From Argopecten irradians (taxonomy: Eukaryota > Mollusca > Bivalvia > Pectinida > Pectinidae), in contig NC_091134.1 in the NCBI RefSeq assembly GCF_041381155.1, positions 41,251,338 through 41,315,337 on the forward strand: 64,000 nucleotides of DNA. The letters run 5' to 3'. Numbering within the stretch: the stretch's first letter is position 1; each line of letters opens with the position of its first letter. Positions 1 through 64,000 of this stretch are shown piece by piece. A program made the position numbers and the translations under genes. The notes beneath the pieces are model-generated. The model saw nothing but the letters and a program-made list of their open reading frames with translations, was not told where the DNA came from and did not search any database.

Positions 1-1590
1 ACAAAGATAAATATATCCACAGACTGACTCTAATAAACCACTACATTCATTACCAAACTCTTAAGTAATTTTGATAGGAATTCTTCAGCAGAATTCTAAT
101 GCTACTAGATTATCTCCTCTAGTTGATTTAAGATTTTCAGCTGGATTTTAATGCTAGATTATATCATCCTTGTTGATATTTTTTAACTAAAAAAGAATGC
201 TAGATTACCTCCTCTAGTTGATATTTTTAACTGAATTAACTGAAACTAGATTATGCCCACCTAGTTGATTTAAGATTTTCAGCTGGATTAAGTGGATTTT
301 AACGCTAGATTATCTCCCCTTGTTTTTTTATTTGAATTAGGATGCTGTATTACATCCTCTGGTTGATATAAAGTATTCAGCTGGATTTTAATGTTGTATT
401 ATCTCCTCCTAGTTGCTATTTTTTCAGCTGAATTCTAATCCTAGATCATCTCCCCTTACTTTAAAACACTGTCACAGAGATAAAATTTCGAAAAACCAAA
501 TTTGATTGAAAAGTTTTCACTCCAAAAATTGGTGAACTTTTTTTAAAGGTTTCAATGATGAATTAACAGATATGGAAGATATTAAACTTTCGCACCAGTT
601 TTTGTTAGGTCAGCTTGACTTTTTTGAGTAACTTGAAAGATGTTTTAAAACATTTAATCTGTTATTAGTTAGATAAGTTTAATAGGTTATAATTAGATTA
701 CAAGCAATCACATCAATTAAAAAACTCACAGCAAACGAATGGTTCATGGACCATGCCCCAAATATTGTATTACATATATATACATTAACATTTCTGTTAT
801 AAACACTAACACATGCAAATAACAATACTTTATTTTGCCAACTTTCATGAGAATTAAACAAAATATTTTCAATAGTTGTTGATCTTCTGTCACTTCACCT
901 ATATATAATTTCAATATTAAAATGGAGAAGTCTCAATGATCAGCATATGTTTTTCTGTTTTGTTTTTCGTTTTTGTCTTCCCCTTCAATTTGAAAGGATA
1001 TCTTAATTATTACCAAAAGATTTTGAAGGTTTCAGAAATGAAAGAAAGCAAATTTGTTATCCACATAGTTAGTCTTGTGTTACAGAGTGATTCAAATATT
1101 TCCACTGATTCAAACTCTAGTGGATAGATTTTGGACATCTCTGTGGTCCTAACACCTTGTCTAACAATGTCAATAACGAAACTGTACACCAATAAAAAGG
1201 CTGTGCAGGTGTGTGTAAAAGTATCCGATTTGTACATTATGTGTACTCACAGAAATAAGGATACCGGGTATGTGCATAAGGAAGCTTACACATAGCATGT
1301 ACACATGTGTGTAACCATTGTGTGCAACCACAGGTATGTACACAGGTAAGCATACACATAACATAGACACATGTGTTTTACAATTCTGTGCAATGACAAA
1401 GTAAAAGCACATGCAATAATTTTAAAAACATACATTATTAAATATTATTTCAAAAATGTGGAATTTAGATTTTTAAGATTTTATCAAAACTGTTAATTCT
1501 CTCTTAAAATCTCTTAATTACTTGAATTGAGATCAATTCTTTTCACTGAAAACCTTATATATTATGAAACGGTAATAGAAAGTACATTAC
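1..1590. other. SPAG17 intron 12 sequence, no exon seen
   Basis: This stretch lies downstream of the last SPAG17 exon found and should be the start of its intron 12. I looked on the minus strand for the next conserved SPAG17 segment and found none, so the gene continues off the left edge. Contents are a diverged tandem repeat at 85-460 and about three imperfect copies of a roughly 70-bp unit at 1235-1390 (recurring ACACATGTGT and GTATGTACAC words). Confidence 0.7.
85..460. repeat. Diverged tandem repeat, unit about 55-60 bp
   Basis: About seven imperfect copies of a unit containing GATTATCTCCTCTAGTTGAT followed by TTTTCAGCTGGATTTTAATG. The copies vary in length and have point changes, so the array looks old. 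A similar two-copy repeat built on CCTCTGATAATRA lies at 2110-2260 in the neighbouring SPAG17 intron. Confidence 0.6.
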
Positions 1591-4500
1591 CTGATCTTGA
1601 GGAGCGAACATCCATCTCATCCTTAGCCCCCTTTAGATGGGTGGGGATCATGCCCTTAAAAAAGGGGTAGGGGTCATCCCAAGGGATGGCCGAGTGTTCT
1701 GCCCCTTCACTGTCCCTTGTAATTATAAACCCATTAGGATCGGTACTTGCAAGGTCCATACTCTCAAACACAAACTGTTTGAAGGCACGGTCAATCTCTG
1801 AAAATAATATGACACTATGAAATTTCAAAGAGTTCTTTACAAGGAAAACAGTTGTAAACAAGATAGTAAAGGTACTTATCTGTCTCATCTATACTGTATT
1901 ATCATTATTTATTAAAGAATGCTTGAGATGGTAGTGACAGTTAAATGGATACAGTTTATGTGATAATTGGTCGCCTTACTTTTTCATTGATTGGTGAATG
2001 AAGAAAAGTCTAGATTTATCAAAATATGGATAAAATTGAGGTATTATTCTATAAATAAGTAGTGATACACTGTATTCCAATTAAGTTGATATCAAGTCCC
2101 TTAAAGTATGTGATTCCCTGTTTTACCAGGTTAACCCCCCCTTTTTCCTCTGATAATGACAATGGTATTATGTCCCTTAAATTATGTAATTTCCTATTTT
2201 ATCTGATTATCTCCCCTTCCTCCTCTGATAATAATAAAGGTATCAGATCCCTATTATTTTACCTGACTGTGACAATCCTCCAGTTGCACAGAAGTGTATC
2301 AGTTCCTGCAGTCTAGCTGCTCGTTCCCTGGCGATGCGGGACCCGGGACGGGGAATGTGTGTCAGCGATGCAAATGGCAATCGTTTCAACATTTCTTTCT
2401 CAACCTCTTCAGGGTTAAAATTGAAGATCTTTTTAAGATGGTTTGTCCTGGCAGAAATCTTATCATGATAGTTCATCAGCAATGGCTGTCCTGGTGTTTC
2501 TGGAGGTTTCTCTTCCGAATCAAATACATCAGACAGGATCTAACGTGTACATAGACAAAACAAAATTAATAACTAAATATCAACAGTTGTAAATGACAGG
2601 GGTTGAATGATACAGAAGCTAGGAAAACCCAATGAATTGAAAAATAGATATCCTTGTCTTCTAACAATTAATTTTTCAGATGTGAATAGGGTTTTTGAAG
2701 AAAAGAGTGCTATTAATTAATCAAAACTTCATTACCTTTTGTTCGTCCTCTGAGAGGGCGAGTTTGAAAGCAAGGCCACTGATGTGAGAGGCCAGCTCCG
2801 AGTTGAGGCCGTCCTGTCTCTTAGGAGGAAGCTGTTCACTTGGAGGATCAATATTCTCTTCTGTGGCCACCACCTATAAACACACAGGTCATTGTAATGT
2901 TACAGTAGATCAAAGATTACATATAAATTCATTGTGTAGTATGCACTTTTACCTCATTAACTTAAACTGACACATTCTGTTTGATTTAAATTATATTGTT
3001 GGTACATGACCAAACCTTTTACTAGAATTACATGTACTTGGATTGTCCAATCGACTAAAATTGGACTTTGAGATAATGACGTTTGACTTGATTTCTTCTA
3101 CTTTCAGAGGGAATCTTTACCATAATTCAAATTATCTAAATCCTAAAAACAATTAAAAGTCAAAGATCATTTAATTTCTAAACAACCAGAAATATCAATA
3201 TTCTTTTATTAACGCTATAATGGCTGATTTCAGTACACTCCTCACCTGGTCCAGCATAGCATGCATTACAAGTGACACACTGACACTCTCCTGGGGCACA
3301 CAGTTCATCAAGTCGTTGTAGAACCTCATGTCTACCTGAGGGGCTATCTCTAGCATGTCCGGGTGGATCGAGGGGACGCTGGGGGCAGGAGGTTGTTGGG
3401 CAGATGGGGTGGGGGCACCAGACACAGCAGGACGTTCTTCTGTAAGAAAATAAAAAAGAATATAATAATGTATATTAATACATTACATTGATCCAAACAT
3501 CTTGCTAGCTGTTTTGGTGTCTTCGTTATAGTCTACTAAGTAACTAAGTGTCCACAGTGCTATAGAGTAACACTATACCAACTATCTATCCACAGATTTC
3601 AATTCCCCAAAATGTTTTCTCGAGTCATAAAGCACCAATAAAGGAAGGACAATGTACCTGATAATTATACAGACTATTAAATTTTTTCTGTCAGCCCTGA
3701 TATTCTTAGACAAAATGAAGTCAAAAGCAGACTTAAGTAAAACATTTTGACATAAGTTACATAATTATGATAATAACATAACTGAAGTTTTACATTAATG
3801 TGACATATTTTGTTTCAAGAAATCAGGGTCTGAACATATTAAGTCGTGTTGCCATAACTATACACAAAACATACTTACCCTGTGCTGGAGCTGCTGCTTG
3901 GCCATACATGGGTACGTGAAGTAGTCTGAGATTTTCCAGGTAGTTCTTGTACTGACGGCGGGAGTCAATCAAATCATAGATCATACAGGCAACATCCTCA
4001 AACATGGCCAGGCCAAACACATTCTGAAAACAAAGATAAAATAAATTCAACATCAAATATAGTTAAACTTGATCTTGCACTATCTTCTACAGAGGATTTG
4101 TTTCTGTTTCATTTACATCAGAACACTAGATTTACTAATGATACTAGTATATGCATAGAAAAATATATACCAAAAAGATGGCTTCTAGTGTGTTCAAAAT
4201 ACTTATAAATGAATCCCTTTTAATTTTTTTTAAAGATAACTATAGTTTATTTTCTTAGGATATGATATCAAATTAGCCAAAATTCATCAACCCAGAATTG
4301 CTGAAATCATATTTGCACTAAAATATTTACATTTATGGTAAATGTTGTGGTAAATACATTAACTTTGTATCCACAAGTCTTAATGTCAGCAATGTCAAAT
4401 TTTACCTTCTGCTCTGCGTCCTCCTGATCTTCTGGTACTAGAAGATTTTTCACCTCATACTCCTGACGCGCAATATCATGAAGGCGGGAGCCATCAGCTT

Positions 4501-7500
4501 GTTTTTGTAATACCAGGAGCACATCCTTCCAAAACTCCTTAAGTTCCTTCTTTACCTTCAGTTTGGCGGCACGTTCAATCTCCTCCAACACTGTTACACA
4601 GATATACAAATAAATTAATGTTTACGTTACACATCTACATATTCTTATAACCAAAATTATTAATGTTTGACAATTTAATCAAACTATCAAAGTTAATAGC
4701 ATGCTTGACTAACATAATTATTTATTTGATTTCCATCAACAAATGAAAACATAGTTTCATGAATATCAATACATTACTCTTTTAAGTTTTCAGGGTATTG
4801 TAACATACACAACATAGCCAAAATAAAAACTGTTACTTTGTATATTTAGAGGAGACATTTATTGACTTCTACATTAAAGTAGACAGTTTTTCTGAATTTC
4901 CTTTGCAAGAAATTTTGACATTTTTTAAAATATTAGATATTTCTTCTATATTCATTACATTATGTAAAATGTAATCTTACGCTTCTAGCTTTATATCTAA
5001 ACTAGAGGGTATATACAGTCATGAAGTAAGATAAGAGTTAACATGTCCATGAAGTCCATCCCAAAAGGCCGAGTGATTCCTATAAAGAAGCAGTATTTGA
5101 AGATTTACATTTACGAGGAAAAGATCTGAATTTCTATTTATAGTTATCTGTACATATTTACGTTGTTGTGATACAACATATGTGCCAGTTTAGGGTTATG
5201 CCACTAAATTGACTACCTATAGCTCTATGATGAGAGTATGATGTCAATGTGTATATACTGTATCCCTTAGCATGGAAATGTTAGATAAAATAGATTGATG
5301 TGCAGTGGAGACTTAATATTATATGCTATCATATTAGTCTAGCTGTATATTCTTAACTTGCTAAGTGGTCACCTGAAAAGAAATTTACAAGAAACAGAGA
5401 AGCAGATGCTTGCTTAAAACAAAAGCTAGCAAAAATAAATCATGATCATATGTTGCAATATGGATAAAGGGCTTGTGAAATGAGCATATACATGTATTGA
5501 TATATCCTGTACAGATATCAAACATTTGATCAACTGTGCTCCAGCAACAGATGATCAATACCATTTTTAATCATTACTAAAATTTCTGTGACAGATTCAA
5601 TTATTTGAAAATTTGATGGCCCAGTCGCCTTAAAGCTTTATAATGAACTTTTTTTTCTTTTTTTTTTTTAAATCTTACAATTAGTGTAACGAAACAGGAA
5701 CAATAAAACCAACCCAGCTTAATATATTAGTAAGATCAGGTCAACTACATCATATTACAAATACATATACTTAATTAAAATATATTACGGTAATTAATGT
5801 TCACATCAAATAGAAACAACTTTGAAAAAGAAAACAAAACAAACACAATGATTCAACAGCGTATCAATATTGCAACATTTGATTGGTGCACAGCAGAGAT
5901 TTGTAGGCAATCCTGTCTGACATTGTTTTCCTGTGGATATCTGTCTCCACAAAGTGCTACATACCGGCCTTTTGGGCAGCCTTGTCTTTGCCTGGTAATG
6001 TAATGAGGTATCCAAACAATTTAGGTAAAGAAAGCTTTTTGCTTTTTTTCATCATTTTTGTTTATTACAATTCCTTTTATCTAGTGAAATGAATGTTAGT
6101 AGTACACAGTGAATTAAATCAAACTGCCTGCTTTCATTTGGTGATTGACAATTTAAGTACAATTCTAAAAAGTAAGACAAATATTGTTAGATTTTCAACA
6201 CATACCTATATTCAATTACCACTTCCAAAACCATCTACCCATTTTTTTCAACATCTAAAAAAATAACTATGACCGTAAAACCCATTTCTTGGCAAATAAA
6301 ATTGATGTAATTAATGTATTATTATAATATCAAAAAGCTAAATATATTGTACAATTCCATCTCCAACAAATTGATGTAAGTGATACATCAAATTATTGAA
6401 GCAAATTTATAAAGTGAGTATGGTATAATGCCCTCTCCTGCCCTTCTCCTGTCTACAACAAACTTACTCAAAGTAGCATCACTACGTGGTGTGCTATCAT
6501 CCAGTTTCCCTAACGAGGACAAATCATAATGACCAAACATAATTTGCATGTTAATCAGCTTAATTAGATAATTCATGCTGAAATCACAATACTATTCCAT
6601 TTCAAGAGTAACTATTTTACCATAATAATAATTAAGTTAATCAATTAATCACAGACAATATTACAATCTAAATGTTTGAATTTTCAACAGTTAAGACTTT
6701 TTAAGTACATGTATAACTTCTACATAATGCATAAACATCGCTACAGAAACAAAAAATCACACAGTGGTTGTGATAAGTGCTACAGAAACATGCATGGCTG
6801 CTGTGATGGAGAAATTTCAAGTGTTAAGCACACACTACAAAATCATCTATTGATGTTTGCAAAAGATCAATAATTAAAATAATTGTAAGAAACATTACAT
6901 CTATGAAATTTGAATTGAAAACTTATATTGATATATCAGATTATTACCTTGAGTCTTTTCATCCTTTTCTACGGCAGGAACATCATCCTTTGCTGCAAAC
7001 CTTGTGTAGTCCTGCGATGAAATCCTTAAGATGGAGTCGACGTTGATGTTCAGCTCAGCCAGCTGGGTGATCAGGTGTGGACTGTTGTATCCATATACAA
7101 TTACATAGTGTTGGGCTCCGTCATCTGGCTCATCATCTGAAAATTTAAACATCCAAAATTTGTAGGCAAACAATTTTAATAAAACAAACAGAACAGTATT
7201 ATGACTTGGTCTGTCTGTATTTGACATGGCCATGCATTTAACAACTATGGTAGCTTCTGGGGAAATGTTAAGATTTTGTTGATTATACAAACCAGAGTTC
7301 TTCCAGAAAAATAACTGACCTACAAGAATTCCCTCAAGAATTTCTTCAAGTATAAATGTCATATAATATTTTATGGACCAAGGCGCTACATGGTATATCA
7401 TATATATTCATTGATACTCAGGGTAATTACCTGTTGTACCAAATGGAAAGATGGTACTTTCAGATGACGATATAAAAAATAAATTGAAAAAAAAAAAAAT

Positions 7501-10500
7501 GAAAATCTTTCTAGAAAAATAAAGTTAGGTATTTACCAATATATTTTCCCTCGTCATCTTCTTCTCCTCTCTTTCTCAATTTACTGTCCTCCTTAGCCAC
7601 TGGGGGCTCTGGGGTTTTCTTACCCCCTTTACCTTTGGGTGGTGACTTGCCCCTTTCTTTACCCCCCTTGGTGCCAGATCCTTTACGAGCCTTGTCCTTT
7701 TCAAGTAGGGCCTTTTTAACAGATGAAAAATTTAGTTTAATATTATGTACCGGTGAACAATTTATTCCACAATAATCTATTTTTGATCCATTACAATCAT
7801 CAGGCACAGAACCATTATTGAACATTATGTATACTCAAACTATACTGATATCAAGTTTGCCTAGAACAATGGCAATATTTCAAATAATGTAGGTTATTCA
7901 AGGTAAAAATACAACTTTGGGGTAATTAATACATTCAACTTTGATAATTAAACAAATCCAAAAAAATTTAAGATCAAAGGAGAAAATAAGATATATGAAA
8001 TACTTATATTAAATATGATAGTTATATAGAATTGTGATTAGTGTGTGTACCTTCTTTTCAGTTTCACGCCTCTTGAGGTCAGCAGTTTTAATTGCAAGTA
8101 GTTTATACTTGATAAGTCGAGCTAACAAAGGGAATGGGATTTCCTCATTGTTGTCCAAGTGGATCTTACACGGCTCTGTCACTTCATAGTGCTGGGGAAC
8201 ATCTTTGGGCTTTTTCCCTTTAGGATTACCGAGTTCTCTTACCTAAAGTATAAACATTATCACTGATTTCCAGAATAACACAACAGTTTCGTTTGAAGGA
8301 GCAAATAATTAGATATGAGAAATTCAGGCAGAATGTATGTAAATACTATTGTACACCTTTCTATATGACCTGATATTGGTAAGAGAACTTCAGAACCAAT
8401 TTAAGACCATACTTTTGCTCTTTTAATAAAAATAACATAAAGTTTCAGGAAAATCTGGAAATATTTGCAGGATAGTTTCAAAATAAATATCTTTTAATTT
8501 TCTAATCAATCAATCCAAATCAATATCCCCCAACCTTGATGTAAGGTGAAAGCAGGGATACAAAAATGAAACTTTGCCTTTAATAATACATCTCAACACA
8601 AATAAATGTATATATATTGTGATCACAGAATTTTCAGTGATGGTGAAATTTACCTCTTCCTCCAGCTTCTGTTTTGATATCACACTGAACAACTTCCGAG
8701 GTCCACTGGCAATAGTTGATCCTAATATATCTATCCATGTATAGTCGTCAACTTTATTCCCAACAATAAAAGTTATATTGGCCTTCCAGTTTTCCTGAAA
8801 AAAAAATAACAATACAATTAAAAAAAATTATGATTCAGTATCCCTTTGCCATAATAAACGTACAAGAAAAGATGTTTGATCAAAATTACCTGTTATTGGC
8901 ATCTGTCCCTGGTTTTTATTTTTAAATTTTATTTTGTTTTATTCTGACTCATAATCTTATTATAAGATTGATGCACAAAATGTGGACCAGTTTGATAGGA
9001 ACTCTTTTGTCAGCAACAAAAACATTAATATTTGTATTGATGTGTATAAACCCACTTTTTTCAGACCCATGAGGGACTCATTTGGTCTGCCCATTATCAT
9101 TTTGTCACCAAGGTAGTAAAATTGCCCTAAATGTATAAAGCCAGTTAGCTAAATGACAATTTCTTCTTCTTCTTTAAAAATACATATTCAATGATAACAG
9201 ATACAAGATGAAAATGCAGCAACCGTAATAGGATTCAAAGCAAGCTCATTATGTCTTTTCTTGGTGTTGTAAGACTCAATCATCTGACTACTCCAACAAT
9301 GTTAGAGGTATAGCACAACGAGACACTTTTGGAACATTACGTCGTGTCTAACCTCTAACTCCCGATAGGTCATTTACCCGATGCTGAGGGTAACATTTTC
9401 AAAGTTTGGATTGTGACAATATAAAACATTTAAATCATATTTAAATCGTCATCAATGTCAAATACCTACCTCTTTTTCATAAATCAACAAGTTTTTTTTT
9501 ACAAAATCAGCCGTAAAATCCATCTAAAACAAATATTTACATCTCCTAAACTTTCATGACCCAGACAAAACTTCATGATGAAAGCAATCTGCCCCGTAAA
9601 TAGAAAAAAACGAATTGCAAAGTCCCCAAAACGCTTGATCTGCCTTTACTTTTACTTGCATTCTGCCCGCTTGAATTCATGTTCCGTTTTTTGTAGTAAC
9701 CAGCCGCCATATTTAAAACTAGGTCAAAATGTTAAGGAAAGGATTCATCATATCTAATCCGCTAAAATACTATTTTATGAGGCCTCAAGTTATGGGTTTC
9801 CTAGATAAATGGGATTATTAATACCTAAACTGTAAGTACACATCAATGTTATCACTGTTAGAGCTATAAGCTATAAATATTGATATTATTGCACTTTTCA
9901 TTCCGCCTTCATCTGACGTCGGAAGCTGTATCAAAGAAATGACCATTTGGAAATGAGAGTTGACAGTCAGCAAAATAACGTCCGATAAAAAAACGGCTGA
10001 CCAGTCGACTCTCATGTTATGGGAGTATCATCTGACGTGTCAAGTGCTCAAATATAAAACATGGTTTTTGAACTTCATTTATTTTACTTTGAATGCAAAA
10101 TAAGTTACGTTATTAAACAAATCACTTTTGATGGACCAGATAGTGCACGAGGAGTCTTCAAGTGGGAGGAAACCACTTTGATTTGATTGAATGAATGTGA
10201 TTGAGCAGGTGACCCCTGACCTTTTCATGTCTGAGATGAGAAAGAATATTAAACACCGGCAAGCTTAACCACATGCACTACACCACCGACAACATAAACT
10301 GCATCAACTATTGAACTTGACGATGTGACCTTGCATCAACTGGAGATAGGGAAAGTTTACAAAATGATTCAAATACATAAGTGTTAAATTAGATGCATAT
10401 CAGACTGTCAGTTCTCAAAAATGTTTCATCGAGGTTTCATGATAAGAAAGACATTTAAAACAGCACACATACACGATTGGTGATAACTACAACAGTGTAG

Positions 10501-10667
10501 GCCTACTGCAAAAAGGCGATACTGTACAAACATTATCAGTTGTCAATAAATCATCAAAATAACTGGATAAAACAAACCTCGTCAAATTGTGCGGATAAGA
10601 GCGCCTGTTCCCATTTCGCTCCTCCTTGTCCTGAACCGCTTTTGACCCTTTTCCCAGCTTTCGACAT
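1591..10667 (-). CDS. SPAG17: SPAG17 (sperm-associated antigen 17 / PF6), 5' twelve exons, partial
   Basis: SPAG17 (Chlamydomonas PF6) is a large scaffold of the C1a projection of the ciliary central pair and is needed for motility. Exons on the minus strand, in transcript order: 10578-10667, 8654-8794, 8051-8242, 7537-7711, 6948-7136, 6468-6509, 4406-4590, 3879-4023, 3246-3439, 2736-2873, 2263-2539, 1591-1797. All phases join, giving 658 codons. Conserved pieces recognised from the vertebrate protein include DDEPDDGAQHYVIVYGYN, MFEDVACMIYDLIDSRRQY, VDMRFYNDLMN, LMNYHDK, ERAARLQELIHFC and EIDRAFKQFVFESM. Exon 4 is a Lys/Gly/Pro-rich linker (GKSPPKGKGGKKTPEPP). Exon 6 is a 42-nt micro-exon kept in phase. 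The first exon encodes MSKAGKRVKSGSGQGGAKWE and its ATG lies 195 bp from the MECR ATG on the opposite strand. The exon 1 donor (GAG|GTTTGT) is weak. The large C-terminal half is outside the window. I saw no coding signal in introns 1 (8795-10577) and 6 (4591-6467). Confidence 0.95.
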
Positions 10668-10862
10668 CCTTAGAGTCTTTTAGAATCATACACTACAATC
10701 TAACCATCACATTGCGGCCATATTTGTTTGAGGGTTGCTATGATTCTCAAGCATGCGCAAACGATGAAAATAAATATTTCCGGTTTATATTTTCGGAACT
10801 TTCTGTTCTCTTGCTACTTAAAGTATCCAACGTTCCAAGAGATTCCGAATAAAAATGTAAAG
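10668..10862. promoter_or_regulatory. Probable bidirectional promoter, SPAG17 (minus) and MECR (plus)
   Basis: Only 195 bp separate the two start codons, so both genes must share this promoter or use overlapping ones. Seen here: GTTGCTATG at 10734-10742, which resembles an RFX X-box half site and would suit a ciliary gene; GCATGCGC near 10752, an NRF-1-like core; and TTTCCGG near 10780, an ETS-like core. No TATA box is obvious. The motif matches are by eye and short. Confidence 0.65.
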
Positions 10863-11999
10863 ATGGCCGCCGCGGTGCAAAAATTTAACCGGCTTCGGTC
10901 CTGTATTCATCTTTTTCATAACAATGGATCGTTTAGAGCAGGGTTATATCAAGTAAGAGGTTTTGCCAACACCACCGAGTCTATTGCTATAAGTTATTCA
11001 GATTTTGGAGATCCAAGGAAAGTTTTAAGGAAAGAATTTTCCCCATTGCCGAAGAAATTAGCAAGTTCTCAAATTCTCGTTAAGATGATGATGGCTCCGA
11101 TTAATCCGTCCGATATCAATATGATAGAAGGTACATATCACATTAGACCAACATTGCCTTCTCTTGTCGGTAATGAGGGGGTTGGAGAAGTTATCGATGT
11201 AGGCAGTGGTGTTAAAAACTTGAAGAAGGGAGATTGGGTGTTACCAGCTCATGCTGCCTGGGGCACTTGGAGGACACATGCAGTATGCGAGGAAGCAACT
11301 GTGCAGCAAATTGACAACGATATTTCTGTTCTTGGTGCAGCTACAATAGCTGTCAATCCTTGCACAGCATATAGAATGCTTAAAGATTTTGTCCCTGTAA
11401 AACAGGGAGACATTGTAATTCAGAATGGTGCTAACAGTTCTGTAGGACAATCTGTTATTCAGTTGGCAAAAGAATGGGGAATTTCCACTATAAACATTAT
11501 CAGAAATAGACCCGATTGTGACCAGTTGGTTAGCTACCTTAAACATCTTGGAGCTACATATGTTATGACAGAAGAGTACGCATCATCTAGAGAGATGCGA
11601 GACTTTATTGCAAGTTTACCCAAACCACCAGTATTGGCATTTAATTGTGTAGGTGGTAAAAGTGCGACTGAACTGACACGCTTTTTAGGGCAGAATGGAA
11701 TTATGGTAACATACGGTGGAATGTCCAAGAAACCTGTTGTAGTTCCAACTGGTGCATTTATCTTCAAGGAAATACGTCTGGCAGGTTATTGGAACACTCA
11801 ATGGAATACACAAAACAGTCATTCTGTAGAAAAAGTGACAATGTATAAGGATTTGTGCAAATTAATGAGAACTGGTAAACTACTGACTCCAGAAAGTGAT
11901 CTCATTCCTTTTGAAAAGTTTGAAGATGCAGTTGCCCAAGCAATGGAAGGATTCCGTAAAGAGAAGAAAGTTCTAGTGATGGATGAAAAGTATTTGTGA
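10863..11999 (+). CDS. MECR: MECR, mitochondrial trans-2-enoyl-ACP/CoA reductase, single exon
   Basis: MECR performs the last, NADPH-dependent step of mitochondrial type II fatty acid synthesis (trans-2-enoyl-ACP to acyl-ACP), which feeds lipoic acid synthesis. The start is set at AAGATGGCCGCC (10863), a strong Kozak context, giving 378 aa, close to the vertebrate length. The frame is open further up with in-frame ATGs at 10740 and 10764, so a longer N-terminus is possible. The first 35 residues are Arg/Phe-rich and lack acidic residues, as expected for a mitochondrial presequence. The medium-chain reductase fold is complete: NPSDINMIEGTY with the catalytic Tyr at about residue 92, LVGNEGVGEV, GTWRTHAV, VNPCTAYRM, the cofactor loop NGANSSVGQSVIQLA, INIIRNRPD, NCVGGKS and MVTYGGMSKKPVV. 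There is no intron, although vertebrate MECR has many. It is head-to-head with SPAG17. Confidence 0.96.
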   Translation: MAAAVQKFNRLRSCIHLFHNNGSFRAGLYQVRGFANTTESIAISYSDFGDPRKVLRKEFSPLPKKLASSQILVKMMMAPINPSDINMIEGTYHIRPTLPSLVGNEGVGEVIDVGSGVKNLKKGDWVLPAHAAWGTWRTHAVCEEATVQQIDNDISVLGAATIAVNPCTAYRMLKDFVPVKQGDIVIQNGANSSVGQSVIQLAKEWGISTINIIRNRPDCDQLVSYLKHLGATYVMTEEYASSREMRDFIASLPKPPVLAFNCVGGKSATELTRFLGQNGIMVTYGGMSKKPVVVPTGAFIFKEIRLAGYWNTQWNTQNSHSVEKVTMYKDLCKLMRTGKLLTPESDLIPFEKFEDAVAQAMEGFRKEKKVLVMDEKYL

Positions 12000-12224
12000 A
12001 CTTGTCATTTGTCCAGGATCAATTTCAACTTGAAGTGAAAAGATTGCAGATGACTTTCAGATAATCAGATATCAGTAAACAAAACTAATTAACAAATATC
12101 TCAATCAAAAAAATATTTTGACAACATAAAATATTAATTAGACAACAATGTTATCATAAAGAGTTTTAAATGTATATGTAATTACTGGTAATAATATGTG
12201 TGGTTTAAATTACATTGATATTAT

Positions 12225-12230
12225 AATAAA
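12225..12230 (+). terminator. Polyadenylation signal AATAAA, probably MECR
   Basis: First canonical AATAAA after the MECR stop, 226 bp downstream. It would give a short 3' UTR. Use is inferred from position only. Confidence 0.5.
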
Positions 12231-12689
12231 CATCAGAGTTGATTTTTGTATATTAAACACAAGTGCAGTTTTACACAAGGCCCACTCAATTTGCGCTCTT
12301 CTCAACTCCTTGACAGAAGAAGCTTCCAGAAGTGGAAGTGCTACAAATCATTTAACATGAAGTTATATTATGGAAGTACATGTAGATGAGGGAATTTTAT
12401 TGTTTCTACCAAGGGACATAACCCCTTAAATCAATGAACACTCCAAATGTATATTATATACTGTTATGAAAGATATGATTACCTGTCAAAGTTCATCTCT
12501 AGCCTTCCACATTCTTTCTCAAAATCTACAGTAGAGATTGAATTTCCCTGCAATTAAGGTAAATTTAGAGCTGAGCAATATCCTCACCACTAAAAACACA
12601 GGGACCTGACATGATTTTTTACAAACAGTATTTCAATTACTAACTTTGAAAAATGGGAAAATAATAAAACCAAACAATAATTTAAATTG

Positions 12690-12945
12690 CAAAAGCAACA
12701 ATTATCTACTGCATTACCTGCACTACTTGTAACGAACATTATATTGGACAAATAGGAAATGCACTGTCAGAAAGAATTTGTATACACAGACAACAAATAT
12801 GTACTCCTAGCACAAGGAAACCCTATTGAGTGAACATTTAGATACCTGTGGAAATTGGTTATCTACGGTAAATCCATTTCACAAAATGTCAGTTTTGAAC
12901 TTAACCATGAGATAATGCAAGAAGGAAATGTTTGTAAAACTTTTT
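12690..12945 (+). mobile_element. Degraded Penelope-like retroelement relic (GIY-YIG endonuclease part)
   Basis: The forward translation contains CITCTTCNEHYIGQIG and ERICIHRQQI, the YIG half and the following Arg/His motif of the GIY-YIG nuclease that closes Penelope-like retroelements. It parallels the better kept copy at 31464 (CSKFYIGQ, VHRQQI). The reading frame is broken several times and nothing of the reverse transcriptase is left. Old and inactive. Confidence 0.7.
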
Positions 12946-13049
12946 AAAGCAGCACTAAACAGCAGTCAGTGCGATGGGCATTATTAACTTTCCGTTATAT
13001 AACATTATTACCTTCATTTTTATTTGTTTGATTATGTTATGTCGCAATG

Positions 13050-13300
13050 CAAATTTCAGCCAAATCAGACCGGTAGAACTTGAGAAGAAGTTCAAAATGT
13101 GTTTTTAAGATGGCGGCAGCCATCTTGGATTTCGGATTGACCCAAAAAATAACAACACTTTGTCGGGACCAATTGTCAGGATAATTTCAGGCAAGTTTCA
13201 GCCAAATCGCACCAGTATAACTGGAGTAGGAATTCAAAATGTGAAAAGTTTACGCATGGCGGACGACAACGAACGATGACCTAGGCCGTTTTTTGATTAT
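13050..13300. repeat. Two diverged copies of a tandem-core repeat, period about 142 bp
   Basis: TTTCAGCCAAATC ... TTCAAAATGTG occurs twice about 142 bp apart. The first copy carries the self-complementary AAGATGGCGGCAGCCATCTT. This resembles the tandem cores of the larger elements at 43-52 kb but is not the same sequence. Probably a fragment of a fourth such family. Confidence 0.45.
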
Positions 13301-15248
13301 ACGGTTTGACTGGTTGGACCTAGTTGTTCGTTTATTAATTAAAGACGGCCTGGTGATTTTATATTGTTTTCAGACGGCTTTGACAAAGCCCTCACAGGCC
13401 TGTATCATAAACTGCAGGTCCGTCAGAATTTACACTTGAAATAATTACTTTAACCAACGTACGAACAGGTTGTTCCGAATAAACAAAATGGCCCTATAAA
13501 AAATCAACTCCCTGAAGGAAGTAAGTGATTAGCTTTTTCCTTCCTATATGGATGTTGAAGGTGATCTGTATCTGTATCACATTGGACATTGGAAATCTCC
13601 TGTTTAAAAGTTCTTTAAGTAACCTTGTAAGTCATGATCAGAATTTTCATTGCCCACTGAGCGTGGCCTCTACAAGTGGGATCATGTGATGATTGAATTT
13701 AATCCTATGAAATGTAATGTAAAACTAAGAATAACAAAGATATATTGACATGTGTAGGAACCTATTTAATACCAATCTCAACATTCATGTCGTACAATTA
13801 CAATGTGATTGATGTATTTAATATCTGGGAAAAATTGCACAAAAGTACTCAGTAAATCTATTGTTTTTAAAAATTAAAAATCTATAAACACCAAGCCAAA
13901 ATATATAGTTTTATCTTAGTTAATTAGTAGATTTTGAAATATAGTATACATTACAATAATATATGATCATTTTAACAAACCATAACCATATTTCCATAAC
14001 CAAAAGTCCATTATTTTGATATAACATAATCACATTGCATTTCTCTTCAAATGAAAAAACTTTTCACAATGAAGCAACAAATAATCCTTCAATTATTAGC
14101 AAAAGTACACATTATCTGGAATTATAATTGAGACAGCCATATTATGACACAATTCAAGAGTAAATCTTGGTACATGTAGTCCTACTTCTGAAAAGCAATA
14201 AAAGATCTATTGTTTCACTAGTAAGAGTGATCCATCTTGATTAATATGTTCAAAATTAATACAACTAAGCTGTTTTTTTTGTGATTGGTGGTTCCTGTTA
14301 AATTGATATGTCTCAATAAAATCGTTTCAAAACATTTTTAAACAGAGATGACTGTATGAAGCATTCCACAAATAGAAAAATATAGTATCAAAATGATAAG
14401 TCAAGCACTCGCAGATAACTTTTTGGACGGACACAAATATACAGGCACAAGCTTTTGATATATACTGCGACTAGTAAATTGTTGTCTATACATAGGCCGC
14501 TAGCAGATCTCTACATGTATATTAATTCTAAACTAAAATTGATCTCCTTCATCCTGCTTTACTAAAAGCACTATACATGATCAGATTCTTATAATCAATA
14601 AAATTACAACAGGTATTTTCCATATACTGGTAGCTGAATTCTCATATGTTTATCTCTCACACTGCTAGAACGAATATTCAAACTCGGCATACAATTTGTT
14701 CTGTTGTCTATGGTAATATTATTTCAGTCACTCACCGCCAATTGGCACTAAACATTGAGAAAATAATGAAACCAATAAATAGTGATATGAAAACTGTGAT
14801 ATCTTCAATAAATGTTTTAATGAAATTTGATGAATGCAGCACAACCTTCACACAAACCACACAATGGATGCCACACTCCACACAGATTGCGAAACATAAG
14901 TTCCTTTACATATGAATACCATAAAGAAGGGATTGGTATACATCAATGTCCTTACCTACTCATACCTAAATAGCATTCTGATCGGAGTTACTTCCCTTTG
15001 TTTCATACTGTTAGTTCAGAATGACCGAAATACATGTAGTTACAGGTATATACTTCTGATAGTTGAAATCGAAGGGTAGGTATAGGGGAAATAATCAAAT
15101 GTTTAAACATAGTAACGTGAATACACAATCACGGAAATAAAGATACACTAACATGTATAATGTAATTTAAAGAAAAAGTTCAAAGTTAGAAGCAGGAAAT
15201 AACAAGGATATTTAAGGATCACATATTAAGGTTAATGTCATAATTAGT

Positions 15249-15451
15249 TACTATATTTGACCCAATAAGCGCCCAAGGCGTTTAAAAATTGAAAAAAAAA
15301 TGAAAAGGTACTTGATAGACAAAAATATTGCTAAACTATTCAGTCTTGGTCTTTATTTATGCCTGCATTATGACCAATTGAAATTGAGGACTAAAATAGG
15401 GAGGGGCGCTGATATGTAGGAACATTGGCGCTTGTTGGGTCAAATACAGTA
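15249..15451. mobile_element. MITE with CTRTATTTGACCCAA inverted termini, TA target
   Basis: The left end TACTATATTTGACCCAATAA is inverted at the right end (TTGTTGGGTCAAATACAGTA). About 23 bp of terminal inverted repeat extends into AAGCGCC, flanked by TA. Length is about 200 bp with no coding capacity. The TA target fits a Tc1/mariner-type MITE. Confidence 0.75.
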
Positions 15452-15459
15452 AGTACAAA

Positions 15460-15952
15460 CAGAAACATATATACATAGAGATTGGCAACTCCGCCATTTT
15501 TACGATCGGCAGATGTACCTCTGTATGTGCTTAGGGGTTTTTAGATAAACTCTTAAACAGTTAAATACAACAAAATAAATTTGATATGTTATAAACGTTA
15601 AGTAATTTTCAGATGGTTTGAGTACGATTTTGAATAGAAATTTTTTTTTTTAACTTATATTTTAATAAAACAAAATGCACTTCCGATTTTGAATGTCTGA
15701 TTTTCGAAAAACCAGGTAAAATTGCTCATTTTCATGCTTTCAAAAATCATATTAAATAACATCAATCGAGAAAACTGGTCACATCAAACAATGATATAAT
15801 GTTTAAACCTTGAGTTGATACAAAAATATTATGTTTAAAACAATATACTTAAAAGTAGTTAGCCAAGGGGAAATGCCTATAAACCAGAGGTCCCGATGCC
15901 TGTCAACAAAGACAAAGAAGGAGTTTCCAATCTCTATGTATATATGTTTCTG
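15460..15952. mobile_element. 493-bp MITE, about 33-bp inverted termini, 7-bp target duplication
   Basis: It begins CAGAAACATATATACATAGA and ends with the inverse, with one mismatch over about 33 bp (AGATTGG[C/A]AACTCC). It is flanked on both sides by GTACAAA (15453-15459 and 15953-15959), a clean 7-bp direct repeat. Near-perfect ends mean a fairly recent insertion. A second, older and truncated copy in the other orientation is at 38262. The 7-bp duplication does not settle the superfamily; hAT-like is possible. Confidence 0.85.
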
Positions 15953-17782
15953 GTACAAAAGGCTCGAACATTAGACAAGCTTAAGGCACATTATAAATTT
16001 ACCACATTAACAATGATAGGCCTTATATAAGTATACCAGTAAATAAAACTGCAAGTAATACTCTATTGATAAAGATTTTGCCATTATCCATCAAATTTCA
16101 CAAGAAATACCTGTGTGTATTCGATAATATTGGCATTTTTTCATTTTCATAAAAATTTTGATTTTCACATACATATTCCTTGTATACTAAACCAAACTCT
16201 GTGTACTAGCTTGTCAAAATACATATTATTTTACATACATCTTTATATAAGTAGGTGGGAGTCCATGTATGTGATAGTGCATAAGTTAAGGTGGAACATA
16301 TATTTGAAGTGAACATATTGGAGCAAGAATAAAATGTTGTGTTTACATGCTATTGTTTGATACCATTTTGTTTGATATTTAAAGTCATTGACCGATTACT
16401 TTTAATGAAAACTACACCAGAATGTTATGGAAACTAAATTTTGTGTCTGGGAAAGAACAAAATAAATTGTGATACTGGTATACTGTAAGAAAAAAACATG
16501 CACACAATATAGTCATGTAAATAATAATAATGACAAGGGATAAGAAAGGTGAATGATCAATCAAATGATTTGTGACAACAATGACAACATGCAGGCCATG
16601 TGTGTTACAAACTTACTACTTATATACTACCATAATGTTTGTTAATATAGATTATTCACAATATTTTCCTTTTCAACAATGACAACACAACAGCACTATA
16701 TACCATAGCCATCAACTATCCATAAAATATCACAGTTATAAACATGAGGTAAAATACCTATTTAAAGACCTTTTACCACAGTAAACATATAAGATTAAAT
16801 CTTCACACACGCTATCACTCGGACATAACAACATTTTTTAATTGCACTCAAGATATTCCTTTTGAGGACATACATACTAGAAATCAGAATTAACAAACAT
16901 CATACATTATAAATCCACTACCGGTATATATATATATTAGGTAGTGAAATTTTGTCTTTAACGTACATGGAAAATCCGTATTAGCAGAATTTTATAAGAA
17001 TAAGCTAAGAGACAAAATGAAACCATTGGTTCATGAATACTGTGATATTTGGAAATTTCAATCATCCATTATTTCCGTTTGTTTTTTAAACTGTATCATG
17101 TTTGCCATAATGAGTTGCAAGAATTGTAAGTTTGTTTTGTCATTTCTTTGGGCAATGAAAATCAAACTGTTTTCTCATAATTCAGCATCATATTTGCATA
17201 TTACTGTCTAGCAAAGTACATATCGTAGGAAAGTTTTTAGGTTACATTCACTTCAAAGCATAATAACAAGATCACAATATGTCATGATAAGTATCCTTAA
17301 ATTAACTAGAAATGCAAAAATATCACAAATAATCTAATTTTGGCTGACATGAAATCTTTCCTAATAAATTACCTAAGCTATAAACAATTGCCTGAGTTTA
17401 CCATAACGTGAATACATTAAAAAATTAATATAAACTGCATGTATTATATTGAGAGGAATTATCTCACTAAAGTGAAATATGGATTCGAGTCACTTTGATG
17501 TGCAGTATCATCGTAAGTTTACATGAGGGAATTGTTTCATAATTTTCTCACAAATTCATGATGTCTGCACTATCGCAAGAGCAAATACCCTGTATATATT
17601 CACACACAAATCTGTACATGGGTACTATGAATTCATGTTGGTTTGAAGTGATTATACTCACTTGATTCTAAGTTAAAATAAGTTTCCATAAATAATAAAT
17701 ATTAATTAAGGTACTTATTTGATTGGATCATTTATAAATAGAAATAAGAAGTAGTTAAAACATAATGTCAGATCTCTCAATA

Positions 17783-18001
17783 CTGTGCAGGCTAATGGTA
17801 CGTGATACCCGATAACGTTTGCGTTAGACTATTGTTTATATTGGTGATGGAATGACGTCAAATGACGTTATCGCAGACTAACGTCATTTCAGCAGGAAGA
17901 TTACAAAGAGTTATGTTCCATCACAACTGGAGATACTAGTCCCGCACAAACATTATTGGGTATCACATGGTACGTGAATTAGTCCCATGAGCCTGAACAG
18001 C
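17783..18001. mobile_element. Short inverted-repeat element (about 220 bp)
   Basis: The left arm CTGTGCAGGCTAATGGTACG runs on into GTGATACCCGATAACGTTTG. The right arm is its approximate inverse (GGGTATCACATGGTACGTGA ... GCCTGAACAG), with a small indel between arms. The middle also holds ATGACGT words in both orientations. No target duplication is clear. Confidence 0.6.
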
Positions 18002-18707
18002 CAAATCATTTAGACACTTCATTACATACAAAGGTGGATACTTTATATGCCCTCAACATCAAATCCATCAAAATCAGCAAAACATAATATGAAGACTAAT
18101 CTAGAAGCGTGTGTGCAGTTCTATTGAGGTGAACCTTAAAGTTTGAAGATACCTGACCCAATACATTAGGAAAACCAACATGTCCAATATGATGATACAA
18201 TTATAAATACATTATAGTAAAGATTCATGTAAATGCTAGATGCAACAACAGAACTTCCATTCAGATACTGTTTCTTTACAAAACATAGTCAAGTATGTTG
18301 TTCATGACAAAACTTCAACAAAAAAAACTGATTCACATATGAACCTATAATCTCAAACTGATACGACTTTTGTATGGCTTACAATGCTCAGACTAAATCA
18401 AAGTACGTATAGTGTACCAAGGCCCAATGACTTACAGATAATTAAGTTCAAGTGATATATCTAGTAAATTTAACAAGATTTCCAATTCATGTACAACATT
18501 AGTATAAATAAACCATCTTTTCTCTTAATTACACTTGTCTGCAAGATATGTATCTTTATCCTACAACCAAACATCAGTCAATAACATAAATATATTAGGC
18601 ATGTGTCTGTTTAAAATCATTTGTGGTTTTGACGGCTTGCCTATATAACGCCGAAGTATAATTGAAAGTTCCGTGAGATCAAAGATGAGGCACCAATGTG
18701 AGAGAAT

Positions 18708-21700
18708 TTATGCACTGTCCATAAGGTCTAGTAGATCGTCATCATGAGATGCGCTGTCTTGGACGTTAAGCTCGCCCATTATCTTATTCAACTCTGCACC
18801 TCTTTGTTTCTGTAATGAAACCCACAAGTAAAATAAATCAAATCTCAAGTGCTTTTATAAAGACATATTAACAATACAAGTGAGAAATCATCAATAAATT
18901 ATATGTAATCAAAGTTTCCTAGAATAGCAATAAGAGCTAGAATAATTTCAAATGTTTTATTGTGAAGAATCCTTGCATCTTTTTTTACTTTACAATTTTG
19001 TGACATAATCATTCAATCCAAATATACACAAAATGTGCTTATCGCTTTAAACTGAAATAAAGGCAGAAATCAATGATAAGACAAATTTACAAACCCTGAA
19101 GGCATTGATTTTAACTACACTAGACTGTATAAAGTGCAATAATAATTGATTGAATACATATATCTATAAAACCTTCAGGCATCACTTTCAACTATTGAAA
19201 ACAAACATAAACAGTGATAATATAATCAATGATAAAAACAATGAGGCATCAAGTGTAACTACTGAAGAGTAATATGAAGGGAGATAATCAATGGAGATGT
19301 TACACATACCTTGGAGGCATCAATTTTAACCACTTTCGATTCTACCATTTCTATGGGCTTCATGGACGCTACGGCAGCATCACTGAAACAGAAACACATT
19401 ATAATTAACAAACAAAATGTTAAAGATAAAACCTCTGTATTATCTAACATAAATTGGCATAAAATGTATGTTTTACAATGATATTTATTCTCAGCACATA
19501 TCTAAACTGCAGAGAATACATTTAATATTTTTAATTAAGTTTTTACAACTAACACATACAGGAATCTAAATGTGACTGTATTAATCAATTTTATTAAACA
19601 ATTTTTGAACAAATTATTTTTATCAAAACTGATTACATTGTAAAACAAAAGAAGTACATATATATATGCAAATGTTTGATAAACAATGGTCAGTATACAT
19701 GTGGTGACTTACTCTTCTTCCTTATCATTGTTGAACAGATTGAGTCGTATCTCCTGTTTAGAAGCAGATTTTCTGCCTCCAATGAGGGTACTTAATAAAT
19801 CTAGCTGGGCTTTGGCCAAAGGATCAGGGGTGTTGGATTCCTGATGAAACAAAATAATTGAATAATCAACCCTATTTCAATTGACTTTTACAACCAGTTA
19901 ACACACTACTATTCAAATGTATTTTGTAATATCCAGTGTCAGTGAAAATATGCTAGGGCAAAAAAAAACAAGAGGCCAAGAGGGCCTGTATCGCTCACCT
20001 GGTTTTTTGTTAGTAATTATCACAAGAATCTGACAATTAGAAAAATAAGCAAAATTGACTCCCAAAGTTTAATTTTGAATCACAACCATACAATGATGCT
20101 ATTGATACCATACAAATATGCTATCCAATACATAGGTTCAGAGACAAAGTAACTTATATGAAAATAGTAGCCTAATTGACCTTTTTGACCTCGCATCTAT
20201 TGCCGTTTAAGGCCCTGGGGGTCAGCCCTATCATTTGTACAATTTCAAATCCCAACCCTATAAGGATGCTACCATTGCATTATAAGTGCTCTTCCATTCT
20301 TAGTTGCAGAGAAGAAGTTGTTTGTTTGGAAATAGCTAAATTGAACCCTTTTGACCCCACCCTTCAGGCTCCTGGGGGGGTCAGCCCCATCATTTGCAAA
20401 ATTTTGAATCCAAACCCTTTAAGGATGTAACCATTGCATTATGAGCGCAATCCCATGTTAAGTTGCAGAGAAAAAGTCATTTATATGGAAATTGACCATT
20501 TTTGACCCCGCCCCTCAGGCCCCCTGGGGTCAGCCCTATCATTTGCTCAATTTGGAATCCCCAGTCTACAAGGATGCTACCATTGCAATATGGGTGCTAT
20601 ACCATGCTTAGTTGCAGAGAAGAAGTCGTTTATATGGAAATAGCCAAATTGGCCCCTTTTGACCCCGCCTCTCAGGCCCCCGGGGGGTCAGCCCCATTAT
20701 TTGTACAATTTTGAATCCCCACCCTATAAGTATGATATCATTGCATTATGGGTGCTATCCCATGCTTGGTTTCAGAGAAGAAGTCGTTTATATGGAAATA
20801 GCCAAATTGAGCCCTTTTGACCCCGCCCCTCAGCCCCCCGGGAGTCAGCCCCATCATTTGTACAATTTTGAATCCCCACCCTATATAACGATACTACAAT
20901 TGCATTATCTCATGCTTAGTTTCAGAGAAGAAGTCGTTTAAATGGAAATAGCCAAATTGACCCCATTTGACCCGCCCCTCAGGCCCCCGGAGGGTAAGCC
21001 CCATCATTTGTACAATTTTAAATCCCCACCCTATAAGGATGCTACCATTGCATTATGGGTGCTATCCCATGCTTGGTTTCAGAGAAGAAGTCGTTTATAT
21101 GGAAATAGCCAAATCGACCCCTTTTGGCCCCGCCCCTCAGGCCCCCATGGGGTCAGCCCCATCATTTGTACAATTTTCAGTTAGTAGCCCATAAGGAAGC
21201 TACCAGTCAAATTTTATTGAAATCCGACCAGCAGTTATGGAGAAGAAGTCGATTGTTGACGGACGCCGGACGCCGGACGACGGACGCTGGACACCGGACG
21301 CTGCGGTATCCCATAAGCTCACCTCGGTCCTTTGGACCAGGTGAGCTAAAAATGTCTGTTTAGGGTTACCCGACCGACCCTAATTTTTTACCCCTGACCC
21401 TAATTTTTTTCCACTTTTTTCCCTTGGCCTTGCAAACATAACCGGTGTTTTTCCTCATAGCTTAACCTTTGCTTGCTGTAATAACAATACAAACATTTAG
21501 ATTTTAATGAATCTGACAGAATGTAAATTTGTTATTTTACATTTTTCAATCATTAAACAGCAAAACATATCTTTATTAGTTACAATAATTTGTAAACTTT
21601 TTCAAAACTCTTGCTTTCAATTATGATATAATAATAATTGAATCATAAAATTTGCAAAATTTCCATATACCGGTATTATTACACAATTTTCATCAATATA

Positions 21701-24700
21701 CATTTTAGCTTTACACCATGAATGATTCTATGACTTACAATATCTGAGACTACATTGGCCTGTTGTTGTCTTGGTGCTCCAGAGCTCATCGTCTCCACAG
21801 TTCTTACTACACTGTACCTATAAACATTACAGGATAAGTTATGTCAAGAGTTATAATAATTTGTGCATATCCTGCTATTTTTTTCTTAAAATCAAATCAT
21901 ATTAAACTTAAACTACTACCAAATTATTGAATATAATGATAAAATAAATCCTAAATATGAACTTTTATTTTCCTTTATCAGGCCTTAACTAGATTTATTG
22001 TGTTTCAGCTCATATTTGTCGACTCATGCTGTTTTCTTCTAACACTACGTTATTCAGAGCTATATAGCTCATACTCTCATACTGATCATGAGCTACTAAT
22101 ATTTCAAATTCTGTGTCTTCTACTCTGATCTTATGTATTTTCATGTAAATTCTGAATCCTTGTGCTACATGTCTTTAATTGTAATAAACCTATAGAATTA
22201 TAACTCACATATTTGTTCCTAATTTGGTGACACGGTTCCCCTTGATATCAAAGGAGCCTTCTTGTAGAGCAGGAACAAAGTTGCCATTCACTGGGAAATT
22301 TGAAGTATTTCTTACAGCGCCATTTGGACCATACAGCCTGAAAATAGATAATTATCATGTAGAATAATATACAGGTAAAGGACTATTGAATGATATACAT
22401 GTATAGTCAGTCAAGAGTAACAACCATGCAAGGGGAGATAACCTTAGCAATATTATTGGATTGAAAATGATTCAGGATTACAATGATATATACCGTAGTC
22501 AGTCAAGGGTAATAACCCTGCAAAGGGAGATAACCTTAGCAATATTGTTGGATTGAAAATGATTCAGGATTACAATGATGTATTAATGTGATTATATTAT
22601 ATTGATAATAATTCATTTAGAAAATTTTATAAAAGAACTGTATGCTAAAAAGAAGATAATTTAGATTACAGCTCTTACAATATAGCTATGGGCCTGGTCA
22701 GTGAATGCAAGTGGATGTAACAGGTAGGTGAAAGTTCAAAATGTATATATCAATTACTGTAAATGTAAGTTGTTTGTTCATGGCCAATGCACAACTTTAT
22801 TGGGGAACCCATATGGATAATCTTATAAAGACAAAAACACATATTCAGTTTGCATTCTAAATGCTATCCAGATTATCTCAAATTTTAGTTAAAGAGATCA
22901 CATTTTGACTTGATATAAATATAGCTGAATTCTGGCCAACATACCTTTATCATAAATTATAACAAGTAATATCTCTTGGACAGAAATGTAAATGTAACCT
23001 CAAAATAGGAAATACATCTCACCTCAATGCATCCATATAGCTGGATGGGATGTAACAGGATGTGACTGGATGCAAGGGACATTGTTTAACATCAAATTTG
23101 CCCCCTCCCCCAATTTAATGACAGAGCATTAAATTAGCTGTGTCATTAAGAGGTGTTCTATATATTATATGTTTCAAATTTCATCTGCTGAGAAGCTAGA
23201 TTACAAGGGACAGGGCTCGAGCTAAGTATATTGACAATGGTAACAGATATTTGTGACTTTTGATGTTTGATCATATCAACCTATTGATTACAAAACAATA
23301 GATAACTGCAGTTAAGTTTTTTTTCCACAATAAGCTTTTGATAAACAAATGATGAAAAGATGTTTTCATTCATAAATTGATCTGTTAAACCAGGTAAACT
23401 TTCATCATACTTCCCAGCTTCAGGATTATCAGATAAATCAATACACCTAACAAAACACACCTGTGTACACATACCTATAACACTACAGTTAATTAAAGCT
23501 CAGGTATAATTGGATGTCTTTTGATGTGGTGTACCTGATGTTCTATTGTTATGCCAAAAACTTTGATCAATAATATTCCCTGATGTTTTTCATCATGATC
23601 AAGTCAGATCAGCTTCCTTGATCAGTAGACTACAAAATTTCTGATGTTGGTCTTATTGGGTTGCAAAATATTTAATAAAATGGGCAGAGAGCTTTTTATT
23701 GATTAGCATGCGCTTATACCTTATCAAATACGGTATCAATTCCAAAATCTGATTTAATTTTTGCATTTGATTCCAGATATAAATATTAGTCATAACTGTC
23801 GTCACATACTTTTTTATCTATAATACCAGTTGCATCATTGAAGCTGACCATGTACATGTACATATACTAACTCTATACACACAGATGTACCATTTTTACT
23901 TATTTACATAACAAAGGCAATGGCATTATTTGAATTTGTTGTGATAAACAGAACGTTCTGTGAAATCGACACCTCGGCCCTATTTTATAGACAGTATGAG
24001 ATGATATGAGCCATTTATGCCTTTGTGCTGGCATGGTAATGAGATGGTTCTTCTGTCATCATTCATTTAATCAGGCAAGGTAAACAGAGATCAATACTGC
24101 TGTATATATAGGTCTGTGTAGTGGCTATAGTTACCAGTACCGGGTTCTAAAAAAGCTTCTTATCACACACAGCCCATTAACACGACCTATATCAAAGGAT
24201 CCCTCAATAATACTCAGACTGCCCAGCTTCTTACTGATACAGACAGCTAAATTAATATGTGATTTTCAGCCTAAGACATCTAGTTGATAAGAGATCTCTG
24301 ATCAGCCACTGTATGGTAATATATACCAATTACACTGGTAAGGTAATGATGCCTTGATAATTTATACATTGTAATTGACACATCAAGTTCATTATTTCTG
24401 TATGGAAGAATGAAAATATAAATAAAAATCTAGAAAATATGAAAGTGCTACGAAAAGGATCATCAAAATTTGTATAGTACATTAAATTTATTGTATTGGT
24501 GGGAAAACTGAATAAAATGTAAATCATATATAAAATCATTATTTCTGCAGTCATAATGAATATTAGATTAGAATAAATAAATGAATAAGAAACCTTTTGA
24601 GTAATTGATTACAATAACAATGTATTGAAATACAAGCAAATTGATATATAGGCTCAATTTTATCTGATTTTGGTACAGAATTGCTCTAATTTTAGTGTTT

Positions 24701-27700
24701 CAACCTAGCATTTTTTACCTCTTACATTTAGGCCAGCCACTAAATCAAAGTGCACTTGCATAAGTATATTATCATGCATGATTCAGGTATACTACAAGTT
24801 TCCTCGAGCAGTTTATTTCTTTTTAACATATTTCAAAAGTTACCCCTTGGACAAGACTTTACACTTTAATTTTGGAGTTAAGTATCAGATGAAGAACAAA
24901 AAGAAACAGAGCTAGCAGTAAACTCTACATAACTAACAAAAACATGTTTAACAAAACACATACTGGTATAGATTTAGATGTATTTTTTGCAATCAATTCA
25001 ACATCTTATACATAGAGCAGTTCTGACACGTACCAACACTCCTTGCTCTGAATGTCATCTCAAAACACCTATTTATTCTACATGTATTCCCCAAAATATT
25101 GTACCACTCACCTTATAGCCCCTGGTGATTCTGTCCCCCAGGGTAGGGTACCACTCACCTTATAGCCCCTGGTGATTCTGTCCCCCAGGGTAGGGTACCA
25201 CTCACCTTATAACCCCCGGTGATTCTGTCCCCCAGGGTAGGGTACCACTCACCTTATAACCCCCGGTGATTCTGTCCCCCAAGGTAGGGTACCACTCACC
25301 TTAAAACCCCCGGTGATTCTGTCCCCCAGGGGAGGGTACCACTCACCTTATAACCCCCGGTGATTCTGTCCCCCAGGGTAGAGTACCACTCACCTTATAA
25401 CCCCCGAAGAATCTGTCCCCCAGGGTAGGGTACCACTCACCTTATAACCCCCGGTGATTCTGTCCCCCAGGGTAGGGTACCACTCACCTTACAACTCCCG
25501 GTGATTCTGTCCCCCAGGGTAGGGTACCACTCACCTTATAACCCCCGGTGATTCTGTCCCCCAGGGTAGGGTACCACTCACCTTATAACCCCCGGTGATT
25601 CTGTCCCCCAGGGTAGGGTACCACTCACCTTATAACCCCCCGAAGAATCTGTCCCCCAGGGTAGGGTACCACTCACCTTATAACCACTGGTGATTCTGTC
25701 CCCCGGCCCCAGGGTAGAGTATCACTCACCTTATAAACCCCGGTGACTCTGTCCCCCAGGGTAGGGTACCACTCACCTTATAACCCTGGTGATTCTGTCC
25801 CCCAGGATAGGGTACCACTCACCTTATAACCCCCGGTGATTCTGTCCCCCAGGGTAGGGTATCACTCAACTTATATCCCCCGGTGATTCTGTCCCCCAGG
25901 GTAGGGAATCACTCACCTTATAACCCCCGGTGATTCTGTCCCCCAGGGTAGGGTACCACTCACCTTATAACCCCCGGAGATTCTGTCCCCCAGGGTAGGG
26001 TATCACTCACCTTATAACCCCCGGTGATTCTGTCCCCCAGGGTAGGGTATCACTCACCTTATAACCCCCGGAGATTCTGTCCCCTATGGTTGTGTATCAC
26101 TCACCTTATAACCCCCGGTGATTCTGTCCCCCAGGGTAGGGTACCACTTGTTGGTAACACAAATCTACCATTGCTGTTCTGTACTTTGTCTTTCAGGAAT
26201 ATAGATACCTATTTTGAAATAAAATAAGACATATGCTTCATTAGTGGTTTAGGCAAAGTTAAAAATATTTAAGATGCCAGGGTATTGAACTTCCTTTATC
26301 TATAGTTGTAGTTTAATCTGATAATCATAATGTATAGCCTATTACAGGTTCAGAACATGTTTTTATTTTAATTACTCAACAGTATGTTATAATTTATAAC
26401 CTGTTATCAACACTTTTATATAATTTTGGTTTAGTTTCAATGAAAAACTATTAGATCTACTGTAAAAGTAACAACAATTATCACAAATTAAATTTAGCAA
26501 ATGACAATACAGTAATTATGTAAGCTTTGTTTGAAATTGTATAATTGAATTACTACTACAAATGTAGTAGTACTTTCCATCAACCATAAATACTTTAATA
26601 GTCTAAGAATTAATCAATATAACTTACTCTTATGTGCATGTCTTGAAAGAAGTTTAATAATGTCTGTCGTATAAGCTGGAATTCTCCTTGTGATAGAGAT
26701 CCAAACGTCTGCAATGTAAAGAATAAATATCACTCGTTAGTCCAGGATTATTTTGGAATAGGGTATTGAGAATAGTTTAAACATTAAAGGCATTACACAT
26801 GATACTAAACCCTATCTCTATGAAATGGTTTTAGATGTATATATAAGTTATGGGAAACACATCACGTAAAGTGGTACTACATCTCCGCCTATTCGAATAC
26901 TCCGGTTATTTGAATATTTTCTTCTGGAAAATGACTTATTCAAATAAGTGGAATCCTCTGTATATCCTAATTTCTGTCACTTTCTATTTACAGAATCAAT
27001 GACCCATTATTGAATGTCTCAGTCAATCATGAAGTCTTATGCTTACAAAAATGTCTGGTGACAAGCAGTTGAAAATATGGTTTCCAGCTGGATCATGGTC
27101 GAATTGTATTGAAACCAAAGTAACAGCAACCTACTTTTTCATTTCACATAACCTTGAAACAATTGTCACAATGATATTTTATATGGCCTATTGAAAGTCT
27201 CTGCAACTGTCCTTAGTTTATACTTTAAGATCAAGTGGAGTAGGTGTTTTTGTTTTGTTTTATGTGTTATTAACTTTCAGGGTCTTTATAAGGATGTGCC
27301 GAGCTTTAAAAGTGAAGTACTCTGGTACTGCCCCATATAGGTACCATCTAACTTAGAACCCAGATATAAGAACAATATTATCAACCACTTAGCTACTGTG
27401 CATAGTCTCTTTTTTCCAAATAACTTCCCCAAAGATACCTAATGTCCTAATACTCTGTGTACTGTATACATGTGAAATTAAGATCAGTGCTAAAATAAAA
27501 TTACCACTAAAAATGTATACGTTTGCAGTATGTCAATGCTAGTTCCTTGATGATTATTCACATATAACCGACACTTAACCCTGGTCATTTTGCAACTATC
27601 AATAACACTAAATCTAAGCTCTAATGTACATGTAATGGATATAAGGTCCTTCGTCTAGGCAGCTATTATATCAAAAGGATTTAATTTTTAATCAGATTAC

Positions 27701-30700
27701 ACTGAAATGTGCTTTCACATCTCAAACCTACATACGCTGGGGAATTTGTAAATTGTAATGGAACCACATAAATATGATTATATATAGATCAACAATTTTA
27801 GTAGCATGAGAGTTGACCAGCAGAACAGTATTCTCTTCTACAAAGGTGGTACATGAGTGAGGATGGGGTTAGATGCAAGGAAAACTTGAGTTCCCAGATA
27901 AAAACCATTGACCAGTGGGGAAGATGGGGTGACTGCCTCACATAGGCACAGATAGAATGCTTGACAGGTTAGCCATTGGGGCACAGTATCCCCTATGTGA
28001 AGGACTATAACGGTAATAAGATGTCATTATATTAATGTCAATGTCAGAGGTGGCACCTTTTTGCTATATACATGTATTATCTGTTTCTATTGTTAATACA
28101 GTGACGATACTCAATAACTTGTAAGATGGTTGGATAACAAACATTTGTGTGTGAAATTTAATAGAAATGGAATGGGACGGGGGGAAACTGTGAGGAACTG
28201 TTGATGTGGTGTTCTGATAAGATTTCAAGAATAAGATTTGTGTACAGATTTTTAAGACTTCAAATTACCATAGCACCATATTATAAGCATCACTTTATTC
28301 TTCTATCAAGGTATTTGAAATTGTATAGGTAAATATCCCTCCTATTACTCAACTAAAATTATCCAGTATTATTACTTAAAACAATAATGGCTGTGTTGAA
28401 TAAAATTAGCTACAGATAAAATTTTGATCATTTTCTGAATTATGAATAAAGTAAAACATCACTGGGAATTTGTAATTTATTGTTAGCTCATACACATAAC
28501 ATTAATTGTACTTACTTTAATATGAAACAACAATTTTCTCCAATACATAATATATCATATACTTCATATATAGATATTTGCTAATTTGCCACATTGAAAA
28601 TCAAATTTGTACTGTCCTCGGCACTAACTTCAGGTTAATATAATATTTAACAATGTTACCTCAATAAGAAGTCGGTAGACATGGTCGACCTGTTGTTGTA
28701 CATGTGGAGCACCATCTAGCAGGCTCTTTATGGCATCTATATGGTTCAGGGTGGTAAGGATTATATCTTTAGGGCGCAAACTCAGCGACACTTGGAATTT
28801 GAATGCCATTGTCATCAAATCATACAGCTGAAAAAGAAATATCAACTATAATATTTATAGGGATTGGACTTGGTTTCTTATTCATAAATGACCAGATTAG
28901 CTCAATTAATTACAAGAACAGTCTGAGTATCATCTTGGTCAACTTATACCCCTTTCCCCTAAAAATCCTTCCCTTCATAAATCATGCTTTTCATATTTTA
29001 CATGCAATTGTTCAAATGAGCCTGCATCTGCCTGCAACTAGTACAGCAATGGTTGTCAATTTTTTTAAAGAAATTGAAACATTTTGCGTGTCAATAATTG
29101 AAGCTACCATTATTACACGAAACATGTTACTTTATAAGATTTTGATCTCGGACATGTAATGTCAGACTAAAGTACAGAATTTATAAAATTTGCGCAAGTG
29201 ATGATGACTAAACTTTGTATTTCATTTATCTATTGTATCAGATCGCAGTTGTCATGCAGGCACCTACTTTAGCCCTATTGTTGGTCACTGTTAGTAAATT
29301 TAAGGTACTAAGATTCTTAAAAAGTGACACTTGTAAAAAAAATTGGCCTGTGATGTCATCATGATTTAATACTACCATCAAAGAATCCAAATATAACACA
29401 GCATTTTCAGTCCAGTGTTTTTCCTCTCTATATATTTGGGGCCGAAATTCGGCCCCATTCCCAATTATATTTCTTGTTATTTTTTCCCAAATCTATGTCT
29501 AAATTTCCCAAATCAGTGAGTTGAAGTGTATTTTGTGTGACGAAACAAAAAAAATCTGGAAATTCCAAGTCTGAATATTGTATTTTAGTAGACATTCTTA
29601 CAATGATTCTTAGAGAAGCATATAATTCATTAATTGTTTATTTCTACATTTTCCAAAATTTCCATAAACACTTAAAATTTTTCCCAATTTCCTACTTTTA
29701 TCGCACAAAAATTCCCAATTTTTACCAGGTGGCAATTTCCCAAAATACCCAGGAAAAACACTGCAGTCTGCTGATAAAATATATGCTGTGGTGTTTTCTA
29801 TGATGTTTAATTATAAGTGATGTGTATTATCAACAAATCACTGTTTATATTGGTGTATCAAGCACCAATCGTTCTGATAATATGAGTATGAGATATAAAG
29901 TTCAACAACCAGACCTAATCCCGAGAGTAATCCCATGTGACAGCTATCATATGCATGATTACGGTCGAGTATATATATACTCAGCTATCACTGATTAACA
30001 TGTCTCCCTATATAGCTCCTATTGATTATTACATACATCAGCAGATACTTCAGCCAGTATTACAAGATATACACACACATAACATGACAACCACTCTACA
30101 GTTTGTATTTGTATCAGTGACAAATGTTTGCTGTTACATGCACAATCGTCTCAATCTTATACTTTTCATTTGCCGGATGAGTATTTGGCAATCCCTTCAA
30201 ATATTTAAAGATCAACTTGCTAATAATGATAACAGGCATTTCATCTTCTTTATTTAGAAAAGGTAGGTAGGTAGAAAACTAATAACTACCAGAAAAGATT
30301 CTGCTCTCCTCTACGTTGACCCTTTAGTTGCAGTAAATGAAATGTACTGGCTCAGGCAGACATTTTTATTCTTGCAACCAAAAGAAACTTTTCCATAAAC
30401 CTTTAAGTGATCAAAACAACCCTCAATACCAATTTTCGATCCCTTTACGATCCACTAAAGCAATTTTGGATATCTAGACATCTTCAAAACTATTATAACC
30501 ATGCATATGATATACATTGTCCAAAAAAATAACCTTTATACCAATCTTAAAATTTAAAGGGGTCATTATCAGTGACCATCTTGAATTTTTCAGGGAAATT
30601 CAGACCCTATTGCAACATCTACATACATGCACTATCATCTATAACTACTTCCATATGCAATTTCAAAACAGTTAATATTCAATTGCTTTTCAAGAAAATT

Positions 30701-33700
30701 TCTGGAAAACAATTGAGAACAAACAGACGGACAGACAGGCGGACATAGTGATTACTATATGGGGCTTAAATGCCTACTTCTCTGAAGCAAGGATCTAAAT
30801 AATTGAAGGATTGGCAAATTCTTTATGTGAATGACTTAGAGCACCATGTATATAATATAGCATTGTATCTCATATTACATGAACTTGTGAATCACGATGT
30901 AATACTGTATGCATCTCAAATGACAGAATTAAAAGCCATTCCATAGGGTATTTACTGTGGCAGATTAATGTGCTATGAGCACAAAAAGAGTTTAAAAGAC
31001 ATGATGGACATTTTTAGAGTAAACTTATTTCTTTCAAAACTTTTAGTTTGCTTCCCTAATCAGGACCCTATTTGTTATAATTTTTAAGTGCTCTAGGATT
31101 TAATCATGGCAAATACGGTATCTCATTTAAATCATAATCCTTGACAGGTTAGCTAAAGTTTCTTTTCTTTCACAGAGGAACATGTGACTAAATTATAAAA
31201 TACTGGTATATGTTATTAAAACTGTCCCAGAAAATACCATTTACACACGCAGGTATCTGGTAATCATCAATATTGCATTTGCTGCTATAATTCCCGTTAG
31301 ATCTGTATAATTAGATTTAATCATTTACAAGTCACAAAGGCTTGTCAAACCAATTAAGAATTGAAATTGAAGAGAGAAAAAAGGCAATAAAATAAGAAAA
31401 GCATGACCGCATAATCATTTTACTTTAATCAATAATTTTGAATCAATCAATATATATACATAGTCTAATGGTTGTGTGTCTAAGTGTCACACTCCTCGTT
31501 GTGGGATTTTTAAGTACATTGTAGAAGGAAGTGAAATAACAATAAAAACTGGTTTTACTTTCAAAGTAAAAAAGAATATGAATTGTAGATCTAGTAACGT
31601 GATATATATAATGATTTATGGTAAATGCTCCAAATTTTATATCGGTCAAACGGATACAGAGTTAGGTACAAGAATGACAGTGCACAGACAGCAAATACGA
31701 ACTGATCATTTACGATTTTTACCTGTAAGTAAACATATATATGAATGTTCTAAAGGAGAGTTCAAAATGTCCCCTTTATATCAGATAAATGATGCGGATA
31801 TTGTCAAACACGAGGCTAAGGAATCTGAATTAATCAGACTTCTCAAACCTAGTTTGAACAGTGCTCATCCATTCAACCTGTTTCTGAACTATTTTTGTTG
31901 TATTTAACATTAAAGTTGGATTTTGACTTCATGGTACTTTTTTTCGAAAGTGTATTATGATATGTGTAGATGTAGCTCAATCGGTTAATGGCACTGTCTT
32001 TTGCTTAGCACATGGCGTGTTTGAATCCTGCCGAGCGCAGGAAATATTTTTATATTTTCATGTTTTGTCTTTTAATTAATCCGACATTGTATTCTTTGTA
32101 TTCTTCCTCATTGATTGCTTATATCTTGTCTCTTAGCAAATGACGTCATGAACTATGACGTCATAATATGTCTTCAATAAACAGTCTTAAGAACTCCCTT
32201 GAATGGGGCAAAAACGCTCACTAGTCAGTCGTTATTGTTTTTATTTCTTATAGATTTCGTCCGTTAGGGTTTTTCTTCAAATTTAATATATACATATATA
32301 ATATGAAAAATACCTTCAATTTGAAGATAAATAATTAAGCATTGACGTCACTATTTGATTTTTGATTTTTAAACATTTGGGTTTTGAAAACTGTATGAAT
32401 CTGCTTAGCTAGTGAAGTCTATAAGATGTAAATGCCTGTGTGACTCCTGCTTCCATTATATCAATGTGTCATGTAATTATATGACAGAATGGGATAAGGA
32501 GTAAGGACACAATAAATATACTGATATATTTAACAGGAGGGTGCCATCATTACACCCCATCCCAATCCCTTAACCCCCACACCCCATTTCATTTCATAAT
32601 CTTCTTCATATCATTTCAAAATAATGTATACAGGTAATTACATAATTCTGCCTACCTTGTCCATGCTAGCAGCATTTAGCCTCATTATGGATGCATGAGC
32701 TAGTCTGTCAAACACTGTCCTCATAGCCTTCTTGGAATACAGGGGCTGAGGCTTAAACAATTCCTCCATAAATCGTTTGTGATACATTGTTGCAATAATG
32801 TCATGTAGAACTGAAAGAAAGAAGACAGAAAGTAGACTAAAAGTTCTTCAAACTGATACAGCATGTCACATTAAAACATATGATGACATGTACATTTTGT
32901 ATATTTTCTAATTGAAACCTTGATTTTTTTTCCAAAGTCAATGCAGTCAAATTAAACCTGTCTGAGTGACCACCTCTCTGCTGAATAAAACCTCTCACTT
33001 TCTCAGCATCCCAAATGGTCAATTTCAACACAATATGCCCTAAAGACCACTTGGCTACAAAGACCATTTTTCTTTGTCCCTTGAGCGGTCTTCAGCTGTT
33101 TGACTGTATCTTGAAAACTTATCCAAATATTTTGAATGAACCAATTGTAAGTCAGTTAAGGCTTTAGTAATTAAATAGCTTGTATTTGCTTCAGAGAGAT
33201 ACATAATTGTTTAGCTAGTATGCTCGAAATAAATTATCACATTCATTATGAATTTGTTTGCATAATTTTTAATTTAAAAAAAAAAATTATTTTGTAACTC
33301 ATTTCCCCAAAGCCACAGGCCCTATTCCCAATACAGTGCAAAAAAGGCCCTGTGATTAGGTATGTATTTGAAACACAACCACATGTCTATTGGTAATGTA
33401 TTACTGACAGTAAATGTAGCTGTTAATAGGACGTAAAACTAAACAAACCAAACCAAACTGTTAAAATTCTCTTCAGGTGATTATGACCATGGATGACAAA
33501 TGACTGACATGCATATAATTACAATACATGTACATGTGATGTATGCCCACAATGATTGTTCAAGTACAATATGAATTGTTTATAGCTACATTTAGGTTGT
33601 TGTATATTTATGTGATATAAATAGTATCTTGAAATTTGTGTTGATATAAATGGGAGATTTAGGAAACTCCTCCCAAAGTTTTAATTTTTGCTTGCCAATT

Positions 33701-34409
33701 AGGCTCAGAAAAATAAAATTAAAAAAAAATAAAAATTCCCAAAGACTTATTTCATAAAATCTCATATGAAATGAGATCCTTAGTAATTATATAATGTATA
33801 AATTATGAAATAATAATACGTCATGTAAAACAGATCAACAATCAAAGTGTCCCTGACACTACATGTATATAATCCAAGTGATTTTACATTCCATCACTTT
33901 ATCTGCAGCTTGTTATGATTTCAATGTAAATTATGGGTTCATATCATTCTGATGAATAACCAATATGCAGCGAGAATACTGACTGTAGGCCTACTGAACA
34001 AACTTATGTAGAATCAGAAACGTACTGTAGGCCTACTAGGATAACTTGTTATGTGTTTCTGGTAGAATACAAATGCATTGTACATTCTTGTCAGGCGGAC
34101 AAATATAAGTGACAAGTTCACGATTTTTCTTAATTGTATCAGTTCAATAGGGTTAGGCTAAACAATACTCAAAAACTTGTTATACATTGGTAGATACAAT
34201 GAAAATACTAGAAAAATGTCAGGACGTACATGTACTGATGGCCTTATGGAATTCAAATATCCTACAGTACAGCAGTTCTAGGCCAAAAACAACTTACCTT
34301 TCTTCGCTTTTTCATCTGCTATATTCTGTGCTCGCAATCGTTGATCTAATATATAAATCATTTCCCCGCCAAGGTTTATAAATAGTAAAGGTAGCGTTTT
34401 AAATGACAT
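18708..34409 (-). CDS. OSCP1: OSCP1 (organic solute carrier partner 1), complete, 10 exons
   Basis: OSCP1 (NOR1) is a conserved cytosolic protein linked to cilia and male germ cells; its biochemical role is not settled. Exons in transcript order: 34298-34409, 32656-32810, 28660-28827, 26628-26708, 26105-26208, 22209-22337, 21739-21817, 19713-19840, 19310-19382, 18708-18809. All splice sites are GT-AG, all phases match and the product is 376 aa, close to the vertebrate length. Clear family matches: MSFKTLPLLFINLGGEMIYI, LDQRLRAQNI, RFMEELFKPQ, FDRLAHASIMRLNAASMDK, LYDLMTMAFKFQV, LSQGEFQLIRQTLLNFFQDM, VSIFLKDKVQN and the acidic end DDDLLDLMDSA. Exon 5 ends SGTLPWGTESPGVIR and is the source of the 47-bp array in intron 5 (25100-26149). 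If the true exon 5 donor is skipped, the next codon in frame is TGA. Introns carry a Helitron-like element, two MITEs and a Penelope relic. It is head-to-head with CYP39A1. Confidence 0.96.
19967..21348 (+). mobile_element. Non-autonomous Helitron/Helentron-like element, family 1, copy A
   Basis: The 5' end is AACAAGAGGCCAAGAGGGCC, then GCTCACCTGG. About seven tandem copies of a roughly 158-bp core follow (GTACAATTTTGAATCCCC, TTTGACCCCGCCCCTCAGGC). Next is a GGACGCCGGACG tract, then a 3' palindrome (GCTCACCTCGGTCC ... GGACCAGGTGAGC) followed directly by CTAA. A stem just before CTRR is a Helitron 3' hallmark, and tandem cores are known in Helentron-associated elements. No open transposase. 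It lies in OSCP1 intron 7. Copy B, inverted, is at 49327. Confidence 0.75.
22403..22590. repeat. Two-copy tandem duplication, about 92-bp unit
   Basis: AGTCAGTCAAG ... GGGAGATAACCTTAGCAATA ... GATTCAGGATTACAATGATR occurs twice with few differences, in OSCP1 intron 5. Confidence 0.8.
25100..26149 (-). repeat. Exon-derived 47-bp minisatellite, about 22 copies, each with a splice donor
   Basis: The 47-bp unit, read on the minus (gene) strand, runs from GTGAGTGGTACCCTACCC to GGGGGTTATAAG and repeats head to tail. The right-most copy (26105-26149) is the 3' end of OSCP1 exon 5 itself, encoding SGTLPWGTESPGVIR, which matches the vertebrate protein. The exon is therefore the source and intron 5 holds the copies. 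Every unit carries the TATAAG|GTGAGT donor or a near variant (one unit has GTTGAG). Units differ by single bases and a few small indels, for example near 25700 and 26090, so amplification seems recent with some homogenisation. 47 is not a multiple of 3. Confidence 0.93.
29413..29763. mobile_element. 351-bp MITE, CAGTGTTTTTCC termini
   Basis: Perfect 12-bp inverted ends, CAGTGTTTTTCC and GGAAAAACACTG, are flanked on both sides by CAGTC (29408-29412 and 29764-29768). An internal palindrome GGGGCCGAAATTCGGCCCC sits near the left end. No coding capacity. It lies in OSCP1 intron 2. The superfamily is uncertain: the CAGTG ends look hAT-like but the target duplication is only 5 bp. Confidence 0.8.
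30340..30790. repeat. Possible element end with an ACAGACGGACAGACAGGCGG tract
   Basis: In OSCP1 intron 2. The ACAGACGGACAGACAGGCGG tract at about 30725 resembles the GGAC-rich tract seen near the 3' ends of the Helitron-like families in this window, and the text before it has a similar style (TTTCAAAACAGTTAATATTC). No ends could be fixed. Confidence 0.3.
31464..31907 (+). mobile_element. Penelope-like element relic: GIY-YIG endonuclease domain
   Basis: An open frame without ATG begins after a stop and encodes about 147 residues. It has CHTPRCG (Cys motif of the region before the nuclease), NCRSSNVIYIMIYGKC then KFYIGQT (GIY-YIG signature), R/H motif TRMTVHRQQI, and ESELIRLLKPSLNSAHPFN with the late Glu and Asn of the fold. 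This is the C-terminal part of a Penelope-like retroelement. The reverse transcriptase is absent, so the copy is 5' truncated, as is common for elements copied from the 3' end. It sits in OSCP1 intron 2 against the gene's direction. The downstream 31908-32290 is probably its 3' region. Confidence 0.85.
31966..32035 (+). other. tRNA-like segment with Pol III A and B boxes
   Basis: TAGCTCAATCGGTTAATGG (A-box-like, from 31973) and GTTTGAATCC (B-box-like, 32019-32028) are spaced about as in a tRNA. The D-stem and anticodon arm do not fold properly, so this is not a functional tRNA gene. It lies about 60 bp after the Penelope frame stops. It may be a SINE head or part of the element's 3' region. 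Confidence 0.5.
32944..33106. mobile_element. MITE of the CAGTCAAACCTG family, diverged copy
   Basis: Ends are CAGTCAA ... TTGACTG. The interior has the family words GACCACCTCT and AAAGACCACTTGGCT, shared with the better copy at 52643. In OSCP1 intron 1. Confidence 0.6.
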
Positions 34410-34576
34410 CTTGCTTTTTGTAAATCACTTTCCTCTGTGCTGTGTTCGTCTGATCTGTCAGATCCCGTTTCGCCAAGACATGTTATTTAGAAGGTGAAGG
34501 TCATTGTTAGGTATCTGCGGAACACCTTGGATTTTGTCGTAGCACACAGTGGTATTACCTAGTTGTCACGAACATC
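34410..34576. promoter_or_regulatory. Probable bidirectional promoter, OSCP1 (minus) and CYP39A1 (plus)
   Basis: The two ATGs are separated by 167 bp. TGAAGGTCA at 34495-34503 matches an extended nuclear-receptor half site (ERR/SF-1 type), which is plausible for a sterol hydroxylase, but a single 9-mer is weak evidence. No TATA box is seen. Confidence 0.6.
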
Positions 34577-37500
34577 ATGGTTGCTCAAAGTCTGCTTTCA
34601 GTTTCACCGCCTAACATGCTACTTACCGGTATAATTGCGATTTTGACGTATAGTCTTTACAGGTTATTTAAACCGCGATATAAAAACAGCTTTCCACCTT
34701 TGAGACAAGGCTGGGTGCCATGGATAGGATGTGCTTTTGAGTTTGGAGTAGAACCACTTGCATTTATTGATAAAATGAGGAAAAGGGTGAGATAACTCTC
34801 TGTGTAAATATAAGTTGTTATATTGTTATAATTAAATATTCAATTTGTTTCTCAAGGGAAAAACAGTTTTAGTTTTAAGAACAAATAACTTTACGTGTAT
34901 ATAAAACTTCAAAAATCTTCTTTAATTCTGGAAATGGTAGAATCAAATACTCTTTATAGCTGGAAAGGTCTTATGGTGTTTCATGAAAATTGTGAATTAT
35001 ATTACCCTGGGGTCTCGCGTTTCCCCTTGGGGAGGGGGTCAAGTTTACTATAGTTTATATTGAAAAAACACATTTATGAGCATTATTTGCTCAATTTTCA
35101 TAGGAAATAAGTCAAACTTGATTAGAATTATTAACCTGAGATATAGTATTTTAACATCCATTGTAGAAGAACAGGGAAAATACACATTCCTGTAACACTA
35201 TGTACAAGTCACACTGACCCGCTCCTTTTACACCATATCAGTCCTTGCTAGTGGTGTTCCGATTAATCAAGTTCATGGTGCATCGTTGGTTTAGGGTGTT
35301 TGACCAATTAATCGATTAAGAAATCTGTAATCGAGTTTTGTCGGAATTGCCAGATATCATCATAAACGAAAGTGTATAATTAGCCGGTCAGTAAAACATG
35401 CAAGAAATGACGTAGAAAACTTGTCGCAATCAATCGCTTGTGTGTGTTGTTGCTCATATCATTTCAAATGCCAATTTGCGTCTAAACAAATTGAAAAGCG
35501 CATAAGCACTATGTAGTAATGTAAACATTCAGAGGAGTATGAAAACATAAGCGACCTTTGAACATGGCAACACTTGAGCCTGTAGAAGAAAGTTTGTACA
35601 ATTTTCCTTGAAAACGTACGTGGTCAAATATAATCGATTTTAATCGATCATCGATTGGTTACACAAAACTGATGATCGATCCTAAAATTTCAACTGATTT
35701 CCAACGCGAGCCCAAGCAGGGTCAAGATGACTTAAAATTTCAAAAATTTTCAAAGTTCACAGGTTTGATGCAAGCAAATACTCTTCATAGATTAAAAAGT
35801 TGAATTTATTAAATCACTGACCGACTTCAAGGTCCAGTATATTAGTGTTTATATGTCTTTTTTTATTCTATATCCGAACGTCATGGGCCTCTTGTTTTCT
35901 AATATATTTCTCACATTATTGATTTTTCTCATTACTAGTTCAGTATCTTAATCCCTGGATTCATTTATTTACATGCATAATAATAATGATGATAACACCA
36001 ATTTGTTGTAGATGGGAGATGTTTATACCCTGTATGTGGCTGGAGAACGCCTTACCTTTCTTACGGATGCTGATGATTTTCACCACTTTTTTCAGTCAGC
36101 AAATGTAGATTTTCAAAAAGCAGTGCAAGATCCAGTGCAGAACATTGGTAAATATTTCAATGAAACTTGGTGGCAGTAAACCTTATATAAAGTCAATGTG
36201 TGTAATCTATATACATTGTGTATACACAGTATTTGAACAAAATACCTTCTTTTTTAGAGTTATGCCCCTATGTTACAAAACAAGGGGGTGGGGTGAGCGG
36301 GTTATATAAGTTAGCCTCCTGGACAACAGGCCTCAGGATCATGACACAGACTTAAGTCCAATTCTGTCTTAATTTTAGACTTGGCCAATCAAAGATGACA
36401 TTACAAAACATTAAATCATTTATGATTGGCTAAAGTCAAAACTTAAGTCTAAGATTGTTTCATGATCCTGGACTCAGTTCTAGTTTTAAAGGGATTTTCA
36501 TGCATATCAAATTAAGTAAATAAAAGTTTTTTCTTCACATTTATTACTGTATTTTCACCATATGCATTTACATCTTATATGACTTTAACCTCTGTACACA
36601 AAATACATATCCATTTGTAATACTACTGGTAATATCTGAATTATGAATTGAATGGCTTTCAATAATTTGTGCCATATTTTACACACTGACTGACCATAAT
36701 AATACAGCTTTTATTTTTAAACAAGGAAAGAGTGAGCAACTCATAAGGAAGGGGAGATAACAGCAGGAAAGAAGGGGAAATAACAAATGATTGGAGATGT
36801 CAGAATTTAAGAAGGGAGATATCAGAAAGATAGAATAAGGGGAGATAAGAAGTAAATGGAGATATCAGAAAGAAAGGATATAACATTAACTGAAGTCAAT
36901 CATTTTTTCAGCTTCTGTCAGTGAGGAGTCCTTTTTCCAATTCCACACAAAGATCCATGATATGGTGAAGGGTCGTCTGGCATCCTCCAGACTTATGAAT
37001 TTCCATGACGATCTTTGTCAAGAGTTCAACAAGGAAATTGATGCAGTTTTATCAGTAAAAGGTAAAGTACTGGATTTGTTTTATCAGAAACTACTTTTAA
37101 ATGTACCTTTTAAACATGATATTTCTGCATCAATACAAAGTTTATAAAGGGACAATTCAGTCTAATCAAAATTTGCATATATATTGGAAACTAACCAGTT
37201 GTACTATGATATGCCAGAAAAGCCCACTGTAGTGAAATGTATGTGAAATGTTCAAACTCACTTGCTGTGCGCCATTACACATTGTGGTCAGATGTTTTGT
37301 ATGCCGAACCCTGGCTCTTGCCAGTGTAGTAAAGAATTTTTTGTCTAGAGCTACTCATGTCACTCTTAAAGTAGTGTGTTTACATTATTAGGTGTATGTT
37401 CTTGTCTGAAATGAACATAATTTCACCAACTCCTCAGTGGTTATGTATTGCATTGGATTAATGTTTGTGACTTTGGTTCGAGTATATGTACAGCATACAT

Positions 37501-40500
37501 GTTAAACCTGCTTAAGCGTATTGATCAACAATTTGGAATTTCAACGGTATCAATCAAAATACTTAACAACGTTATGGAATTTGTCAATATTTCTTGTTAT
37601 ATGTTTCATAAGGAATGTAGAACAATACATTTATGTCATATTTTGCTTCGTGGTTATTTAAAGAGACAATTCACTCAGGTTAATTCTTTTACATAACCAA
37701 GAAGCAAACTATGGCATAAATGTATTGTTCTACATTTCTTATGAAACATATAACACAAAATATTGACAAATTCCACGTCAATGTTTAGTATTTTAATTGA
37801 TACCGTTGTAATTACAAATCGTTGATCAATACGATTAAACAGGTACAAAATGTACGCTTTACTCATACCCAAGCCAAAGTCACGAACGTTAAACAAATGA
37901 ACTACATAACCACTAAGGAGGTGATGAAATGATTTTGAGGCAAGATAATTCACCTAATAAGGTAAACACACAACTGTCAGAGCGATTTGAGCAGTTCTAG
38001 ACAAAAGTTGCATTACTCTACGAGCAAGGGAAAGGGTTCCGCATACAAGATGTTCGACCACAATGTGTAATGGCAGATAGCGAGCGAGTTTGAACATTTC
38101 ACCCCCATGGGCTTTTCTGGCATATCACAGTAAAACCGACTGATCTAATTTCCATTAGAACAGGGGTTTTTCCGATATTTGTACAAATTTTAATGTTCTC
38201 TTAGACTGAATTGTCCCTTTAACAGAATTAGCCTAATTGAATTGTTCCTTTAAACATTATATCACGGTTTGATATGACCAATTTTCCAGATTATTATGAT
38301 TTAATACAATTTTTCAAAGCATGAAAATTACCAATTTTAACTGGTTTTGAAAATCAAACATTCGAAACCGGAAGTGCATTTCATTTATTAGTTTATACCG
38401 GTAAGTTAAAATATCTGAAAATTACTGAACAAAGTTATTGTCCTGTATTTAATTATTTAAGAGTATATCTAAAAGCCCCTAAGCACATACAGAGGTACAT
38501 CTACCTATCGTAAAAAGGGTGGAGTTTTCAATCTCTCTAATATATGTTTCTAGTTTTATCAATACAAAAATTGTCACCTCAATTTTGTTACTTAAATCAA
38601 GTTTTAGCTATTTTAAAATCACTTGTTGGTATTTAACCAAATTTGACTAGTATCATCCTTATATATACTGTAATAGGGTTAATTGGGAATCAAAAGAACA
38701 AATGTTTCGACAGACACCCCAACCTCCCCAACCCCCACACCCAGGAGCCTGAAGGGTGGGACCTCTGGAAGCCCAGGCTACTCATATTGGGCCTGTAGCA
38801 TGCTAAGATGATGGGCTCCCATTTTTTTTCAAATGAGTGATCTAGACTTTCATTCAAGGTCAAAGGTCAAAAAGGCTTTTAAACGACTATTTGTCAATAT
38901 GTGCCTGTAGCATGCTGGGATGAAGGGCAAAATTTTTTGACAACCATTAAAGGGTGGGTGTGAAATAGTCTTAAATGTTTAAATGACTTTTTTCAGTAAC
39001 TTTTAATTATTATAAGAGGCCAAGAAACCTGATATTGCGCCTGTAGCATGCTGAGATGAAGGGCTATTTAATGTGTTCAATTGTACTATATATATATAGA
39101 CTTTCATTTAAGGTCATATGGATCAAATAGGCTACAACATTCAAAAGACTTCTTGTCTAACTAAGAGGTCTAGAGACCTGATATTGCACCTGTAGCATGA
39201 TGGAAAAATTAAGGCCTACCAAGTTTGTTTAAATGATAGCCTTGACCTTCTTTTAAGGTCATAGATCAAATAGGCTAAAAAATTTAAACAACATCTGGTT
39301 AATAACTATGAGACCTTGATACAAGGTACCTTATTTCAGACCTACAGCATGCTGGGATGAAGGGCTATAAAATGTGTTCAGTTGAATGACCTTGACATTC
39401 ATTTAAGGCCACAGGGTTCAAAAAATCTAAAATCTTTAAAACAATTTCTTGTCAATAACTAAGAGGTCTAGAAATCTGAGATTGGGCCTGTAGCATGCTG
39501 AGATAGTAAGTTTCACTTTATTTTATAGAAAGGAACTCAAAATACCAAATTCAATATTCAAATCCATTTTATTTTCGAGGCAGCAGAGTAATTTAACTTT
39601 TTAATTTTAAAATTAGCTCCCCTTATTATTTTTTTTTGTGAGGAAATTTGATGATAGTACAGCATAAATGGAAATTGGCATTACTCGGTGACCACATCTA
39701 TTAGATATACACAGTAACCGGATATTTTATGTTGTTCATCATATCACGTTCTAGACACTATTTACATTTTTGTAATTTATAAATCCACTATACACTGCTA
39801 CCTTATTAGCTTACAGCTATATACATCAAGTTGTACCCTTAAAGTTCTATCACAGATACATTACACCCTGCTATACTGTCCAATGGTGTGTTATTGTCAG
39901 AGCTTCAAACACTATAGTTACTGTACTGCAGTTGTTGTATTTTGTCTCCCATAGTTGATACCCATAGGAAATCCTCACTGTCAATACCTACAGCCCATAT
40001 GTAGTCTGTCTGTGTATGTAAAACTTTGATGAACTGGCCTCCTCCATTTAGAAGCAAAATTCTGGAGTTATCAATGTCTGTTATAACTAAATTTCCCACA
40101 CTGTCAAACACCACATCACCGGGACTAAAGGGATATGGTGCACCTCTTGTATGTCCATGACTAGTAGGGATATCCCCATCAAATACAAACAGTAAGTTGA
40201 AGTCAGAATCAGTGACAACAACACATTCACTACTTTCACTTTCATATAGTCTTCTGTGGTTGGTCATAGCAATATTGTGAGTTATTGGACATTCCGAGAT
40301 CTCCGAAGGTGAACACATTAATGGTTTGCTTGTACCCTGATCATTTGATGTTTGCAACATTTGACCCTGTGTGGTAAATTTGTAGACTTGCTTGGCTGTC
40401 CCCACAATGACATAGTTACTAGCTGTAGCACATATACACTTCGGTTGCTCCTCGGTTCTAAATCGGAGTTCGAGTTGGCCTGATACCAACTCCATGATGT

Positions 40501-43500
40501 TGCATCCTTCGTCACAGACCCAAAGTCTGTGTGTTGTAGGTGACAGACTGATATTATTGATGTCACTAATGCTTTTGGCCTCTTGTAAGACACTTCCTGT
40601 ACTATCCAGGAGATTTAGTGTGTTACTACCACAGTTACCCGTCCACAGACAATGACCAATGGTGGGGCGTAGAGAGTCAATGCTGTTGCGAGATTCCCAT
40701 TCCCGTACCACAATTGTCTCCGGTAGAAGATTTCTCCCTGTCACCACTTTTCTCTTTTTAGCTTCTGACAACTGTTTAAATGATGAAGGTCGTTTCTGAG
40801 CTTCTAATGATGTTATCGTAGCAGGTGAATTCTGATCACTTTTTAGTGTCGCCATCATTTAGGAAAATTGCTATTGCAAGGCACTTTATAATCTCGGTAA
40901 TCCTCACTTAGACAAGAATGTATCTCAGAACATCTTTTGAAATCTTGTGAAATAGTGATAACTATTACATTCCAAAGGTGATCTAAGGTCCAATTTAGTC
41001 ACAATTTACACTTACATCCTTTAAACCATGATCTGTATCATATGGATCCAAATCAAATTAGATTGTTCAAACTGATTGGTTTATGTATTACTGTTTATCA
41101 GAGTACAATATATACTGTATATCAAAGTACAATGTATACTGTATATCAAAGTACAATGTATACTGTATATCAAAGTACAATGTATACTGTATATCAAAGT
41201 ACTATGTATTACTGTTTATCAGAGTACAATATATACTGTATATCAAAGTACAATGTATACTGTATATCAAAGTACAATGTATACTGTATATCAAAGTACA
41301 ATGTATACTGTATATCAAAGTACAATGTATACTGTATATCAAAGTACAATGTATACTGTATATCAAAGTACAATGTATACTGTATAGTACAATGTATGTT
41401 TAAATGCACCTGTAGAAATAATGTGTGTAAGCCATATAAAACTTTTCTTGATATTTCCACTGTTTGTGCAATCTTGTCAACAACAATTGAGATTGTGTAT
41501 GACGCTATATATTGAACTTGTGCGGAACCCCTCGGGAAGTTACTACTGTGTGTTCAGTGACAATAGGTGATTGTAGGATGTAGAGTAGGATACAGATCAA
41601 TGTAGGTCTTGTTTACAACTTAAGTGATTAGATTACAATACCTAGCTAGTTTACCTTTGGTGTATTGTCTGATAATGTATTATATGTTCTATTGGACCAA
41701 AAGGAGTCAATTTGCACACATTGCATTAATTAACTTCCTAAGTGAAAGCTGTCATCTTATAATTGCTCAATTTTCTTCTGTAGCCAAGAAAGCTATCATA
41801 GTATTATCACTCATTTGTCAACTGTAGTATCCCTAAGACTTAGAGATTGATATGGTTGGGCTGATTTGCTTTCAATTATCTTTTGAATTATGTTACAGTT
41901 GAATTCACAATACACAATTCTAGATAAATAAAATGTTTGTACCTGTACACAAATTAGGAGTTTTTTTTTCATGTATTTACTAAATTAACCAGGTGAGCAA
42001 TACAAGCTTTCAGAGCCTCTTCTTTTCTCTTTTATTAGTTTTTTATTCTCATTTAAGGTGAATCGGCCTTACTAGAGCTTAAAATCACATCAGAGATGCT
42101 GGAGCTTAGAATGAATCACTATATTTGTTTGTCTATCCACAATTGGTTTCTGCAGATTTCCTCAAACATTAGTTGGCCTAGGGCTGCTGTTTTGATCAAA
42201 TTAAATTGCTGATTATATGTAAATATGCATATTAAAGTTTGTTACCGCTATTTCTCAAAAAGTGATGAAGGGATCTTTCTCAAATTTTATGTACAGGTTT
42301 CCCTAGGTTTGTTAAAGTTTGTTACCGCTATTCTCAAAAAGTACTGCAGGGAAAATATTTGTATACAGATATTCATGAGGATATTGAATACTGTTGTGAT
42401 AGTTCGAAGTGTTCTCAAAAGACCCAGCACGCTGTATCAATTTACTGCAGCTAAGGGTAAACTTGGCAACTGGCTGGCCATTTCTGAAAGTTTTTAGTCT
42501 AGCTTATGTCAATAACTTTTATTTTATTTTTAAAGTTATATTTCATGCGAATTTCACTGTAACAATTTGTCACTTAAACATTTGATATATGAACATGGAC
42601 ATGTAACTTGATGATTTAGCTCCCCAAAAGAAGATGTCGGCCTATAAGAGGCAAGAAATATAGGGATCATATATTGCTGGTTTTGAATAAAGCGCCTTCT
42701 ATCACCGCCATGTTCAGTACCTGCTGGTTTTGTCGGAATTCCGAATCGTATCATGTGACTTACGTCAATATGACCTACGCGTGGTGAGCAAGGTAACTAG
42801 CTTAAGGGTACATGTGTTTGATGACATTTTCCTTTTGGCTAATTTGAGCAAATCATGTTGGTATATGTCCATAGAGTGAGTATTTGAGACATCTAATGCA
42901 CACATCTCTGTAAAATATTGTGTGTATTAAATATTGTAATGTGCGAGCATTATTTTCTATGTAGATCCAGTCTGCTGAGGTCAACCACATTTTTGTTTAT
43001 GAAAAATTTTGGAAATTTTCTCTTGGATTCACTACTCTAGTGTAACTTCGAGATTGTCGCGATAATGTTTGGAAGAGTTCGGAATGATTCGGCATCTTAT
43101 ATTAAATTACGAGCCTATTTTTCAGGTGTACACGTTATAAAGATTTTTTTACTTTTATAATCAGATGGTGGGCTATTCAAATCGCCTTTCGTCCGTGGTC
43201 CGTCGTCCGTCCGTCCGTCCGTCCTTCCGTCCGTCCGTCCTTCCGTCCGTCCGTCCGTCCGTCCGTTAACAATTCTTGTTACCGCTATTTCTCAGAAAGT
43301 AGAGAAGGGATCTTTCTCAAATTTCACATGCAGGTTCCCCTAGGGCCCTAGTTGTGCATATTGCATTTTGGGATCAATCGGTCAACAAGATGGCCGACTG
43401 GCGGCCATCTTGGATTTTGATAGTTAAAGTTTGTTACCGCTATTTCTCAGAAATAACTAAAGGGATCTTTCTCAAATTTTACATGTAGGTTCCCCTAGGG

Positions 43501-46500
43501 CCCTAGTTGTGCATATTGCATTTTGGGACCAATCGGTCAACAAGATGGCCGACTGGCGGCCATCTTGGATTTTGATAGTTAAAGTTTGTTACCGCTATTT
43601 CTCAGAAAGTACTTAAGGGATCTTTCTCAAATTTCATATGTAGGTTTCCCTAGGGGCCTAGTTGTGCATATTGCATTTTGGGACCAATCGGTCAACAAGA
43701 TGGCCGACTGGCGGCCATCTTGGATTTTGATAGTTAAAGTTTGTTACCGCTATTTCCCAGAAAGTACTGAAGGGATCTTTCTCAAATTTCATATGTAGGT
43801 TTCCCTAGGGGCCTAGTTGTGCATATTGCATTTTGGGACCAATCGGTCAACAAGATGGCCGACTGGCGGCCATCTTGGATTTTGATAGTTAAAGTTTGTT
43901 ACCGCTATTTCTCAGAAAGTACTTAAGGGATCTTTCTCAAATTTCATATGTAGGTTTCCCTAGGGCCCTAGTTGTGCATATTGCATTTTGGGACCAATCG
44001 GTCAACAATGATGGCCGACTGGCGGCCATCTTGGATTTTGATAGTTAAAGTTTGTTACCGCTATTTCTCAGAAAGTAGAGAAGGGATCTTTCTCAAATTT
44101 CACATGCAGGTTCCCCTAGGGCCCTAGTTGTGCATATTGCATTTTGGGATCAATCGGTCAACAAGATGGCCGACTGGCGGCCATCTTGGATTTTGATAGT
44201 TAAAGTTTGTTACCGCTATTTCTCAGAAAGTACTAAAGGGATCTTTCTCAAATTTTACATGTAGGTTCCCCTAGGGCCCTAGTTGTGCATATTGCATTTT
44301 GGGACCAATCGGTCAACAAGATGGCCGACTGGCGGCCATCTTGGATTTTGATAGTTAAAGTTTGTTACCGCTATTTCTCAGAAAGTACTTAAGGGATCTT
44401 TCTCAAATTTCATATGTAGGTTTCCCTAGGGGCCTAGTTGTGCATATTGCATTTTGGGACCAATCGGTCAACAAGATGGCCGACTGGCGGCCATCTTGGA
44501 TTTTGATAGTTAAAGTTTGTTACCGCTATTTCTCAGAAAGTACTTAAGGGATCTTTCTCAAATTTCATATGTAGGTTTCCCTAGGGCCCTAGTTGTGCAT
44601 ATTGCATTTTGGGACCAATCGGTCAACAATGATGGCCGACTGGCGGCCATCTTGGATTTTGATAGTTAAAGTTTGTTACCGCTATTTCCCAGAAAGTACT
44701 GAAGGGATCTTTCTCAAATTTCATATATAGGTTCCCCTAGGGCCCTAGTTGTGCATATTGCATTTTGGGACCAATCAGTCAACAAGATGGCCGACCGACT
44801 GACGGCCATCTTGGATTTTGATAGTTAAAGTTTGTTACCGCTATTTCTCAGAAAGTACTAAAGGGATCTTTCTCAAATTTTACATGTAGGTTCCCCTAGG
44901 GCCCTAGTTGTGCATATTGCATTTTGGGACCAATCGGTCAACAAGATGGCCGACAGGCGGCCATCTTGGATTTTGATAGTTAAAGTTTGTTACCGCTATT
45001 TCTCAGAAAGTTTTGAAGGGATCTTTCTCAAATTTCATATGTTGGTTCTCCTTGGGCCCTAGTTGTGCATATTGCATTTTGGGACCAATCGGTCAACAAG
45101 ATGGCCGACTGGCGGCCATCTTGGATTTTGATAGTTAAAGTTTGTTACCGCTATTTCTCAGAAAGTACTTAAGGGATCTTTCTCAAATTTCATATGTAGG
45201 TTTCCCTAGGGCCCTAGTTGTGCATATTGCATTTTGGGACCAATCGGTCAACAATGATGGCCGACCGGCGGCCATCTTGGATTTTGATAGTTAAAGTTTG
45301 TTACCGCTATTTCCCAGAAAGTACTGAAGGGATCTTTCTCAAATTTCATATATAGGTTCCCCTAGGGCCCTAGTTGTGCATATTGCATTTTGGGACCAAT
45401 CAGTCAACAAGATGGCCGACCGACTGACGGCCATCTTGGATTTTGATAGTTAAAGTTTGTTACCGCTATTTCTCAGAAAGTACTGAAGGGATCTCTCTCA
45501 AATTTCATATTCATGTTCCCCTTGAACCCTAGTTGTGCATATTGCATTTTGGGAGTGATCGGTCAACAAGATAGCCGACCGGCGGCCATCTTGGATTTTG
45601 ATAGTTAAAGTTTGTTAACACTATTTCCCAGAAAGTACTGAAGGAATCTTTCTCAAATTTCATATGTAGGTTCCCCTACGACCCTAGTTGTGCATATTGC
45701 ATTTTGGGACAGATCGGTCAGCAAGATGATCGACAGGTTGCCATCTTGAATTTTGATAATTGAAGTTTGTTACTGCTACATATCTCAGAAAGTACTGAAA
45801 GGATCTTTCTCAAGGTTCATATATAGTATGTAGTAAAAGTTTGAAAAGCAGGGAAAAGATCCCTCTTTCTGTTGTCAGACATAGATCATTCTTTGGTGGG
45901 CGCCAAGATCCCTCTGGGATCTCTTGTTTAAAGATTTTATACTTTTAAAAATACCTCCAGTGCTGCAACTTTATAAAAAGTAGCAAAACTAGAAAGTTAA
46001 AACCTCAGACAGACAGAGAAAATGTGTATAACACTTAAACACTTTTCACTATGACAAAAAGAGCGAAAGTTATAGACCATATAACTTTAAATATCCTTGA
46101 TTCCTGATAACATTTGTTGAATTGTTTCTAAAGGTTCCTGTAACCTGCCTGAAGTTGTAAGAGAGTCCATGTATAAAGCTGTCATCAACAATTTGTTTGG
46201 ACGAGGAGTCCTCCCTACTGCAGAACAGGTATAGATAAGGATAGCTGTGATAGAATCATTCAGAACTACCAGAGTTACTTCCCTTCATATTATTCTGTCA
46301 GTAATGACGGAGTGAAACAAAGGGAAGTAACTCTGGTAGATCAGAATGAAATGTGGTGGTCGTCTGAGGTTGCAGAAGAACGGCCTGACCCCAGGTGATA
46401 TTTTCATGAAATGGAAATCCCCTGTTTAAGTTAAAAACTAATTGATACGTCCAATATGGAACGTTTGATGAAAGTTTCATTTTTCAAAAAAAAGTATAAC

Positions 46501-49500
46501 TAAAATGTGTTAGAGATTACTAAAGATCCTCCAAAAGTACATCTTCAACAAAAATATTACCTTTCCTTGAAGCAAAATAAATGGCAATCAGGCAAAATTA
46601 TTGAAAAATCTGTGGAATTGACCTAATTGGCTGATTTTGCCATTCAGATAGAAATCTTCAATTTAAGGTAGGTTTAAACTTTAAAGGCCCACTACCTTTC
46701 GGAAACAAAAATTAAAAGTTTCTTTAAAACAATAATAATATACGAAAAAAGTATATTAATAGCCTAAGAGGATGTTATATCACCAACCAAATGCAGGATT
46801 CCATGCGTAAACTTTGTTAACAGTGAAGATTCATGTCGCTGTTTTGCCTTCTGGTGCAGTGATAATCAACCGACGCGCGGTAATTAGGACGACGGCGGGA
46901 AACATAAAACGACCCGCGTTATGAAAATTAGCATGATATTTGTTTAAATTAAATTGTTAAGAAGGTGTTGATAAGTGTAGTATTAACGGTAAGTTAATAA
47001 CTTTTGTGACTCTATAACATAATCAATTTCGTTTTACAGTCCCATTTTACAAATTAAAAGCCGTTTCGGAAAGGTAGTGGCCCTTTAAAGATGCTCCACT
47101 GCTGACAAATGGTATTTTTTCACTATCAAAAACAGCAGCAGACGATTTAGTATTTTTCTCCAGTTACAAAGTTACTTACTTTACACCATTACCAGCATTG
47201 AAAAGTTTGAGCTTCTAATTTTACTTCAAGTGAAATACTTGAAAAGTAATTAATTGCATCCCGAAAAAATTCCGTGGCACTAAATCTTATATGGAATGAA
47301 GTAATGATTGCGCATGCACCAACGGCGAAATGAATTATTTTATGTTATTTTTTGTGTTAATTAGACATATATATACATGATTAAATACCAATTATTGTTC
47401 AAATGATGAATATCATTTAAGCTCTGTCGGCGGTGGAGCATCTTTAAAGAAAGAAATAAGTACAATTTTAGGTAAAAAACGATTATATTTATCAGATTTT
47501 ACATGCATGAATAAGAGCAGAAAATGGAGAAATCTTTATCAAAATATCATATTCATAAAATTGTTAAATTGATATTGTGCAGATTAATTATATTATGCAT
47601 ATGCTTTTGTACAGGTACCGCGGTATTTCTTTTACAGTTAAATGACTTTATACATTGTACTTAGATTTCTAAGGCATATACCTTATTTTCATATATTTTT
47701 CAAATCTACTGTAGTGAGCCATCTGAGCTCATCATGATCATGACTTCCATGGATTGGTTATGAATATTAAATCTGGCATAGTTCCCCAAAATACATGTAA
47801 TACAATTGGAAGTTGTTGCTTATTACTTCATATCTAACACAAATCAGATTCCCATTAGACTACCAGGCAACTTTCATGCATTCTCAATTTATGTTCAAAT
47901 CTTCAACTCATATGAGATTTAATGAAATGTGTTACTTATCATAATATTTCACAAAATATCCTATAAAATGAACACAATTTTGAAGATCCACATCTTTTCA
48001 GGCAAAATTTAAGGATTTGGAGAAGAATTTTGTTCTTTTTGATGAGCTATTTGAGTATGGAGCACGACTACCTAGCTTTATGATCAGGTATAGTATGATA
48101 GAGTTTGTCTTTATTCTCTTACTGTTTTACAAGATATGTTTTGTATATTTTAAATGATTTACTCAGTAAGTACTAGCTCTTATGATGTATGTGGGTCCGA
48201 ATTACAACAAATTGGAAGAAACAATGTTTCACTTATCAAATTGTTATTAATAAAGAATATTTCTAATTGCTATCATTGTTGAATTATATATGGTATCAGT
48301 AATATACAATTTCTTACTTATATGATTATAGGGCCTGGACATCTTCTAAATGGTGGTTAATTGGGATGTTTAAAGATTTGTACAAGGGTATCAAGAATAA
48401 AGATAGGACTGAAAATGAGGTAAATACTTGTGACCCTAGTTAAATGTAAGGTATGTGTTCATCAGCCAAATCTCGCTTCTATTTATCTGATATAACTATC
48501 TTTCCAAATGTTGAAGATTAAATCAATATTGCATTTCTCCATACAGTAAAATCTTGATAATAAGCTGCAGCTTATATTCTTCTTTGGTTGGAAATCTTAG
48601 GCCTATTTTCAGGACCAGCCTATTTTCAAGCCTGTCTTATTTTCGAAACTAAAACAAAATAAATATATCAAACAGTACATGAACTATTTATGATTAATAA
48701 TAAATACAAAAATGCTTTTATATATAAATATGCATGTATTTATGCATATAATAAAATAAAGTTTTAGATGTTTTAGATAATTTCATTGGAAGGTATCCAA
48801 GGCTTACTTTCAAGTGAAGCCTATTTTCAAAGCCGCTATATTTTCAAGATACATTTGATTGTAAGAAATCCAAGGCTGACTTTAATTTCAAGACCGGCCT
48901 ATTTTCAAAGCAAGCTTATTATCAAGATTTTAGGGTTGCATATCTTAAAAAAAGAATAATCATTGTGCTTATATTGTATTGTATAGTTACTAATATTCGC
49001 AGGAATTTTAATAAAATTTCCAAAGAAAGATGAAAATAAATACTTTGTGAAATCATAGTTTTATATATCCTTCCCTGTTATATGAATAACATTTTTAAAG
49101 ATTACAAGTTAATACAATAAATCTCCATGAATAAGCTTTTAACTGTAGAATGCATAATTTTACACCTGTGAAATTAAACAACTATACAGTATTAGGTAAA
49201 AATACCATTATTGTTGATAAAAAAAAACCTGTGATATTTACTTGGATGCTTTAGACAGACATTTAGTATTATGATGTATACTCTGATGCTTTAGACATGA
49301 TATATTTATGTAGTGTTAATCATTTTTAGCTCACCTGGTCCGAAGGACCAAGGTGAGCTTATGCCATACCGTGGCGTCCGGCGTCCGTCGTCCGTCGTCC
49401 GTCGTCCGTCGTCCGTCGTCCGTCCGTCCGTCCGTCCGTCAACAATCGACTTCTTCTCCATAACCGCTGGTCGGATTTCAACAAAATTTGGCTGGTAGCA

Positions 49501-52500
49501 TCCTTATGGGCTACTAACTGAAAATTGTACAAATGATGGGGCTGACCCCCCAGGGGCCTGAGGGGCGGGGCCAAAAGGGGTCAATTTGGCTATTTCCATA
49601 TAAACGACTTCTTCTCTGAAACCAAGCATGGGATAGCACCCATAATGCAATAGTAGCATCCTTATAGGGTGGGGATTCAAAATTGTACAAATGATGGGGC
49701 TGACCCCCCGAGGGCCTGAGGGGCGGGGTCAAATGGGGTCCATTTGGCTATTTCCATATAAACGACTTCTTCTCTGAAACCAAGCATGGGATAGCACCCA
49801 TAATGCAATGGTAGCATCCTTATAGGGTGGGGATTCAAAATTGTACAAATGATGGGGCTGACCCCCCGGGGGCCTGAGGGGCGGGGTCAAATGGGGTCAA
49901 TTTGGCTATTTCCATATAAACGACTTCTTCTCTGAAACTAAGCATGAGATAGCACTCATAATGCAATGGTAGTATCGTTATAGGGTAGGGATTAAAAATT
50001 GTACAAATGATGTGGCTGACCCCCCGGGGGCCTGAGGGGCGGGGTCAAAAGGGGTCAATTTGGCCATTTCCATATAAACGACTTCTTCTCTGAAACCAAG
50101 CATGGGATAGCACCCATAATGCAATGGTAGCATCTTTATAGGGTGGGGATTCAAAATTGTGCAAATGATGGGGCTGACCCCCAGGGGGCCTGAGGGGCGG
50201 GGTCGAAAGTGGCCAATTTGGCTATTTCCATATAAACGACTTCTTCTCTGAAACTAAGCATGGTATAGCACCCATAATACAATGGTAGTATCCTTATAGT
50301 GTGGGAATTCAAAATTGTGCAAATGATAGGGCTGACCCCCCGGGGGCCTGAGGGGCGGGGTCAAAAGTGGTCAATTTCCATATAAATGACTTTTTCTCTG
50401 CAACTTAACATGGGATTACACTCATAATGCAATGGTTACATCCTTATAGGGTTTGGATTCAAAATTTTGCAAATGATGGGGCTGACCCCCCGGGGGTCTG
50501 AAGGGTGGGGTCAAAAGGGGTCAATTTAGCTATTTCCATATAAACGACTTCTTCTCTGCAACTAAGAATGGAAGAGCACTTATAATGCAATGGTAGCATC
50601 CTTATAGGGTTGGGATTTGAAATTGTACAAATGATAGGGCTGACCCCCGGGGCCTTAGACGGCAATAGATGCGAGGTCAAAAGGTCAATTAGGCTACTAT
50701 TTTCATATAAATTACTTTGTCTCTGAACCTATGTATTGGATAGCATATTTGTATGGTATCAATAGCATCATTGTATGGTTGTGATTCAAAATTAAACTTT
50801 GGGAGTCAATTTTGCTTATTTTTCTAATTGTCTGAGTCTTGTGATAATTACTAACAAAAAACCAGGTGAGCGATACAGGCCCTCTGGGCCTTTTTTTTTT
50901 ATTTGACAGACAATTCTGCAGACACTTCTACACCTGGTAGATGATAAACATGCCCCTAATTATGCCCTGTTGTTTCTGTGGGCTTCCTTGGCCAATGCTA
51001 TTCCTGTAAGTCCTATTGTATGGTAGATCAAAGGATTTGTTTTGTTATCCCCCGCGAAACGCGTTTGCGGGGGATATTGATTTGGGCTCTGTCCGTCCGT
51101 GCGTCCGTCCGTGCGTCCGTCCGTCCGTCCGAGTATCGTTTCCGGGCTATAACTCCTAAACCATTCAACTTGGCTACACGAAACTTTCTGTACATGTTAG
51201 GCTAGTGCTCTAGTTGTGCCTTTTGCTAATGGGAACCTTTCATTTTCGATACTTTTTCTGTTACCATGGAAACTTATTCAAAAATACCATATTATTAAAG
51301 TTTCCTTTCTATTCCGGGCTATAACTCGAAAACCGTTCAACTTGGCTACACGAAACTTTCTGTACATGTTAGGCTAGTGCTCTAGTTGTGCCTTTTTCTA
51401 ATGGGAACCTTCCATTTTCAATACTTTTTCTGTTACCATGGAAACTTATTAAAAAATACCATATTATTAAAGTTTCCTTTCTATTCCGGGCTATAACTCG
51501 AAAACCGTTCAACTTGGCTACACGAAACTTTCTGTACATGTTAGGCTAGTGCTCTAGTTGTGCCTTTTGCTAATGGGAACCTTTCATTTTCGATACTTTT
51601 TCTGTTACCATGGAAACTTATTCAAAAATACCATATTATTAAAGTTTCCTTTCTATTCCGGGCTATAACTCGAAAACCGTTCAATTTGGCTACACGAAAC
51701 TTTCTGTACATGTTAGGCTAGTGCTCTAGTTGTGCCTTTTTCTAATGGGAACCTTCCATTTTCAATACTTTTTCTGTTACCATGGAAATTTATTAAAAAA
51801 TACCATATTATTAAAGTTTCCTTTCTATTCCGGGCTATAATCGAAAACCATTCAACTTGGCTACACGAAACTTTCTGTACATGTTAGGCTAGTGCTCTAG
51901 TTGTGCCTTTTGCTAATGGGAACCTTTCATTTTCGATACTTTTTCTGTTACTATGGAAACTTATTTAAAAATACCATATTATTAAAGTTTCCTTTCTATT
52001 TCAGGCTATAACTCAAAAACCGTTCAACTTGGCTACACGAAACTTTCTGTACATGTTAGGCTAGTGCTCTAGTTGTGCCTTTTGCTAATGGGAATCTTTC
52101 ATTTTCAATACTTTTTCTGTTACCATGGAAACTTATTTAAAAATACCATATTATTAAAGTTTCCTTTCTATTTCAGGCTATAACTCAAAAACCGTTCAAC
52201 TTGGCTACACGAAACTTTCTGTACATGTTAGGCTTGTGCTCTAGTTGTGCCTTTTGCTAATGGGAATCTTTCATTTTCAATACTTTTTCTGTTACCATGG
52301 AAACTTATTCAAAAAAATACCATATACCAAAATATCATATTCATATTACTTAAACATGTTCTTTTATTCTTTTAAATGTCATGTTACTGGAGAGCGGATA
52401 TATTGTTGTATGAATTTATTCAAGGACAATACTAAGCTCTGTTCAAATAGTTAAACCTACATGGATGACAATATCAAGATTTAAACTCTTAGTTACAATG

Positions 52501-55500
52501 AGCTTCATTTATTTTATGTTTGAGCTTTCATACACAACTGGGCGCGGGGGATAATGCCAAGCTTTGCGGCTCCTTGTTTCAATTGGCTTTTAAAGGCGAA
52601 TTTCATTATAATACTGTGTTTGGAAATTATTGAAGTTCTTTACAGTCAAACCTGCCATTATAAGCGACCACCTCTGTATAAAGACCACCTTTTTAAGTAG
52701 TAGACATTTTAAGGTCCCTATTGCCCTTTTATAACACAATTTGACCTGTGTATAAAGACCACTTGGCTGTAAAGACCTCTTTTTCCTTGTTCCCAAGATT
52801 GTCTGTATAGACAGGTTTGACTGTATAAAAGTTAAAAACAAAATGTACATACGTTACAATGTGCATGGTTCCTGTCTATAGCCTGTGTGTACACAACTGC
52901 ATGCATGTATTCTATAAATCTAAAGGTGTGAAGACTACATGCATGTATTATGTTAATCTAAAAGTGTGAAGATGGGCTTCGTTCTACAGTAAAACACATT
53001 ATATCAGCACCTTCTGTTTTCTGAGAATATGGCAATATTTAAAGTCTTCGCGGTAGAATGGGTTTGCCGTTGAATTCCAAAATATTGTCATATTTACATA
53101 AAGCAGATGAATGTTTGACACTTGATAATTTAGAGTGATAGTCAAGGTAAAGTTTAAATTTGAAGTTCTTGAAAACATGAGAGTTTGCCAATTTTCCGAT
53201 TACAGTTTATTAATCTTGTGTTAACCCAATATGGCGATATTAACAAGGTCATTATAGTAATATTTTAACCATTTCTTCTGGAATTGTGATGATGGATGGC
53301 AGATGGCTGTAGGTGAGTTTGGCAGTAAAATGAGTGTATTTATATGGAGGGAAATCCGTTCTAAATAAATTCACGGCAATAAGTGAGTTTAGCGCTATAA
53401 CAGGTGGCGATATAATGGGGTTTTACTGTTGTTATAACCATTTTTTGGGTCGGCCTTTTGTTCAGTGGTATTCTTATATGTACCCCAGTAACACATTTGC
53501 ATTGCATGATACTATAATTATGTTCTGTATAGTTCATGTATTAATTAGTATGTATAAAGTTGTATTCATAGAGAAGTTTCAGGTTTAATTCAAGTTATGT
53601 GTTAAAAAATAAACCAACCATACTTAAATCAACATTTTTAACTTAAGAAAACATAATTTGCCATTTAATGGAAATCAATTATTGCTATCCCTATTTTATG
53701 TTTCCTAAATAATTCAATCACTTACTCCTGAACACATATTTGAATTCCTCTATATCATATGCTGGAAAATTAACTATGAAATTACAGGGGTAATGCAGTT
53801 GAGGAATATTGACTGAAACTTTGGCCTTGTTTAATTCAATATTCTGATGCTTTACCTGGTGCCTTGACTTACAGATAACATTTTGGTGTCTATCCTTTAT
53901 ACTTTCTGATCAGAAAGTTTTATCTCAGTTGAAAAAAGAAATATCATCCACTTTAGGACCTGTGGGTAAAGGTAAGATAACATGGAAATATTTCGATGTT
54001 TACATTCATAATATCATAGTTAGATACACATCAATTTTCCAAAATCCCATTGGCTAATACGCTGTTACATAGAGGTCAATGTTTAGCTGTCAACTCTGCG
54101 GTTTCATTTTTATAAACTCCTATTATGACACCATGATATCCTGATATTCAATTCTGCAGAAAGATGTATTTAAGCCATTCTTTGTGCATTTCTTTAATAT
54201 CTAGCATCACAAACACATTTCTTCTAACAGGGTAATATAGCGCCATATGGACCTCAACAAGCATAATTCATAAACATGTATCTGTAGCTTATTTAACAGC
54301 TTCCAAAAGTAAATCATTTTAGTATCTGGTTAAGAATTAACCCATCAAAATTTGTTGTTATTTAAAAACAGTCTCCTGTTCTATATGTATTCATCTTTTA
54401 TGCATGTGTTGATTGTATTTATGATAAGTCTCGTTGTGGTAGCAGGAATGACCAGGGTTTCTGTTAACGCTGTACTAATATGAGATCTTATAACTTGTTT
54501 GCAGCACTGGATAGGAATGTAAAAATAATTTTGTTTTTGTTTATTACTGTTACATATATACTGGTATTTATATGTTTGATACAAGTTAACTCTTTAAGCT
54601 TTTTAATTAACAGCACAATTCCAAGTTTATCTAAACCTGATATGACTAATCACATCCCTATCAATCTTTGTTTTGACTTTTGACCTTTAATTTAGCTGAT
54701 AAATTATAAATAATGTTGTACATGTTTCAAGCACATGATCATGGATGCCATTCCTTATGCATGTAAGTTCACAGATACCATGGTTGATCTGATATACATG
54801 ATCTTTTGTATCATTTCTCACCCATAATATCGCCACTTTCAATTCTCAGGTGTGCATGTTTATCATGTGCACAGATGTATACCATTATTGTTATAATTAA
54901 TCAGGTAGGAATGTACAATTTCTCTTGTTTTTTTAATTAGAAGTATTTTTTTGTATACTTGATGTTAACCATATTGTCACCTGCAGGCCAGATAACGATC
55001 ACAGAGAAACAGATCCGAGAGATGCCATACCTAAGGTGGTGTGTTCTAGAGGCTATCCGACTACGACCTGTTGGTATCATCACTCGACGGGTTGTCAAAT
55101 CCTTTAAAATAAAGGTAAAAAGATGCTACTATTAATACTTTTTTACCTTAAAGTATCCATTGCTCATTATTCTCAACATAATATCAACAGCTAGGCCATA
55201 TACTCCCTACCTTTATGTTGTGTTACAACATTCAAACTGGTGAGCCATTTACCTACATGTAGCTGTCGTTGGGGTCAGTACTGAAAAAATACTGGAATTT
55301 AGCAAAAAGTGTTTGAAAAGTGTTTGAATTAACATATGTCTGTATCAAATACTTATATAATTTCTTCAAATTTGCAAGAAATTATAAAGAAATACTTAAA
55401 AAATTAGAATTTTTTTTAATTTTCGATAAATATCAGGTTTTTTCCTGTCTTAATACTTACATATTATAAGACATCACCTAAGCACTTGCAATGTGGGAGC

Positions 55501-58238
55501 TCTCTATGTAGATCTTTTAATTAATATCAAATATTGCACAACTCTTGTTGAAATATATATCAAACTGTGCCTTGAAAAAAATTGCTTGAAAAACACTAGA
55601 AAAGTGCTTAAATTTTACTTTGAAAAATCTGTGCCAACCATGGTATGACATCAGATAAGCTAGGCTACTGATATGAACAGTCAAGATAATTTAAGGACAT
55701 CCAGGTTTTGGAGGTGATGGAAAGCCAAATGACATCATCTGTTATCCACATTAATCAGCCTACAGTCTGATAGGGTAGTGGAGTTTAGACACTGGGTTTC
55801 TGAGGGTAAAGAACAGAGAAAAAACACCAACCTGGCAACTTGCTCACTCAAATTTTGAATTTGCTACTTAAAGGGAGAGAACTCAGTCTTTCATTATTAT
55901 TTACTCAGTTTCACTATTTTAATAACACTGCTAATTGACAGGAAATGGAGATACCAGAGGGGGATATGCTGATGTTATCACCATATTGGGCTCACCGTAA
56001 CCCAAAATACTTTTCTGCTCCTGAAGAATTCAAACCTGTAAGTATATTGCAAAGAAAAATATAGTGTGGTCTGTTTTGCCTTTCATTTTGTCTAGATGTA
56101 GTTTGGATTAAAAATATGTACAAAGTTATAAATTTGTAAAATCTACCAGATGATAAAATGTAGTAGCCAGACCTGTGTAGAACCCCTGACCTTTGAATGT
56201 TTGCTGGATGATGTTTTGATAGGGCTGTCTTAGGTCACCATGCAATGATCGATCCAGTACAATATTTTGCACACTCCTTCATCATTTCTTAGAGTCTTTG
56301 AAGACACCTGCAATGATGCTCACAAGTTCAAATATTATCCTGTTTAATGTTTAAATGCATGAAACACAAGTTGGCAATGTCACCTATTTTGTAACTAGAA
56401 ATGAAAATGTTGTGGTTAGCGTTGGATCCCATGTAGGACTTCTAGCCAGGTGCTCTACCAATTGAGCTATCTGCTTGATACAACAATAACTGACTCCATC
56501 CAATTCCAATACATAAATAATATTTGAAAACAAATTATTCTTTCAGGAGAGGAATTTTGAATGATAAAAGTATCTTTCATTGAGCGATATTCCAATATAC
56601 AAAAAAATATGTATTTCAATATACATACCAGTATCAGAGTTCCAATTAAGTTGTTCTGTTGTACTGATACGAGGTACTTCTATTCAGTGGCTTTGTATAC
56701 TTTATCAATAGACAATCCTAATAAATGTTAATTTTGAACTTCCCATTCTTTAGGGTAGATGGAAAGACGCTGACCTAGAAAAGAATCTGTTTCTGGATGG
56801 TTTTGTTGCATTTGGTGGAGGGAGGTACCAATGCCCTGGTCGGTAGGTGGCATGGTAAAATGTGTATGTTCCTCGCTTGTCCTATGGGGGAGGTCTTTAG
56901 TTTGGTTAAATTGATAAAACAAATAGCTTACAGGTAGTCATTATAAGTGTTGTACCAATGATCACTATTTTCAAGGAAGTTAAAAGAGGAACTTTCTCTT
57001 ATTACTCCTCACTGTTTCTGCCTACTCCCTAAAGTCATTTGATAATAATTTCATTCATGACCATGACTTCGATTTTGTATCAGCTTTCTAGTAATTCAGC
57101 ATTGACATGTATAACATATGTTTGATACGTCTGTTTTACATGCGTTTATATAAATGCATGTTTTATGTCTGTTTCCCATGCGTATGACACATGTTTACCA
57201 CAAGTATTACATACATTTCGTACGTACGTTTTACATGCGTGGTCCTCAACATGCATTTTACATGTGTTTTATAACGTATGTAAAACATGTATGCACTTTT
57301 TGCTGTAGTACCCATAGGAATTCATAATTAAAATAGAATTTGAAAACTTGATTTACAGAGTTCTATTTTGTACCAATTTAATGTGTATTTAGTTTTGGTA
57401 TATTTTTCATGGTGTAAAAGTGATAGTGATGTCTGTCTTCAATAGCATCTAACTAAAGTATAATGACATACTGACAGCGTTTTGATGTATTCCAGGTGGT
57501 ATGCCCAGATGGAGATACAGATGTATGTTGCTTTGTTCCTACACAAGGTGGATTGTACCATCCTCTCGGACCATATACCTTCACCAGTAAGTATCAGCCA
57601 GACAAGCTAGATTCTTCTAGTACAGTCAAACCTGTCTATAACGACCACTGAGGGGAGACAGAAAAATTGTCACTATAGACAGGTTGCTTACGTTCAAACC
57701 GGTTGAAGCTTTCGTGCCAACCAGCCTGCCAGTAAATCAAAAGCACACCAGTTTATGATGAGAAGTCACTCAGCTTCCTGTGTTATATATTTATATAACA
57801 TAAGGATCTATTCAAATTAATCATATTTCCACAAGATTACAAATTCCGTTATCTTAAGAAATCATTATGCTGTTATCTCAGCCAATTAAAAGTGATAAGC
57901 AAATTTTAAAGCCAATGAAAATGCTTGTTACTGATAAAATTGAATAATTTACCTTAGTAATGATTATTATTTTGATCACTACATTTAACTATCATAACCA
58001 TTAATTTTTGTATGAGTAATTGTACACTGTATTGTATACATAAAGGCTTGCCCTGTTCCCCTATTCCTGTTGTCAAGATCAAACAATACAATAATATACT
58101 AAAGTGAAAAAAATGGTATTTTGAAGTTCTCATTTACATGGGGGAAATATTATCTTTTTATTGTAGAGCACCAAGCATTTGGTTGGAACTCAGCAACCAG
58201 CAGAGACTTTCCTAGTGGAGCTTGCACCCAGACAGTGA
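34577..58238 (+). CDS. CYP39A1: CYP39A1-like cytochrome P450 (oxysterol 7-alpha-hydroxylase), complete, 13 exons
   Basis: In vertebrates CYP39A1 is a microsomal P450 that 7-alpha-hydroxylates 24-hydroxycholesterol; the substrate here is inferred. Exons: 34577-34786, 36012-36147, 36912-37061, 46134-46228, 48002-48087, 48332-48419, 50910-51005, 53875-53971, 54987-55114, 55942-56037, 56754-56842, 57496-57586, 58167-58238. All are GT-AG and in phase; the product is 477 aa. Residues 14-31 form the membrane anchor, followed by QGWVPWIGCAFEFG. The I-helix reads LWASLANAIPITFW, with Asn in place of the usual acid-Thr pair, as in CYP7/CYP8/CYP39. The ExxR is EAIR (341-344), then RPVGIITRRVVK, LMLSPYWAHRNPKYF, FKPGRW and the haem loop FGGGRYQCPGR with Cys421. 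The C-terminus HLVGTQQPAE matches CYP39A1. Intron 3 (9.1 kb) holds a nested antisense gene and many mobile elements. Exon 7 lies between two Helitron-like elements. Confidence 0.95.
35250..35700. mobile_element. Possible hAT-type transposon fragment
   Basis: Begins near AGTGGTGTTCCGATTAATC. It has repeated ATCGATTAA words and a short frame MATLEPVEESLYNF followed by KRTWSNIIDF, which recalls the start of BED-finger hAT transposases. No matching right end was found. In CYP39A1 intron 1. Confidence 0.35.
36720..36885 (+). repeat. Purine-rich diverged repeat upstream of CYP39A1 exon 3
   Basis: Recurring GGGGAGATAAC, GGAGATATCAG and AGAAAG words, about 27-30 bp apart. The tract ends about 25 bp before the exon 3 acceptor. 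Age and origin unknown. Confidence 0.55.
37146..38220. mobile_element. Foldback (long hairpin) element of about 1.08 kb
   Basis: The two halves are inverted copies of each other over nearly the whole length. Ends are AAAGGGACAATTCAGTCTAA and its inverse at 38201-38220. Paired inner landmarks include TGTAGAACAATACATTTATG against CATAAATGTATTGTTCTACA. The flanks fit a TA target. A short spacer near 37665 holds TTAAAGAGACAATTCACTCA, a near copy of the outer terminus. The two mirrored ORFs (37448 plus, 37675 minus) only reflect the palindrome. The element starts 85 bp after CYP39A1 exon 3. Confidence 0.85.
38262..38552. mobile_element. Second, truncated copy of the 493-bp MITE
   Basis: Shares AAAGCATGAAAAT, GGAAGTGCATTT, CCCCTAAGCACATACAGAGG and the terminal AATCTCT ... 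TATATGTTTCTAG with the copy at 15460, in the opposite orientation. One end is missing and there are many differences, so it is older than that copy. Confidence 0.7.
38700..39505 (+). repeat. Diverged tandem core, about six units of 115-155 bp
   Basis: Units are marked by CTGTAGCATGCTGGGATGAAG (six occurrences, near 38795, 38910, 39048, 39190, 39345 and 39489), with shared TTCATTTAAGGTCA and AACTAAGAGGTCTAGA. Probably the remains of another tandem-core element; no ends were found. Confidence 0.65.
39905..40858 (-). CDS. NHL/beta-propeller protein, intronless, nested antisense in CYP39A1 intron 3
   Basis: An uninterrupted 317-aa frame starts at an ATG with an in-frame stop directly upstream (TAA ATG), so the start is well supported. 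The C-terminal two thirds read as a beta-propeller. The clearest blades are GDVVFDSVGNLVITDIDNSR (248-266) and IWAVGIDSEDFLWVST (288-302); earlier blades around HCLWTGNCGS (69-78), LSPTTHRLWVCDEG (105-118) and ECVVVTDSDFNLLFVF (211-226) are weaker. This is the style of the NHL domain of TRIM2/3/71-like proteins, which are greatly expanded in bivalves. There is no RING, B-box or coiled coil. The first 45 residues are basic (AKKRKV, possible nuclear signal). It may be a retrocopy of a TRIM-NHL C-terminus. A 24-bp minisatellite lies about 230 bp upstream of its ATG. Confidence 0.75.
   Translation of the reverse strand: MMATLKSDQNSPATITSLEAQKRPSSFKQLSEAKKRKVVTGRNLLPETIVVREWESRNSIDSLRPTIGHCLWTGNCGSNTLNLLDSTGSVLQEAKSISDINNISLSPTTHRLWVCDEGCNIMELVSGQLELRFRTEEQPKCICATASNYVIVGTAKQVYKFTTQGQMLQTSNDQGTSKPLMCSPSEISECPITHNIAMTNHRRLYESESSECVVVTDSDFNLLFVFDGDIPTSHGHTRGAPYPFSPGDVVFDSVGNLVITDIDNSRILLLNGGGQFIKVLHTQTDYIWAVGIDSEDFLWVSTMGDKIQQLQYSNYSV
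41089..41396. repeat. 24-bp minisatellite, about 12-13 copies
   Basis: The unit is AGTACAATGTATACTGTATA plus TCAA. A variant unit (TTACTGTTTATCAGAGTACA) occurs twice, about 118 bp apart, marking duplication of a five-unit block. Because 24 is a multiple of 3 and the unit has no stop in any forward frame, all three forward frames stay open and give 8-residue periodic ORFs (for example SKYNVYCI). These are not taken as genes. Confidence 0.93.
41989..42030 (-). mobile_element. Fragment of a family 1 Helitron-like 5' end
   Basis: On the minus strand it reads AGAGGCTCTGAAAGCTTGTA then TTGCTCACCTGGTTA, a diverged match to the family 1 5' stem and GCTCACCTGG box. Confidence 0.5.
42229..42350. repeat. 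Detached core units of Helitron-like family 2
   Basis: Two shortened copies of AAAGTTTGTTACCGCTATT ... GGGATCTTTCTCAAATTT lie about 0.9 kb left of the complete array at 43276. Confidence 0.75.
43164..45930 (-). mobile_element. Helitron/Helentron-like element, family 2, 17-unit tandem core
   Basis: Read on the minus strand: 5' AACAAGAGATCCCAGAGGGATCTTGG, broken here for length as AACAAGAG / ATCCCAGAGGGATC / TTGG, then GCGCCCACC. About 17 core units of 155 bp follow, then a GGAC/CGGA microsatellite (43196-43266), then GGCGATTTGAATAGCCCACC. Each core unit holds a perfect hairpin, CAAGATGGCCG with CGGCCATCTTG. Units near 45600-45830 are degenerate, while central ones are almost identical. Unit variants repeat in order (units 1-2-3 match 6-7-8; 9-10 match 13-14), showing block duplication. 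It ends about 200 bp before CYP39A1 exon 4. Confidence 0.8.
46258..46347. mobile_element. 90-bp hairpin mini-element
   Basis: ATTCAGAACTACCAGAGTTA ... CTTCCCTT pairs with AAGGGAAGTAACTCTGGTAG ... TCAGAAT around a spacer of about 36 bp. It starts 30 bp after CYP39A1 exon 4. A related sequence is at about 14977-15030. Confidence 0.7.
46684..47085. mobile_element. MITE with AAGGCCCACTACC termini, 402 bp
   Basis: Terminal inverted repeat AAGGCCCACTACCTTTC(C)GAAAC at both ends, flanked by TTTAAA; the target reads as TA or TTAA. No coding capacity. It shares its right-hand target bases with the next element. Confidence 0.82.
47088..47444. mobile_element. MITE with AAGATGCTCCAC termini, 357 bp
   Basis: AAGATGCTCCACTGCTGACA is inverted at the right end (GTCGGCGGTGGAGCATCTT). 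Flanked by TA/TTAA on both sides, the left one being the shared junction CCCTTTAAAGATG. Confidence 0.82.
48549..48930. mobile_element. MITE with AAATCTTGATAATAAGCT termini
   Basis: The left terminus AAATCTTGATAATAAGCT is inverted at 48913-48930 and flanked by TA. The interior has several imperfect CCTATTTTCAAG(R)CC repeats in both orientations. In CYP39A1 intron 6. Confidence 0.78.
49327..50890 (-). mobile_element. Helitron/Helentron-like element, family 1, copy B
   Basis: Inverted relative to copy A at 19967. On the plus strand it runs from TTAGCTCACCTGGTCCGAAG (3' palindrome) through a GTCCGTCGTCCGTC tract and about seven 158-bp core units to CCAGGTGAGCGATACAGGCC and CTCTGGGCC (5' stem). 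Its outer edge abuts a run of ten T that leads into the acceptor of CYP39A1 exon 7. Confidence 0.78.
51046..52579 (-). mobile_element. Helitron/Helentron-like element, family 3, 7-unit tandem core
   Basis: Read on the minus strand: 5' AAACAAGGAGCCGCAAAGCT then TGGCATTATCCCCCGCG. Seven core units of 171 bp follow, then a GGACGGAC tract, then a 3' palindrome TATCCCCCGC ... GCGGGGGATA (51046-51076 on plus). The first units alternate two variants (GCTAATGGGAACCTTTC and TCTAATGGGAACCTTCC), giving a 342-bp dimer period. It starts about 40 bp after the exon 7 donor. Confidence 0.8.
52643..52823. mobile_element. MITE of the CAGTCAAACCTG family, best copy
   Basis: CAGTCAAACCTG is inverted at the right end (CAGGTTTGACTG) with TA on both sides. 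The interior has tandem-like GTATAAAGACCACYT words. In CYP39A1 intron 7. Confidence 0.8.
56415..56476 (-). other. tRNA-like SINE head or tRNA relic
   Basis: On the minus strand it reads TAGCTCAATTGGTAGAGCA (A box, good) then CCTGGCTAGAAGTCC and GGGATCCAAC (degenerate B box). The D arm pairs but the T arm does not, so it is not a working tRNA gene. In CYP39A1 intron 10. Confidence 0.6.
57623..57686. mobile_element. Partial MITE of the CAGTCAAACCTG family
   Basis: Starts CAGTCAAACCTGTCTATAAC and ends CACTATAGACAGG. Much shorter than the copies at 52643 and 32944. It lies about 40 bp after CYP39A1 exon 12. Confidence 0.55.
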
Positions 58239-58824
58239 ACTTTTTCTTAGACAACTGGACAGTAATGATCAGCCAATTAAGTTCGTTATTAGGGTCCATT
58301 CCTATAAAGAATAGTTGAAAGGCATAGATGATAATAAGAATATTCAGGAATTTCTGCCCAAATAAGGTGTCTTTTCTAGTGAATCCCAATAATTGAATAC
58401 CTTGTAATGGGCTTTGCTTACAGTCTCAGAAAAGAGCGTTTACCAGACAACAATTTTTTAAAACAGTCCAGGCTTTCATGATGAATCTGTAAACAACCAA
58501 ATACTGCAACCCAACTTATTTTCACATGGAACTTATTTTCACGTATTCCAGGAGCGATTCAAATATCACAAAAATCTAGGAAAAAAATTGAACTTCAAGC
58601 ATAGTAGAGCATTTCCTTTGGAAGTCACAAATTTAAATTGCCATAAAAATGTTGTACATGCAATTACGTTGGTATACATTACATATACCTTCTAATGAAA
58701 CTTGCACCTAAACAACAGATGCTTTCCCTACAAACCATATATCTTTGTATAGTACAACAGTTTTATCTAATGGACCCTTCTCACCTACAACACACTCCTT
58801 TAGCAGATAATGTATCAACAATCA

Positions 58825-58940
58825 CAGGGACCTGTCACGGATTTCTAACCAACAGTACTTATATAAGGCCTATCTATTATAGTCTACTATAATATTATAT
58901 TCATATACTGTTGGTTAGAAATTTGTGCCAGATCCCTCTG
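58825..58940. mobile_element. 116-bp hairpin element
   Basis: CAGGGACCTGTCACGGATTT ... CTAACCAACAGTA pairs with TACTGTTGGTTAG ... AAATTTGTGCCAGATCCCTCTG. A single related arm occurs near 12598 (CAGGGACCTGACATGATTTT). Family unknown. Confidence 0.65.
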
Positions 58941-59600
58941 TCAACAAAGCAGTTGCATCGATCATGACTTAGATTTAAATGGTGGTGATGAGCTGTTTGT
59001 GAATTCAACTGTAAGTAGCAACAGGACAAGAATCAGGGGACTGTCTACATTGTGAGCAACCACTTTAGATTTATTCTGATCATGAACTGCACAAACTAGT
59101 TCTTCAAGTTTAAGAAAATGTCACATGTTTATTAAATGAGATCAAAGTGATGGCTGTGAAATTAGTGATATTATAGTTACAGTGTTAACAAATAGCCTAG
59201 AATTATTATACATGTATATGAAGATATCATTATAATATGTTTCTCAAATAGACTTTTTTATCAAGACGTTCACCACCTCATCTTTGTGAAAATACCTGTA
59301 TATTTTGTATCAGTATTTTGATGAGCTCAAATTTTAGTTCTTTTTAGACTTTTAGCACAATAGATACATGTATTATAGAACTAACAATAGTATTAATAGA
59401 AACCTATTTTTAGTATTTGAGGATCTCGGTTTTGAGATGTCTGTTTGAGATGTCTATTAGCTATTTATTTTGATATTTTCCAAACCATTATGAACTCATT
59501 CTTAATTCCACATTTATTAGACGTATAGTTTTATACTTGTGTGAATGTTTTACATGTATTTTTTCATACTGATGTTTTCTAGATAATATTAGTGTAAAAC

Positions 59601-59606
59601 AATAAA
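59601..59606 (+). terminator. Polyadenylation signal AATAAA, candidate for CYP39A1
   Basis: First well placed canonical signal noted after the CYP39A1 stop, in an AT-rich context. Assigned by position only. Confidence 0.35.
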
Positions 59607-60605
59607 TACATAATAATATGATGAATCAAGTTACAGTTCATTTACATAGATTTAGATGTTGATTTTGTATATTGGTTTTTTTATAATTAGAAAATGTTAT
59701 GCAAATGAATATATTGGTTTTCATATCAATCGTTTTTAAGCGTTATTGTGATTAATAACAATAAAAACATATCAAAATATACATACCTATAGTAGATATC
59801 TTGTTTTAAATGTCTTTCAAGCTTTGTGCCAGTTACAAAAGACAGTGTTATTGCGACAAACCATTTTCAGAAAATAATGCACCTACAACACATAACCTTA
59901 CATATGATTTAACCCGTTACTTCTGTTCACATTATTTTGCGTTGTGTTGATAAAAGTTGCTGGTATTCGACTGCTACCAGCTATTACCAAAATGTTGTGT
60001 AACCCAAAATGTTGCCACCGTAAGTAACTGATGCATGCAACTCCATGTAAGTATTAGGCTGGTACAAGTGTGTAGGTTATGAGTTAAACTTTTCATAGCG
60101 AATACTCGTGTTTGTTACTATACGAATTCTAACACATTTTATTGACTGTAAATTACGCCAGCCATTTCCTTATCCCTAGTTTAAAATGAATTAAAATTAC
60201 ACAAAACAAAACTCAATGTGAATATGGAGAAACATATGAAATATAATTACAGAGTTTAAATATTTAGGTACGCGTCAAATACGACCGGTCTGGTTACAAC
60301 GTGTGTCTAGATTCAATAAATCGCAGTCTCTAGATATATTTGGTCAGTCAGTAATTACTTTACCTGCTCACATCTATCGAAGCATGGTTTTTTTTCTGTA
60401 CGGGTACTTTGCAGTGTTCAAATATTTGAATTTTGGCACATGACGTCCTCGCAACTACAATGTACCCCAAGCAAGAAGAATTGCTTATAAAGTAATCCCA
60501 AGGGCACAAGTGTATTAGTTGTAATTATTACCAAGAAATTTTAATTTTTAAACTTGCAGTCTATTACACATTGTCAAATAACAAATCTTGTTCTTCACAT
60601 TCTAT

Positions 60606-61781
60606 TCAAAGCACAAAGTTTACGGATCGTTTTTCCTCCTCTCCCTTTTCACCCATTTCTTCTTCAAACGTCTTAATGAATGTTTTCATTTTGATGAATA
60701 TCCTATCAGTTTTCCTCCTTGAACTGTCCAGCATTCTCTGATTTCTAAGCATTTCAGTGGTGGGTAAAGTATTAGACTGGTTTCTAAGAGTCATTGCTTT
60801 TAGTTCCCGAACAGAGCGTGTTACTACCGACGCTGCGGGTGGGTCTAGGCCAGGTAGTTCCTCCCGTCCCCCATTTGTTAAAGTAGGAAAATGGAGTTCT
60901 GTATCGTCTCGTTTACCCAAACTTCTAGCAACGGAACGGCCAGATGGCTCCCTTCCCCTTTCAGCGAATCGCGAACTCCCTTGGCTTTGAAGTCTTGACC
61001 TGCCTGACGCCTCCCGATATCGCTGTGCCGTGAAATCAGAAAGAACGTTATTCTGTTCTCGACCCCCAGACACATTGAAGTCCTTCGTATTTCCGGCGTA
61101 TATGGATGCACTTCCTCGACTACTCTTCGTCAAAGAAAGCCTTGAGGGCTCTCTATTTGGCTGATCAATAGGCGTTTGTCCAAGCGGCGTTACTGTAGCA
61201 ACGTTTTTTACTATTTCGGTTTTGCTCCTGTTGATGCCTAACGACTTTGCATTGTCTTCCAATGAGGTTCTCTTGCTGATGAAACTTGAATGTTCTTCCT
61301 CTTCATCGTGTATTTCTTTCTGCTTTTTCTTTGACATGTCTGTTTTGCTTCTACGGATGAACGGCAATGGTGGATGATTGGATCTCTGTCGCTTGATCTT
61401 ATTCAGATCTTTATCTGTCGGAACAAACACAGATGTAAACCATTTATCGGGAAATGTCGAGGGATCTCTGTTCAGTTCGGGACGTTTTGGCACGGGGATT
61501 CGAACCGTACTTGAAACTGTCAGAGGTTGATTTAATAAATCCAAACTGTTTGAAGACTGAAGAAATCCATGCATGCTTTCAACTTCCTTTTTGATATGGC
61601 ACAAGTCCTGTTCATGTTGCTCCTTCAGCCTTTTCCGGTCTTTCTGAAGTTTCGCTAAAAATCTATTCAAGGCTTGTTCAAGCTTTTCGTTCTGTAAATA
61701 TACTCCACTGTAGTCAGTTTTCAATTCTTCAACATTCAAGCGCTTGTTCCTCTTCCCTCCCCAAACAACATCGTCACTCAT
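60606..61781 (-). CDS. Uncharacterised coiled-coil protein, intronless CDS, 391 aa
   Basis: I do not recognise the family. The frame is uninterrupted and an in-frame TAG lies 18 nt upstream of the ATG, which supports this start. Base composition is more GC-rich than the flanks, as expected for coding sequence. Residues about 17-73 look like a coiled coil (VEELKTDYSGVYLQNEKLEQ, then basic/acidic heptads through KKEVESMHGF). The middle is disordered and Ser/Arg-rich, with two RSKTE/RSKTD motifs (RRSKTDMSKKK and NRSKTEIVKN) that look like basophilic kinase sites, and repeated GRE(P/E) and SGRS words. The tail is rich in Lys and Glu (FEEEMGEKGEEEKR). No membrane segment or signal peptide. Possibly a cytoskeletal or ciliary lineage-specific protein, but that is a guess. 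Non-coding 5' exons may lie upstream. Confidence 0.72.
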   Translation of the reverse strand: MSDDVVWGGKRNKRLNVEELKTDYSGVYLQNEKLEQALNRFLAKLQKDRKRLKEQHEQDLCHIKKEVESMHGFLQSSNSLDLLNQPLTVSSTVRIPVPKRPELNRDPSTFPDKWFTSVFVPTDKDLNKIKRQRSNHPPLPFIRRSKTDMSKKKQKEIHDEEEEHSSFISKRTSLEDNAKSLGINRSKTEIVKNVATVTPLGQTPIDQPNREPSRLSLTKSSRGSASIYAGNTKDFNVSGGREQNNVLSDFTAQRYREASGRSRLQSQGSSRFAERGREPSGRSVARSLGKRDDTELHFPTLTNGGREELPGLDPPAASVVTRSVRELKAMTLRNQSNTLPTTEMLRNQRMLDSSRRKTDRIFIKMKTFIKTFEEEMGEKGEEEKRSVNFVL

Positions 61782-64000
61782 CCTGGCTAGGTATCTCTAC
61801 ACACACTGCTGGATCTGCTTGCTCAGACTATGAACATCGTCACTACAAGAAACAGTAAACAAAATACATTGAAATCCTGGCCTTATAAAATGTTCTTAAT
61901 TTGGAGGACAGCTACCGTTTACATTATTTAAGGTTTTAATCGACGACAAAGGTGGGATACGTATTATTCGTTGTAGTTTTTATGTAAATAAAGATTTAGA
62001 TAATTAAACTTTATAACACATAAATATTCAACTGAGCTCTTGAATGGGAGCTGTTAAACTAATGCTATACATGTTTGCCTAGCAATGGACGTTTGGCCTC
62101 GCATTGTCTATGCGAAGTGAAAATGTAGATTGGCACAGAGTACATGTACATAATACGTTACATGCGGGGGATATGTCGGACTGTCAAAATTGTTATAAGC
62201 TAAAAGGCTACTGAAAACTTAAAATGAAATAGTGTATAATGACTTTTGTACACTAAAAACTTATTAAAAGTTCTGTGACAAATAAATCATAGCAATAATT
62301 TATCAAGGCAATACTTACTTGATATATATATCCCTGCTACATCTCCAATGGTTAATAGGTTAATAATGCTTGTTTGGATACATATCCACCGGCAATGCTC
62401 AATTTGTTGTCGACATCAGAGGTAAAACAAACTGGCAAATGATCTTTTAGCTTACAAACAATAAGATATGTCTATAAATACATTTAAAGGTGCAGGATAA
62501 GCATCTGATTGTCGTATCAGAAAATCTTTCGTTGAATTTCCCAGGCTTTTGTATGCCGTGAGATTCAGTTCTCCAATATGAAATAATGGCAACAACTTGC
62601 AAAATTATAATATCGCATATAAAATTCTGGATGTGGTTATATGTGGTAAATATATTTAGAATGTATGATCATTGTTGTATAGCCCTGTCGACTGGAAGAT
62701 CATTCCTGTTAACATTGCCACTCAAACGACTCGAGCTAAAACACTACATCAAAACGCGACTCATAACAAAACCCATTGAAAGCGCCAAACAGACGATAGG
62801 TGCATTTGGTACTCGATAAACAAGTGGTAACAAATAGCGTGAACGCTTCGACAGTACTGAATAATACTAATGATGCATTTCCAAGATAAGAGTTGGTAAC
62901 GCCCGTTATCACGGGTTTAATGTATTAGGTATTGTTTTAGGACAAGAGGATATGGATGACGATTGAGGCGAGGTGGATCGTAGATGGAGATAGTATATTT
63001 TTGTATGTAGCCGCTATCTCTTCAATTGTGAACCGCTGATAACTGACTTATATTTAAACAAAAGAGGACAGTATAAAGCTTCCGAAACCTTTGTTTCCTT
63101 TGCCATTTATTCCGTTAGGTGTCGACATGAGATTGTTGTTCAAACAGACAACAAACAAACGTCAATGAGATGCACCATAATTCAATGGTATATTTCTCAG
63201 TTGTTTTCCTCGCTATTCTCAACGATCTAAAATGTATGTAAACAAATACAACTTCTGACTCCTATTTCACAAATATTTTATATCGCTATGAATAGAATCT
63301 TTTTCGAAGAAAGTATCTCGCTATTGATAATGTATTTCAAATTTAAAACTTGTCAAAATATTAATACAACTGTTGACAGAGCTCTTTGAAATATAATGGA
63401 AAACAGGACCACGTGTCTCAGTAATTTGCGCTTTTAACGATGATACCGGCGATACAAATTAGTGCCAAACCTGGGTCTAGTTAGTACATGTAGTTAAACA
63501 TACACAGTACTGTACTAGACATGTTAAGAATCAGTATTGCCTCATTCTACTTCAGTCCTTATGTCGTCCGTAAAACTTTCATAATATCTTCATTAACTTT
63601 CATATTGCAAACCTGAAAGCATTTTTGTAAGCTTGTGTTACATAATCAAACATTACAAACATAATGAAATTCTTTAAGCTTTTTTTAATTAATGTCAGCA
63701 ATGGTATGCCTGGTTGGAATTGATGTCCCAATATTTGCTTTGATAACCTCAACTGTTTAATGTGTTTGGCAAGATATGACAGCGGATAAAAACATGTGTG
63801 GTTTCATATCTGAAACTTAGGTCAATAACATGCCTCCCCTATATACATATATGTGTGTGTGTGGATTGTGTGTTTTGGGTGGCAGCGGTGCATCCATTGT
63901 CTATATCATTACGCATTCAAACATGGTTACGTAAAACATTGTCTATATGCTTATATATATAGTAATATATGCCTAAAAAGGTATTGTCTAATTTTCTGGT
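61782..64000. other. Right-edge intergenic sequence
   Basis: Upstream of the orphan gene. It probably includes its promoter and 5' UTR. I see no further gene, clear element or tandem array. The 77-codon ORF at 62586 has no recognisable features. Confidence 0.55.

Follow-up and report, generated by a model that had tools for sequence, protein, structure and literature searches.

A minisatellite assembled from an exon end and its splice donor in the OSCP1 gene of Argopecten irradians

The OSCP1 gene and the array at the end of exon 5

The window analysed here is a stretch of 64,000 nucleotides of Argopecten irradians DNA, and all positions refer to it. On its minus strand lies a complete OSCP1 gene whose fifth coding exon ends inside a tandem array. 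The parts of the gene that matter here are the following.

18708-34409, minus strand: OSCP1 gene, 10 coding exons, 376 amino acids, 9 of 9 introns GT-AG, single open frame
26105-26208, minus strand: OSCP1 coding exon 5, 104 nt, residues 173-206 and positions 1 and 2 of the Arg207 codon
22338-26104, minus strand: OSCP1 intron 5, 3767 nt
22209-22337, minus strand: OSCP1 exon 6, 129 nt, in-frame if skipped

Joined from 34409 to 18708 on the minus strand, the ten exons yield a coding sequence of 1131 nt including the stop codon, and the Pfam family PF10188 (Oscp1) matches residues 17-189 of the product (E 3.6e-72). An earlier note on this DNA had placed exon 5 at 26208-26105 and the exon 6 acceptor at 22337, and both positions were confirmed. 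The junction between the two exons reads GTT ATA AG + G CTG TAT, encoding R-L-Y, with the exon copy of the repeated stretch lying within an intact frame. That stretch encodes residues 193-207, SGTLPWGTESPGVIR, just beyond the end of the Pfam model, a segment that we take to be conserved in vertebrates. An 81-residue piece that starts in exon 5 and reaches the beginning of exon 7 hit no family in a Pfam search, the OSCP1 protein had no match in the PDB up to E 1, and no relative of it was found in viral contigs or in bacterial and archaeal genomes. Two further open frames lie in the window: a single frame of 431 amino acids on the plus strand (10704-11999), which is alcohol dehydrogenase-like (Pfam ADH_N and ADH_zinc_N), and one of 317 amino acids on the minus strand (39905-40858), which has no Pfam match at E 0.001 and by eye has the look of an NHL-type beta-propeller.

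The array occupies 25101-26148, with a 47-bp unit, 22.2 copies and 92% matches (TRF). Its parts are given below, with a slash in the text marking the exon-intron boundary or its equivalent in the copies.

26102-26148, minus strand: array copy 0, made up of the final 44 nt of exon 5 and the GTG that opens intron 5, and carrying the true donor AAG/GTGAGT
25109-26101, minus strand: 47-bp unit, 21 full copies in the intron, 20 of which keep AAGGTGAGT
26055-26101, minus strand: intronic copy 1, the most substituted copy (6 substitutions), adjoining the true donor
25867-25913, minus strand: intronic copy 5, the sole copy with a broken donor, reading AAGTTGAGT
25101-25108, minus strand: 8-nt stub AGTGGTAC at the right array edge; the exon copy starts with the identical 8 nt

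The array (26148-25101) is continuous with the end of exon 5, 44 of the 47 nt of the unit are exonic, and the unit carries the 5' splice site. The proposal that the unit joins the final 44 nt of exon 5 to the beginning of the intron was thus borne out, both by TRF and when the array was split by unit. The copies are close to one another: copy 0 is the same as the array consensus and as intronic copies 4, 11, 12, 14 and 19 (5 of 21), and the 21 intronic copies together hold 46 differing letters, six of which are one insertion in copy 9. The left edge is sharp at 26148 (aaca, then AGTGG), and at the right edge the stub gives way to unique sequence. About 21 extra near-perfect donors had been claimed; their near-identity stands, and their number is 20 rather than 21, copy 5 having lost its donor. 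The claim that copying ran from the exon into the array finds support to the extent that the exon copy lies within the intact 376-residue frame; the Pfam model stops at 189, before residues 193-207.

The repeated donor is confined to the array. The window contains the 9-mer AAGGTGAGT 21 times, always within the array (1 true donor and 20 decoys), as against a mean of 0.56 and a maximum of 3 in 100 shuffles, and a search with a 28-nt part of the unit at up to 3 mismatches gave 20 matches, again all within the array, indel-bearing copies escaping this search. When the 23 TRF rows of the window are merged, 17 arrays result, and the array at exon 5 is the only one of them to overlap an exon of OSCP1. 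Units of about 155-172 bp make up the long arrays at 43276-45826, 49493-50652, 51140-52325 and 20213-21177, which are possibly parts of dispersed repeats; judged by eye, 20213-21177 and 49493-50652 have one common unit on opposite strands. At the far end of intron 5, a 92-bp direct duplication (22404-22583, 93% matches by TRF) stops 66 bp before exon 6, with TTTGCAG in one copy and the AG gone from the other. Taken together with the 47-bp array, it means that intron 5 bears tandem duplications near both ends. The motif AAGGGAGATAAC has 7 matches at no more than 1 mismatch, compared with 0.27 expected, for instance at 22523-22534, 22431-22442 and 36812-36823; motifs of this type are frequent in mollusc genomes.

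Strength and consequences of the decoy donors

Can the true donor be told from its copies? Pairing with U1 was computed with an 11-nt U1 5' end. The true donor pairs at -11.5 kcal/mol, the best value among the nine donors of the gene, and the 20 intact decoys pair at -11.8 kcal/mol (16 of 20, slightly stronger than the true donor) or -11.5 kcal/mol (4 of 20). These 21 sites outrank the other GT sites of intron 5, which has 235 in all, the next best reaching -9.7 kcal/mol. Since the true donor and the decoys have a common 9-mer and nearly equal U1 pairing, donor sequence gives the true site no advantage, and the cues left for donor choice are position and exon length. Nor does local folding account for the first donor winning, because the true donor is no more accessible than the decoys: its opening energy is 2.72, 3.39 and 2.90 kcal/mol under three window settings, each time among the higher of 22 values. 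The idea that the changes in copy 1 leave it more open was accordingly rejected; replacing copy 1 by the consensus lowers the opening energy of the true donor. A special RNA structure was also rejected for a 188-nt piece of the array, which has a z of +0.83 and which 155 of 200 shuffles equal or better in folding.

The outcome of decoy use can be read directly from the exon 5 frame. Reading past the exon gives SPGVIR and then a stop, a product of 207 residues, in agreement with the earlier note's claim that a TGA follows straight after the true junction. As this TGA stands directly after Arg207, every decoy, wherever placed, would give the same protein. Exon 5, which is 104 nt long with the true donor, would lengthen from decoy to decoy, measuring 151 nt with the first, 198 nt with the second and finally 1097 nt.

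The substitutions that separate the units speak to whether the donors are maintained. The donor 9-mer holds 1 of 25 substitution types (one-sided binomial P 0.034), a weak fit to upkeep by selection, but the unit contains two quiet blocks, of which the donor is one. Nine-column windows with at most one substitution type number 6 of 47: three of them, the donor window included, begin in the donor block at columns 41-43, and three begin at columns 16-18. The quietest window, with zero types, lies in the other block (columns 16-26) and not in the donor block. As evidence of selective maintenance of the donor, the pattern is at most suggestive. Nor did the array copies show a sign of coding constraint: of the 24 substitution types in the exon frame, 9 are synonymous, where 6.7 are expected.

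Related arrays in human genes

The earlier note supposed that an arrangement of this kind was undescribed, and this did not hold: human CBS and ABCA7 carry variable number tandem repeats (VNTRs) of the same kind, so that the OSCP1 array is a real and uncommon example of a known arrangement. In OSCP1 itself, no such array was found among the matches listed in the literature searched, which was mostly open-access; several of these matches were to similarly named rice genes. The CBS repeat, c.1444_1467+7(16_21), is described as a 31-bp VNTR of 16-21 copies at the exon 13/intron 13 boundary, the name indicating a unit made up of 24 nt of exon and 7 nt of intron (PMC2630376). More units go with lower CBS activity, according to a review (PMC5188458) that cites Lievers 2001 for this point. 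Like the OSCP1 array, the CBS VNTR has tandem copies of an exonic and intronic unit that includes the donor; it differs in gene and taxon and in its shorter unit, and for CBS both polymorphism and an effect on activity are reported.

The ABCA7 case bears most directly on splicing. A 25-bp VNTR in intron 18, with about 12-427 units, includes the exon 18 donor, and splicing at a cryptic donor one unit downstream leads to a frameshift and a stop (PMC5954066). Retention of one unit is apparently about 2%, in a sentence of that source that lists two isoforms in order, and is given as not length dependent (PMC5954066). Skipping of exon 19, in contrast, rises with VNTR length, and expression is 33% lower for the largest than for the smallest combined VNTR length (PMC5954066). 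As far as that account goes, the two arrays are alike in directly flanking an exon, in including its donor and in having a decoy one unit downstream that leads to a stop; unlike the OSCP1 array, the ABCA7 VNTR starts at the donor GT, is described as intronic, has about 12-427 copies and has had its length effects measured. By analogy, exon 6 would be the OSCP1 counterpart of ABCA7 exon 19, and its skipping is the event to look out for.

Other cases are more distant. CBS 844ins68 is described as a duplication over the intron 7/exon 8 junction that produces two competing splice sites (PMC2630376). Unlike the OSCP1 array it is a single 68-bp copy, with no array, and it sits at the other end of the intron, since a title cited in that source speaks of 3' splice site selection, though the passage itself says donors. 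In a fish myostatin gene, one intron carries a 150-bp repeat at its 5' end; the passage describing this repeat does not state whether exon or donor is included (PMC3045353).

Alternative readings and a proposed origin

Could the array be an error of assembly, with an actual copy number that differs or an array that is smaller? Arrays of near-identical units are difficult to assemble, but the copies carry private variants, such as the substitutions peculiar to copy 1 and the 6-nt insertion in copy 9, which is unlike a simple looped artefact, and we regard this reading as very unlikely. An extremely improbable reading is recursive splicing, in which each AAG/GTGAGT would serve as an acceptor and then as a new donor, the array being removed stepwise with the protein unaffected. 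Every intact unit does contain AG/GTGAGT, but a pyrimidine tract is missing. With an acceptor matrix built from the nine acceptors of the gene only, authentic sites being scored leave-one-out, those nine score from -2.8 (exon 7) to 10.4, whereas the best AAG/GTGA site of the array scores -4.2, about at the median of the 204 AGs of intron 5 (-4.25); the best of all 73 AGs in the array reaches -2.1, above the exon 7 acceptor. By this nine-site matrix the array lacks the ratchet combination of a pyrimidine tract and an AG joined to a donor. The same matrix bears on a model in which tandem duplication of an exonic segment bearing AGGT can create an intron (PMC3443670). OSCP1 shares with that model the tandem duplication of an AGGT-bearing segment; it differs in that the segment spans an existing donor and no new intron is evident, and a duplication supplying donor and acceptor together was rejected, the donors being strong and the AAG/GTGA sites of the array poor acceptors.

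The array could also have a function. It is conceivable, though we consider it unlikely, that the decoys act as a regulated brake, competing with the true donor so that the share of transcripts stopped at the TGA sets OSCP1 output, tuned by copy number. In favour of this are the strength of the 20 intact decoys, together with the true donor, over the remaining GT sites of the intron, the immediate stop after Arg207, the alteration of the donor 9-mer in just 1 of 21 intronic copies, and the lower CBS activity and ABCA7 expression reported with longer arrays. Against it stand the second block of the unit, as change-free as the donor block, and the apparent rate of about 2% for ABCA7 unit retention, given as independent of length; a more specific version, in which about 20 intact decoys would divert transcripts to one truncated product and array length would tune output between individuals, seems to us distinctly unlikely on the sequence at hand. 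U1 binding may protect pre-mRNA from early polyadenylation, and the array, with identical U1-complementary sites at high density, might be a platform that binds many U1 and so shields the pre-mRNA, or else prevents or slows the use of the true donor. This we hold to be highly improbable. Decoys can inhibit a real donor, as in the Drosophila P element (PMC7776569) and, as its authors propose, in a VWF mutant (PMC8706089), but in both the decoys lie upstream, in the exon. The 20 exact OSCP1 decoys lie downstream, in the intron, and a pseudo-donor silencer of the P-element type was rejected for this reason. Neither the copy-number brake nor the dense U1 loading suggested in the earlier note is shown.

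We favour the following model, to which we give a probability of about three in four: the array is a minisatellite, seeded by a tandem duplication over the exon-intron junction and tolerated since, with the first donor usually winning and some leakage to the decoys. A tandem duplication, by slippage or unequal exchange, would have taken in the donor and the 44 nt of exon 5 before it. Had AGTG or AGTGGTAC been present in an ancestor both in the exon and right after the GTG of the donor, a duplication of 47 bp would have been favoured; if the shared 8 nt seeded it, the array-free intron would begin GTGAGTGGTAC. Expansion of the duplicate to about 22 units would then have produced the minisatellite. 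The results give the picture of an ordinary minisatellite, and the near-identity of its copies suggests that it is probably young, although local homogenisation might have the same effect. Contraction or expansion between copies in register would rebuild the exon end and the donor each time, and array length could therefore shift without breaking the gene. The spliceosome would mostly pick the first donor, favoured by the shortness of the resulting exon (104 nt, compared with 151-1097 nt for the decoys) and by being made first, and a small fraction of transcripts would take a decoy, stop after Arg207 and probably be degraded. The array would be tolerated rather than maintained, possibly at a length-dependent cost, as in CBS and ABCA7.

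What is the relevance of such an array? Its 21 donors in series, with an identical 9-mer and nearly identical 40 nt upstream, amount to a natural experiment on how a 5' splice site is chosen. As donor sequence cannot separate the 21, counts of their junctions would gauge the effect of position, that is, of exon length and order of transcription, almost alone. Beyond the two human cases, the OSCP1 array shows a route by which a donor-spanning duplication may grow.
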